Below, piece by piece: positions 1-42,734 of a stretch of 42,734 nt of DNA. Each line of letters begins with the position of its first letter. Position 1 is the first letter of the stretch. The DNA is from Defluviitaleaceae bacterium (GTDB lineage: Bacteria > Bacillota > Clostridia > Lachnospirales > WQUN01). The translations under genes were made by a program, and so were the position numbers. The notes beneath the pieces are model-generated. The model was not told the origin of the DNA. It saw only the letters and a list, made by a program, of their open reading frames with translations, and did no database searches. Location of the stretch: NCBI GenBank assembly GCA_009785615.1, contig WQVX01000006.1, positions 1 to 42,734 of the forward strand, written 5' to 3'.

Positions 1-66
1 ATTGCGTAGGCTCTGTGTGGTTACTCCTATCAATTTTGCAAACTTTCCTATGTCATAATATTTCAT
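1..66 (-). CDS. tnpA: IS607-family serine recombinase TnpA, N-terminus only
   Basis: The minus strand from 66 to the window edge encodes MKYYDIGKFAKLIGV and then TTQSLRN. This is the MerR-like helix-turn-helix start typical of IS607-type TnpA, the serine recombinase that excises and inserts these elements without target duplication. An AGGTG ribosome binding site lies 6 nt before the ATG at 66; another ATG at 72 is only one or two bases from it and is less likely. Only 22 codons are visible, so the catalytic domain and any tnpB partner lie outside. A stand-alone MerR-like regulator cannot be excluded, but the MKYY...GKFAKLIGVTTQ pattern is specific. Confidence 0.75.
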   Translation of the reverse strand, partial: MKYYDIGKFAKLIGVTTQSLRN

Positions 67-83
67 AGCCATCACCTATAAAA

Positions 84-112
84 ATTATAACACAAATTAT
101 TGCGAATATCAA
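84..112 (-). promoter_or_regulatory. Sigma-A promoter of the IS607 tnpA
   Basis: On the minus strand a -35 box TTGATA (107-112) and a -10 box TATAAT (84-89) are separated by exactly 17 bp. They drive the recombinase gene starting at 66. The promoter lies in the AT-rich segment between the insertion sequence and the CRISPR array (113-164 holds nothing else I recognise). Confidence 0.6.
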
Positions 113-164
113 TAATATTTTATAATGTTTTATAATTTAATTTTGACTGTTGATAGCCTCGCTT

Positions 165-988
165 ATTATACCATAACAAAAATCATCAGGGAGCTATAAC
201 TTAAATATTTTAGGTGATGTTGACCTTCCTATTATACCATAACAAAAATCATCAGGGAGCTATAACGCAAAATGGCGTTTTAATACCACTTGGAAAATTA
301 TACCATAACAAAAATCATCAGGGAGCTATAACTTCTCAAGACGCGGCATTCTCTGCCAAAAAATTATACCATAACAAAAATCATCAGGGAGCTATAACAA
401 GAGATTTGAGAATGCGTCTATCCATAGCATTATACCATAACAAAAATCATCAGGGAGCTATAACAACGCATGGCACACTGAGTCGTGCAATGACATTATA
501 CCATAACAAAAATCATCAGGGAGCTATAACATGTCACAATTACAATGGTAGTTTGGAAATATTATACCATAACAAAAATCATCAGGGAGCTATAACGAAC
601 AGCGATTGCAGTCCACTGATTTGCATTATACCATAACAAAAATCATCAGGGAGCTATAACTACTAGTCACGCACTTTGACATAAAAAAAATTATACCATA
701 ACAAAAATCATCAGGGAGCTATAACCAATTTCGCCGCTCATGCTGCTGATTTGCCATTATACCATAACAAAAATCATCAGGGAGCTATAACATTGCCGTC
801 AAAATGCTTTGAGAAATTCTAATTATACCATAACAAAAATCATCAGGGAGCTATAACAATAACGAACTCTTTTACTCAAGTGACCCCATTATACCATAAC
901 AAAAATCATCAGGGAGCTATAACTTCTTGACTATCAAATACATTCTACCACACATTATACCATAACAAAAATCATCAGGGGATATAAC
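165..988 (-). CRISPR. Type II-C-like CRISPR array, 13 repeats and 12 spacers
   Basis: Twelve perfect 36-bp repeats and one variant start at 165, 231, 297, 363, 429, 495, 561, 625, 690, 756, 822, 888 and 954. Spacers are 30 bp except two (28 and 29 bp) and are all different. Read on the minus strand the repeat begins GTTATAGCTCCCTGATG and ends TTATGGTATAAT. This matches the layout of Neisseria/Campylobacter type II-C repeats (GTTGTAGCTCCCT... ending in TACAAT). The end is an exact extended -10 promoter (TGnTATAAT), so crRNAs are probably made from every repeat, on the minus strand. No cas1, cas2, cas9 or tracrRNA is in the window; they may lie left of it. Confidence 0.97.
954..988 (-). repeat. 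Degenerate terminal CRISPR repeat
   Basis: The last repeat is 35 bp, with GGGGATATAAC in place of GGGAGCTATAAC; the other end of the repeat is intact, including the extended -10 box. A decayed repeat normally marks the oldest end of an array, so the acquisition (leader) end would be the low-coordinate end near the AT-rich 113-164 segment. That is an inference. Confidence 0.85.
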
Positions 989-1092
989 CTATAATATCGC
1001 TTGCTTTTTTCATTTCCTCTATGATTCACTTCTTGTACATTATAATAATTACAGTTTTCCCTCAAAGCAAATCGATGTGCAGATAGATCTAT

Positions 1093-1121
1093 TTACCTTA
1101 GCATATAAGTCCGTATATAAT
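1093..1121 (+). promoter_or_regulatory. Probable promoter of the nitroreductase operon
   Basis: TTACCT (1093-1098), a 17-bp spacer and a perfect TATAAT (1116-1121) lie about 80 bp before the nitroreductase start. The stretch 989-1092 between the CRISPR array and this promoter shows no gene and no anti-repeat resembling a tracrRNA. Confidence 0.5.
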
Positions 1122-1200
1122 ATAGTGAAGCATTCATATGATTGATAACAATGACTCACAGCTTCTTAATAATATTTAGGAAAAGAGGGTATGGATATAC

Positions 1201-1947
1201 ATGGATATTGAAAAATTAATGAAAGCAATTGACATTCGCCGTTCTCGGCGTAAATTTCGTGAAATCCCGATCGAACCTCATGATATTACCAAATTAAAGC
1301 AGCTTATTGAAGAGTACAATAATGTTGCCAACATTCGCATGGAATTAGTTACAAACAATGGCAAAGCTTTTAACGGATTCACAAAAAGCTATGGCATGTT
1401 TTCGGGGGTAAACGACTATATTGGCTTAATTGCAAACAAGGAAGATCATGATGCTGCCGAGCGAATCGGTTACTATGGTGAACTTGTTATTTTACACGCT
1501 ACAATAATGGGATTAGGTACTTGTTGGGTAGGTGGTACATTTAGCCGTTCAAATATGCCATTTTCTGTAGCGGGAAATGAATCTGTCATAGGTGCCATCA
1601 TCGTAGGTAATAACGACAAGGATGACAGCTTTAAAGAAAAGATGATTAGGAATTTTTCTCACCGTAAATCCAAAAGCTTAAAAGAAATGTATTCAAGTGA
1701 TGCCCCGCTACCTGACTGGTTTACACAAGGTATGGAAGCTGTCTCTAAAGCACCATCAGCAATGCATAGACAACCCGTATCATTTACGTATGAGAGCGGG
1801 AAGGTTACAGCAGGTGTAAAAGACATTTCCGGCTTTTTAATGGCTTTTGATCTTGGTATAGCCAAGTTGCACTTTGAGCTGGGTGCCGGAGGAGGCAAAT
1901 GGGCATGGGGCAATAATGGAGAATTTACACATGGCATTGATTCATAG
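1201..1947 (+). CDS. Nitroreductase family protein (TM1586-like)
   Basis: A 248-aa protein with the FMN-binding nitroreductase pattern: an N-terminal basic RRSRRKFREIPI segment that normally contacts the flavin phosphate, a central VILHATIMGLGTCWVGG stretch, and a C-terminal LGIAKLHFELGA segment. The double-lobe arrangement fits the putative TM-nitroreductase family (TM1586 type) rather than the classic NfsA/NfsB type. Such proteins are FMN-dependent NAD(P)H oxidoreductases; the substrate is unknown. GAGGG stands 11 nt before the ATG. An upstream ATG at 1191 reads only six codons and is not the start. The lipoprotein gene follows after 19 bp, suggesting co-transcription. Confidence 0.8.
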   Translation: MDIEKLMKAIDIRRSRRKFREIPIEPHDITKLKQLIEEYNNVANIRMELVTNNGKAFNGFTKSYGMFSGVNDYIGLIANKEDHDAAERIGYYGELVILHATIMGLGTCWVGGTFSRSNMPFSVAGNESVIGAIIVGNNDKDDSFKEKMIRNFSHRKSKSLKEMYSSDAPLPDWFTQGMEAVSKAPSAMHRQPVSFTYESGKVTAGVKDISGFLMAFDLGIAKLHFELGAGGGKWAWGNNGEFTHGIDS

Positions 1948-1966
1948 TTTGGAGGCATAACATAAT

Positions 1967-3472
1967 ATGAAAAAAATTATTTTACTGGCTATAGCTCTTT
2001 GCGCCACAGGGCTAACTGCTTGCAATGAAAGTGGAACAACACAACAAGCGTCTAGCCAAAACTTAATATATCAAGTGCAAGATACGCAACCTACACAAAC
2101 GCAGTACACTACTGAGCCAATAGGCAATGTTCCGATCATAGAGCTTGAAGAATTTGAAATACAAATTAACTTTGCAAATGATGATTTTTTAAGAACTTTT
2201 GATCACATCCATGAACTGGATTATAGCGTAGTTCGCACTGCCCGTGATGGTAGTGCTGATGGGCTAACCGGCGGCGATAACCTAATGATTTGGGCAAATC
2301 AGCCTATAACAGACTTCGCTGTATTATTAATTGTCAATGATATTATAGATGAAGAACTAATTTTTATACCTTTGGATAGTTTTGGAACACTTTCTGAATT
2401 GAATCCCAACGAAGCTTTTGTTATAAACAATTATTGGGGATTAGGCACATTGCCTTGGAGCGGAATAACATTTACAGAGGAAAGCGGCATAAAACGTTAT
2501 TTTACACTTCAACAAAGCATGTATGATGGAAACTGGAGATTTTTAGAGTTTGAAAACCGTGTCAACGAACTTCCGAATGATTGGAAGCCTGAATGGTACA
2601 ATGTTTTGACAGAACAACCAAATATAAGCGAATATGGTTGGCAAATTGCCGCCGAATTTTTGAGTGGCTTTACTACTCTGTTTACCGGGGTTAGCCATGC
2701 AGAAATCATTTGGGATGAAGATACACATATGCCTGTAGCTACAGGAAGATTTATACCGGGTTGGGACAGCGAGAGCCAGCAACTATTAACAACATACGAA
2801 CTTCCGGAGATTTCATTTGCTCCCATAGCAGTAAGATCCTCTGCATTTCTTGATAGGTACGGAAACATAATTACCAATGCGCCATGGGCTTATATCCAAC
2901 GTTTTGATAATTACACTCAGGAAGATGAGCTAACTTTTTCATACTCTCATCATTATGCAAACCACTTCAAGCTCTTTGACTTTGATAATAGTGGAATACC
3001 GGAAATTTTTATTCATTTTCAACAAACATTTGAAGGATGTTATGGCGGATTTTACAGAATATTCAGATATACGGATGGTGCCTACAGAATGTTGGAGATG
3101 ACAGCTTTTCAAGATGGCGAGCAACTATCATGGGTTAATTTTGGTGAAGTTCATGATTTGTTTATTGATGCTGATGGAAGGATTATAACATTTGTAAACT
3201 GTATGCTAAGTGGATCGGAATATGGACACCTTATCCTTACAGATACTCATGCAGAGTTGCATATTATATCCAGCCCCTATATTTGGGAGGAATGGTATCA
3301 ACATCACCGGGAAGTATGGGATCAAACACCATATGGCCATGAGCGGATAGATAGTTGGGTATTCCATAATCCCACCATTTTTGGAACAGATGTTTCTATA
3401 TCACCCCTTCATCCACTTACTGATTTAGGTGATGAACTTTTGACTTATTTGCACTCTAAAAGACAAATATAA
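1967..3472 (+). CDS. Large secreted lipoprotein of unknown function
   Basis: A 501-aa protein starting with a typical lipoprotein signal: two lysines, a hydrophobic core and the lipobox LTAC, with Cys19 as the predicted lipidated residue. The next ~25 residues are a Ser/Thr/Gln-rich linker. The rest is acidic, rich in aromatic residues, and reads as beta-rich. Around residues 340-350 it has DFDNSGIPEIFIHF, followed later by DLFIDADGR, reminiscent of FG-GAP/VCBS calcium-binding loops. I do not recognise the family. GGAGG lies 11 nt before the ATG. It sits between the nitroreductase and nucleotidyltransferase genes on the same strand, but nothing links their functions. Confidence 0.75.
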   Translation: MKKIILLAIALCATGLTACNESGTTQQASSQNLIYQVQDTQPTQTQYTTEPIGNVPIIELEEFEIQINFANDDFLRTFDHIHELDYSVVRTARDGSADGLTGGDNLMIWANQPITDFAVLLIVNDIIDEELIFIPLDSFGTLSELNPNEAFVINNYWGLGTLPWSGITFTEESGIKRYFTLQQSMYDGNWRFLEFENRVNELPNDWKPEWYNVLTEQPNISEYGWQIAAEFLSGFTTLFTGVSHAEIIWDEDTHMPVATGRFIPGWDSESQQLLTTYELPEISFAPIAVRSSAFLDRYGNIITNAPWAYIQRFDNYTQEDELTFSYSHHYANHFKLFDFDNSGIPEIFIHFQQTFEGCYGGFYRIFRYTDGAYRMLEMTAFQDGEQLSWVNFGEVHDLFIDADGRIITFVNCMLSGSEYGHLILTDTHAELHIISSPYIWEEWYQHHREVWDQTPYGHERIDSWVFHNPTIFGTDVSISPLHPLTDLGDELLTYLHSKRQI

Positions 3473-3497
3473 ACGTCCAAATTAAAGAGGTAGAATT

Positions 3498-4199
3498 ATG
3501 AATGAAGTGATTTTACAAGCCCACGACTTGTTTAAAACAGCGGGCTTTGACTATGCTGTTTGTGGCGGTTTTGGCATTGATATGTTTGCGGGTAAGGAGC
3601 TTCGCTCACATGGAGATTTTGACATTCTGGTGTTTAAGGAAGATAAGCACCGTGCCGTACAGCTTATGATGGACAAAGGCTGGCCTATTTATGGCAGGTT
3701 TATGGAAGAAGGTAAACCGGCAACTCAGTATTTGTTTTACAAAATAAGTAACATTACAGATAACTTCTGGGACGATTGCATAAACATGTGGACTATAAAG
3801 CCCAATTGCTTACCGGAAATGTATAAATTCGACCGCTTACAGGGAGATATATACTCTTACAAACCCCACAAATGGCATGTGCAAAATTTTGAATTTATTG
3901 AGCTTGAGTTTGACACAAGAGAGGGAAATGATTACGTGGTGAGAGAAAACCCACGAATAACCCGCCCGCTGGATAAAGCAATTTTATACCGTGATGGCAT
4001 ACCCTATCTTGCGCCGGAAATTATACTGTTTTATAAATCAGATAAATATTCTTCCGAAAGTCCATATGCAAAACCCAGAACAGAAAGCGACTTTAAGGCG
4101 ATTATGCCAATACTTCCTGAAGAAAGCAAAAAGTGGCTTTTGGATGCCATAGATGCAACATACCCTGATGGATATGAATGGCTGGATGGGTTGCTATAA
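3498..4199 (+). CDS. Nucleotidyltransferase domain protein (aminoglycoside/lincosamide adenylyltransferase-like)
   Basis: A 233-aa protein with the minimal nucleotidyltransferase signature of the DNA-polymerase-beta superfamily: GGFGIDMF (Gly23, Gly24) followed by RSHGDFDILVF, in which Asp40 and Asp42 would bind the catalytic metals. The overall layout resembles aminoglycoside 2''- and lincosamide nucleotidyltransferases, which inactivate antibiotics by adding AMP. Many chromosomal relatives have no proven resistance role, so the substrate is open. It begins 25 bp after the lipoprotein gene with an AGAGG ribosome binding site and ends just before a strong terminator, so it is probably the last gene of the operon that starts with the nitroreductase. 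Confidence 0.75.
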   Translation: MNEVILQAHDLFKTAGFDYAVCGGFGIDMFAGKELRSHGDFDILVFKEDKHRAVQLMMDKGWPIYGRFMEEGKPATQYLFYKISNITDNFWDDCINMWTIKPNCLPEMYKFDRLQGDIYSYKPHKWHVQNFEFIELEFDTREGNDYVVRENPRITRPLDKAILYRDGIPYLAPEIILFYKSDKYSSESPYAKPRTESDFKAIMPILPEESKKWLLDAIDATYPDGYEWLDGLL

Positions 4200-4220
4200 A
4201 AAATCAGAAAAATATAATTT

Positions 4221-4267
4221 AAAGCCCCTCTTGAAGGCTGTGATTTGGCCTTTGAGAGGGGCTTTTT
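4221..4267 (+). terminator. Rho-independent terminator after the nucleotidyltransferase gene
   Basis: A perfect 10-bp stem AAAGCCCCTC (4221-4230) with GAGGGGCTTT (4256-4265) ends in a T run. An inner AAGGC/GCCTT pairing extends the hairpin. Confidence 0.9.
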
Positions 4268-4352
4268 GTTAGATATATTTGTAAGGATATGTATGAGAAT
4301 TTTTCTGCAAAATCATATCACAAAGCCCTTTTTCATGAACAATCACATGATT

Positions 4353-4380
4353 CAACCGATGACAAAATGAGACCGGTTTG
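4353..4380. repeat. Dispersed hairpin repeat, copy 1 of 3
   Basis: A 28-bp hairpin with arms CAACCG and CGGTTTG around the core GATGACAAAATGAGAC. Near-identical copies occur at 16240-16266 and 40496-40522. The unit is intergenic in all three cases. I see no protein or insertion sequence that explains it. Confidence 0.6.
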
Positions 4381-4397
4381 GGCACGGTCGTTTTCGC

Positions 4398-4426
4398 TTG
4401 CATTGTGCGTTAATACGATGTATAAT
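4398..4426 (+). promoter_or_regulatory. Promoter of the TdeIII-type restriction-modification operon
   Basis: TTGCAT (4398-4403), 17 bp, TATAAT (4421-4426). Transcription would start near 4433, about 35 bp before the endonuclease start codon. Nothing else is recognised in 4268-4397 besides the hairpin repeat. Confidence 0.65.
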
Positions 4427-4467
4427 TAAGTAGACCAGTTGGGTGGTGCTTTTGATTGGAGAAATTT

Positions 4468-5310
4468 ATGACGAAAAAATCTGATGGTGTAGCACAGGCT
4501 GTCACCACAATAATTTCTGATATGATGGAACGCATTATGGATAGAGTTTTACAAACTGACCCCTTTATACCTGAAAATCACAGAGCTGCAAAACCATTGT
4601 ATGCCGCTCTTGTTCCTGATGAGATTTTCAAAGGATCGCATTTTGAACGTAGGTTTGTTACACCGTTCGGAAGTGTGTGGGAAAAGCTAGCGGTCGTTGT
4701 ATCTACCGAGATGCATGGTAGTTGTGAGCAAGGCAAATTGATTGAAGGCACGATAAAAAGTGAGAGGTTACGCCGTATACAGGAAACATTAAATAAACTT
4801 GAGCATTCGGGGCGTGGCAAAGAAGGTAAAGTTCGCCCCAATTGGTTGAATGAACTTAAATATATACTGGCTGGAGATGGCGAAGTTGTGCCTGTTTCGG
4901 TTATGTGTGATTTGTTCATAGATAGCATTACAACCGGCAAAAAGTATGCTTTTGAGTTAAAAGCCCCGTTGCCAAATAGTGATCAAACAAAAGTCAGCAA
5001 AGAGAAAATGTTTAAGTTGCTGGCTATGGAAAATTATCCTGTGGATGCTGCGTACTATGCCCTCCCTTATAATCCATATGGTACAAAAGAAAATTACGCA
5101 TGGTCTTTCCCCTTGCGTTGGTTCGATATGAAAAATGACCCTTCTGTACTTATAGGGAGCGAATTTTGGGATTTAATCGGCGGTGAAGGAACATATGGAG
5201 CCTTTATAACATCAGTAAATGCCTTGGGTGTAGAGTATCGTGAGCGCATTTATCGTGAATATCTAGGTATTGAACCACCAGAACATTCTTCGCCAACTGT
5301 GCTGAAGTAG
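4468..5310 (+). CDS. Type II restriction endonuclease, TdeIII family
   Basis: A 280-aa protein whose conserved blocks match my memory of the TdeIII family: HRAAKPLYAALVPDEIFKGS, then HFERRFVTPFGSVWEKLA, and AFELKAPLPNSDQTKVSKEK. The D-F...FELK segment (Asp near 147 followed by E-L-K) is a good candidate for the PD-(D/E)XK active site. Family members cut GGNCC; the site recognised here is inferred from that alone. The start ATG at 4468 has GGAG 6 nt upstream; a TTG at 4456 overlaps that site and is unlikely. The C5-cytosine methyltransferase begins 8 bp downstream, the expected partner gene. Confidence 0.85.
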   Translation: MTKKSDGVAQAVTTIISDMMERIMDRVLQTDPFIPENHRAAKPLYAALVPDEIFKGSHFERRFVTPFGSVWEKLAVVVSTEMHGSCEQGKLIEGTIKSERLRRIQETLNKLEHSGRGKEGKVRPNWLNELKYILAGDGEVVPVSVMCDLFIDSITTGKKYAFELKAPLPNSDQTKVSKEKMFKLLAMENYPVDAAYYALPYNPYGTKENYAWSFPLRWFDMKNDPSVLIGSEFWDLIGGEGTYGAFITSVNALGVEYRERIYREYLGIEPPEHSSPTVLK

Positions 5311-5318
5311 GAGGATAA

Positions 5319-6890
5319 ATGAAAACAACTTTTACGGCTATTGACCTGTTTGCAGGAATCGGTGGTTTTCGCATGGCTATCGAAAGATGCGGTGGACAAA
5401 CTATTGCATTTTCGGAGATAAATTCTGACGCCATTAGCGCTTACATTGAAAACTACAACGAAGAATCATCTGCAAATCTCGGAGATATAACTAAATTAGA
5501 TGATTTACCGCAACATGACTTGCTAACTGCCGGTGTTCCATGTCAAAGTTGGTCTATCGCCGGAAGAAATCTTGGATTTGATGATGATAGAGGGCAACTT
5601 TGGAATGATGCCCTTTTTCTGTTAAAAAAGTCGCGCCCTAAAGTGTTTATTTTTGAGAATGTGAAGGGTTTAGCAGACCCAAGAAATAAAGATGCTCTTG
5701 ATTACATAATGAATCGAATTAAAGAAGCCGGCTACCATGCTGATTACTATGTCCTAGATTCTTTCGATTATGGAGTTCCGCAAAGTCGGGTCAGAATTTA
5801 CATAATCGGATTTTTGGATGCTTGTTTTCATGATGCTTTTTTTCTGCCTCGCAAAGTAGATAGCCATGTAAAACTAATAGACATTTTGGATGATGAAGTA
5901 ATTTTTGCCCCATCATCAAGCAAAACAGAGCAAAACACAAAAATATACCCCTTTCCTTCGACCGGCGTAACTAGCCTCTCGAGCAACAATAACGGGTTTA
6001 ATGACTATTTTCTTTTTAACGATTTGAGAAATGGACACACTACTATCCACTCGTGGGATATGATTGATACGACTGACAGGCAAAAAGAGATATGTCTTTT
6101 ACTGCTTCGTAACAGGCGTAAAAAAGACTTTGGCCCTCTTGATGGAAACCCTTTATCATTAGTACAATTCCAACAACTTGACTACACAATTACCGAAAAT
6201 GAGCTAGATGAGCTTGTTTCTATTGATATTTTGAAAAAAGAGAAGTATTCGTATGCCATAATTAGGGATCCCGATGGTAGTTTGACACCTGCCGAGATGA
6301 TTATTTTATCAAAAGAAAAAAAGGGTATCATCACACCAGATGAAATTGTTTGTGACCGTGAAATAAAAATCAACAAAGTGAATATCACAGAAACACTTAA
6401 CTCACTGAAAAGCAAGGGAATTGTTGATTGTTGCGAGGAACGTTATGAGTTTAGATACACCAAAATAAGTACAGGTTTATTTGGGATAAATCGTATTTTT
6501 TTACCAAGCTCAAACATTTTTCCAACTTTGGTTGCAAGTGATAGCAATGATTTCCTTACCCCTGTTCACATTACGGCAAACAATGTTATGGAATACAGAA
6601 AAGACTTCATGGAACACGTTCTTAACAAAAAGGCATATAGAAAAATCTCTAAAACAGAAGCATTGCGAATACAGGGATTTCCGGAAGATTTTCAACTTCC
6701 GGAATCTCGCTCTCGTTGGATGAAGTTGGTTGGCAATAGCGTAGCTGTGCCGGTTATTGAAAAACTAATAACCGCCATTAAGGCAACCGACGTTTTTAAT
6801 TTAGATTACGCCATTGAGCCATATATGCACAAAGATTCACTTGCTGCACCAAGTCATTATTACGGACAGATGAGCTTATTTGAAGCATGA
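5319..6890 (+). CDS. DNA (cytosine-5-)-methyltransferase
   Basis: A 523-aa protein with the C5-methyltransferase motifs in order: DLFAGIGGFR (I, residues 9-18), GVPCQSWS with catalytic Cys75 (IV), FENV (VI, 112-115), QSRVRIYIIG (VIII, 155-164), ALRIQGFPEDF (IX) and GNSVAVPVI (X, 472-480). It should methylate the site cut by the upstream endonuclease and protect the host. It is longer than usual for the family: roughly 200 residues between motif VIII and the recognition region hold two stretches that look like winged-helix segments (near residues 270-305 and 325-375). AGGAGG precedes the ATG. Confidence 0.95.
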   Translation: MKTTFTAIDLFAGIGGFRMAIERCGGQTIAFSEINSDAISAYIENYNEESSANLGDITKLDDLPQHDLLTAGVPCQSWSIAGRNLGFDDDRGQLWNDALFLLKKSRPKVFIFENVKGLADPRNKDALDYIMNRIKEAGYHADYYVLDSFDYGVPQSRVRIYIIGFLDACFHDAFFLPRKVDSHVKLIDILDDEVIFAPSSSKTEQNTKIYPFPSTGVTSLSSNNNGFNDYFLFNDLRNGHTTIHSWDMIDTTDRQKEICLLLLRNRRKKDFGPLDGNPLSLVQFQQLDYTITENELDELVSIDILKKEKYSYAIIRDPDGSLTPAEMIILSKEKKGIITPDEIVCDREIKINKVNITETLNSLKSKGIVDCCEERYEFRYTKISTGLFGINRIFLPSSNIFPTLVASDSNDFLTPVHITANNVMEYRKDFMEHVLNKKAYRKISKTEALRIQGFPEDFQLPESRSRWMKLVGNSVAVPVIEKLITAIKATDVFNLDYAIEPYMHKDSLAAPSHYYGQMSLFEA

Positions 6891-6934
6891 AATAACGATA
6901 AAATTCAGGAAAAATTATAAGGGGATTTGTAAAT

Positions 6935-7606
6935 ATGGAAACTCAAAAAGAACAATTGACAATAGAATTACTCTGCTCTGCAACAAAAGAGTTTTGTCAA
7001 TCTGAAAATCAACTTGATTTTCCAGAGTTGGTTGGCGTAACTGATGGAAAAGCAGTAGGCACTTTTGTTGAGCATAGGCTGAAAAATTATCTGTCGAAAA
7101 GATTTATTGTAGTGGTAGGCAATAGTGCATCTGGCATAGACCTACCTTCGCCAGAAATAAATACAGACATTAAGGTGACTTCACATCGTCAACCACAATC
7201 ATCATGCCCTTATAAATCTTCTCGACAAAAGATTTTTGGGCTTGGCTATAACTTGCTTGTGCTTGTTTATGATAAAAAAGATGTTGATGGTACAAGCAAG
7301 TTGAGATTTCAAAATTGTACCTTTGTATCACAAGAGTGTACTGCTGATTTTACAACAACAAAACGTCTTGCAGAGATGCTAAAAGATGGGGCGATAAAAG
7401 AGGACATACTCTCTTATTTTATGGATAAAAACATACCTGGTGATGAAATTACGTTAGAGCAGTTAGCTGATGAAGTTTTAGAGCGTGGTGTAGTACAGGG
7501 ATATTTAACTATATCCAATGCTCTACAATGGAGATTGCAATATCAGAGAGTTATAACACTTTCTAATAGTGTGGACGGAGTTGTAAATTATGATTACAAA
7601 AAATAA
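6935..7606 (+). CDS. Putative type II restriction endonuclease (PD-(D/E)XK), partner of the next methyltransferase
   Basis: A 223-aa protein of no family I can name. Residues 67-81 read SGIDLPSPEINTDIKV, giving Asp69 and then D-I-K (78-80), an acceptable PD-(D/E)XK core with short spacing. An upstream Glu47 in a helix could be the fourth residue. It overlaps the start of an adenine methyltransferase gene by 17 bp, the classic arrangement of an endonuclease with its modification enzyme. Function as endonuclease is inferred from this position and the motif. AAGGGG precedes the ATG at good distance. Confidence 0.65.
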   Translation: METQKEQLTIELLCSATKEFCQSENQLDFPELVGVTDGKAVGTFVEHRLKNYLSKRFIVVVGNSASGIDLPSPEINTDIKVTSHRQPQSSCPYKSSRQKIFGLGYNLLVLVYDKKDVDGTSKLRFQNCTFVSQECTADFTTTKRLAEMLKDGAIKEDILSYFMDKNIPGDEITLEQLADEVLERGVVQGYLTISNALQWRLQYQRVITLSNSVDGVVNYDYKK

Positions 7607-9188
7607 AAGTGCCGCTAAAATCGAATATGGAGATTATCAAACACCTATTTCGTTTGCCCATTCCGTTTGTGTTAAGCTAAAAGATCGGTATAACCTATCC
7701 CCTACTGTGATTTTTGAACCAACATTTGGAGTAGGTAACTTTATTGAAAGTGCCTTGATTGAATTTGAAGATGTACAGACAGCATACGGCGTTGAGATTG
7801 GTAGTGATTACTACACGCTAACAAAAGAAAGATTGTTAGGTAAAGGATTTTTTGGTATTTTCTCCCTATATAATGACGATATATTTTCTTTTGATTTTAG
7901 CAACATCAAGGAAAGTGTTTCAAAAGATGAAAATATCTTGATAATCGGTAATCCACCGTGGGCAACAAACTCTCAATTATCATCAATGAATAGCTACAAT
8001 CTACCCTTAAAAGGTAACTTCAAGAGTTATTCTGGTCTTGATGCTATAACTGGTAAAGGAAATTTTGATATAGCAGAGTACATATTGTTGCAGATGTTAA
8101 GTGAATTTTCTGATTATAACTGCACCCTTGCTATGCTATGCAAAACCATTGTGGCAAAAAACATCATCAGAGATATTGGTAAATATAACTTCAGTATTGA
8201 TACGGCAGATTTATATATTTTCAATGCAAATGAAGTATTTGGCGTTAGCTGCGATGCCGCCTTATTTGTAGTAAAACTTGGCGAAAACGATTCCACAATT
8301 TGTAGTGTTTATGATTACTACACAAATACCAAAGAACGTCAATTTGGATGGCTTAATGGTGCTTTTTTTTCTGATATTTCAACATTTACAAATTTAATAA
8401 ATGTTAATGGGGTATGTCAATTTGAATGGCGTCAAGGTGTCAAACATGATTGTTCTAAGGTTATGGAGTTGAAGTACGATACAGATGGTAATTTTATAAA
8501 CGGATTTGGTGATGTTTTGAAGTTGCCGATAGGTCAATTTGTCTTTCCTCTTGTAAAGAGTTCAGATATAAAAGCAGATGAAATAACAGAAACGAGAAAG
8601 CACGTTATTATAACTCAAAGACGAGTTAATGCTGATACGTCCACAATCCAACTCAAAGAAAAAGTGGTTTGGGAATACTTGAAGCGGTATGAGAACTTAC
8701 TAGACGCTCGAAAATCTATTATATACAAAAAATCCCCCAAATTTTCGATTTTTGGGATAGGTGATTACTCTTTTGCAAGATATAAAGTGGGCATATCCGG
8801 CTTTTATAAAGAGCCAAAATTTGCCCTTATCACTAATGATATTCCTATAATGTTGGACGATACTTGTTATTTTTTAAGTTTCCACAAACTTGAAGATGCT
8901 GTTATAACTGTAGCTTTATTGAATAGCATTGAGTGCCGTCAATTTTTGAAGTCCATAGCATTTTTGGATTCAAAACGCCCATACACTAAAGAAATTCTAA
9001 AAAGAATTGACATTTTAAAGCTGTTAGAAATCATTTCTTTTGAGAGTGTAGCAAGGTATGCCGTGAATATGAAGGGCAAGTATAGCATTACCTTAACACA
9101 CTACCATAACTATATAGCAAGGTTGAATGGGAAAACTGACTATAATAGCGAGTTTGAACAAACAAGTTTGACTATAGCATTACCTTAA
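7590..9188 (+). CDS. N6-adenine DNA methyltransferase, gamma class
   Basis: A 532-aa protein with a motif X-like GDYQTP near the start (14-19), FEPTFGVGNF (motif I, SAM binding, 42-51) and GNPPW (motif IV, 120-124). The order X-I-IV followed by a long C-terminal recognition region is that of gamma-class adenine methyltransferases of type II systems. It overlaps the putative endonuclease gene by 17 bp and should be translationally coupled. The 3' end is altered by a 92-bp tandem duplication: the reading frame now ends TSLTIALP, whereas the second copy shows the likely original end TSLTFA. Only the last residues change, so activity is probably kept. Confidence 0.9.
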   Translation: MITKNKSAAKIEYGDYQTPISFAHSVCVKLKDRYNLSPTVIFEPTFGVGNFIESALIEFEDVQTAYGVEIGSDYYTLTKERLLGKGFFGIFSLYNDDIFSFDFSNIKESVSKDENILIIGNPPWATNSQLSSMNSYNLPLKGNFKSYSGLDAITGKGNFDIAEYILLQMLSEFSDYNCTLAMLCKTIVAKNIIRDIGKYNFSIDTADLYIFNANEVFGVSCDAALFVVKLGENDSTICSVYDYYTNTKERQFGWLNGAFFSDISTFTNLINVNGVCQFEWRQGVKHDCSKVMELKYDTDGNFINGFGDVLKLPIGQFVFPLVKSSDIKADEITETRKHVIITQRRVNADTSTIQLKEKVVWEYLKRYENLLDARKSIIYKKSPKFSIFGIGDYSFARYKVGISGFYKEPKFALITNDIPIMLDDTCYFLSFHKLEDAVITVALLNSIECRQFLKSIAFLDSKRPYTKEILKRIDILKLLEIISFESVARYAVNMKGKYSITLTHYHNYIARLNGKTDYNSEFEQTSLTIALP

Positions 9189-9264
9189 CACACTACCATA
9201 ACTATATAGCAAGGTTGAATGGGAAAACTGACTATAATAGCGAGTTTGAACAAACAAGTTTGAC
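9081..9264. repeat. Perfect 92-bp tandem duplication at the methyltransferase 3' end
   Basis: Bases 9081-9172 and 9173-9264 are identical. Because 92 is not a multiple of three, the junction shifts the reading frame and the gene stops three codons into copy 2; copy 2 retains the old tail and stop (TTTGCATAG). Lack of any mismatch points to a recent event or a cloning/assembly artefact. Confidence 0.97.
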
Positions 9265-9300
9265 TTTTGCATAGAAAATATTGAGGTAATATTCAACCCA

Positions 9301-9337
9301 TTGAAATACTGTCTTGGCGGCCAATCCAGTATTTCAA
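9301..9337. terminator. Perfect 11-bp inverted repeat between convergent genes
   Basis: TTGAAATACTG (9301-9311) pairs with CAGTATTTCAA (9327-9337), with an inner TTGG/CCAA pairing. It lies between the methyltransferase gene and the convergent minus-strand gene at 9355, so it may stop both transcripts, although no clear T run follows. Confidence 0.45.
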
Positions 9338-9354
9338 GAGTTGATTACAGCTTC

Positions 9355-9780
9355 TTATACAACAATATCAATGCTATTTTGACGAGGAACGGAACTGTTT
9401 CTATTTGCGCTTCCGCTAATGGTATCACCAATAACAACATTAAATTCACCCGGGATATATCCGGAATCAGCATATGAATTTTTCGGATTGTTTCCGGCCG
9501 AAAATTCACATTCACTACACTCTTCATAACTTTCAGCCGCAGTGTTCAAGTCGTTCATTGCATAGCCCAGGTGCCTAAATGTATCGACTTGTTTTTCTTT
9601 GCCCTCGGCTTGTAACGCCTGACCTTCTTCAATGGCAAGTGAGTTTCCATCTGTTATGCCATTCCGTTCGCGAATCCTACCATGCCTATAGGTTGAATTT
9701 GCAATTCCTTGATTTTGTATAGCTAGTTGAATGTTGTTTTGGGCACTTATAATGCCTATCATAGAATTTACTCCTAACAT
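9355..9780 (-). CDS. Hypothetical protein, 141 aa
   Basis: An ORF on the minus strand with a strong ribosome binding site (GGAAGG, about 12 nt before the ATG). The protein has no signal peptide or membrane segment. The N-terminal half is Asn/Gln-rich and likely helical (IGIISAQNNIQLAIQNQGIA), the middle is charged, and the C-terminus is Ser/Asn/Gly-rich with a lone C-S-E-C. I do not recognise the family. It is divergent from the BlaI-type repressor gene, and one BlaI-type operator (9842-9851) lies upstream of it, so it may be under the same control. Confidence 0.6.
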   Translation of the reverse strand: MLGVNSMIGIISAQNNIQLAIQNQGIANSTYRHGRIRERNGITDGNSLAIEEGQALQAEGKEKQVDTFRHLGYAMNDLNTAAESYEECSECEFSAGNNPKNSYADSGYIPGEFNVVIGDTISGSANRNSSVPRQNSIDIVV

Positions 9781-9841
9781 ATTTTCGCTTCCTTCCTGTT
9801 AAAAGCTGTGTTTACAACTTTTAAAATTTTCATGGTTTGAT

Positions 9842-9851
9842 TACACGTGTA
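9842..9851. promoter_or_regulatory. BlaI/MecI-type operator, copy 1
   Basis: TACACGTGTA matches the TACA-NN-TGTA dyad bound by BlaI/MecI repressors. It shares a 15-bp context (TGATTACAYGTGTAG) with the second copy at 9976. It lies 61 bp upstream of the divergent hypothetical gene. A further imperfect hairpin (TTAAAAGCTGT...ACAACTTTTAA) sits between it and that gene. Confidence 0.65.
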
Positions 9852-9975
9852 GCCGTTTTGATTAAATAATGTGAGCTTGATCATATTTCCGCTTGCCTTT
9901 TGTGAGTCTATTTCTTATAATTTAAGCAAATATACTCACAACAATTGCACAAGTTATGGTTATGCCCTGCATGAT

Positions 9976-9985
9976 TACATGTGTA
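9976..9985. promoter_or_regulatory. BlaI/MecI-type operator, copy 2
   Basis: TACATGTGTA, second copy of the TACA-NN-TGTA dyad, 68 bp before the GTG start of the blaI-like gene; presumably the autoregulatory site. Confidence 0.7.
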
Positions 9986-10053
9986 GTCAATAAATATATC
10001 GGCTTGAGCGCACACTAACTTTAACTGTGAAATAAAACTAAAGGGGGATTCTC

Positions 10054-10443
10054 GTGCAACGCAATATCTCTAGTGCAGAGTGGCGCATTATGCAAGTGCT
10101 TTGGGAATGCAGTGAGCCAATGACATCCGCTGAGGTTGTGCAAAAGACAAAAGATGAACGTGAACGCAGTCCAAAAACCATCAAGACGCTTTTGCAAAGG
10201 CTTGTAACAAAAGGATTTGTGGATTTTTCAGTGGATCCTATTGATAGCCGTATATATCATTATTTTTCAAAAGTAAGCGAGGATGAATGTATCGAAAGAG
10301 AAAATTTAAATTTTCTTTCGCTTTACTACAAGGGCAATGTTGGTGGGATGTTAGCACGTTTTATCGGTGACAGCAACTTGACAAGCGAGCAAATTACAGA
10401 GCTTACCGCGCTATTGAATGCCAAAAAGGAGGATACGCCATGA
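10054..10443 (+). CDS. blaI: BlaI/MecI/CopY-family transcriptional repressor
   Basis: A 129-aa winged-helix repressor. Residues 5-70 (SSAEWRIMQVLWE, TSAEVVQKT, SPKTIKTLLQRLVTKG) are the DNA-binding domain; the C-terminal third (GGMLARFIGDSNLTSEQITELTALL) is the dimerisation region, with the usual site cleaved by the partner protease around the middle. It starts with GTG behind AAGGGGG. Its last 4 bp overlap the metalloprotease gene. Two TACA-NN-TGTA sites upstream indicate autoregulation. No beta-lactamase or PBP gene is near, so the controlled genes are unknown. Confidence 0.93.
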   Translation: MQRNISSAEWRIMQVLWECSEPMTSAEVVQKTKDERERSPKTIKTLLQRLVTKGFVDFSVDPIDSRIYHYFSKVSEDECIERENLNFLSLYYKGNVGGMLARFIGDSNLTSEQITELTALLNAKKEDTP

Positions 10444-11663
10444 CATGGAGCAGCATCTTATATGGGCATATCCTCCCATCAATAGTTCGTACTAATATCT
10501 TGCTATCACTTTTGTTTGGCAGAGCACTATTTGCTACTTTGGCACTCTCTATCTTGATAATGTTGATTATCTTTGTGCGCAAAAACAATCTTGCACCAAA
10601 TATCCGTTCATATTTGTGGATGCTATGTGTCCCCACTCTATTTATCCCGTTTGAGCGCAGTGCTGTAATTCTCAGGCAAGGCCAAGTCTTAGATTTGTAT
10701 GCAATATTCCAAAGTTTTGTTTCATTAGAATTACTTCCAATACTGTATATATTGCCTACCTATGTTTGGTTGTTAGGATTTATTATGTACGCGATTAAAA
10801 CTCATAGGGAGCATGGAAAGACAATACATCTACTTAAAATCGGTAAAATAACTAGCTGTGCAGCATATTACTATAAAGGCCGTTCACATATCTACACCCC
10901 GCCAAACTTTGAAGAAGCCTACAGCCCAAAAGAGCGCGAGATGCTGTTAGCCCATGAAGAACAGCACATCAAACAATTGGATCCGCTTTTGTTTCTATTC
11001 TTGCAGGGCATAAAATGTGTGTTTTGGTTTAACCCACTTGTACATAAAGCAGTGCAATACATTCGTCATGACCGAGAGCTTTTATGCGATGAGCGCGTAA
11101 ATTTTAATTATTCTAAAATTGACTATGGTATGCTTCTGCTAAGTGAAGCACAAAAAGCATTGCCTGCTTACCCTCTGGTAGGAATCGCTTCCCAACCTGC
11201 CGGGATTTATGAGCGCGTTATAGCATGTACCCGTCCTTTTTCAAGAAGCAAAAAAGCTGCAATTACTGTTGCATGTATTGCAATTTTTTTATTTGCAGTT
11301 GGTTCCATTGGATTTATAAGACCGATAGTCTATAATCCCATGGAAACTACCATTGCACATGCAGATGATTTAAGCTTTACGCATATTGAGGGATTTGAAA
11401 GATTTATTTTGTTACAACAAGATGGCATCACTATCAGCCGGGATCTTTATCAGTATGCTATTGCAGAAGGGTTTAAAACGGATGATAATCTGTTTTTGAC
11501 AGTAATTCAAGTAAGAAGGCCAACAATGTTTTCTTCATCTATAATATCTCGAGGATTCTTATTTACAATCAGTGACTTAAATACCGGTGAAATATTTTTT
11601 GCCAATTATGATGTAGAGTTTAGTTTACATAGTTTATGGGGTATGTTTTATAGAATTTTATAG
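10440..11663 (+). CDS. BlaR1/MecR1-like M56 family sensor metalloprotease
   Basis: A 407-aa integral membrane protein with hydrophobic segments near residues 25-46, 58-70, 95-118 and 273-295. The zinc protease motif HEEQH (172-176) lies on a cytoplasmic loop, with RELLCDE downstream supplying the third ligand. Such proteins cleave BlaI after sensing a signal. BlaR1 carries a ~250-aa penicillin-binding sensor domain; here only ~110 residues follow the last membrane segment, and I see no SxxK/SxN/KTG motifs. The sensed signal is therefore probably not a beta-lactam acylation. It overlaps blaI by 4 bp. Confidence 0.88.
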   Translation: MTWSSILYGHILPSIVRTNILLSLLFGRALFATLALSILIMLIIFVRKNNLAPNIRSYLWMLCVPTLFIPFERSAVILRQGQVLDLYAIFQSFVSLELLPILYILPTYVWLLGFIMYAIKTHREHGKTIHLLKIGKITSCAAYYYKGRSHIYTPPNFEEAYSPKEREMLLAHEEQHIKQLDPLLFLFLQGIKCVFWFNPLVHKAVQYIRHDRELLCDERVNFNYSKIDYGMLLLSEAQKALPAYPLVGIASQPAGIYERVIACTRPFSRSKKAAITVACIAIFLFAVGSIGFIRPIVYNPMETTIAHADDLSFTHIEGFERFILLQQDGITISRDLYQYAIAEGFKTDDNLFLTVIQVRRPTMFSSSIISRGFLFTISDLNTGEIFFANYDVEFSLHSLWGMFYRIL

Positions 11664-11690
11664 AACAAGTTGAAAATACAATGGAAAATC

Positions 11691-11849
11691 AAAAAAATCC
11701 CCTTGAAATATTCACAGGGGAATGGTAAAATGATCTTGTAACATAGTAACAAAAAAGCAACGTCCACAACACTGACGATTAGTGTTGCGGAGGCTGTAGG
11801 AGACCTCAGAAATCACCTACAGGCACAAGGTTAGAGCTTGCCGCTGCAT
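11691..11849 (-). ncRNA. Structured non-coding RNA, copy B
   Basis: A ~160-nt transcript on the minus strand with its own consensus promoter and a rho-independent terminator (CCCCT...AGGGG then seven T, 11691-11720). Predicted structure: an outer GCAGCG/CGTTGC helix closing two hairpins, CTGTAGG/CCTACAG and CAACACT/AGTGTTG. It contains TGTAGGTGATTTC, similar to the divergent small RNA. There is no ORF with a ribosome binding site inside. The same gene arrangement recurs at 16405-16805. I cannot assign it to 6S, SRP, RNase P, tmRNA, T-box or a known riboswitch from motifs. Confidence 0.65.
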
Positions 11850-11853
11850 AATT

Positions 11854-11882
11854 ATTATATATTAAAAGCCTGTTTTTTTCAA
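11854..11882 (-). promoter_or_regulatory. Promoter of ncRNA copy B
   Basis: On the minus strand TTGAAA (11877-11882), exactly 17 bp, TATAAT (11854-11859). Transcription would start near 11848. Confidence 0.75.
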
Positions 11883-11935
11883 CTGCAAATGGCTTTTGTA
11901 TGTTGTTATTAATATGTTTGTTGAGTGCTAAGTTT

Positions 11936-11988
11936 GTGCGTGTAGGTGATTGCGGCAATTTATTGTCGTGGTTGTCTGCACGCTTTTT
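11936..11988 (+). ncRNA. Small hairpin RNA divergent from ncRNA copy B
   Basis: A ~53-nt candidate RNA: outer helix GCGTGT (11938-11943) with GCACGC (11978-11983), an AGGTGATT bulge, an inner helix CGGCAA/TTGTCG closed by a TTTA loop, and a T run. A plausible promoter is TTGTTA (11903-11908), 17 bp, TGCTAA (11926-11931). The copy at 16751-16805 has the same outer helix, bulge and loop but a different inner helix that still pairs. That is covariation support for a real RNA. No function is known to me. Confidence 0.6.
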
Positions 11989-12049
11989 GTTTGTCCTTTT
12001 CATCTTGAGTCCTATTTCTGTCGGTCGAGGTAGATTTTATCTATCCAGA

Positions 12050-12079
12050 ATAGGCTCTGATGAAGAGGGCTATTTTTTT
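12050..12079 (+). terminator. Weak terminator-like hairpin
   Basis: ATAGGCTCT pairs imperfectly with AGAGGGCTAT and is followed by seven T. It would end a transcript from the small-RNA side before glpK. Bases 11989-12049 hold no gene that I can support. Confidence 0.35.
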
Positions 12080-12150
12080 GACCATAAATATCAAAATCAG
12101 TAATAAAGTTATTTAAAAGTACTAGCATATTTTACATAATCATAGTAATA

Positions 12151-12179
12151 TTGTACTAGATATGGTGCTACTTTATGTA
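12151..12179 (+). promoter_or_regulatory. Possible glpK promoter
   Basis: TTGTAC, 17 bp, TATGTA, ending 22 bp before the glpK start codon. The short leader leaves no room for a GlpP-type antiterminator, and none is seen. Confidence 0.4.
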
Positions 12180-12180
12180 G

Positions 12181-13695
<1,515 letters not shown>

Positions 13696-13723
13696 TATTA
13701 TAGATTGAATTAGGGGGATTTAC

Positions 13724-14431
13724 ATGATTTTAAGTGAATTTTTAGGAACAATAATGTTAGTTTTTCTTGGTGACTCTGTGGTTGCTAATGTGCTGTTAAA
13801 AGGCACAAAAAGCCATGGATCCGGCGGTACATTTATCGTTTTAGGTTGGATGGTTGCTGTTGCGGTTCCTGTATTAATGTTTGGATGGATAGGCGGGGCA
13901 CATTTTAATCCGGCTGTAACATTGGGGCTTGCTTTATATGGCGCGTTTGACTTTGCACTGGTTCCTGCTTATATAGGTGCTCAAATGGCAGGCGGCTTTG
14001 TTGGTGCTGTTTTAACATACATTTTTTATCGCCCACATTTTAATGTCACCGAGGATAAAGATGCTAAATTGGCGGTGTTCTGCAATAGCCCTGCTATTCG
14101 CAGTACTGTTGATAATTGCATCAGCGAGTTTTTAGCAACATTTGTTCTTGTTTTTGCTATAATTGGCGCACTAGTTGCAAATCCGACAGGAATCGCCGGA
14201 GATTCCGGCCTTGGTATTGCATGGATTATCTTGGCTATAGGTACAGCTCTTGGCGGAACCACAGGCTATGCAATAAATCCGGCTCGTGACCTAAGCCCCA
14301 GAATAGCTTATGCACTACTTCCCATCAAGGATAAAAGGGATCCTGATTGGGCGTACTCTTGGATACCAACAGTTATGCCACTTTTAGGTGGTGTTGCTGC
14401 CGGAGCTTTAGGTGCTGTTGTGTTTTTATAG
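13724..14431 (+). CDS. glpF: Glycerol uptake facilitator (aquaglyceroporin, MIP family)
   Basis: A 235-aa, six-helix membrane channel with both half-helix motifs: HFNPAVT in the first half and AINPARDLSPR in the second. The aspartate after the second NPA-R is typical of glycerol facilitators rather than water-selective aquaporins. It lets glycerol diffuse across the membrane for GlpK to trap by phosphorylation. It lies 28 bp downstream of glpK with an AGGGGG ribosome binding site. Confidence 0.95.
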   Translation: MILSEFLGTIMLVFLGDSVVANVLLKGTKSHGSGGTFIVLGWMVAVAVPVLMFGWIGGAHFNPAVTLGLALYGAFDFALVPAYIGAQMAGGFVGAVLTYIFYRPHFNVTEDKDAKLAVFCNSPAIRSTVDNCISEFLATFVLVFAIIGALVANPTGIAGDSGLGIAWIILAIGTALGGTTGYAINPARDLSPRIAYALLPIKDKRDPDWAYSWIPTVMPLLGGVAAGALGAVVFL

Positions 14432-14477
14432 TAGCAGTCAACATATAATGCTAAAAATCACATTAAATGCATAAAAA

Positions 14478-14547
14478 AAGAAGCTATGTTCATAGCCGGC
14501 AAAATGACCATAACGGCAACTTTGACATGCTATGAACACAGCTTCTT
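14478..14547. terminator. Bidirectional terminator between glpF and rubrerythrin genes
   Basis: An 18-bp inverted repeat with one mismatch (AAGAAGCTATGTTCATAG at 14478 and CTATGAACACAGCTTCTT at 14530) separates convergent genes; the right arm overlaps the last two bases of the rubrerythrin stop codon. The arms share the AAGCTGTGTT...ACAGCTT theme with the hairpin at 22771. Confidence 0.7.
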
Positions 14548-15088
14548 AGTAGTTTACACAACGCAATTCAAAATATGATTGCGGATGGGCGCAAACCCGG
14601 CATCCTTTTGGGGCAGACTCTGCATCTACCAGATGTCCGCAATTTCTGCATATCCATACATTTTTTTCATTTTTATTAAATACTTTGTCATTGTTCAAAT
14701 TATCAAGAAGTTTAAGATATCTTTCTTCGTGATCTTTTTCGATATCTCCTACTTGCTCAAAAAGGAGTGCAATTTTATCAAAACCTTCTTCTTTGGCCTC
14801 TTTAGCCATACGCTTATACATGGCAGTCCATTCTTCATTTTCACCTTCAGCCGCAGCTTTCAGGTTTTCGGCGGTTGATGGAATGTTGCCACCGCAAAGT
14901 AGCTTGTACCACATTTTAGCATGTTCTCTTTCATTTCCGGCGGTTTCTTCAAATATCCCTGCAATTTGTTCGTAGCCATCTTTTTTAGCTTTTCCGGCAA
15001 AAAACGTGTACTTATTACGAGCCATTGATTCGCCCGCAAAAGCTTCCCACAAGTTTTTTTCTGTTTTTGTCCCTTTCAAATCGGCCAT
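14546..15088 (-). CDS. rbr: Rubrerythrin
   Basis: A 180-aa non-haem iron protein that reduces hydrogen peroxide in anaerobes. The four-helix domain carries the diiron ligands in EAFAGESMARNKY, EETAGNEREHAK and EQVGDIEKDHEERY; the C-terminal rubredoxin-like domain has CRNCG and CRVCAHP, which bind one iron. The start is the ATG at 15088 directly after AAGGAGG; the longer reading frame upstream would translate the ribosome binding site itself and is rejected. It is monocistronic, convergent to glpF. Confidence 0.97.
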   Translation of the reverse strand: MADLKGTKTEKNLWEAFAGESMARNKYTFFAGKAKKDGYEQIAGIFEETAGNEREHAKMWYKLLCGGNIPSTAENLKAAAEGENEEWTAMYKRMAKEAKEEGFDKIALLFEQVGDIEKDHEERYLKLLDNLNNDKVFNKNEKNVWICRNCGHLVDAESAPKGCRVCAHPQSYFELRCVNY

Positions 15089-15185
15089 AATATCCTCCTT
15101 AGGAAATTTAATTAACAATGCAATATGCAACAAATATTACCATTTGAAGTGTAACTTACTGTATATGAATAATTCAATATTCTTC

Positions 15186-16121
15186 CTATATAAATTTTAC
15201 GTTTTTCAAAAGTTTATTTACCAACTGTATACTTGGAGGCTTTGTTCCTTGGGTAGTTATAGTCCCGGCAGAAGCTGCCATAGCTAATGCCGCAGCTTCC
15301 CGCAGATTCATACCTTTACTAAAAGCATATACTAAAGCACCTACCATGCTATCACCTGCGCCTACTGTTGAGAGTGCGTTAATATTTAGCCCCGGGGAAT
15401 AAAACGTATCTTTTGCTGTAACAAACAGTGCGCCATCTGCCCCCATAGAAAGTGCAATCATTTTAATCCCTTTATCTATTAATTGCCGGCAAAGACAGGT
15501 GCATTCTTTTAACGAAAGTTCAAGTTCATCTTCTTTGCGGAAATATTGCATAAATTCAAATTTATTAGGCTTAATATAGTCAGGTTTTGCTTCTAAGGCA
15601 TTACGAAAAGATTGACCATCTGCATCAAAAAAAACCGATGCACCCTTTTTTTTAACCATATGGATCAAATTAGTGTAAATATCCGTATCTATACCCGGTG
15701 GCAAGCTTCCCGAAAAGACGAAAATAGTATTTGAATCGGCATAATTCAGCAGCTTTTTTTTGAGAATTTTTAATTCATATGCGGTTACAGTTGCACCCGG
15801 TTCGTTAAATTCTGTGATTCCGTGGGCGGTACTTAAAATTTTTAGGTTAGTGCGAGTAGTTTCTTTAATTTTTACAAAATCTGTTTTGATTTCTAAATTT
15901 TTTAGTATTTGTGCAATTTCTGCCCCTGAGTCTCCGCCCAAAAAGCCCATTGCCAGAGAATCTCCTCCAAGGGCTGCTATCATTTTAGAAACATTAATCC
16001 CCTTGCCGCCTGCGTCTGAAATCACATTTTTAAGGCGATTAAGACCCCCTGTAACAAAAGAATTTGTTTGGGCGGTTTTATCAATCGCAGGATTTAGGGT
16101 AAGAGTAATAATTTTGTTCAT
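15186..16121 (-). CDS. fruK: 1-phosphofructokinase, PfkB family
   Basis: A 311-aa ribokinase-fold sugar-phosphate kinase. The N-terminal GGKGINVSKMIAALGG is the substrate signature and STVGAGDSMVGALVYAF holds the catalytic Asp and anion hole. TLNPAIDKT at the start is typical of the 1-phosphofructokinase/tagatose-6-phosphate kinase branch. The usual neighbours (fruR, fruA of the fructose PTS) are absent, so tagatose-6-phosphate kinase (LacC) activity is possible. AAAGGA lies 13 nt before the ATG. It has its own promoter and a ~65-nt leader with GGGC...GCCC and TGCGA...TCGCA pairings. Confidence 0.9.
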   Translation of the reverse strand: MNKIITLTLNPAIDKTAQTNSFVTGGLNRLKNVISDAGGKGINVSKMIAALGGDSLAMGFLGGDSGAEIAQILKNLEIKTDFVKIKETTRTNLKILSTAHGITEFNEPGATVTAYELKILKKKLLNYADSNTIFVFSGSLPPGIDTDIYTNLIHMVKKKGASVFFDADGQSFRNALEAKPDYIKPNKFEFMQYFRKEDELELSLKECTCLCRQLIDKGIKMIALSMGADGALFVTAKDTFYSPGLNINALSTVGAGDSMVGALVYAFSKGMNLREAAALAMAASAGTITTQGTKPPSIQLVNKLLKNVKFI

Positions 16122-16194
16122 ATTTTACATGTTATTTCCTTTCGATAGGGCGGTTTGCGAGTCCGGTTTTTCGCAGGGAAGCCCTCTTGGGTGA

Positions 16195-16223
16195 ATTGTA
16201 TCAAGTTTCAACAAAAATTTCAA
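16195..16223 (-). promoter_or_regulatory. Promoter of the 1-phosphofructokinase gene
   Basis: Minus strand TTGAAA (16218-16223), 17 bp, TACAAT (16195-16200). Confidence 0.65.
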
Positions 16224-16239
16224 CACTCGTCACATCATC

Positions 16240-16266
16240 CAACCGGTGACAAAATGAGACCGGTTG
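16240..16266. repeat. Dispersed hairpin repeat, copy 2 of 3
   Basis: Arms CAACCGGT and ACCGGTTG around the core GACAAAATGAG; the core equals copy 1 at 4353. A further ACCGGT follows at once. Confidence 0.65.
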
Positions 16267-16346
16267 CGTACACCGGTTTCCGCTGTTCATCACTGTTTAA
16301 TGGCATTTTGCCAATGAATTTACTCGCGGAATTTGTTGAATGTACA

Positions 16347-16366
16347 AGAAGCCGGATCCGGCTTCT
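16347..16366. repeat. Perfect 20-bp palindrome
   Basis: AGAAGCCGGATCCGGCTTCT reads the same on both strands. It lies between the 1-phosphofructokinase promoter and the end of ncRNA copy A; a protein-binding site or a tight hairpin are both possible. Confidence 0.6.
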
Positions 16367-16404
16367 AAGCAAGTTTGCCCAACGACTCACTGCACCACGA
16401 AATT

Positions 16405-16609
16405 AAAAAAACCGCCTATATTTTAGGCGGAGATCAGCACTTGCAAAATTTACAAGTTCATGTTACTATCTGTTTACAAGTTTAGCTTGTTGTAGCAGTT
16501 AAGACAGCTACAGCGTTCGGAAAGGTACTAGCAATACACCAACCGACGCTTGCAGGGATGATGTAGCTCATCATCCGCACACAAACACAGGAAACCTATC
16601 GCTGTAGTA
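16405..16609 (-). ncRNA. Structured non-coding RNA, copy A
   Basis: A ~205-nt minus-strand transcript with a promoter at 16616-16644 and a strong terminator (CCGCCTA/TAGGCGG then seven T, 16405-16430). A long-range helix CTACAGCG/CGCTGTAG closes a domain containing the perfect hairpin GGATGATG/CATCATCC. The 3' half, about 110 nt, recurs inverted at 17671-17803. Layout and context equal those of copy B at 11691-11849, though the primary sequence is only patchily alike. No coding potential with a ribosome binding site was found. Confidence 0.65.
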
Positions 16610-16615
16610 ATAGAC

Positions 16616-16644
16616 ATTATACTCTATTTCCGCTTGTAGTACAA
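16616..16644 (-). promoter_or_regulatory. Promoter of ncRNA copy A
   Basis: Minus strand TTGTAC (16639-16644), 17 bp, TATAAT (16616-16621); start near 16609. Confidence 0.7.
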
Positions 16645-16716
16645 GAAAGGCGCGAAAAGGCCGCGGGAAGCAGAGTTGTGTTTATTTTGCAGATGGATTT
16701 ATAGGTAGCTTGTTGT

Positions 16717-16745
16717 TTGAGTCCTTTTACATACTATTTTATATT
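16717..16745 (+). promoter_or_regulatory. Promoter of the small hairpin RNA, copy A
   Basis: TTGAGT (16717-16722), 17 bp, TATATT (16740-16745); start near 16751. Confidence 0.55.
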
Positions 16746-16750
16746 ATGAT

Positions 16751-16805
16751 AACTGGGCGTGTGGGTGATTTCAACCTTTAGGGTTGACTCCCTGCACGCC
16801 TTTTT
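16751..16805 (+). ncRNA. Small hairpin RNA divergent from ncRNA copy A
   Basis: A ~55-nt candidate: outer helix GGCGTGT-GGG (16756-16765) with CCC-T-GCACGCC (16790-16800), a TGATTT bulge, inner helix CAACC/GGTTG with loop TTTAG, then TTTTT. It matches the small RNA at 11936-11988 in outer helix, bulge and loop, while the inner helix differs but still pairs. It could also be described simply as an elaborate terminator, but no gene ends upstream of it. Confidence 0.6.
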
Positions 16806-16827
16806 GCGTACTCACAAATATCAATAT

Positions 16828-17112
16828 CTACTTTTCTAACTGTGAACGGAGTAATTCAAGTTGTTTATGAAGTTCTATGTTTTCTGCATCTTTCAATCTT
16901 TTTTAGTTCTTCTTCCGTTTCAGCATTGATTAATTTTAACCACAAATCTCTACTACTATCCGTGTCTGTAAGTGGCGGAAATTTCTTTAATTCATAAAAT
17001 TGCAGCACCATTTTGTCCGTTAAGGGTTCATGAGTTGTAACTTCAAGACATTGGAATTCATGGTGAAACTTTTTTGGGAATGTAGACGCAAATGCGCAGA
17101 CAAAAAAGCGTA
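16828..17112 (-). pseudogene. Remnant of an Rpn-family PD-(D/E)XK nuclease/transposase gene
   Basis: The minus strand reads FPKKFHHEFQCLEVTTHEP then LTDKMVLQFYELKKFPPL and SRDLWLKLINAETEEELKKIE, matching the C-terminal half of Rpn-type recombination-promoting nucleases. A frameshift follows; the +1 frame continues ENIELHKQLELLRSQLEK and stops at 16828, the usual coiled-coil end. The N-terminal catalytic half is missing and a stop lies upstream at about 17113. It is a decayed mobile-gene fragment. Confidence 0.65.
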
Positions 17113-17162
17113 GTTACGATATTGGCATGGATTAAAAACTTCAAATCATATTTAACTGAATA

Positions 17163-17199
17163 AGGGCTTCCACTCTATTGTTTCTGAGAGAGAAGCCCT
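17163..17199. repeat. Inverted repeat in the non-coding stretch
   Basis: AGGGCTTC (17163-17170) pairs with GAAGCCCT (17192-17199). The loop sequence CCACTCTATTGTTTCTG has a relative at 17251 (CTTCACTCTATCGTTGTTG). No T run follows. Nothing else is recognised in 17113-17311. Confidence 0.4.
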
Positions 17200-17311
17200 A
17201 CCTACATTACAAAGGCAAGAGTCATTTTTTATACTTGTCATAATGCACTAGCGCCTTCACTCTATCGTTGTTGATGGGTCTAAAGCACATGTGTTCTGAT
17301 AGGATCTAAAG

Positions 17312-17602
17312 TCATCCAAATAATTTTTCAATAAATGATTTTTGTGGATTAGCTCTACTTCTAGTCGTACTGGCACGTGGGGTATGTGTAGTTGATGGTG
17401 GTTGAACATTGTTGAGTTTTTGAGTCAACACTTTAACACCAGTCCCAACTATAGATGCCTCTCCAATAGCATTAGCATCAACTTTGATTAAATTTACATT
17501 AGTACAATTTCCGGCAGATGAGTTTTGTCCAGAATTATCATTTTTGCTAAAACTTTCTGCAACATTGTCAGAAAGTGTCGAGAGTATTTCTATCAAGCTC
17601 AT
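17312..17602 (-). CDS. Small hypothetical protein, 96 aa
   Basis: A minus-strand gene with AAAGGAG 10 nt before the ATG at 17602; a GTG three codons upstream overlaps the binding site and is less likely. The N-terminus MSLIEILSTLSDNVAESF is an amphipathic helix, the middle is Asn/Ser/Gly-rich (residues 20-40), residues 40-65 look beta-forming, and a basic Pro/Thr/Arg linker leads to a C-terminal SFIEKLFG. I do not recognise a family. It lies inside the segment bounded by the inverted copies of the ncRNA element. Confidence 0.55.
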   Translation of the reverse strand: MSLIEILSTLSDNVAESFSKNDNSGQNSSAGNCTNVNLIKVDANAIGEASIVGTGVKVLTQKLNNVQPPSTTHTPRASTTRSRANPQKSFIEKLFG

Positions 17603-17670
17603 TTTAAACACACTCCTTTAATTTTTAATTTCACCTAAGTTTGTTACTATTTGTCCTTTGCGGCAAATGA

Positions 17671-17803
17671 CTCTTGCTAGAAAAAATGTACTACTTCCGA
17701 ACGCTGTAGCGAACTACAGCAATCTAATCTTGTAACAGATAGTAACATGTATTTGTAAATTTTGCAAGTTAGAATCTCCTCCTAAAATTTAGGCAATTTT
17801 TTT
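17671..17803 (+). repeat. Inverted, shortened copy of the ncRNA element (copy C)
   Basis: The plus strand here matches the minus strand of 16405-16530 over about 110 bp: TTCCGAACGCTGTAGC, then CAGATAGTAACATG, TTGTAAATTTTGCAAGT, and the terminator CCTAAAATTTAGG with seven T (17781-17803). The 5' half of the RNA is missing; the long-range helix is replaced by a local GCTGTAG-CGAA-CTACAGC tetraloop hairpin. No convincing promoter precedes it, so it may be a decayed or minimal form. It ends just before the promoter of the next operon. Confidence 0.7.
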
Positions 17804-17870
17804 ATTTCTGCGAAGCAGTGAGAAAATGTACAAATTTGTTTGCATATTCAATAATTTGCATTGTACTGTG

Positions 17871-17899
17871 CGGACAACCGTGCTAAAATTATACAAAGA
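17871..17899 (+). promoter_or_regulatory. Promoter of the five-gene restriction-modification operon
   Basis: TTGTAC (17871-17876), 17 bp, TAAAAT (17894-17899); transcription would start near 17906, 39 bp before the first gene. Confidence 0.55.
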
Positions 17900-17944
17900 C
17901 TAAACAGCTTCTAAGTCTAACTACAGAACATAGGTGGTGCAAAT

Positions 17945-18151
17945 ATGGATATTGATTGGATTACCCCTAAAGAAGTCGGTGATAAGTGGGGTATAAAAGA
18001 GCGGCGTGTTCAAATTATGTGTTCAAGAGGGCAAATACCGGGTGTGGTTCGCAAAGGTCGTATGTGGTTAATTCCAAAAGACACGCCCAAACCCATCGAC
18101 GGTAGAACAAAGGCCGGCAGGGAACTAAAACGCAATCAAAATGCAGAGTGA
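17945..18151 (+). CDS. Small helix-turn-helix protein, possible controller of the restriction-modification operon
   Basis: A 68-aa protein with an excisionase/MerR-like winged helix: WITPKEVGDKWGIKERRVQIMCSRGQI is a helix-turn-helix, followed by the wing VRKGRMWLIPKDTPKP and a basic tail (KAGRELKRNQ). Such small proteins often head operons as DNA-binding controllers. It is 9 bp upstream of the first methyltransferase gene with the AGGTGG ribosome binding site, so a role in timing expression is plausible but inferred. Confidence 0.8.
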   Translation: MDIDWITPKEVGDKWGIKERRVQIMCSRGQIPGVVRKGRMWLIPKDTPKPIDGRTKAGRELKRNQNAE

Positions 18152-18160
18152 GGTTGAGCT

Positions 18161-19084
18161 ATGGCTATTGAGGCAGAATTGCTTTCTGTTGCCAAGTTAG
18201 AGGGAGATAGCGAAGAGGCTAAAGTTCCTGTTGTTGACCCTCGAAACTCATTAAACGATTTAACAGGAAAAGAATGGTTGCCGGAAACAAAAAGCTTCTT
18301 TTACCAAAAGGGGCTTGGTTCAAAGCACCCCCATGCACAAATTGAACGGTTACACCCTGCGCCGTATTCGTTTCAAGATATTGCTCGCCTTATTTTGTTT
18401 TTTACAAAAAATGGCGAGTTGGTTTTAGACCCGTTTGGGGGTGTTGGCTCTACTGCAAAAGCTTGTGCATTAAACAATAGAATTTGTACAAGCATAGAAT
18501 TATCGCCTGAGTGGCACGATTTGTCAATTAAGCGTTTAGAAACAGAGGTTGAGGCGGATTCATCACTTAATCACACCTTCATCAATGCAGACTGTATCCC
18601 TACGCTAAAAGCTTTTGACGATGCCATTTTTGATTTCGTAGTAACAAGTCCTCCCTATTGGGCTATCTTGAATAAAAAAGCAGACCACAAGGTAAAAAAG
18701 GGGCGCGTTTCTCAAAACCTTGCTACCAACTATTCAAACAGCGATAAGGATTTGGGAAATATTGAAAAATACGAGGATTTTTTAGACACGCTGGTTTATG
18801 ATGTTTTCAAAGAATGCGGACGTGTTCTAAGAGAAAAGAAGTATATGTGTATCGTAGTTTCGGATTTTAGAAACAAATCTGAATTTATTAGCTTCCATAG
18901 CGACTTAATTCAAAAATTGTCGCATATAGAGGTTGGTGGTGATTGCAAGTTGACTTTACAAGGTGTAAAAATTCTTGTGCAAAATCATAAGGGTCTGTTA
19001 CCATATGGTTATCCGTTTGCTTATGTGGAAAATATTCACCATCAGTATATTTTAATTTTCAGAAAAACCCGTAAGGGGAAATGA
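18161..19084 (+). CDS. DNA methyltransferase (likely N4-cytosine or N6-adenine)
   Basis: A 307-aa amino-methyltransferase. DPFGGVGST (residues 90-98) is the SAM-binding motif I, followed by SIELSPEW, and TSPPYW (162-167) is the catalytic motif IV. The order I then IV is that of gamma-type or permuted enzymes; TSPPYW rather than DPPYN favours N4-cytosine methylation, without proving it. It is one of two methyltransferases in this operon, as in systems that recognise an asymmetric site and need a different enzyme for each strand. GAGG lies before the ATG. Confidence 0.88.
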   Translation: MAIEAELLSVAKLEGDSEEAKVPVVDPRNSLNDLTGKEWLPETKSFFYQKGLGSKHPHAQIERLHPAPYSFQDIARLILFFTKNGELVLDPFGGVGSTAKACALNNRICTSIELSPEWHDLSIKRLETEVEADSSLNHTFINADCIPTLKAFDDAIFDFVVTSPPYWAILNKKADHKVKKGRVSQNLATNYSNSDKDLGNIEKYEDFLDTLVYDVFKECGRVLREKKYMCIVVSDFRNKSEFISFHSDLIQKLSHIEVGGDCKLTLQGVKILVQNHKGLLPYGYPFAYVENIHHQYILIFRKTRKGK

Positions 19085-19085
19085 T

Positions 19086-19937
19086 ATGGAATTTAACCGA
19101 GTTTATAACGCTGATAGCGATGTCATGCTGAGTGAAATTTTGTCAAAAGGCATTAAGTTTGATTTGATATTGACTGACCCTCCTTATAATCTAAATAAAG
19201 ACTTTGGCAATGACAGCGACAAGCTACCGTTGCCAAAGTTTCTTGATGTTACAAAAAAGCGGATTGGCCTTTGTAGGGATTTGCTATCTCCCACGGGTAG
19301 CATTGTTTGGTTTGGAATACATAATTACATAGGTTTCATACAAGTGATTATGTATGAATCAGAGTTGCATTATCGCCGCATGAATATATGGCGATACGAA
19401 AATGGATTTAGCAGAACTAAAACCTCTCCGGCTACACAATATGAGCCGTTTTTGTGGTATTCTAAATCCCCAAAAAAATGGACATACAACGCAGATGATG
19501 TTCGAGTGCCTTATAAAAGCTCTGAGCGGTTGAAAACTCCTGTGTACTACAAAGGCAAAAATGGAGAACGTAAGGAATGGAAACCAAATCCGAACGGTGC
19601 ATTGCGTGGCGATGTTTGGGAATATCCAACATTGGCAGGCAATTTATACAAAGAAGAGCGCACAGAACATCCAACGCAAAAACCGATTTCTCTTTTTTAT
19701 GATTTGATTAGGGCGTTTTGCCCCAAAAATGCAGATGGAAAGTATGAGGGTGTTATCCTTGATCCATTCCACGGTTCGGGTACGTTGGGGATATGTTGTG
19801 AAATGTTAAACCGTGAAGGCCATAATATTTCATGGATTGGCATTGAAATTGAAAAATCTTGGTGTGACATTGCAGAATCAAGGCTTGAAAAATTAGAAGG
19901 AAAAATTATACAAATAGAATTAGATAAATTAAATTAG
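19086..19937 (+). CDS. DNA adenine N6-methyltransferase, beta class
   Basis: A 283-aa enzyme with TDPPYN at the N-terminus (30-35, motif IV) and DPFHGSGT near the C-terminus (226-233, motif I), the beta-class order seen in HinfI/DpnA-type enzymes. HPTQKP precedes motif I as usual. The gene starts one base after the previous stop, with AAGGGG as ribosome binding site. Together with the preceding methyltransferase it should protect both strands of the site cut by the downstream proteins. Confidence 0.93.
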   Translation: MEFNRVYNADSDVMLSEILSKGIKFDLILTDPPYNLNKDFGNDSDKLPLPKFLDVTKKRIGLCRDLLSPTGSIVWFGIHNYIGFIQVIMYESELHYRRMNIWRYENGFSRTKTSPATQYEPFLWYSKSPKKWTYNADDVRVPYKSSERLKTPVYYKGKNGERKEWKPNPNGALRGDVWEYPTLAGNLYKEERTEHPTQKPISLFYDLIRAFCPKNADGKYEGVILDPFHGSGTLGICCEMLNREGHNISWIGIEIEKSWCDIAESRLEKLEGKIIQIELDKLN

Positions 19938-19959
19938 ATAAACACAGTCGGGGGTAGTT

Positions 19960-21678
19960 ATGATACGTTTTCCAAATCCGGGATCGGATATTACGTCATT
20001 TTTACGCATTTATAAGACGCTTTACACATATCTGAATGGGCAGTCTTGGTTCACACTTGATGATATGTCTGCAATTTTAACACAAATGAATTTGGCGGCT
20101 TCATCCGGTCATGTTGGGGAGCAAGCACTGACATTGTCTACAAGAGCAGACAGAAGCCGTGACCCACTATACAACCAATCAAAAATGTATGCCGAACTTT
20201 ACAGAACACTTGGCTGGATGGTGTCGGACGCTCCCGATGCCGTATTAAAATTTAGGTTTACCTTGCTTGGCGACCATGCTGCCATTGCAGACATAGACCC
20301 CAAAGCAATTTTTGAAGAAAGTATACTTGGAATAAATTATCCAAATAAAATTATAGCAGTTAAATCAACGGAAGCATCTCGCGTGTTTGCAACTATTTTG
20401 AAAGTAGCTATAAGGCTGGATGGTTATATATGCCGTGACGAAATTATTGTAGGTATTATGAACAATGATGATATTGGCGAAGATAACATTGACGACATTG
20501 TAGCCAAAATAAAAGCGATTAGGGGAAGCATAACAAAGCTTTCAGATGCTATTATGGAATTGTCAAAACGTGTCGGGATACTAAAAATCACAATGGAAAA
20601 CTACACTCGTTTTCCGCTTGCAGCTTTAACTTATTGTGGTTGGTTTGAAAAAGAGAGAACTAAACAGTTTTATCCGAAAGGACGACCAATAGTTATGTTT
20701 CGGATAACAGAGTATGGAGAAAAACGAGCTGATGAAATTAAATCACTTTTTGATATTCGGCTGGCAGATTATGAATCGTACTCAATAAAAAAGAAAGAAT
20801 CGCTTGTGCGTTTAGGCTTTTATACAATGCTCCAACGTTCTAAATTTGATATTTCTTCTGTTGTTAATCAAATTAAAAAAGATCAAGCTGTTTTAAAAAA
20901 TGAAATTGCAAACAAGGCTATTTTGTTTTCTCCTTACCAAACAATTCGCCCTGAAGTTGCTGATGACATTTTGGGTCATATACGTCAACATTCCAATAGC
21001 ACTATTATAGATTTAATATGCACAAAAAATGGCGGAATTCTTACTGTAGAAAATCTCACTCGCCAAGTAACAACAGTTAGATTAAATCAACTTGGAGATA
21101 TATCAAGTATTGCAAAAGCAGAAAACGAAATAGCCATTAAAATTCTTTCGCTTATTGAATTGGGCAAGTCTGATAGGAAAATAGCCGATATACTCCACTC
21201 TGAAAATATCGACTCTCTACAATCAATATTTTATCCGCTGGTTGCTGATTTGTTTGATATAATAGGGTTCAATTGCCGAGCATCACGGGCCGGCATCAAT
21301 TATGAACGTTGGGATGCAATAGCAATTGATGCCGAATGTAGTATTCCGATTGAAATAAAATCTCCAACAGAAGAACGGTTTATTTCTGTAAAAGCTGTTC
21401 GGCAAGCTCTTGAAAACAAAGTTGTTTTGCTTTCAAGAAAGTCATATAAAACAGATTGGGATAGCGTTTCGCTGGCTGTTGGCTACAATCTTCCTAAAGA
21501 ACGAGCCGAAGTTTCCAGACTTATTGCCGATATAAAAAATACATTCAATATAAAAATTGGTGTCATTGATTTACACTCTTTACTGATGATAGCGAGTGCT
21601 GCCCTCAGAGGGGATAACGCGGATAGAGTAAGTGAAATACGCCAAATGGAGGGTTTGATCAATGTCGAAAGTTTTTAG
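19960..21678 (+). CDS. Putative restriction endonuclease, large subunit (PD-(D/E)XK)
   Basis: A 572-aa protein. The C-terminal domain has a clean nuclease core: Asp452 in RWDAIAID, then Glu465-Ile-Lys467 in PIEIKSPTEE, followed by the helix AVRQALENKVVLLSRK. The N-terminal ~350 residues are helical with winged-helix-like parts (YGEKRADEIKSLFDIRLADYE) and probably recognise DNA. Size and architecture recall the large subunits of heterodimeric type IIS enzymes such as BspD6I or BsrDI; that is an analogy, not a sequence match I can prove. It overlaps the next gene by 17 bp, implying coupled synthesis. Confidence 0.75.
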   Translation: MIRFPNPGSDITSFLRIYKTLYTYLNGQSWFTLDDMSAILTQMNLAASSGHVGEQALTLSTRADRSRDPLYNQSKMYAELYRTLGWMVSDAPDAVLKFRFTLLGDHAAIADIDPKAIFEESILGINYPNKIIAVKSTEASRVFATILKVAIRLDGYICRDEIIVGIMNNDDIGEDNIDDIVAKIKAIRGSITKLSDAIMELSKRVGILKITMENYTRFPLAALTYCGWFEKERTKQFYPKGRPIVMFRITEYGEKRADEIKSLFDIRLADYESYSIKKKESLVRLGFYTMLQRSKFDISSVVNQIKKDQAVLKNEIANKAILFSPYQTIRPEVADDILGHIRQHSNSTIIDLICTKNGGILTVENLTRQVTTVRLNQLGDISSIAKAENEIAIKILSLIELGKSDRKIADILHSENIDSLQSIFYPLVADLFDIIGFNCRASRAGINYERWDAIAIDAECSIPIEIKSPTEERFISVKAVRQALENKVVLLSRKSYKTDWDSVSLAVGYNLPKERAEVSRLIADIKNTFNIKIGVIDLHSLLMIASAALRGDNADRVSEIRQMEGLINVESF

Positions 21679-22771
21679 GCAACAAACATATAGAGAAACG
21701 GTTGGCATCTACACAGATAACACTAACATAAGTAGTATATCGCACGAAATTAAACACAATTTAAATACCCCAAGCAAATTTACAACCATCTATAAGCCTA
21801 ATAGCATTGATCAAAACATTATGTTGGTAAAATGTTCTTGTCTTGGTTGTGTTAACCCTAAGTGCATGAAATTCTCAATTGAAGAATTTATATTGACAGA
21901 TGAAAGGTTGAGCGGCTTCCCTGTTGATGCAGACGATTCTGTTTGTCCGCTTGATGCTATTGTTTGGGAACGTGGATCTCATACGCCTACAATTATCGCT
22001 AACCGTTGTATAAATTGCGGGATATGCGCAAGAAGATGCCCTGCTGGTGCAATTTATTCAAACGGAGAAAATGCAGTCATTCATATCGGCGAAAGAAATA
22101 TTGAATTTTTGCCGAAAACAGTTGAAAATTTAGAAAAACATACAGCGCAAATTAATGAATTGTTGCAATGTAATCATGTAGGTATATTTGTTGAGTCAAG
22201 TGAAAAATCCATTTCTACGCTTTACAAAAAACTTTATGCCAAACTCAACGATCCACAAACAAAATACCGGTTTTCAAACTTAATTGTTCGTAATTTATTT
22301 TTGGTTTTGGGAAACCGGTGTATTATTCGCAGGAGAGGTGATATTTACTTTCGCATTGATGCTATTCTTGAAGATACACCCGTAATTGGCGTTGTAGAAG
22401 TCGAATTCAATAAGGAATCGTTAGAATCTCCTCGTGCAATTTTAGATGATGTAGCTGTGCTTGTTTCAAGATATGAAATTGAAAAACACCAAATAAAGCC
22501 ATTTATAGTTTCTCTTGAATTTCCTAATATCCGAACGGAGTATTGGCGTGTAATCAAAGATATTCGTGACGTTTTAGAAATTCAGATTAATTCTTTATCA
22601 TTGGGCGCACTCTGTATTTTGGTATGGCAATTTGTCGATGCTCCAATCAGCAAGGTTGATTTTTACGCCGACATAGATTCTCCAAGCATAAAAACAGCAA
22701 TCAAAAAAGCCTGTGTTGGCTTTCCGATTGCTGACATTATAAATTTTGCTGTTTTAGAGCCTAAGAAATGA
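21662..22771 (+). CDS. 2[4Fe-4S] ferredoxin domain fused to a PD-(D/E)XK-like nuclease domain
   Basis: A 369-aa protein. Residues 58-130 hold Cys60-xx-Cys63-xxxx-Cys68, Cys95-Pro and Cys116-xx-Cys119-xx-Cys122-xxx-Cys126-Pro, enough to bind two [4Fe-4S] clusters as in bacterial ferredoxins. Residues ~200-300 contain RIDAILED...VVEVEFNKE: Asp233, Glu246 and Glu248 in place of the usual lysine. The Asp-Glu spacing (13) equals that of the partner protein (452-465). GGAGGG precedes the ATG, which overlaps the partner gene. It is probably the second subunit of the restriction enzyme or a regulator of it; an iron-sulfur redox role is unproven. Confidence 0.75.
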   Translation: MSKVFRQQTYRETVGIYTDNTNISSISHEIKHNLNTPSKFTTIYKPNSIDQNIMLVKCSCLGCVNPKCMKFSIEEFILTDERLSGFPVDADDSVCPLDAIVWERGSHTPTIIANRCINCGICARRCPAGAIYSNGENAVIHIGERNIEFLPKTVENLEKHTAQINELLQCNHVGIFVESSEKSISTLYKKLYAKLNDPQTKYRFSNLIVRNLFLVLGNRCIIRRRGDIYFRIDAILEDTPVIGVVEVEFNKESLESPRAILDDVAVLVSRYEIEKHQIKPFIVSLEFPNIRTEYWRVIKDIRDVLEIQINSLSLGALCILVWQFVDAPISKVDFYADIDSPSIKTAIKKACVGFPIADIINFAVLEPKK

Positions 22772-22792
22772 GAAGCTGTGTTTACAGCTTCT
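22771..22792. terminator. Bidirectional hairpin terminator
   Basis: AGAAGCTGT (22771-22779), loop GTTT, ACAGCTTCT (22784-22792): a perfect 9-bp stem between the convergent iron-sulfur nuclease and MBL genes. It overlaps the last base of the first and touches the stop of the second. Confidence 0.8.
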
Positions 22793-23625
22793 TATATAAA
22801 GTTAATGTTAAATTCCATTCCGTCACGGGCAAAAAAAAACGTGTCGCCTTGCGCTTTAGCTTGAGATTCAAAAATTTCCAGTTCTTGATCACTGTATTCA
22901 AATCCAAAATGGTTAAACATCATTTTTTTGCAACCGGATTCTTTAGCAAGTCTAAAGCCGTCCTCTATGGTAGAATGGCCCCAGCCTTTCTTCTCCGGAT
23001 AATCGATAACAGAATAAGCTGCATCAAAAATTACTAAGTCAGCATTTTTACAGTATTCCACTAACATTCTCCAGTCGTTATCTGATAATATAGAGGTTTC
23101 GCTGTCCAAAAGATGTACTATGTTCACATTGCCATCAGTTATGTGAAAAGAAACAGTTTTGTCCGGATGCGCCGCAGCAAAGGGGGTAACTGTAAAGCAT
23201 CCTAACTGAAAGGGTACGTTTTCTTCTATCGCAACACATTCAGCATTAGCAAATTCAACCATTGAAACAGGCCAATACGGAGGTACAAAAAATCCAAAAA
23301 TTTGTTCTTTAAGTGGTCTTTCATCTCTATCAAGAGTATAAATTCTTACAAGATTATCCGGACTGTTAATCCAAACTTTGCTAAAAACTGTTAAACCAAT
23401 TATATGATCCAAATGTAAATGACTTATTAAAATGTCGAAGGGTTTTTCTTTACGTTCAAATATCTTTGTTAGCCTATCCAACTGGGCAATACCGCTTCCT
23501 GCATCCATGATAATTGTTTGATCGGGAGTCTCTAAAGTTATGCAAGAAGTATTGCTGCCATACCTAGATGCAGGATCACGAGTAGTTGGCAAAGAACCCC
23601 GGCATCCATATACTTTTATTCTCAT
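22792..23625 (-). CDS. MBL-fold metallo-hydrolase
   Basis: A 277-aa protein with the metallo-beta-lactamase fold signature SHLHLDHI (HxHxDH) plus downstream His in AAAHPDK, Asp in FDAAYS and His in MFNHFG, giving a dinuclear metal site. The start VYGCRGSLPTTRDPASRYGSNTSC is typical of the phosphodiesterase/RNase Z-like subgroup (YycJ/PhnP-like relatives). The substrate is unknown. AAAGG precedes the ATG. It is convergent with the restriction operon and alone on its strand. Confidence 0.9.
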   Translation of the reverse strand: MRIKVYGCRGSLPTTRDPASRYGSNTSCITLETPDQTIIMDAGSGIAQLDRLTKIFERKEKPFDILISHLHLDHIIGLTVFSKVWINSPDNLVRIYTLDRDERPLKEQIFGFFVPPYWPVSMVEFANAECVAIEENVPFQLGCFTVTPFAAAHPDKTVSFHITDGNVNIVHLLDSETSILSDNDWRMLVEYCKNADLVIFDAAYSVIDYPEKKGWGHSTIEDGFRLAKESGCKKMMFNHFGFEYSDQELEIFESQAKAQGDTFFFARDGMEFNINFI

Positions 23626-23741
23626 CTGGTTACCAGCCTTTCACATAATTTGCTTTCCACAAGTAATCAAAGCACATCATATCAATAATGTCCCCAAATC
23701 CGCAAGAGTTTTTTTGTTATATAGCAATTCCGATTGACATT

Positions 23742-23757
23742 AACACGTTTACGTGTT
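23742..23757. other. 16-bp palindrome in the intergenic region before bacteriohemerythrin
   Basis: AACACGTTTACGTGTT is a 7-bp inverted repeat with a 2-bp centre. A TTGACA hexamer directly precedes it (23734-23739) but no good -10 box follows, so an operator is as likely as a promoter part. A further weak hairpin (CTTCAC...GTGAAG, 23783-23813) lies downstream. No gene is supported in 23626-23917. Confidence 0.4.
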
Positions 23758-23917
23758 GATGCAAGCGGAAATTGTGCCCCCTTCACCGACACGAAGCACG
23801 TTAGTGTGAAGTGGAGGTGCTGTACTTTGTGTGATCTCTATGATTGCTATAGATTCTTTAGTTGAATTCAATTAAAATATAAATAATAATATGAAGTAGA
23901 ATTAGGAGAATCTCACC

Positions 23918-24328
23918 ATGATATGGCATAAAAATTATGAAACAGGAAACATTCAAGTGGACAACGAGCACAAGGAAATTTTTAAAATGGTTCAAAGTGT
24001 TATGGAAGCCACTTTCGATAGCGAGGAATCAAAAATTGAATCTACTATCGACTTTTTGGCAAACTACACCGTAAATCATTTTAAGCACGAAGAAAGGCTA
24101 ATGGAAGAATCAAACTATCCATCAATGCCTGTCCATAAAAAACAACATGATGATTTTGTTATAGAAGTGCTGGATCTTAGAGAAAGGGTTAAAAGCGAAA
24201 GCAGCAGCGATAAAAACAGCTTAGAAATTAAAAAAGTTATCGTTAACTGGCTTGTTGACCATGTATTAGGCAGTGATAAAATTATGGCAGATCATTATCG
24301 CAAATGGTCAAATGCAGAAAACAAGTAG
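23918..24328 (+). CDS. Bacteriohemerythrin
   Basis: A 136-aa four-helix protein carrying the hemerythrin iron ligands in order: His in the N-terminal IWHKNY, HKE after VDNE, HFKHEE, HKKQHDDF and DHVLGSDK. Such single-domain proteins bind oxygen at a diiron centre and are linked to oxygen sensing or scavenging in microaerobes and anaerobes. It fits with the rubrerythrin elsewhere in the window. AGGAG precedes the ATG. It appears monocistronic; the Hsp70 operon promoter follows directly. Confidence 0.96.
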   Translation: MIWHKNYETGNIQVDNEHKEIFKMVQSVMEATFDSEESKIESTIDFLANYTVNHFKHEERLMEESNYPSMPVHKKQHDDFVIEVLDLRERVKSESSSDKNSLEIKKVIVNWLVDHVLGSDKIMADHYRKWSNAENK

Positions 24329-24353
24329 TTATGATGCTATTTGCTATAGAAAG

Positions 24354-24382
24354 TTGCGGCTTGTTAAACCCAATGATATAAT
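24354..24382 (+). promoter_or_regulatory. Promoter of the Hsp70 operon
   Basis: TTGCGG (24354-24359), 17 bp, TATAAT (24377-24382), with a start near 24389 and AAGGAGG just before the first gene. No CIRCE element or CtsR site is seen, so classic heat-shock control is not evident. Confidence 0.6.
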
Positions 24383-24417
24383 CTGGGGAGATTTCCAGCG
24401 ATACAAGGAGGTGAGCC

Positions 24418-25482
24418 ATGCCGTTTTATAATGAATTTGAACAAATATTTTTATTTCTACACAATTGGGATAATAATGTTGTTGTTATGGCAATTTTTAT
24501 TATTTTACATGTGCTTACCATTGTCTTACGTTTAGCTGTTTTTTTTGGATATAAAGGATTAAATGCTTTAATGACTATGGACATGATGCCGGCACGAGGA
24601 TTAGTTTCAAAAGCTGATATTCCAACCATTAGAAGCAGTTTGCTAAAGCGCGTTGCAGCAGATTATGTTGCAGCAGCAGAAAAAAACGCCCCACGAATTC
24701 CATTAAAAGCCATAATAGATAAACATATATTGTCTCTATCTTTTTTAGGATGGCCCTATGCAGGTATCAGCAAGTGGATAGAAAAATTGGAAAGCAGTTT
24801 AATGCTCTTAGGGTTAGCCTTAGCCTTTTTGTTTTTGGATTATGGTAATGCATATATATTGCTGGCTTTGACGGGCTTTATTATCTTAAAACTAGCTGCT
24901 GCATTTTTTGATTATGATACTGCCAAGCAAGTTTTAGTAAGTGATATACACTTGTACATGGAACGGGAAGTTGGTCAGTTTTTTGCGGGACATACTGCCG
25001 GAGCAATATTGCAATTTAAAAAAGGCATGGAAGAAGCTGTAGATCACCAAAACGCACTACTTCGCGGTACAATAGAAAAACTAAATGCAGATTTGCACTT
25101 GACATTAAAAAACCTTGAATGTTTGGCAACTTTGCCAAAAGCTTTGGAGAATATGATTCAAAGTAATGATAAATACGCGCTGCATCACGACACCTACAAC
25201 ACCCAAATTCAAATGATTAAAGATACTCAAGCGGCCTTAGCATCCAGCTTGGAAGTTTATGAGACTACATTACAAAATTTAGTACAGACTATGGGCAATG
25301 GCATGGGGACGTTTATTCAACTACATGGTCAAAATGCCGCAGATTCTCTTGTGGATGTGATGCAAAATCACATGACACATGTTATAGAAAACAACCAACA
25401 AACAGTGTCGTCTATAACAAGTCTAATGGATCAGCTAACAGATCAGTTGCGTACCTTGCATGAGCGAATTACTACTTTGTAG
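24418..25482 (+). CDS. Membrane protein with long helical cytoplasmic tail
   Basis: A 354-aa protein. Hydrophobic segments lie near residues 20-45 (VVVMAIFIILHVLTIVLRL) and as a pair near 125-165 (SLMLLGLALAFLFL and ILLALTGFIILKLAAAFF). From about 170 to the end it is helical and heptad-like, with many Gln, Asn, Leu and Met, resembling the coiled-coil tails of methyl-accepting or MotA/TolQ-like scaffold proteins. I do not recognise a family. As first gene of the Hsp70 operon it is a plausible membrane anchor of the complex. The start has a near-perfect AAGGAGGTG. Confidence 0.7.
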   Translation: MPFYNEFEQIFLFLHNWDNNVVVMAIFIILHVLTIVLRLAVFFGYKGLNALMTMDMMPARGLVSKADIPTIRSSLLKRVAADYVAAAEKNAPRIPLKAIIDKHILSLSFLGWPYAGISKWIEKLESSLMLLGLALAFLFLDYGNAYILLALTGFIILKLAAAFFDYDTAKQVLVSDIHLYMEREVGQFFAGHTAGAILQFKKGMEEAVDHQNALLRGTIEKLNADLHLTLKNLECLATLPKALENMIQSNDKYALHHDTYNTQIQMIKDTQAALASSLEVYETTLQNLVQTMGNGMGTFIQLHGQNAADSLVDVMQNHMTHVIENNQQTVSSITSLMDQLTDQLRTLHERITTL

Positions 25483-25496
25483 GAGGAGTGGCCGGC

Positions 25497-26717
25497 ATGG
25501 ACATACGAGAAGCATTAGAATATCCGCTGCCGGTGCTGTCCGTCAGCAAAGAAGAAATTGTAATTGAAGCAAACATTGAATCTAACATTAATTCTAATAA
25601 AAGCTATGAAGCATCTTTTGAATTAAAAAATTTTAAAGGCGGAATATTGTCAGGAAAAATAATATCCCCTGTTAAAAGTTTAACTTTTGAACCAAATACA
25701 TGGGAAGGAAACCGCCAAACTGTAGTATGCCGTTTTTCTCCGGATCCTATGGAATGTTGGAAGCCGGGAGAAGTGCATACATTTTCAACTTTGATACTTT
25801 CTAACGGAGGCGAATTCACTTTACCTATTACTGTCCGTTTGGCTAAAATGGCCATAAATACTTTAGAAGGTATAACAATTGCTAATCTTCAAGATTTTTA
25901 TGATTATGCTCAAAAATTTCCTCAAAAGGCACAAAAATTATTTACCGACATTAAATTTCCCAAACTATTGTCCGCTACAAATTTTTTATATATTGATGCA
26001 TATTCTTTTTTGGCAAAAGAGGCTAATTATAACCAAGCACGAGCAATGGATAACTTTTTTATCCTGGCCGGACTTAAAAACCGAACCAAACTACAAGCCC
26101 TTACATCTACAAAAGAACATATATCAAAAATTAAAGATGATAACATGATATATGGCGCATTTATGTTACAAAAAAGTGATATCGGATATGTAGATGCTCA
26201 TATTTCTGCATTAAATGATTCGCCATGGATATCTTTATCAAGCAATACATTAAACACATGGGATTTTGATGACAACCTTACTGCAATGATAAAATACAGC
26301 ATAGATCCAATGCAAATACGCGGTAGATATGCTTGTGAGCGAATCTTAATAACTGCGGCAGATACAGAAGATGTACCTGTAGATATAATCTTTAAACGTC
26401 CGGCACCCATCAAAACTTGGCTAACCAGAGAAGGCTATAAATTTCAAGACGAAGGATTTATAGTTGTGGAAAATCAACTGGACGAACCTTTAATTTTAGA
26501 ATTTTTTTGCAAAGAACAGTTTGTGCGCTTTTATCAGGAGAGATACAAAGTTGAAGGAAGATTAAGCATCCCATTTTTGATTAAACTGTCTCCTTTACAG
26601 TCAGCGCAGATGCTTTTTCGTAAAGTACCATCATTATCAGCAGAAATTGAGATCCGCACTATTTATAGTGGTACCGTAATCAGAAAGGTTTTGACTTTAA
26701 CAGCAGGAGAATGGTAG
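25497..26717 (+). CDS. Ig-like/beta-domain protein of the Hsp70 operon
   Basis: A 406-aa protein from the ATG at 25497 (AGGAGG 10 nt before); a GTG at 25488 is too close to that site. Residues ~10-120 read as a beta-sandwich (EIVIEANIESNINSN, SYEASFELKNFKGG, PITVRLAKM). Residues 125-215 are helical (FYDYAQKFPQKAQKLF) and the rest is beta-rich again. There is no signal peptide, so it is probably cytoplasmic. It resembles, from memory, the N-terminal part of large uncharacterised Lachnospiraceae proteins (DUF5717 type) encoded near Hsp70 genes; here that protein may be split between this gene and the next. Function unknown. Confidence 0.6.
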   Translation: MDIREALEYPLPVLSVSKEEIVIEANIESNINSNKSYEASFELKNFKGGILSGKIISPVKSLTFEPNTWEGNRQTVVCRFSPDPMECWKPGEVHTFSTLILSNGGEFTLPITVRLAKMAINTLEGITIANLQDFYDYAQKFPQKAQKLFTDIKFPKLLSATNFLYIDAYSFLAKEANYNQARAMDNFFILAGLKNRTKLQALTSTKEHISKIKDDNMIYGAFMLQKSDIGYVDAHISALNDSPWISLSSNTLNTWDFDDNLTAMIKYSIDPMQIRGRYACERILITAADTEDVPVDIIFKRPAPIKTWLTREGYKFQDEGFIVVENQLDEPLILEFFCKEQFVRFYQERYKVEGRLSIPFLIKLSPLQSAQMLFRKVPSLSAEIEIRTIYSGTVIRKVLTLTAGEW

Positions 26718-29519
26718 GTGTCCATGTTTCAAAAAAAGATTGATAATATGGAAAAGCGTTTTGAAATGCGGCCAACAGTAAAAACAGCCGTAGGACTTGC
26801 TCTGCGTAAATGGCTTGTTTATGCAGTATCAGTTGTACCGGAACCCAGAGAGTATTTGCACCGTGCTAACCATGTAATTTTAACAAGATTACGCAAAAAC
26901 GAGTCGGATATGCGTCTTTTTTGGCTGGGCATATATTTTTCAATTGAGCTGGGCTACTTTGATAAAGCTAATGAGATGCTGGACAATGCATACACTTACC
27001 GTGCTTACTATAAAAGCAACCAGCCTTTTAACTATAAAATACTGCACTTTTTGTATTCGTACCTTGAAATAAAACAAAAACGAGCCAAATCTGCAAAAAA
27101 ACATATGCGTACATTGGAATCCGCAGCAGGAGCTTTTGGTTCAATTGATTTTGATCCTAAGTTTGACCCACTTATGATGGGTATGCTTCATCTGGCCTTT
27201 TATGAATATGACGAAGCATATAGATATCTTGCCCGCAGCTATAGGGCCGGTTGCCGCAGTGTATTCTTGTTTAGTGCGTTATTTAACTTTTATCACACAG
27301 CTACTGCTCGCGGAAGAATAATGGGAGAGAGCGATAGCCGTATGCTTTTGCAAACGGTTCATTGGGCACTTAACCATGACGCAGATGTAGAGCATATTAT
27401 TGTTGTTTATCAAAATGAACTGTTGCAAAAAGATCATATCGCGCTTGGCGAGAGAATATACCACCAATTTCCAAATCAGTGGATGTTAAAGGAATTGTGC
27501 GCACATTATATGACAATACCTGATTATGGGCCAAAGGCATATGAATATTATCGAGATGCAGAAAGACGGCAAATCTACCTTCCAAATTTAAGCTATTTTT
27601 TGGTTCGCGCAGCGTTTTGCAGTGGGGCAGAGCGCATACATCGCTATACCATGACCCAATATTTGCGCAAGCCGGATGAAGATATAGACTTGCTAACATA
27701 CGTTTACCATCTTCTTTTAACAGATGAATCATTGTCAGATTTAGCTGCAAATCATGTTCAAAGTATAATCAAAGTAGCTGCACACTGCATGAATGAAAAT
27801 ATAAGAAGTCGTTATGCTAATAGCTTATACTACTTTTTTTGGATAAAATGTAACGAACAGCAAATTAAAGGTGAAAATGTTGATAGAGTTGAAAAAGTCC
27901 TTCTTGAAGATCTTTATAAATTTGAGGTGGTTTTTCCCGTTAAAAATGGAGATAAAACACCTGTAAAAAATCTCTATATTGATGAGCAAGAGAAAAACGG
28001 CATTACTGAATATGAATTTCCATCAGATGGTTCAACGCTGATAATTAATGCTGTAAGCAACGGATTTAGATACGTGGGGCTAAGTAGCAGCCATACTACG
28101 GTATTAGAAGCGGGGGTAACTGCACCTTTAGAAATTTATAGACGAATAGCCTCTGCCGGGACAGCACTATACCGTCATTTTTATGACAAAAACATTAGAG
28201 ATTTTGAAATAATTGCATATCTGGCTAAAGCCTATATTCAAGCCATATCAAAGGGAGAATACCAACAAAACCAAGATTGGGAAAGTGTTTTAGAGGCTGT
28301 TTTAGTTTCAAAAGAAGCCTCAAAAGCATTTAAAACTCAGTGCAGTGTTGCCCTTGGTGAGCTTTATTATAAAAAAGGTCAGTTAGAAAAAGCACTTTTA
28401 TGCTACGATAAAGCCGATGAAAATGCACTGGATGACGAATTTTTGGAACATATGCTTACAGTTTACGTAAAACAACAAGCTTTTGAAGCGGCCACAGGGT
28501 TAGTAGAGCGTAAGGGGCATCGAATAGGCGTTAAAGTGCTTTTTGAAGCATTAAAACCGCTTTCATTACAAGAACATGCTAACCGGCATCCGGCTATTGC
28601 AAAAACTGCATATGAATTATTGTTGCGGTCAAGATATGATAAAAATTTATTAGAAGTGGTCTTAGCGCACTTTACAGGTACTCAAAAACAGTGGTTGGAT
28701 TTAAGCCAAATGCTATCCAGTATGTCTATTAATGAACCCCGATTAGCTGAAATTATACTAAACAATGCTGCCTGGGGACATCACTTTGATGAAGCTACTC
28801 AGCGAGTATTTGTAAAAATGATAAATGATGAAACTGCCGGAGAAAGCTTTAAAAAATGCCTTCAGGATTTTATATACTATGCTATGTATGAGATTATTAT
28901 TGAAAAAGCAAAGCCTTTACCTGAGACAATTGCTGCATTGGAAAAAACTTATATAGAAAAAATTCATTTTAAAGGCGAAGAAAACCTTTTAGCTTATGGC
29001 TTGTGTCATGTATATCTGGGTCATGGAGTTACTACAATTAATTCAAATACAATTATTGAAGCGGCTGTTTCTTATCAAAAAGAAAAAGGTATGTTATTTC
29101 CCATATTTAGAGAAAGCAAAAAGAAGATAAATGCGTATATAGGAAAGTACAGGTCATTTATGTATCGAACACTGCCCGGGAAAAATGTGCGTTTATATTA
29201 TAGAGTAGACGAGGAGGAAGATTGGCGTGTAAAGGATATGGATTACTGGCTTTTTGGTCTGTATATGACTTATGTCCCTCACTTCTATGATGAACGGTTA
29301 GAGTATTATTTTAGCGAAGAGCTTTTGACAGGAAGCATAACCACTCAGCAGGAAGAGGTACATAACACAGATATGTACCTGGATGAAAATAGCACAGATC
29401 CATTTTTTATTATTAATAATGCCACTATTTACGAGCAGATGTTTAGATACGAGCAGGTAGAAGAAATTATCGGAGGATTGGTAAGGGATGTTAAAACAGT
29501 AAGAAGTAGATTGATGTAA
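26718..29519 (+). CDS. Large helical-repeat protein, 933 aa (possibly DUF5717-type)
   Basis: A 933-aa soluble protein starting at GTG 26718 (GGAGA 8 nt before) or ATG 26724. Helical hairpins of the TPR kind recur: [67 protein letters not shown] beta segment (residues ~400-470) interrupts the helices, and a C-terminal domain contains [16 protein letters not shown]. No J-domain HPD motif is present. Such scaffolds bind partner proteins; here the obvious partners are the Hsp70s downstream. It abuts the previous gene. The family name is from memory and uncertain. Confidence 0.65.
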
Positions 29520-29542
29520 GTCATTTTGAAAGGAGAATAAAA

Positions 29543-29773
29543 ATGGCTAAGAAACTTTATAAATCTAGTACTGATGAGCAAATCGAAGGTGTATGCGGCG
29601 GTATTGCTGAATACCTTGGCGTGGACTCTACCATTGTCCGTCTTATATGGGTAGGTTTCACTCTTTTGGGTGGTTCGGGTATTTTGGCTTATATTATAGC
29701 TTGCTTTGTGATACCTGATCCACCGGAAGAGGGGACAGAAGATAAAGCAACAAAACCTTATAATGCAAATTAA
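29543..29773 (+). CDS. PspC-domain membrane protein
   Basis: A 76-aa protein, almost only a PspC domain: [35 protein letters not shown], then one membrane segment ([20 protein letters not shown]) and a short acidic tail. PspC proteins sense or modulate envelope stress in other bacteria. Its place inside an Hsp70 operon suggests that this machine acts at, or reports on, the cell membrane. AAAGGAG precedes the ATG. Confidence 0.92.
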
Positions 29774-29800
29774 TCTATAAAATAAATAAGGAGGACTAGT

Positions 29801-31489
29801 ATGGGTACTTTAGGACTAGATACAGAACGTGGATTGTTTTTAGGAATCGACTTTGGTACAACAAACTCTGTGGTGAGTATATATGACTTTAAAGCCGGAG
29901 AGGCTCAAACAATTCCCATTGATGGAGCCAACATATTTCCAACAGCTATTCAATTTGAAGCGGATCCGGATGATGATGCAAAATTAACACGAGTTTTTGG
30001 AGTGCAGGCCAGAGAAGCAGTCATTATCTATCCGCAATCTACAATACTGTCAATCAAGCGATTTTTAGGCGGTGACGAGAAACTTTCCATATCAGTAGAT
30101 GAGAAAGAATATAATTTCTCTCCTCAAGAAATTGCAGGAGAAATTTTAGGATATCTAAAACAAAAAGCAGACGAATACGCACAAGAAGAGCTTAATATCA
30201 GTGGTGAATTCTCGGGATGCGTTATAACGGTGCCGGCTAACTCCACAGATAAGCAAAAGAAAATGACCAAAGAAGCAGCCATTCTTGCAGGTTTTGATGA
30301 AGATAGCGTGTATCTGCGTTTAGAACCTGCTGCATCTGCAATTAGTTATGCCATTAATGAGACTAGTGACAAAAAAGTTTTGGTATATGACTTTGGTGGT
30401 GGTACCTTTGACGCTTGTGTACTTGATATAAAGATCGAAGCTGAAGGGGAACCTACAATATCTATCATCAGCACCTTTGGTGACAATGACTTGGGCGGAA
30501 ACGATGTAGATAAAATCATCATGGACATGATCTATGAAGAGTTTAAAAAGCTAACCAACGAGGAAATAGATCTCTTTGATGAAAATGCTGACGATGGTGT
30601 ATCTAAACGGCAAAAAAAGGTGGCTTTGGTACGTTTGCAACAGGCGGCTACTCAAGCAAAAGAACGCCTTTCTCAAACCAAATCTACTAAAATTCAACTT
30701 GCGCCACTTATTCAAGAACCCAAAATTGTTAATATAAATATGGAAATGTCACGAGAAGATTTTTATGGACATCGTCGCATTAATCCTTTGGGAGATAAGC
30801 CGGAGCTTTTTGAAAAATTTGCGGGTAAAAATCTTCACGATTTGATAGGACGCACTTTAGATTGCGTGGATAAATGTCTTGAAGCCGGTGGCCTTACTCC
30901 CGCAGATATAGACGAAGTTTTTACAGTAGGTGGAAGTTCTTCATTATTGCTTGCTGCTGACGCAATTACAGCAAGATTTAACAAGGAGCCTTTTAAATCC
31001 CGTATCAGTCCTGCATTAAGTATATCTCAGGGTGCAGCCCATTACTGTAATATGATAATGATGCCTACAGTAAGAGGCCCTGTTGTGCAGGAAAAAACTA
31101 TTCATCCTCTTGGACTCGAAATTGCAGGGCGTAGATTTTTGGAAATCGTTCCGGCGGGAGAAACTATACCAAAAGATGGCTTAACCATAGACGCAAGCGA
31201 ACCTCTTACTACCAATTTTGACCATGTATCCAGTATGGCAATAGTGGTATATGAAAACACTCTGCCCGTAAGTTTGAAAAAAGATAAGGAAAGCCAATCT
31301 GTCAACCAAGAAGGTATGAAACGCTTAGCCGGCACATCTTTAAGAGGTATTCCACAAGGCCCAAGAGGGCAAGAGAAGGTCAAGGTAATATTCCATGTAG
31401 GCCAGGACAATATGCTAAAGGTTACTGCCCGCAGCTTGTCCGCAACCGGCGTAGTTACGGAGCTGTCTGTTGATGAACTCTACACATAA
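29801..31489 (+). CDS. Hsp70 family protein 1
   Basis: A 562-aa DnaK-like chaperone ATPase. Nucleotide-binding motifs are intact: GIDFGTTNSVV (15-25), DFGGGTFD (197-204) and VGGSSSL. After the ATPase domain the substrate-binding beta domain is recognisable (GLEIAGRRFLEIVPAGETIPK) but the helical lid is missing: DnaK is about 610-640 aa. A stretch near residues 310-350 is divergent. Four such genes lie in one operon here, so this is a specialised Hsp70 rather than the housekeeping DnaK. AAGGAGG precedes the ATG; the end overlaps the GrpE-like gene. Confidence 0.93.
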   Translation: MGTLGLDTERGLFLGIDFGTTNSVVSIYDFKAGEAQTIPIDGANIFPTAIQFEADPDDDAKLTRVFGVQAREAVIIYPQSTILSIKRFLGGDEKLSISVDEKEYNFSPQEIAGEILGYLKQKADEYAQEELNISGEFSGCVITVPANSTDKQKKMTKEAAILAGFDEDSVYLRLEPAASAISYAINETSDKKVLVYDFGGGTFDACVLDIKIEAEGEPTISIISTFGDNDLGGNDVDKIIMDMIYEEFKKLTNEEIDLFDENADDGVSKRQKKVALVRLQQAATQAKERLSQTKSTKIQLAPLIQEPKIVNINMEMSREDFYGHRRINPLGDKPELFEKFAGKNLHDLIGRTLDCVDKCLEAGGLTPADIDEVFTVGGSSSLLLAADAITARFNKEPFKSRISPALSISQGAAHYCNMIMMPTVRGPVVQEKTIHPLGLEIAGRRFLEIVPAGETIPKDGLTIDASEPLTTNFDHVSSMAIVVYENTLPVSLKKDKESQSVNQEGMKRLAGTSLRGIPQGPRGQEKVKVIFHVGQDNMLKVTARSLSATGVVTELSVDELYT

Positions 31490-33248
31490 TAATTTGCAAA
31501 AATCATGGGGTACACTGTTGACGGCAACAGAAAACTATGCCAGACAGTGTACTGATATATTATTTAACGAATGCAATCGCAGGATATCATGGAAGCTGTT
31601 GAATGAAGCTGCTAAACTATCTAAGTTTGGCAGTCATGATGAGGAAGTATATAACCATTGTAAACGGCTAGTATTGTCATACAAAGAAACGGTTGATTTG
31701 CATGACCGTTTTCATGATGAAATCGTAAGCCATGAAGTTAGAGAGATAATTGATGGAATAGTTACAGTATTAGTCTCTAGGTTAAGAGAATTTGAAGAGA
31801 TGAATATTGATACGATTATTAAGTCTGACACCAATCCTGTAACTGTTGAAAAAAATGCTATAATTGCCCAGGCCACAAATAATCTGGTAAAATGCATAAA
31901 TAATCAACGGTTAACTTTTAGCGAAGAAATGTCTGCGTTTTGTGTGCGTTGGATGAGGCAAAATCTAGCAAAAGAGTTTTTGTTAGAAGCTATTAGCAAA
32001 GAAATATTGCCCGTTATATATAAATCTTATTGCAGTGGTCTTGAATTGTGTAAAAGTCAACTAAATGACATTAATCATCGCAAAAAAATACAGCTTTATC
32101 TAACCTTAATGGAGGACGAACTTGAGATACTCTCAACCATTATAAAAATTCAAGTTAAAGCTTTGGAGCAAGCGGTAGAATATGCTTCAAATCCTCTTGA
32201 AAAAATTGCGGTACACAAAATCTTATCTTTGTTGCGAGAAGCCTACCAACATTTTGGGCGCGCTTCCACAGAAATTGCTGCGGTCTTTCGTCGTTTAGAA
32301 GAAGATAAATTGGATAAGGCTCTAAATATTCCGGTTTCCTACGATAGCTTTGAAAAATTTTTACTTGATCGCTTTAGAAAAATTCGATTTTCAAATAGCA
32401 ACCGTATAAAAGAAAAAGTTGGAATATTTAAATCTCAAATAGAAAATGAAATAGATTCATTTCTTGGGCGGTATAAACTGGATTTTTATAAATCGATATA
32501 CCGTTTTCGTCGAATGGCAAGCGTAGAAATTATGCTGGCAGATGAAATGATAAATATCTTTGTAAACTTACACAATGCTTGGCCTGTGCTTGAACAAGAT
32601 GCAGAAAAAGAATTACAACAAGAAATATTACAGGGTGTTGCAGAAACCATCGAAATAAAAGTAGATGGATTAAAAGAAAGCACCTTGCAGTTTAAAGAAG
32701 AATGTGCTAAGGCAATAGCAGATTTTTCTGCTAAAAATAACCCTCCAACTGATGAAAAACTGCAAACCGCTCATGTAGAGGCATGGCGGTTATGGACAGA
32801 AAATTCTGAGGATTTTTTTCAATCTTACCCGGAAGCTCCGGTATTTGCAGAGTTTAGTCAGTACTATGAAAAAAGCACTTCTCGCTGTCAGGAAAATTTA
32901 GAAAAAAAGCTGATGAAGTTTAAAAGAGAGGTATTATTATACGAAATCAGCACTTATGAAGAAATTATCGCGTATAGTGTTTCCCGCTTGCGTGAAGATG
33001 AGGCTACTCAATATGCGGCAGAATTAGCTGATACTACTTTGGCTAAACTGGAAGTCCTACTGAAAAAGAACAACATAGAATTGATACGCCCTAACCCTCA
33101 TGATACTTTTAACCCTAAAGAACATGAGATTCTTATGGCAGAAACATTGCCGGAGTTTAAAAAGGGTGAAATAGTCAAGCTTATGAATAGTGGTTATCGG
33201 CAAAGAGATACTGTCTTGCTACGTGCTAATGTTATAGTGGCCAGGTGA
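31473..33248 (+). CDS. Long helical protein with C-terminal GrpE-like head (candidate nucleotide-exchange factor)
   Basis: A 591-aa, strongly helical, charged protein. The last ~58 residues read NIELIRPNPHDTFNPKEHEI, later KKGEIVKLMNSGYRQRD and TVLLRANVIVAR. This follows the GrpE head domain pattern G-(I/V)-E-x-I-x-P...F-(D/N)-P-x-x-H-E...G-x-V-x-x-(V/L)-x-x-G-Y...V-L-R-x-A-x-V-x-V-A. GrpE exchanges ADP for ATP on DnaK but is only ~180-210 aa; here ~530 residues of helix precede the head. The gene overlaps Hsp70-1 by 17 bp and abuts Hsp70-2. The start is the ATG at 31473; a TTG lies one codon upstream. Confidence 0.75.
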   Translation: MNSTHNNLQKSWGTLLTATENYARQCTDILFNECNRRISWKLLNEAAKLSKFGSHDEEVYNHCKRLVLSYKETVDLHDRFHDEIVSHEVREIIDGIVTVLVSRLREFEEMNIDTIIKSDTNPVTVEKNAIIAQATNNLVKCINNQRLTFSEEMSAFCVRWMRQNLAKEFLLEAISKEILPVIYKSYCSGLELCKSQLNDINHRKKIQLYLTLMEDELEILSTIIKIQVKALEQAVEYASNPLEKIAVHKILSLLREAYQHFGRASTEIAAVFRRLEEDKLDKALNIPVSYDSFEKFLLDRFRKIRFSNSNRIKEKVGIFKSQIENEIDSFLGRYKLDFYKSIYRFRRMASVEIMLADEMINIFVNLHNAWPVLEQDAEKELQQEILQGVAETIEIKVDGLKESTLQFKEECAKAIADFSAKNNPPTDEKLQTAHVEAWRLWTENSEDFFQSYPEAPVFAEFSQYYEKSTSRCQENLEKKLMKFKREVLLYEISTYEEIIAYSVSRLREDEATQYAAELADTTLAKLEVLLKKNNIELIRPNPHDTFNPKEHEILMAETLPEFKKGEIVKLMNSGYRQRDTVLLRANVIVAR

Positions 33249-33252
33249 TTAT

Positions 33253-34800
33253 ATGAATTGGAAAAAATATAAAGCCTTGCAAAAAAAAGATAAGCGAGAC
33301 GAAACTTATTTTATAGTTGGTCTGGATATCGGCAATGATTCTTCAGGAATTGCTTTTTATAACTTTATTGACAATGAGCCTGAACTCATTGATTTAAGCG
33401 GAGGATACGGCAGGCCAACTATTCCTACGGTTATGCAATATATTGCAGAGTCTAAAGAGTGGGTTTATGGAGAATATGCCATTCTTAACCGTGGCATGGG
33501 TCGAGAAGTCACTTTAAGTAACTTGGTAGATCGCTTAGGCAGTTCTGAATATATAGATATAGACAACCGACCCGTTAGTGTGGTTAGTCTTTTAAGTATG
33601 TATATTAAGGAATTGATGAGCAATGTAAAACACATCAATCCAAAGGCAGAAATTGCAGGAATAGTTGCTTCCGTACCCAGCTATTTTAGTACTAATGCTA
33701 GGGATGAATTTGTGCGGGCATTTAAAAATGCCGGATATGAAAAAGAACTTATAGGACTTGTATCTGACCGAGAATGTATATATTCATATCACTATAGGAA
33801 AAGATCTCAAACCGGAGAAAAAACTTTACTTATAGATTATGGCTCTCGCGGGGTGAGAGGAGGGGTTTATACCCTAGAATCCGATGCATCCACATTGCGA
33901 AGCCTGTCTTCCTTATTTGATGATGAAATTGGTACTCGGATGATTGAAGAACAAGTAAAAGATTTGTTTACAAATTATTATAAAGCAAATAATCCTATCC
34001 AAGCCCGACAAGGATTAGATCGCAATATTTTAGATCAGCTTATAGCTTTTGTCTACCAGCACAAAGACATACTCTTTCAAAAGGCCATACGAAATAAGCC
34101 GGCAAAATTGTACTTTAACTTTGCTTTTCCGCCTTTCCAGCAAACAGTAACTGTAGAGGATTCAGATAACCTTGTGGAGCCTTTTCGTAAACAGTTTAAT
34201 AAATTTATCCGCCAAGTATTGGAAAAAAATCTTACAGAAAATATTACAGTTATTGATATAGACGTGGTGTTATGCGTAGGCGGCGGCTTTGAAATGGTGT
34301 GGACTAAAGAAGCCATTGCATCCCTGTTTCCTCAAGGTAAGCTGCAATTATATAAAAATTCTAAAGCTATAACAGCCATGGGGGCAGCGGTCGCAGCAGC
34401 TCAATTGTTAGAGGTGGCAGAAGGTTATCCTATTACGATAGAGGACAGACATCAACTACCGGTGGATATAGGCTTTAGGATTGGAGATAATTTTATTCCT
34501 TTGGCAGAATGCAACAGCTTTTGGTGGCAGCCTCACCCAATCAAGCTATTTATCATTAACAGCCCTGTTAAAAACGAGGTTCCTTTTACCATTTTATCAC
34601 GTTCACCGGAAGGAGAAACAAAAACGCTGTCTGATGCGCCTCTTAAAAATTTGCCGGAACGGCCTAAGGGCACAACTCGACTTAGTGTACAACTAAAATT
34701 TTTATCAGATAGAGAAGCTATGGCAAAAATTGAGGATTGTGGATTTGGGGAATTGTTTCCTAAAACGGGATATGAGCAAGAAATAACAGTTAAATTATAA
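33253..34800 (+). CDS. Hsp70 family protein 2, predicted catalytically inactive (pseudo-Hsp70)
   Basis: A 515-aa protein collinear with Hsp70-3 and sharing its MNWxxYK start, but with ruined ATPase motifs: GLDIGNDSSGIAFY (23-36) replaces GIDLGTTNS, and IDYGSRGVRGGVY (194-206) replaces FDFGGGTLD, with Arg202 where the catalytic aspartate should be. The EEPKAAAL helix is SDRECIYS. The adenosine-pocket glycines (CVGGGFEMVW) remain. The beta domain is present in short form. The frame is fully open, so this is a conserved pseudo-enzyme or a nucleotide-free scaffold, not a decayed gene. AGGTGA precedes the ATG. Confidence 0.88.
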   Translation: MNWKKYKALQKKDKRDETYFIVGLDIGNDSSGIAFYNFIDNEPELIDLSGGYGRPTIPTVMQYIAESKEWVYGEYAILNRGMGREVTLSNLVDRLGSSEYIDIDNRPVSVVSLLSMYIKELMSNVKHINPKAEIAGIVASVPSYFSTNARDEFVRAFKNAGYEKELIGLVSDRECIYSYHYRKRSQTGEKTLLIDYGSRGVRGGVYTLESDASTLRSLSSLFDDEIGTRMIEEQVKDLFTNYYKANNPIQARQGLDRNILDQLIAFVYQHKDILFQKAIRNKPAKLYFNFAFPPFQQTVTVEDSDNLVEPFRKQFNKFIRQVLEKNLTENITVIDIDVVLCVGGGFEMVWTKEAIASLFPQGKLQLYKNSKAITAMGAAVAAAQLLEVAEGYPITIEDRHQLPVDIGFRIGDNFIPLAECNSFWWQPHPIKLFIINSPVKNEVPFTILSRSPEGETKTLSDAPLKNLPERPKGTTRLSVQLKFLSDREAMAKIEDCGFGELFPKTGYEQEITVKL

Positions 34801-34852
34801 CATTTCATAAACTATTTGTGGCTACGTAGCCATGTTAAAAAGGTGAAAACAT

Positions 34853-36490
34853 ATGAACTGGGAAGAATATAAACAAAAAATTGAAGAACGGGGTAACTTG
34901 CCTGAAGATTGGTATATTATTGGCATTGACTTAGGTACTACCAATTCGGTAATCAGTTATTGGGACAGTAGCAATGGTAGGCCGGAACCTATTGATATCA
35001 GTAACGGTTTTGGGAAAATTCCTCTTCCTTCTGTAGTGCAGTATCGAGAGGATGAAGATTCAGACCAAGCTGAATGGGTAATTGGCGAGGAAGCTTACCG
35101 TTCTATGAAAATATACCCGGAAACCACTGTTCGTTCAGCTAAACGCTTGATGGGTACTCAGGAAACTTTTAACCTTGGCGGAACCGAATATCTCCCGGAA
35201 GATATTTCTGCAAAGATATTGCAGGAGTTGGTGAGCCATGCCGAACATCTTAATCCTAAAGCTGAAATTGCAGGGCTGGTAGTATCTGTGCCATATGATT
35301 TTGATGATGCTGCAAAAAAAGCAACTATGCGTGCGTGTCAACTGGCAGGTTTATCAGACAAATTAATATGCTTGATAGAAGAACCTAAAGCAGCAGCTTT
35401 GGCCTACAACTTTCGGCGTCAGTTGGATTTAGGCGAAAAAATCATGGTATTTGACTTTGGCGGTGGCACCCTTGACATAACTATCTTCCATATAACTGAG
35501 CGAGATGAGGAAAGAATTAAACTTCAGGTAATAAGTGAAGGTGGTGAAGCTTGTCATGGTGGCGATAATGTTGACGAAGCTTTATTAAAACAATGTTATG
35601 ACTATGTGAAGAATAAAACAGGTCAATCCAAAGAAGATATTGCAGTAGAAAATCAAGTGGAGCTTTCTTTACGCGCTCGGGAAGCTAAAGAACGCCTATC
35701 CGGAGTTAAATCCTTCCGTATTCCTTTTACTTTTTGTATTCCTCCTTTTGTGGAACAAATGACACGAGAGCAATTTCAAGAACTGATTCGGCCATTTATA
35801 GATAAAACACGCAAATTAGTGCAAAAGGCCCTTAGAGAAACATATACAGGTGCTCTTGTAGCTGATGATATTGACAGGGTTTTATTAGAAGGCGGCTCTT
35901 CTCAAATGCCTTGGGTTAGGGAAATGTTGTTGTATATTTTTAATGATGAAAGCAAGATATATACTTCTGAACGCCCTGCCACAGATATTTCATTGGGGGC
36001 AACCTATTATGCTGCTATGAAAATGGGATTGCTTTCTCAGCCGGATATGGAATCTGAAACTGTTAGCGTAGAGTTTGAAGTAACGGTACCTCATGATATT
36101 GGGCTTGAGATTACAGGATCGGGAGGCTCTCGTTTTTTTACCATGATTCGCCGTGGGACGTCCTACGCATTAGCAAAGAAAAGCCATATCTTTACTTTGT
36201 CCGGGGATACAGAAGAAGAGATGCAGACTTTTGATTTGCGTATCTTAGAGCGACTTGATAAAGAAGACCCCTATGAAAAATGCAAACTGATAGGAGAGGT
36301 TAGTATAGTAGGTTTACCGGTTAGGCCAAGTGGTAAAACCAGACTTAAAATAACCTTGATGGTAGAAGAAGAAGGCGGCTTGGTAAAAGGTAGCGTAGAA
36401 GATATGGGATGTGGTGACGACTATCCACCTGTAGACTTTAAAGAGGATTTTGATCCCGGCAGATTTGTAAAAACAGTGGTAGGGAGGTAA
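34853..36490 (+). CDS. Hsp70 family protein 3
   Basis: A 545-aa DnaK-like ATPase with intact motifs: GIDLGTTNSVISYW (24-37), DFGGGTLDITIF (201-212), EEPKAAALAY (176-185) and LEGGSSQMPW. It has the same 20-residue N-terminal extension (MNWEEYKQ) as Hsp70-2, so the two arose by duplication and one lost its ATPase. The substrate-binding beta domain is short and the lid is absent; the C-terminus is acidic (GCGDDYPPVDFKEDFDP). A ribosome binding site AAAGGTG precedes it. It may pair with Hsp70-2 as an active/inactive couple. Confidence 0.93.
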   Translation: MNWEEYKQKIEERGNLPEDWYIIGIDLGTTNSVISYWDSSNGRPEPIDISNGFGKIPLPSVVQYREDEDSDQAEWVIGEEAYRSMKIYPETTVRSAKRLMGTQETFNLGGTEYLPEDISAKILQELVSHAEHLNPKAEIAGLVVSVPYDFDDAAKKATMRACQLAGLSDKLICLIEEPKAAALAYNFRRQLDLGEKIMVFDFGGGTLDITIFHITERDEERIKLQVISEGGEACHGGDNVDEALLKQCYDYVKNKTGQSKEDIAVENQVELSLRAREAKERLSGVKSFRIPFTFCIPPFVEQMTREQFQELIRPFIDKTRKLVQKALRETYTGALVADDIDRVLLEGGSSQMPWVREMLLYIFNDESKIYTSERPATDISLGATYYAAMKMGLLSQPDMESETVSVEFEVTVPHDIGLEITGSGGSRFFTMIRRGTSYALAKKSHIFTLSGDTEEEMQTFDLRILERLDKEDPYEKCKLIGEVSIVGLPVRPSGKTRLKITLMVEEEGGLVKGSVEDMGCGDDYPPVDFKEDFDPGRFVKTVVGR

Positions 36491-36492
36491 TT

Positions 36493-38571
36493 ATGGGCTA
36501 TTTAGGAATAGACTTAGGTACCACCAACTCGGTGGGAATTATATATAATGATAAAAACGATTCTCTGGATGTAGTAAAACTTGATGGAAGTGACGAAATT
36601 TTACCTTCTGTTGTCAGTTATACAGAAGAAGGTGTCGTAGTAGGCAGCGAAGCAAAAAATGGTGCTATCATATATCCCGAAAGTACAATCATGTCTATCA
36701 AGCGCATGATGGGTTCAAGTGAAAAATTGGATATTAATGGCACAGAGCGCACCCCGGAAGAAATTTGTGCGGAAATTTTAAAAAAGCTAAAAATTGCTGC
36801 GGAAGCTCAATCTTCTGAAACTTTTAACGAGGTGGTAATAACCCATCCGGCTTATTATAACGATCGGCAGATATTCGCTACCAAGCAAGCAGGATTACTT
36901 GCAGGGTTTGAGAATGTCTTTTTGTTGTCTGAACCTTTATCTGCCGCCATTGAATATGGATATCGTCAAAGTTATGCTCAAACTTTGTTAGTTTACGATC
37001 TTGGAGGTGGTACTTTTGATGCCTGCGTATTGGATGTCTCTCAAGATGCAGAAGGTCAAGAGGTTTTTCAAGAACTATCTGATGTAGGCGATATGGATTT
37101 GGGCGGCGATGATTTTGATGCTGAATTGATTCGCTGGATGAAAGAAAAGTTTACAGAGGATAATGGTATTAATCCTGACGATTTAGAATCACTTGAGCGG
37201 AAGCGGGTCATACAAAAACTGAAACATGAAGCAGAGCAGACCAAAAAGAAGCTTTCCGGCACAAATAAAGTAGCAGTGCGTATTAATCCGTTGCTGATTC
37301 ATAATGGTGTACCCAAAAATCTGCAAGCTGAGATAACCAGAGAAGATTTTGAAGCCATGATCCGCAAATATGTTGACCGTAGCCGTGATATCGTGGAAGA
37401 AGCTCTTAAACGTGCGGGAAAACAAGCAGACGAAATTTCTAAAGTAATATTAGTTGGTGGATCTACATTAATACCTATGGTTAAAAGAATGGTTGCCGGA
37501 TATATCAAAGAGCCATATCGTGCCACTGACCCTGCAAAGTCTGTAGCGATGGGGGCGGCAATTTATAATTACCTGATACATCTACCTAACCGTAATGTAA
37601 AAGTAGGACAGATTACCAGACAAATTTTTGGAACAGAAGCTGTCACCAATATTGCAACAATGGAGCGGGGGCTTATTCCGATTGTCCCTATGGGCAGCCC
37701 TATTCCCAGCAAATTTTCAGATAATAATTTTGCAAGTATGTCCGGTGCATCAAGGGTGCATGTGGATGTGTATCAATGGGAACAAGGACACGAAGAAGAG
37801 CGCAAGTTTATAGGAACAGTAGGACTTGCAGGATTAACAGGTGCCACACAACTTGAAATCACTTATGCTATAGATGAAAACAATATTTTTGAAGTATTTG
37901 TTAAAGACATGAATACAGGTCATATAGAGAGAGCTGAGTTTGACCGAACTAAATCTGCCGCCCCTCCTGAGCGAGAAGCCTATACCAGAGGAACTGACAA
38001 AGTTAATGTAGTATTCTTAATTGATACCACGGGTAGCATGGATACTTACATTAACGGTGTTAAAGACCGTGCTATTGAGTTTGCCGGAATACTGGCTTCT
38101 AAAGGCGCAAGCTATAAGTTGGGCTTAATTGGCTTTGGTGATTTAGGTGAAAAAGAAAAGCCAAGTGTCTACAATTTTACGGACGATGTGCCTAAATTCC
38201 AAAAGCAAGTGAAAAATATTCCCAGAACTTACGGTGGCGATATCCCTGAATCATCATTGGATGCTGTAGAAACAGGAATAGAACTCCTTAATGCCCATAG
38301 AGCAGATGAAGGCGCACGTAATATTTTTATCTTAATAACTGATGCTCCTCCTCATGTGCCTACTGACAGCGGAAAAAGCGTAGCGCAAATACGAGATATG
38401 TTATTAGAAAAATCTGTAACAACTTATGTAGTGGCTCGTAAAGATCGTGAAAGTATAGAGTGCTATGATCCATTAACAAAACCCGGCGGCAAATACTATG
38501 ACTTAAATGACAAGTTTTTTGACATACTTGATAACATTGCCATGAGTATTGCAGAGCTGGTAAGAATCTAA
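36493..38571 (+). CDS. Hsp70-vWA fusion protein (Hsp70 family protein 4)
   Basis: A 692-aa protein. Residues 1-~380 are a complete Hsp70 ATPase domain: GIDLGTTNSVGIIY (5-18), YDLGGGTFDACVLDV, VGGSTLIPM. A shortened beta domain follows. From ~505 to the end lies a von Willebrand A domain: VVFLIDTTGSMDTY (MIDAS-type D-T-T-G-S at 511-515), GFGD, a GGDIPES loop, and ITDAPPH with the second MIDAS Asp. vWA domains bind ligands or partner proteins through a metal ion, so here the usual peptide-binding end of Hsp70 is supplemented by an adhesion-type module. GGGAGG stands before the ATG; it starts 2 bp after Hsp70-3. Confidence 0.93.
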   Translation: MGYLGIDLGTTNSVGIIYNDKNDSLDVVKLDGSDEILPSVVSYTEEGVVVGSEAKNGAIIYPESTIMSIKRMMGSSEKLDINGTERTPEEICAEILKKLKIAAEAQSSETFNEVVITHPAYYNDRQIFATKQAGLLAGFENVFLLSEPLSAAIEYGYRQSYAQTLLVYDLGGGTFDACVLDVSQDAEGQEVFQELSDVGDMDLGGDDFDAELIRWMKEKFTEDNGINPDDLESLERKRVIQKLKHEAEQTKKKLSGTNKVAVRINPLLIHNGVPKNLQAEITREDFEAMIRKYVDRSRDIVEEALKRAGKQADEISKVILVGGSTLIPMVKRMVAGYIKEPYRATDPAKSVAMGAAIYNYLIHLPNRNVKVGQITRQIFGTEAVTNIATMERGLIPIVPMGSPIPSKFSDNNFASMSGASRVHVDVYQWEQGHEEERKFIGTVGLAGLTGATQLEITYAIDENNIFEVFVKDMNTGHIERAEFDRTKSAAPPEREAYTRGTDKVNVVFLIDTTGSMDTYINGVKDRAIEFAGILASKGASYKLGLIGFGDLGEKEKPSVYNFTDDVPKFQKQVKNIPRTYGGDIPESSLDAVETGIELLNAHRADEGARNIFILITDAPPHVPTDSGKSVAQIRDMLLEKSVTTYVVARKDRESIECYDPLTKPGGKYYDLNDKFFDILDNIAMSIAELVRI

Positions 38572-38572
38572 C

Positions 38573-39745
38573 ATGAAGCTTATACTTTGTGCCTCACAGC
38601 AAGAAAACTCTGTGCCCTATCGTTTTACAGCGACGGGCATACAAGTATATACATTTGAAGAAGCTTTGTATCATGTGTACCATTATTGGAAACAGTCTGT
38701 GGATGACATTACCGCCTCTAACTTAATCTCTTGGGTTAGTGATACCTTGGGACTTGCTGTTTTAGCATCCAAGCTAAAAGAGATTGCCAAAATAGAGATA
38801 TTTAGTGAGCGTATGCTAACTTTTTTAGGAGTAATTGAATATTTTGAAAAAAGTGAGCTGGCAGCGTTAAAGCCTCAATTGGAACGCTGGGAAAAGCGTC
38901 TGGAATGGGAGACTTACAAAGAACGAGCAGACGACATGGTAAAACGTGGAGAGCCGGACAAGGCTATTCCGCTTTATCATCGTGCGTTGCATTTTGATAA
39001 AAATATACCTGTTTTAAACAATCTGAGTGTTGCATATATGCAGATGGAGGCTTATAAAGAAGCATGTATTTTTCTGGAACAGGCGTTAGAGATGGAAAAA
39101 TGTAATTGGGAGTTAATTTTGCATTATGCAGAAGCATTGCTGCATAATAATCGCATTACAGAAGGTGCTAAGGCGATTGAATTAGCTGCTGAAGTTTCGC
39201 CGGAAGCAGCTAAAGGAGATATTTTATATCTAAGAGGCGAGTTGTCTTTACGAAAAGGAAAACATGACGATGCTATCTCCTATTTTGAACAGGCAATTGC
39301 ATTGTATCCCCAAGATCAATATGTGTTTCGCTTATCTGATGTTTACGTAGGGCGTCGCCAATTTGAAAAGGCTTTAGATGTGCTTAATCATTTTATCCCG
39401 GATCCTGTTAAGGAACGAAACATCTCTTGTTTGATGAAAGAAGCTGAGCTTCATAGTTTAGCGGGCAATCTTTTTGGTGCTATCCAAACCATTAAGAGAG
39501 CACAAAAAATAAAGCCCGACTATGTAGAGTTGTGGGTACGCTTAGCTAGGTATCTTCGTTTGGATTATAATTTGCCAAAAGCAGAAGAGGCTATTGACAA
39601 GGCTCTTTCTTTGGATTCGAGTAACGAACGGGCAAGGCTTGAAAGTGCAAGAATAAAAAAGGGAACGGGCCATACTAAATCATATCAGCAGTTACTTAAA
39701 GGAATTTTAGCTGAGTTTAAGGGAAGGTATAGGGAGGTACATTAA
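38573..39745 (+). CDS. TPR-repeat protein of the Hsp70 operon
   Basis: A 390-aa soluble protein with an N-terminal ~110-residue helical region and then at least five tetratricopeptide repeats: YKERADDMVKRGEPDKAIPLY, LNNLSVAYMQMEAYKEACIF, LYLRGELSLRKGKHDDAISYF, then two or three further units to ~370. TPR proteins act as docking platforms and are classic co-chaperone partners of Hsp70 tails. It begins one base after the Hsp70-vWA stop, and there is no strong ribosome binding site, so it is probably translated by coupling. Confidence 0.88.
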   Translation: MKLILCASQQENSVPYRFTATGIQVYTFEEALYHVYHYWKQSVDDITASNLISWVSDTLGLAVLASKLKEIAKIEIFSERMLTFLGVIEYFEKSELAALKPQLERWEKRLEWETYKERADDMVKRGEPDKAIPLYHRALHFDKNIPVLNNLSVAYMQMEAYKEACIFLEQALEMEKCNWELILHYAEALLHNNRITEGAKAIELAAEVSPEAAKGDILYLRGELSLRKGKHDDAISYFEQAIALYPQDQYVFRLSDVYVGRRQFEKALDVLNHFIPDPVKERNISCLMKEAELHSLAGNLFGAIQTIKRAQKIKPDYVELWVRLARYLRLDYNLPKAEEAIDKALSLDSSNERARLESARIKKGTGHTKSYQQLLKGILAEFKGRYREVH

Positions 39746-39753
39746 AAAATTAA

Positions 39754-40494
39754 ATGAAGATCAGCATAATAATGCCGGCCTATAATGCAGAAAAAACTAT
39801 TAAGTCCAGTATAGATTCAGTTTTGGCTCAAACATTTACAAACTGGGAACTAATCATAATAGATGATGCCTCTAAAGATGGAACACTTGCGATGATTCCT
39901 AAACATCCACAAATAATTGCAGTTACAAATAAGGCAAATTTGGGTGTGGCTCAATCTCGCAATAATGGTATTAATCATGCTAAAGGGAAATGGCTGGCAT
40001 TTTTGGATAGTGACGACTTATGGCAAGTTGATAAGCTTGAAAAGCAACTGGCGTTTATGGAAGGCTCAGGAGGGCTTATATCATATACGGCTACAGCCTA
40101 TATGAATGAGAGCAATGAAATGTATGCATATATGCAGCGAGCTAAACCCAAACTATCTTATAAAGAACTTCTTAAAGGGAATTTGATGTCATGCTCTTCT
40201 GTAATGGTTAGACATGATGTAATGATGCCGTTTCCGCAAGGGCACTTGCACGAGGATTATGCGGTTTGGCTTGCAATAGTAAAAAAACTTGGATATGCTT
40301 GCGGATTAGATGAGCCTTTGTTAACGTATAGAATGTCAGAGGGTTCAAAGTCTAGCAATAGAATTTCTTCCGGGTTAATGACATATAATGCTTATCGAAA
40401 CTGCTTAGTAGGCTATGGACGGGTAACATCGGCACTTTTAACTGTAAGGTATGCGTTTCATAGCATTGCAAAGAGAAAGAAAATTAAACAGTAG
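39754..40494 (+). CDS. Family 2 glycosyltransferase
   Basis: A 246-aa GT-A fold transferase: ISIIMPAYNAEKTI at the start, IIDDASKDGT for nucleotide-sugar binding, FLDSDD as the metal-binding DxD motif and HEDYAVWL as the likely catalytic ED region. It resembles small capsule/teichuronic-acid-type transferases; donor and acceptor are unknown. There is no membrane segment. It lies 8 bp after the TPR gene behind GGGAGG, 20 nt upstream, and is the last gene of the operon. Its final codons lie inside a 27-bp perfect inverted repeat. Confidence 0.92.
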   Translation: MKISIIMPAYNAEKTIKSSIDSVLAQTFTNWELIIIDDASKDGTLAMIPKHPQIIAVTNKANLGVAQSRNNGINHAKGKWLAFLDSDDLWQVDKLEKQLAFMEGSGGLISYTATAYMNESNEMYAYMQRAKPKLSYKELLKGNLMSCSSVMVRHDVMMPFPQGHLHEDYAVWLAIVKKLGYACGLDEPLLTYRMSEGSKSSNRISSGLMTYNAYRNCLVGYGRVTSALLTVRYAFHSIAKRKKIKQ

Positions 40495-40541
40495 TCAACC
40501 GATGACTAAATGGAATCGGTTGACTACTGTTTAATTTTCTT
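40477..40541. repeat. 27-bp perfect inverted repeat with dispersed hairpin repeat, copy 3 of 3
   Basis: Left arm 40477-40503 and right arm 40515-40541 are exact complements around an 11-bp loop. The inner part (40496-40522, CAACCGAT...ATCGGTTG) belongs to the dispersed repeat at 4353 and 16240. The outer part of the left arm is the 3' end of the glycosyltransferase gene, so its coding sequence is mirrored downstream. The right arm ends in T-rich sequence, and the hairpin probably terminates the Hsp70 operon. Confidence 0.85.
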
Positions 40542-40610
40542 CCTAAAAAGCCTTATCTTAACTTTTAAGCCTGTTCTTTTTCTCTTTTTTCGTCGAACTC
40601 AGGTTTTTAA

Positions 40611-40676
40611 CTATTTGACTACGTGAGCAAAAGGTTCAAAAAGCAAGTAAAAACAAATAATAAGCGAATAATACAT
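40611..40676 (-). CDS. Very short hydrophobic peptide ORF (21 aa) downstream of the XRE regulator
   Basis: On the minus strand AAAGGAGGG stands 8 nt before an ATG at 40676 that opens 21 codons: MYYSLIICFYLL, then FEPFAHVVK. The first half is strongly hydrophobic, the end polar and basic. It lies 98 bp after the XRE-type regulator gene on the same strand. The ribosome binding site is among the best in the window, which makes translation likely. Possible roles: a signalling peptide read by the regulator (as with Rgg-SHP or PlcR-PapR pairs), or a small membrane peptide. Neither is proven. Confidence 0.5.
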   Translation of the reverse strand: MYYSLIICFYLLFEPFAHVVK

Positions 40677-40774
40677 ATGAATTCCCTCCTTTCTATGTAA
40701 TTAACAACTATAGCTTTTATTGCAAATTATTCAGTATCACCTGGGTCATTAGTCTTCAAAGGGATATTTTCTTA

Positions 40775-41827
40775 TTAGTTAAGCTTTGATAATCCTATAA
40801 CAAATTGTAGAGAGAGGTCTTTTTCATCTTCAGTAAGCTTATCAAAGTAAAAGTTCATCTGTTGCATTTTAGGATCTTCATAACTTTTGGAATCAACATC
40901 AGCTAATTCAGCACCCATCAAAACCTCTAAGGGTACCTTAAAGATACTTGCTACGTTAAGTAAACAATTAGAGGTTAAACCTCTTCTTCCATTTTCCACA
41001 TTACTTAAATGTGTAGCGTCGATTTTCATCATCTCCGCTAGACCTGCTTGAGTCATTCCATTAGCCATTCTTTTCTCTCTAATATTTTTTCCAATAACTT
41101 TTTTTAGCTTTTTATTACCAATTTTGGAATCGGCATAGGTTTGATAGTCTCTGTACTCACTTTTTAACATTTTATATGTCTCATTTTCTCTGTGGACTTC
41201 CAAAGTTTTAAAACCATCATCTACAAGAGCATCATCGTTATAAAACGTCCCCTTGCGAATTAAAGTCGTTGTTTCAAATGCAAGAAATTCTTCCTTGCCT
41301 TTATAAATGTCTAGTAATATGGCAATGTGAGCATCAAACATGTCTTTCAATTCCTTAGTTGGTTCGTTATCCATTTCAATAAATCTGGCTCTTAGTAACC
41401 GAACCGAAGCATTGTAACTAAAGGCCATTTTAACAGTGTCATATATTGGTTTATCAGAATAATGTTTTTCCAATCCCTTTAAGAATTTTTTTTCAAATCG
41501 CGACTGAATATCCTCAAAATATTTTGTATGTCCAATAGAAGCGGATAAAATTCTTACATCCCATTGATCTAAATCTGCTATATTAGCAAGTCTGTTTAAA
41601 GTTGGAGCGAGTATTTCACAACTTTTCTCAAAGCCATTGTACAGTCTTTCGATCTCTTCCATCTGTGATAGTCGTATCAGATCGTTAATTTGCACATCAT
41701 CTCCATAAACTTCAATATAGGCATTTAACTCATTTTCTACAATCTTGCTTTCACCAGGTTTATGGTTGCCCCCAACATCAAAAAAATTATTAAGTAATGC
41801 TTCTTTTGGTTTTGGTTCTGAAGTCAT
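40775..41827 (-). CDS. XRE-family regulator with C-terminal helix-turn-helix
   Basis: A 350-aa protein. Residues 245-304 are a classic Cro/C1-type domain: IGKNIREKRMANGMTQAGLA, MMKIDATHLSNVENGRRG, LLNVASIFKVPLEVLMG. Residues ~30-235 are helical and may bind a ligand or partner; a short helical tail follows the HTH. In most XRE sensors the HTH is N-terminal, so the order is unusual. It has a perfect consensus promoter and AAGGAG before the ATG. Two matching dyads lie in the divergent region upstream, and a peptide ORF follows it; both are natural candidates for its targets. Confidence 0.88.
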   Translation of the reverse strand: MTSEPKPKEALLNNFFDVGGNHKPGESKIVENELNAYIEVYGDDVQINDLIRLSQMEEIERLYNGFEKSCEILAPTLNRLANIADLDQWDVRILSASIGHTKYFEDIQSRFEKKFLKGLEKHYSDKPIYDTVKMAFSYNASVRLLRARFIEMDNEPTKELKDMFDAHIAILLDIYKGKEEFLAFETTTLIRKGTFYNDDALVDDGFKTLEVHRENETYKMLKSEYRDYQTYADSKIGNKKLKKVIGKNIREKRMANGMTQAGLAEMMKIDATHLSNVENGRRGLTSNCLLNVASIFKVPLEVLMGAELADVDSKSYEDPKMQQMNFYFDKLTEDEKDLSLQFVIGLSKLN

Positions 41828-41869
41828 TTTACCTTCTCTCCTTATAGAATTAAATTTGATACATAAAGC

Positions 41870-41898
41870 ATTATATCATCCAGTAATTAAGATGTCAA
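41870..41898 (-). promoter_or_regulatory. Perfect consensus promoter of the XRE regulator gene
   Basis: Minus strand TTGACA (41893-41898), exactly 17 bp, TATAAT (41870-41875). Such a promoter would be very strong unless repressed. Confidence 0.85.
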
Positions 41899-41962
41899 GA
41901 CGTTTTATGTCGTATAATTATATTCTTTTAGATAATTTGTTGGCATTTAGAATAGTTCAAAC

Positions 41963-41977
41963 TATGCACTTAGCATA
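41963..41977. promoter_or_regulatory. Dyad operator candidate, copy 1
   Basis: TATGCACTTAGCATA: TATGC and GCATA arms with a 5-bp centre. It overlaps a second palindrome TAGCATACATGCTA (41971-41984). It lies between the divergent promoters, 65 bp centre-to-centre from copy 2. Confidence 0.55.
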
Positions 41978-42027
41978 CATGCTATACAAATTGGACTAGG
42001 TGATACTTTTATAAAATGTTTTTTATG

Positions 42028-42042
42028 TATGCACTCGGCATA
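42028..42042. promoter_or_regulatory. Dyad operator candidate, copy 2
   Basis: TATGCACTCGGCATA, identical to copy 1 except for two centre bases (CG for TA), and extended to a 17-bp dyad by flanking G and C. It sits 24 bp upstream of the -35 box of the secreted-protein promoter. Confidence 0.6.
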
Positions 42043-42065
42043 CTATGAGCTTGTCTCTTTGACAA

Positions 42066-42094
42066 TTGTTTAGCACAGTGTCTTTTGATACAAT
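42066..42094 (+). promoter_or_regulatory. Promoter toward the secreted-protein gene
   Basis: TTGTTT (42066-42071), 17 bp, TACAAT (42089-42094). The transcript would have a long leader of about 320 nt before the gene at 42422. Confidence 0.5.
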
Positions 42095-42260
42095 TGGATC
42101 AATCAATAAAACCTGTGGAATAGAATAGAGTGTAAGGAGCGTATCCCCTTGTGCATTCTCCCATTATCATTTTGCTAAAAAATTAATAATTAGCAATATG
42201 ATTAAATAATACAAATGCATAATATGCGTCCCTACATTTTACTTTATTTTGTAGGTTGGC

Positions 42261-42289
42261 GTTAAAACCAAGGAGATCTTGGTTTTAAC
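42261..42289 (+). repeat. Perfect 12-bp stem hairpin in the leader
   Basis: GTTAAAACCAAG, loop GAGAT, CTTGGTTTTAAC. No T run follows, so it is a leader structure or protein site rather than a simple terminator. It stands 57 bp before a five-codon ORF. Confidence 0.6.
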
Positions 42290-42345
42290 CCTTGATTTGC
42301 AGTTACTTATACTAATAAAATTTTGGAAAAGGAGGTGGTGGCCTT

Positions 42346-42363
42346 ATGAGGGTGGTTAGGTAA
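42346..42363 (+). CDS. Five-codon leader ORF (MRVVR)
   Basis: AAGGAGG lies 10 nt before ATG-AGG-GTG-GTT-AGG-TAA. The ribosome binding site is better than that of many real genes, but the ORF is so short that chance is possible. Two rare arginine codons (AGG) could slow ribosomes, as in attenuating leader peptides. It precedes the secreted-protein gene by 58 bp. Confidence 0.3.
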   Translation: MRVVR

Positions 42364-42421
42364 TATCAAAAACAGTTCTTGTATTGTAAAAAATCATTAT
42401 TTCTAAATTAAGGAGAAAGCT

Positions 42422-42734
42422 ATGAAAAATCTAGTTAAGAAAGCATCAATAACACTAATGGCAAGTATTATAACATTAGGGTCAGCACCCCATATTGTTT
42501 TAGGCACATATGAAGATATGGATAATTATACTGCTTATGATACAGAAGCGTATTATTTATCAGATACTGAAAATATGTACTACGAAGATGGCGTTTTAAA
42601 TGACTACATCTCCTATGATGTAGAAGTGCATTATTACCGGTACCCACTATCTGAAGATCCATACCATGAAGATGTGTCCATAAGTTTTGAAGAAGAGCTT
42701 GAATTAGTTCGTAATGACCCTACAATGACAGAAG
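42422..42734 (+). CDS. Secreted protein, N-terminal part (runs off the window)
   Basis: An open frame of 104 codons to the window edge, with AAGGAG 8 nt before the ATG. The start MKNLVKKASITLMASIITLG is a typical signal peptide, with a likely cleavage site after SAPHIVLG. The mature part is very acidic and tyrosine-rich (YEDMDNYTAYDTEAYYL, YYEDG, YDVEVHYYRYPLSEDPYHED). I do not recognise a family. It is divergent from the XRE regulator and may be its target. Confidence 0.7.
   Translation, partial: MKNLVKKASITLMASIITLGSAPHIVLGTYEDMDNYTAYDTEAYYLSDTENMYYEDGVLNDYISYDVEVHYYRYPLSEDPYHEDVSISFEEELELVRNDPTMTE

Follow-up and report, generated by a model that had tools for sequence, protein, structure and literature searches.

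The window, the whole stretch of 42,734 nucleotides that was analysed, carries on its forward strand an operon with the order DUF5717, Hsp70-1 (H1), GrpE, pseudo-Hsp70/DUF5716 (H2), Hsp70-3 (H3), Hsp70-VWA (H4) and TPR. The first operon gene (24418..25482) encodes a protein with two predicted transmembrane segments (hydropathy peaks at residues 17-46 and 124-166) and a coiled-coil tail, and its homologues are similarly placed in several genomes. The N-terminal (25488..26717; PF18984, 103.7 bits) and C-terminal (26718..29519; PF18983, 83.2 bits) parts of DUF5717 are encoded separately here and form a single gene of 1326 amino acids in L129. At the other end, a TPR protein (38573..39745; TPR_2, 87 bits) with conserved position represents the last conserved gene of the operon. 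The GrpE gene, hereafter long GrpE, is located directly 5' of H2 in 19 of 20 loci, with an open reading frame of 400 amino acids intervening in the remaining one, and it follows H1 in most of those loci in which the stretch includes H1. A Pfam scan detected no J-domain in the operon, and a scan for promoters and terminators gave counts that were not above those of shuffled sequences. Literature searches revealed no paper naming DUF5717, a single unrelated paper naming DUF5716 and, for an operon of this kind, only the parallel to GAP1-N2 systems discussed below.

Long GrpE (31473..33248) comprises 591 amino acids. Its reading frame is intact, running from the ATG at 31473 to the stop codon at 33246-33248, and its first 17 nucleotides are shared with the 3' end of the H1 gene, which lies upstream. 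The original prediction had placed a GrpE head at the C-terminus of this protein, which is borne out by several lines of evidence. The Pfam scan assigned residues 465-590 to the GrpE family (PF01025) with an E-value of 2.5e-13 and 50.5 bits, a significant match in view of the cut-off of 25.8 bits; in the whole-genome search the score was 54.9 bits. The AlphaFold model (AF2, pLDDT 88.6) is helical throughout residues 2-532 and contains the six beta strands of the head at residues 535-590. A Foldseek comparison of the model with the PDB returned GrpE or GrpEL1 structures as all of its top 11 matches, each with a probability of 1.00, and GrpEL1 (9bls) could be aligned to residues 441-591 over 147 residues (Z 10.2, rmsd 4.0). 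A sequence search of solved structures yielded one GrpE (4ani, E 0.0018) besides helical noise. Conservation is strongest in the beta head (residues 533-591; 33069..33245), where the mean pairwise identity is 61%. The head motifs quoted in the original prediction occur, with high conservation, in 20 homologues, and the homologue comparison shows that the bundle helices are conserved as well, GrpE proteins forming dimers through the stalk and a four-helix bundle. Among 61 genomes of close relatives, 43 contain a match to long GrpE. Moreover, the head can be aligned with E. coli GrpE and with the organism's own canonical GrpE, although its C-terminus reads RANVIAAR compared to RAAMVTVAK in E. 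coli GrpE, and the position corresponding to G122 of E. coli GrpE is occupied by a residue other than glycine. A chance match to GrpE can be ruled out, as the score is about twice the Pfam cut-off, the head is conserved in 20 homologues and the fold matches.

Long GrpE is thus a true GrpE-fold protein, in which the GrpE part spans about 150 residues (441-591) and consists of stalk helix, bundle and beta head. The stalk and bundle helices (residues 456-506 and 510-532; 32838..33068) are defined by the model and by the alignment with GrpEL1 9bls. Therefore, the 530-residue helical stalk that had been proposed is correct with regard to its helicity but is in part an ordinary GrpE: residues from about 441 to 532 belong to the usual stalk and bundle, and residues 1-440 form a separate extension.

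It is this extension that sets the protein apart in size. Typical GrpE proteins comprise about 170-280 amino acids with a short, disordered N-terminus, a size that does not define the Pfam family and that is exceeded by the 591 amino acids and the structured 440-residue extension of long GrpE. Among 136 PF01025 matches above the cut-off in 129 genomes of the phylum, only that of long GrpE lies in a frame of more than 400 amino acids, the frames of the others ranging from 166 to 357 amino acids, and limited literature searching revealed no published GrpE of comparable size. Predicted alone, the extension (31473..32792) is all helical (AF2, pLDDT 85.5), and in the model it folds into about a dozen helices. 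A structure search with this prediction gave no PDB match at E<=0.001. Its best structural matches were designed helix bundles (VIA Z 10.8), a score typical of helical proteins in general; ClyA, DH-domain proteins, TTYH and F-BAR scored in the same range and were rejected as relatives.

The extension is poorly conserved (21-29% pairwise identity) and variable in length. Relatives encode a GrpE of 166, 279 or 312 amino acids at the same operon position, and the extension is much shorter in L152, L125 and L151. Within it, a signature stretch ILQGVAETIEIKV (residues 385-397; 32625..32663) contains the invariant positions I385, G388, T392, I395 and K396, and this stretch is discernible by eye also in the forms of 166 and 279 amino acids. 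As the extension is nearly gone in some relatives that possess the same operon, it cannot be a universal requirement of the core partnership. The suggested roles in holding several Hsp70s or in sensing a signal found no support.

Long GrpE is distinct from the housekeeping copy. The genome encodes a canonical grpE-dnaK-dnaJ set on another contig (C141), so that long GrpE is additional to the canonical protein, and its best match to the NCBIfam GrpE equivalogs scored 36 bits, far short of the cut-off of 266. Its distribution follows that of H1 exactly: of the 245 genomes sampled, 61 have both genes and the others have neither (Fisher p 3e-59, a value not corrected for shared ancestry and inflated by it), and H4 is present in 60 of these 61. 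The operon is confined to one clostridial order, within which it is conserved over many families, and Defluviitalea phaphyphila Alg1 is a cultured carrier among the genomes found. In family f5, a three-gene set of DUF5717, DUF5716 and TPR is kept; orthologues of long GrpE, H1 and H4 are absent from these genomes and H3 is absent at the locus. Long GrpE gave no match in the plasmids and phages searched, and a reading as a mobile element was rejected on this ground.

The four Hsp70-like neighbours differ in the features that bear on an interaction with GrpE. In DnaK, a hairpin at residues 276-302 is in contact with GrpE (PMC10825016), and HscA and HscC, which are independent of GrpE, have lost the signature at 290-295 within this hairpin (PMC8215388). 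H1 (29801..31489; PF00012, 226 bits) and H4 (36493..38571; PF00012, 308 bits), which is fused to a VWA domain (34.6 bits) in place of the lid, retain this loop, as there is no gap at 290-295 in any of 16 H1 and 8 H4 orthologues. Its length is 26 amino acids in 15 of 16 H1 orthologues (30 in the other) and 27 in all 8 H4 orthologues, compared to 27 in DnaK and 17 in HscA; K55 and E267 are likewise kept in H4 (8/8). In the DUF5716 protein H2 (33253..34800; PF18980, 79.1 bits) and in H3 (34853..36490; PF00012, 210 bits), half of the 290-295 motif is deleted, which leaves a shortened loop in all 21 and 11 orthologues, respectively. The loop has 21 amino acids in both H2 and H3, a length found in each of the 11 H3 orthologues. 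The ATPase residues K70, E171, D194 and T199 are retained in nearly all H1, H3 and H4 orthologues. H2 looks like a pseudo-ATPase, with K70 and T199 lost in 21 and T11 in 20 of 21 orthologues.

All four proteins have the LLLD linker replaced, and the chain either ends after the beta domain or continues into VWA, leaving no helical lid. The residues R167, N170, D326, Q378 and D393, whose roles in J-protein contact are described in PMC8215388, are all kept in E. coli DnaK, in HscA and in the organism's own DnaK. Almost all H1 and H4 orthologues have other residues at these positions, and the three proteins with intact ATPase motifs (H1, H3 and H4) lack the J-domain contact residues; R167 is replaced in H1-H4 alike, and D393 is kept in the pseudo-ATPase H2 only. 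Furthermore, H1 lacks an equivalent of E267. Judged by this residue, unaided nucleotide release by H1 may proceed rapidly and require little assistance.

Taken together, long GrpE is probably a dedicated GrpE-type nucleotide exchange factor for the operon's own specialised Hsp70 machine. The original prediction of an exchange factor dedicated to the neighbouring Hsp70s is supported by the additional canonical GrpE, the conserved Hsp70 operon and the co-occurrence with H1 in 61 of 61 genomes, and this co-occurrence, together with its place among four unusual Hsp70-like genes, suggests a private Hsp70 machine with no obvious place for a J-protein. The range of its clients appears narrower than predicted: H1 and H4 are the likely ones because only these two neighbours keep the GrpE-signature loop, which H2 and H3 lack. 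The C-terminal 150 or so residues would most likely bind H1 and H4 and open their nucleotide clefts. Since these two proteins have lost the J-docking residues, the LLLD linker and the lid, their ATP cycle probably runs without a classical J-protein and would be reset by long GrpE. The 440-residue extension, in turn, most likely docks the exchange factor on H2/H3, DUF5717 and TPR, whereby exchange would occur on the assembly and the extension would represent its variable, lineage-tuned part; as a general rule this docking idea is weak, given that some relatives can dispense with the extension. A further-reaching version, which we put forward tentatively and consider somewhat doubtful, is a J-independent machine acting on a membrane-linked DUF5717/DUF5716/TPR assembly, a machine whose Hsp70 ATPases have kept the GrpE interface and shed J interface, linker and lid, and in which the giant GrpE, the only classical co-chaperone, drives or times the cycle.

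Other functions of the GrpE head have to be weighed against exchange. It might merely clamp Hsp70-like subunits in a fixed assembly, exchange activity having been lost. Such a scaffold would fit the pseudo-ATPase H2 and the TPR and two-transmembrane proteins encoded in the operon, and a classical chaperone cycle looks unlikely for Hsp70s of which three keep ATPase motifs and all four lack linker and lid. However, no other part of long GrpE is conserved as strongly as the head, and almost all orthologues of H1, H3 and H4 retain K70, E171, D194 and T199, which suggests that cycling matters and makes a mere scaffold unlikely. It is even less plausible, indeed highly improbable, that long GrpE is a second exchange factor for the general DnaK, for instance under stress, that resides in the operon by chance. 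In principle, a protein with the GrpE fold could bind the nucleotide-binding domain of any DnaK-type Hsp70, but a canonical GrpE is already encoded alongside DnaK and DnaJ, and none of the 184 sampled genomes that lack H1 carries long GrpE, while a GrpE is still present in nearly all of them.

A role in defence or in a self/non-self response would follow if the operon were a GAP1-N2 conflict system. The relevant passage of Kaur et al. 2020 (PMC7159879) describes genes for an Hsp70, a GrpE, another Hsp70 that lacks the peptide-binding domain and FNIII-TPR proteins in firmicutes and actinobacteria, a parts list which the present operon resembles, and the VWA domain of H4 would also be in line with it. 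Still, the Pfam scan of ten operon proteins detected neither a GAP1-N2 match nor a GTPase, and a search for the GAP1-N2 family itself located matches in 11 close relatives, including this genome, always on a different contig from long GrpE where this is known, so that a link between the two was rejected. PADLOC gave no hit to long GrpE and only weak partial hits elsewhere, on which basis a defence system was likewise rejected. Conservation across many families of the order and absence from the searched plasmids and phages also argue against this reading, which we regard as very unlikely.

If the proposed exchange activity of long GrpE is true, the Hsp70 cycle would be split into two halves that are normally treated jointly, and the operon would offer a direct way to ask what the nucleotide cycle of an Hsp70 does without J-proteins, linker and lid. 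It also represents a first handle on the uncharacterised DUF5716 and DUF5717 families of gut and termite clostridia. These Pfam families are matched by H2 and the two upstream genes, and in family f5 they persist in the three-gene set without GrpE.

Compared to bacterial GrpE (E. coli, Geobacillus, Thermus) and mitochondrial GrpEL1, long GrpE shares the stalk helix, the bundle helix, the beta head, the head motifs and a fold match of about 147 residues, but has a 440-residue helical extension where these proteins have a short disordered tail. It further differs from the bacterial proteins in its gene company, which consists of divergent Hsp70s and includes no DnaJ. The GAP1-N2 systems, to the extent that the passage in PMC7159879 sets them out, likewise combine a GrpE with an Hsp70, a second, reduced Hsp70 and TPR proteins in firmicutes; the operon described here has four Hsp70-like genes, one of them fused to VWA, a giant GrpE and DUF5716/DUF5717, and contains no GAP1-N2 or GTPase. 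The size of the GrpE is not mentioned in that passage. HscA and HscC are, like H1-H4, Hsp70 paralogues outside the DnaK module, and they share the shortened GrpE-signature loop with H2 and H3. They use dedicated J-proteins and are thought to work without GrpE (PMC8215388). The operon appears to show the reverse: HscA and HscC kept the J-protein and dropped GrpE, whereas here a private, dedicated GrpE is found without a J-protein and the J-contact residues are lost.

The ORF at 31473-33248 encodes 591 amino acids; from its ATG onwards, it shares 17 nt with the 3' end of the Hsp70 gene upstream. Residues 465-590 match the Pfam GrpE profile with 50.5 bits (E 2.5e-13; cut-off 25.8 bits). An AlphaFold2 model built on 21 sequences (mean pLDDT 88.6) shows helices from 2 to 532, followed by six strands at 535-590. 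The best eleven matches of this model in a Foldseek search of the PDB were all GrpE or GrpEL1 (probability 1.00 each), with E-values of only 0.001 to 0.02 because they span about a quarter of the chain. Profile and fold thus bear out the predicted GrpE-like head. Human GrpEL1 was structurally aligned to model residues 441-591 (Z 10.2, rmsd 4.0, 147 residues), which puts the modelled GrpE part at about 150 residues. The giant part of about 530 residues in the original prediction is indeed modelled as helical, but the true extension covers residues 1-440 and the remainder belongs to the GrpE part.

Predicted by itself, the extension was all helical (pLDDT 85.5) and had no PDB match at E<=0.001. 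The structural aligner ranked designed helix bundles best, with Z values of about 10-11 that it describes as generic among helical proteins. Mean pairwise identity is 21-29% in the extension, depending on the region, 47% at 481-532 and 61% in the head. Residues 385-397 (ILQGVAETIEIKV) stand out from these poorly conserved surroundings, with no variation at I385, G388, T392, I395 and K396 across 21 sequences, and the stretch is discernible by eye in short GrpE forms. Frames in relatives usually measure about 500-665 aa. The extension is modular and largely dispensable in some lineages, since GrpEs of 166 (L152:2407-2907), 279 (L125), 312 (L151) and 499 aa (L154) fill the same operon slot in relatives. 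The 166-aa protein, a natural minimal form, retains the head as well as a recognisable stretch, ETLTLKLENL. Among 136 GrpE matches over the cut-off in 129 genomes across the phylum, only that of the window lies in a frame >400 aa. Outside the order, about 390 genomes sampled from the phylum yielded no full-length relative.

The conserved gene order is a two-TM coiled-coil protein, DUF5717, the Hsp70 H1, GrpE, the DUF5716 pseudo-Hsp70 H2, the Hsp70 H3, the Hsp70-VWA fusion H4 and a TPR protein. H2 directly follows GrpE in 19 of the first 20 loci examined; in L049, a 400-aa ORF separates the two. In some genomes the operon is scattered, with H1, H3 or H4 located elsewhere, and the genes flanking the conserved set differ between genomes. 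In the window, DUF5717 is spread over two ORFs that abut (25488-29519), a form recurring in several genomes; L129 has a single 1326-aa gene. At 18161-21678, the window also holds an apparent restriction-modification locus, in which a 572-aa ORF without Pfam match comes after two adjacent N6/N4 DNA methylase genes. A perfect TTGACA-17-TATAAT with extended -10 (41870-41898, minus strand) lies upstream of an HTH gene (40775-41827). Most named carriers are MAGs of Defluviitaleaceae and Clostridiales, many with isolate names that presumably denote termite-gut samples. Also among the carriers are Ca. Epulonipiscium MAGs and a cultured bacterium, Defluviitalea phaphyphila Alg1.

Genome sets were read from the listed matches by score gap. 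Judging by the matches listed for 245 genomes of the order, 61 genomes carry both the long GrpE and H1, and none carries only one of the two (leaving out one genome with a 202-aa match, taken as canonical); H4 is present in 60 of these 61 plus one more. Fisher p values for this co-occurrence are tiny, with shared ancestry ignored. One family of the order keeps DUF5717, DUF5716 and a TPR protein of about 280 aa as a three-gene set (L124, L126, L127, L128, L134), without GrpE or ATPase-competent Hsp70s; its genomes lacked the long GrpE and orthologs of H1 and H4, and the locus has no H3. From this presence/absence pattern, the partners of the long GrpE would be H1 and probably also H4.

H4 keeps the K55-E267 pair, one of the cleft salt bridges of DnaK. 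Hairpin 276-302 of DnaK touches GrpE (PMC10825016), and its 'GrpE-signature' 290-295 is missing from HscC and, through a deletion, from HscA, neither of which is thought to use GrpE (PMC8215388). We aligned H1-H4 and their orthologs (8 to 21 sequences per set, mostly from one family) with DnaK and HscA of E. coli and with the DnaK and the second Hsp70 encoded in the genome itself. Hairpin length is 27 aa in both DnaKs and 17 in HscA, compared to 26 aa in H1 (15/16; 30 in one), 27 in H4 (8/8) and 21 in H2 (21/21) and H3 (11/11). Based on these lengths, H1 and H4 are predicted clients. The proposed role as dedicated exchange factor for the neighbouring Hsp70s therefore probably holds for these two and would not extend to H2 and H3 with their shortened hairpin.

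H2 has lost K70 and T199 (21/21) and T11 (20/21) and therefore probably lacks ATPase activity; the residues are retained in H1, H3 and H4, with single exceptions in H1. The LLLD linker is absent from all four, and H1-H3 stop after the beta domain while H4 runs on into VWA. N170 is among the residues for J-domain docking, linker function or allostery. R167, D326, Q378 and D393 have been tied to these functions (PMC8215388). Replacement of these five residues is nearly universal in H1 and H4, and only D326 survives in H3 (2/11); none of the five is replaced in E. coli DnaK, HscA or the DnaK of the genome itself. No J-domain gene was found in the operon, and the only clear J-domain in the host genome is DnaJ itself. 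Given these replacements and the lack of an operon J-domain gene, we infer that an H1/H4 machine would be J-independent. Host contig C86 carries a separate Hsp70 (433 bits; L140:7297-11842) that keeps four of the five residues, R167, N170 and D393 included, and has a shortened GrpE-signature loop; the following 947-aa TPR protein frame contains a sub-cut-off J-domain match (23.4 bits).

In the proposed mechanism, GrpE residues 441-591 would open H1 and H4, and the extension would position GrpE on the rest of the assembly, which, judging by the two-TM protein, may sit at a membrane. Alternatively, the protein could be a scaffold without nucleotide exchange, or a second GrpE serving DnaK; contig C141 of the host carries a canonical grpE-dnaK-dnaJ set of its own. 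The operon could also belong to the GAP1-N2 conflict systems as one of their branches. GAP1-N2 matches were detected in 11 of 41 genomes searched, host included, yet on different contigs from the long GrpE wherever both were placed in one genome, a non-linkage that holds at contig scale only, as contigs in these MAGs are short. Nevertheless, the parts list of GAP1-N2 in PMC7159879, with its Hsp70 and GrpE theme, is the closest parallel to the operon in the open-access literature.

Follow-up and report, generated by a model that had tools for sequence, protein, structure and literature searches.

An Hsp70 with a vWA domain in the place of its lid, encoded in a clostridial gene run with three other Hsp70-type genes

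Introduction

The alpha-helical lid of Hsp70 chaperones helps to hold clients, and the metal sites of vWA domains are best known from extracellular proteins. MoxR-vWA pairs provide an example of an NTPase chaperone that works with a vWA domain; in these pairs, however, the chaperone is an AAA+ protein and not an Hsp70, and two genes encode what is described here as one.

Hsp70-like proteins and vWA domains have also been reported within single operons. The accessible part of the article on CoCoNuT operons (PMC11090510) describes the Hsp70-like CnuD and the vWA protein TerY as separate proteins, as well as Hsp70-like units fused to McrB/McrC parts. The HSP70-GrpE theme of the GAP1-N2 GTPase systems, as given in the available portion of Kaur et al. 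2020 (PMC7159879), consists of an HSP70, a GrpE, a second HSP70 that lacks the peptide-binding domain and an FNIII protein with a DnaJ or TPR fusion, and it is found in firmicutes and actinobacteria. The DnaK paralogs treated in the accessible sections of PMC11019930 are canonical duplicates, and the accessible sections of PMC8195603 have no bearing on the protein described below.

Here, we analyzed a stretch of 42,734 nucleotides (referred to as the window) from a Defluviitaleaceae bacterium (contig WQVX01000006.1, assembly GCA_009785615.1). It carries a gene, designated Hsp70-vWA, whose product has kept the nucleotide-binding domain (NBD) and the substrate-binding beta domain of Hsp70 and has exchanged the lid for a vWA domain. 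As in CoCoNuT operons, insofar as the accessible text describes them, an Hsp70-like unit and a vWA domain occur in one operon, but here they are fused. The literature search, for which most subscription titles were beyond reach, yielded no description of such a fusion, and no published description of a multi-Hsp70 locus containing it was found. Searches on DUF5716 and DUF5717, two domains that are encoded in the same gene run, returned nothing on topic.

Results

Domain layout of Hsp70-vWA

The product of the Hsp70-vWA gene (Table 1) matched three Pfam models above their curated cut-offs: HSP70 (PF00012) over residues 4-488 with an E value of 1.3e-91, VWA (PF00092) over residues 505-656 (E 2.8e-8) and VWA_4 (PF25106) over residues 506-623 (E 5.9e-10). 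The original prediction, made from the letters alone, had postulated a complete Hsp70 NBD, which is borne out by the PF00012 match and by the ATPase residues checked, all of them identical in the 65 copies aligned below. What had been called a short beta domain corresponds to the substrate-binding beta domain of Hsp70s, as the protein aligns with solved DnaK up to residue ~480. The vWA domain proposed from residue ~505 with DTTGS and ITDAPP motifs was likewise recovered by Pfam, the motifs lying at residues 511-515 and 615-620. Its suggested position instead of, or in addition to, the lid could be narrowed to the former: the beta domain is retained, and Pfam, the DnaK alignment and the structural model all lack an alpha-helical lid and place the vWA domain there from residue ~504.

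Table 1. Features of the Hsp70-vWA gene and its neighbours (positions in the window)
Feature	Position	Strand	Details
Membrane-type protein	24418..25482	+	354 aa; hydrophobic N-terminal half, coiled-coil-like tail (by eye)
DUF5717_N part 1	25488..26717	+	409 aa
DUF5717 protein	26718..29519	+	933 aa; weak TPR matches
Small PspC-domain gene	29543-29773		within run, DUF5717/Hsp70a interval; PF04024, E 1.5e-23
Hsp70a	29801..31489	+	562 aa; lidless, nucleotide motifs present
GrpE-like protein	31470..33248	+	592 aa; GrpE domain in last ~125 residues only (nt ~32865-33242)
Hsp70b	33253..34800	+	515 aa; degenerate, carries DUF5716_C and has lost the nucleotide motifs
Hsp70c	34853..36490	+	545 aa; lidless
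Hsp70-vWA	36493..38571	+	692 aa; ATG start, one uninterrupted frame
NBD of Hsp70-vWA	36493..37587	+	residues ~1-365
Linker VKVGQ and substrate-binding beta domain	37588..37950	+	residues ~366-486
Variable tether	37951..38001	+	residues ~487-503
vWA domain, where the alpha-helical lid would be	38002..38568	+	residues ~504-692
MIDAS loop 1, DTTGS	38023..38037	+	residues 511-515
MIDAS loop 2, GGDIPES	38233..38253	+	residues 581-587
MIDAS loop 3, ITDAPPH	38335..38355	+	residues 615-621
TPR protein	38573..39745	+	390 aa

Hsp70-vWA thus has the NBD, the beta domain and the nucleotide motifs in common with DnaK over ~480 matching residues, but differs from it in the vWA domain, in its place alongside three more Hsp70-type genes and in the interdomain linker, which reads VKVGQ (Q373 in 65/65 copies) instead of VLLLD. 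In DnaK, this linker carries the allostery. Given this replacement, allostery of the DnaK type may be altered or lost. The protein also scored below the NCBIfam cut-offs for DnaK equivalogs (334 bits vs 822.55 for TIGR02350 and 338.5 bits vs 648 for NF001413).

Conservation of the ATPase and metal sites

Residues were counted in an alignment of 65 Hsp70-vWA copies (A3; alignment A5 consists of 50 of its rows). Five of the 69 clostridial loci described below are omitted from it, namely, one with a start unmatched by the search pattern (L053), three cut by contig ends (L056, L104, and L107) and one with a frameshift (L106). Residues D7, T10, T11, K70, E147, D169, GGGT 171-174, D176 and GGS 322-324 of the NBD were identical in 65/65 copies, and the phosphate, adenosine and catalytic motifs of the Hsp70 NBD are all present. 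The same invariance was found for MIDAS residues D511, T513, S515, E586 and D617, and for D583 and T616. The vWA metal site follows the integrin-beta pattern D-x-T-x-S ... PE ... D; in a weak alignment with integrin beta-6 (E 0.03), the PE of GGDIPES stands opposite the PE of DTPEG, and D617 stands opposite the Asp of SDA. The Glu of integrin beta loop 2 (DTPEG) is a metal ligand, and E586 is its counterpart in this alignment. Judged by sequence, the set of MIDAS residues is complete and binding of a metal and a ligand is predicted.

Mean identity to 23 complete relatives was 77.6% for the NBD, 72.4% for the beta domain, 35.8% for the tether and 77.1% for the vWA domain, and the similar values of the first and last indicate that ATPase and vWA are equally constrained. 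The preservation of ATPase and MIDAS residues in an old fusion argues for strong constraint on both halves. At the position equivalent to DnaK T199, 62/65 copies carry M201. Slow hydrolysis, to which this residue might have pointed, was set aside because the DnaK of the same genome also lacks Thr there.

Structure predictions

The AlphaFold2 model of the whole protein (mean pLDDT 81.3, pTM 0.61) contained the expected strands and helices, including the strands of the beta domain, and its sole stretch of at least three residues with pLDDT below 50 was 495-501, within the tether. Its best PDB matches were DnaK structures, with the stimulating-state DnaK 7kru among the top ones. Modeled in isolation, the vWA domain reached a pTM of 0.84; its best Foldseek matches were integrin-beta I domains (6djp_B, E 1.7e-9), while VIA-align 2 gave Z scores of 18-20 against a TFIIH subunit and integrin I domains, the TFIIH subunit being the best. 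The structure prediction that had been suggested as a check thus returned a DnaK-like body and confirmed the vWA fold. Contact between ATPase and vWA was not predicted in the whole-protein model, owing to its pTM of 0.61 and the low confidence at the tether.

The fold and the metal site are shared with integrin beta I and other MIDAS vWA domains. Hsp70-vWA differs from integrins in that its vWA domain is fused to an ATPase and appears cytosolic, since no signal peptide was seen by eye, and its sequence similarity to them is marginal.

The fusion is genuine and old

The C-terminal half (residues 371-692) had a strong match (E <1e-40) in 25/41 relatives. Contigs scanned with one genome per species gave 70 loci, 69 of which are clostridial by their titles. 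They come from Candidatus Epulonipiscium, the strain Defluviitalea phaphyphila Alg1, a MAG with the title Turicibacter and numerous Defluviitaleaceae MAGs; many of these MAGs originate from termite guts, and the carriers as a group are gut and anaerobic bacteria. The remaining locus encodes a Gemmataceae vWA protein without Hsp70. The far matches L108 and L129 are vWA proteins that lack Hsp70.

A sample of the order gave matches at E up to 1e-15 in 93/295 genomes, and 88 of these showed one match across both halves (query 1-321/322). This count excludes three further genomes with partial matches (G003 and G417) or a match on two contigs (G021), together with which the fusion spans 13 families in 91 genomes, nearly always as a single copy. 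The last two genomes (G349 and G037) had the vWA part only and, like G314 and 4/5 genomes of one wider sample, are distant rows kept outside the fusion counts. Beyond the source genome, no fused match was detected among 291 class-level genomes (E up to 1e-20) or among 398 phylum-level ones (E up to 1e-15), both being thin samples, so that a rare fusion elsewhere is possible.

A sequencing error joining two genes had been named as a possible objection. Other genera and families carry the fusion too, at 54-84% identity, and its presence in 88/295 order genomes rules out a sequencing join, an assembly artefact and chance. Nor were the two domains seen as separate, unlinked genes in the domain search of relatives: the full-length C-terminal half was fused throughout, except at one locus (L106/L128), where a frameshift, due to mutation or assembly error, splits the gene into two overlapping frames. 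Hsp70-vWA is thus a real, old and well-kept fusion.

Full-length Hsp70-vWA was absent from plasmids (0/9 matched records with >80% coverage), from phages (0/33 matched) and from viral contigs, and a mobile or phage origin was rejected on these grounds. Among the matches listed for these collections, the best were vWA parts, those of crAss-like phages included. From the comparisons made, the locus is vertically inherited and chromosomal.

A run of Hsp70-type genes around Hsp70-vWA

The gene lies in a run with the order DUF5717 - Hsp70a - GrpE-like - Hsp70b (DUF5716) - Hsp70c - Hsp70-vWA - TPR, with intergenic gaps of 1 to 52 bases from the GrpE-like gene onward. The clustering of four Hsp70-type genes with a GrpE-like gene among them had gone unmentioned in the original prediction. 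In 21/69 clostridial loci the run is complete from DUF5717C through TPR, and Hsp70c is found upstream of Hsp70-vWA in 55/69; six of the other 14 lie near a contig edge, and eight lack Hsp70c with 1500 or more bases of upstream sequence present, their run being broken up. Hsp70a was present in all 25 carriers of Hsp70-vWA among the 41 relatives, often on another contig, and in two further relatives without Hsp70-vWA, whose genomes are 80-82% complete.

The 354 aa protein at the start of the run has a homologue at the same place in L159 (302 aa, 44 bits). In L076, L105, L106, L131, L149 and L154, the gene after TPR encodes a coiled-coil protein with hydrophobic segments (by eye); in L150 and L158, such a protein comes after a 308 aa ORF that is unmatched and occupies the TPR position. 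The source genome has a homologue of this coiled-coil/TM protein on a separate contig, C116 (E 1.2e-16). The valS gene is near the run in L076, L105, L106, L149, L150 and L158. Genes inserted among the core genes in termite-gut MAGs are NUDIX-, GNAT-, HEPN- and lipoprotein-like (by eye), with no common theme except hemerythrin-like ORFs. Such ORFs lie between Hsp70-vWA and TPR in L088, L090 and L092, and a hemerythrin gene (23918-24328) is located just before the run in the window. Further upstream, positions 19960-22771 encode a 572 aa protein without a Pfam match and then a 369 aa 4Fe-4S protein.

A Pfam scan of the operon proteins in the window revealed no J-domain gene, and none of the ten neighbouring proteins matched an AAA+ partner or a McrBC part. 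The comparison with MoxR and magnesium chelatase that had been drawn for this protein is accordingly an analogy only. Since no CIRCE element was present in the window at up to 3 mismatches, heat-shock control by HrcA was rejected. Scans for promoters and terminators gave no more sites than expected from shuffled sequence (48 vs 55.4 and 7 vs 12.5, respectively) and were not used.

Compared with the GAP1-N2 systems, as far as the accessible description of these goes, an HSP70, a GrpE, a reduced HSP70 and a TPR-bearing protein are common to both. DUF5717 has weak TPR matches. What sets the present locus apart is the vWA domain fused to Hsp70, the presence of four genes of Hsp70 type, the lack of a linked GAP1-N2 gene and its vertical inheritance on the chromosome.

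Evolution of the four Hsp70-type proteins

A 53-row tree contained one 12-row clade for each operon Hsp70 (support 100/100 for Hsp70-vWA, Hsp70a and Hsp70b and 90/92 for Hsp70c), apart from the DnaK-type rows; the placement of Hsp70b is unsure, as its branch raised a long-branch warning. Hsp70a, Hsp70c and Hsp70-vWA evolve slowly (73-76% mean identity to 23 relatives), while the GrpE-like protein, TPR and Hsp70b are fast (30-40%). Over its whole length, the GrpE-like protein, whose long N-terminal part has no assigned domain, is 19-35% identical to its counterparts in 31 relatives. Neither the phosphate motifs nor the lysine at position 70 survive in Hsp70b, which is therefore likely a pseudo-ATPase, as judged by its motifs.

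A second family of the order, f5, has a homologous locus, and most of its sampled genomes keep DUF5717, the degenerate DUF5716 Hsp70, TPR and the coiled-coil/TM protein (reduced loci L121-L124, L126, L127 and L130). The degenerate protein is the only Hsp70 of these loci, the active Hsp70a, Hsp70c and Hsp70-vWA being absent; phmmer detected none of the four retained genes in L125.

The canonical grpE, dnaK and dnaJ, the last being a J-domain gene, are located together on contig C141 of the source genome. General folding is therefore covered elsewhere, and the operon is extra. The same genome encodes a second DnaK-type Hsp70 (565 aa) on contig C86, next to a 955 aa frame that weakly matches the J domain (E 2.2e-4), and a GAP1-N2 gene (E 1.7e-32) on contig C89 (L167), which is not the contig of the Hsp70 run.

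Discussion

The comparisons establish that Hsp70-vWA has been inherited over the long term with Hsp70a, Hsp70c, Hsp70b, the GrpE-like protein, DUF5717, TPR and the coiled-coil membrane protein. We propose, with a probability of about one half, that it belongs to a dedicated, cytosolic and probably membrane-tethered multi-Hsp70 machine, of which it is the best conserved subunit, and that it works as an ATP-gated metal clutch. Via a divalent metal, the vWA domain would grip a partner, most likely a client of the machine or another of its subunits, by an acidic side chain. How the vWA domain is presented would depend on the nucleotide bound to the Hsp70 part, a state that the GrpE-like protein would reset, and the clutch might in this way load or remodel an envelope-linked complex; a role near the membrane is suggested by the coiled-coil/TM protein that neighbours the run. 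As no dedicated J-protein was seen in the operon, stimulation of the Hsp70 may come from the partner or from the housekeeping DnaJ. The operon products may form a physical complex, an association that gene order and co-occurrence suggest, both being inflated by shared ancestry.

By trading the lid for a vWA domain, Hsp70-vWA offers a clean system in which to ask whether Hsp70 allostery can drive a new binding module. The operon also holds a pseudo-Hsp70 and an outsized GrpE-like protein, and DUF5716 and DUF5717 gain a context as parts of an Hsp70-based locus.

A more modest role for the vWA domain is the most serious of the competing explanations, doubtful as it is. The domain could be a static dock that holds on to a scaffold in a metal-dependent manner, while the ATPase cycle serves the beta domain and leaves vWA binding unchanged. 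The flexible and variable tether, the non-canonical interdomain linker and the best VIA-align 2 match, to a TFIIH subunit that is an assembly module, are all in line with such a dock, whereas the equal conservation of vWA and NBD fits coupling of the two without proving it. The clutch proposal can also be carried further, and then becomes distinctly speculative: three active lidless Hsp70s, the pseudo-Hsp70 and the giant GrpE-like factor would form one stable hetero-oligomer on a TPR/coiled-coil membrane scaffold, with Hsp70-vWA as its ATP-gated, integrin-like metal clutch, an Hsp70 that would bind clients through a MIDAS domain. That would be a type of chaperone machine for which we found no description, one that uses Hsp70 allostery to power metal-dependent adhesion within the cell.

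It is unlikely that the vWA domain is a substitute lid closing over clients of the beta domain, which would make the gene a specialised general chaperone. The domain does sit exactly in the place of the lid, and the beta domain is kept; yet Hsp70a and Hsp70c of the same operon manage without any lid, the tether is variable and docking of the vWA domain was not predicted.

A conflict or defence system resembling the HSP70-GrpE theme of the GAP1-N2 GTPase systems, which in the available part of Kaur et al. 2020 (PMC7159879) likewise brings together an HSP70, a GrpE and a reduced HSP70, along with an FNIII protein, is very improbable, and membership was rejected, given that the GAP1-N2 gene is missing in 16/25 Hsp70-vWA carriers and on another contig in 9/25 and that the Hsp70-vWA locus is vertical, single copy and near valS in several lineages and yields no full-length plasmid, phage or viral match. 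PADLOC gave weak matches only, the best one for Hsp70-vWA linking its ATPase part to a candidate model (E 4.9e-5). As a separate observation, crAss-like phages (e.g. OQ221553.1) encode a vWA domain that is 32% identical over 45% of the query.
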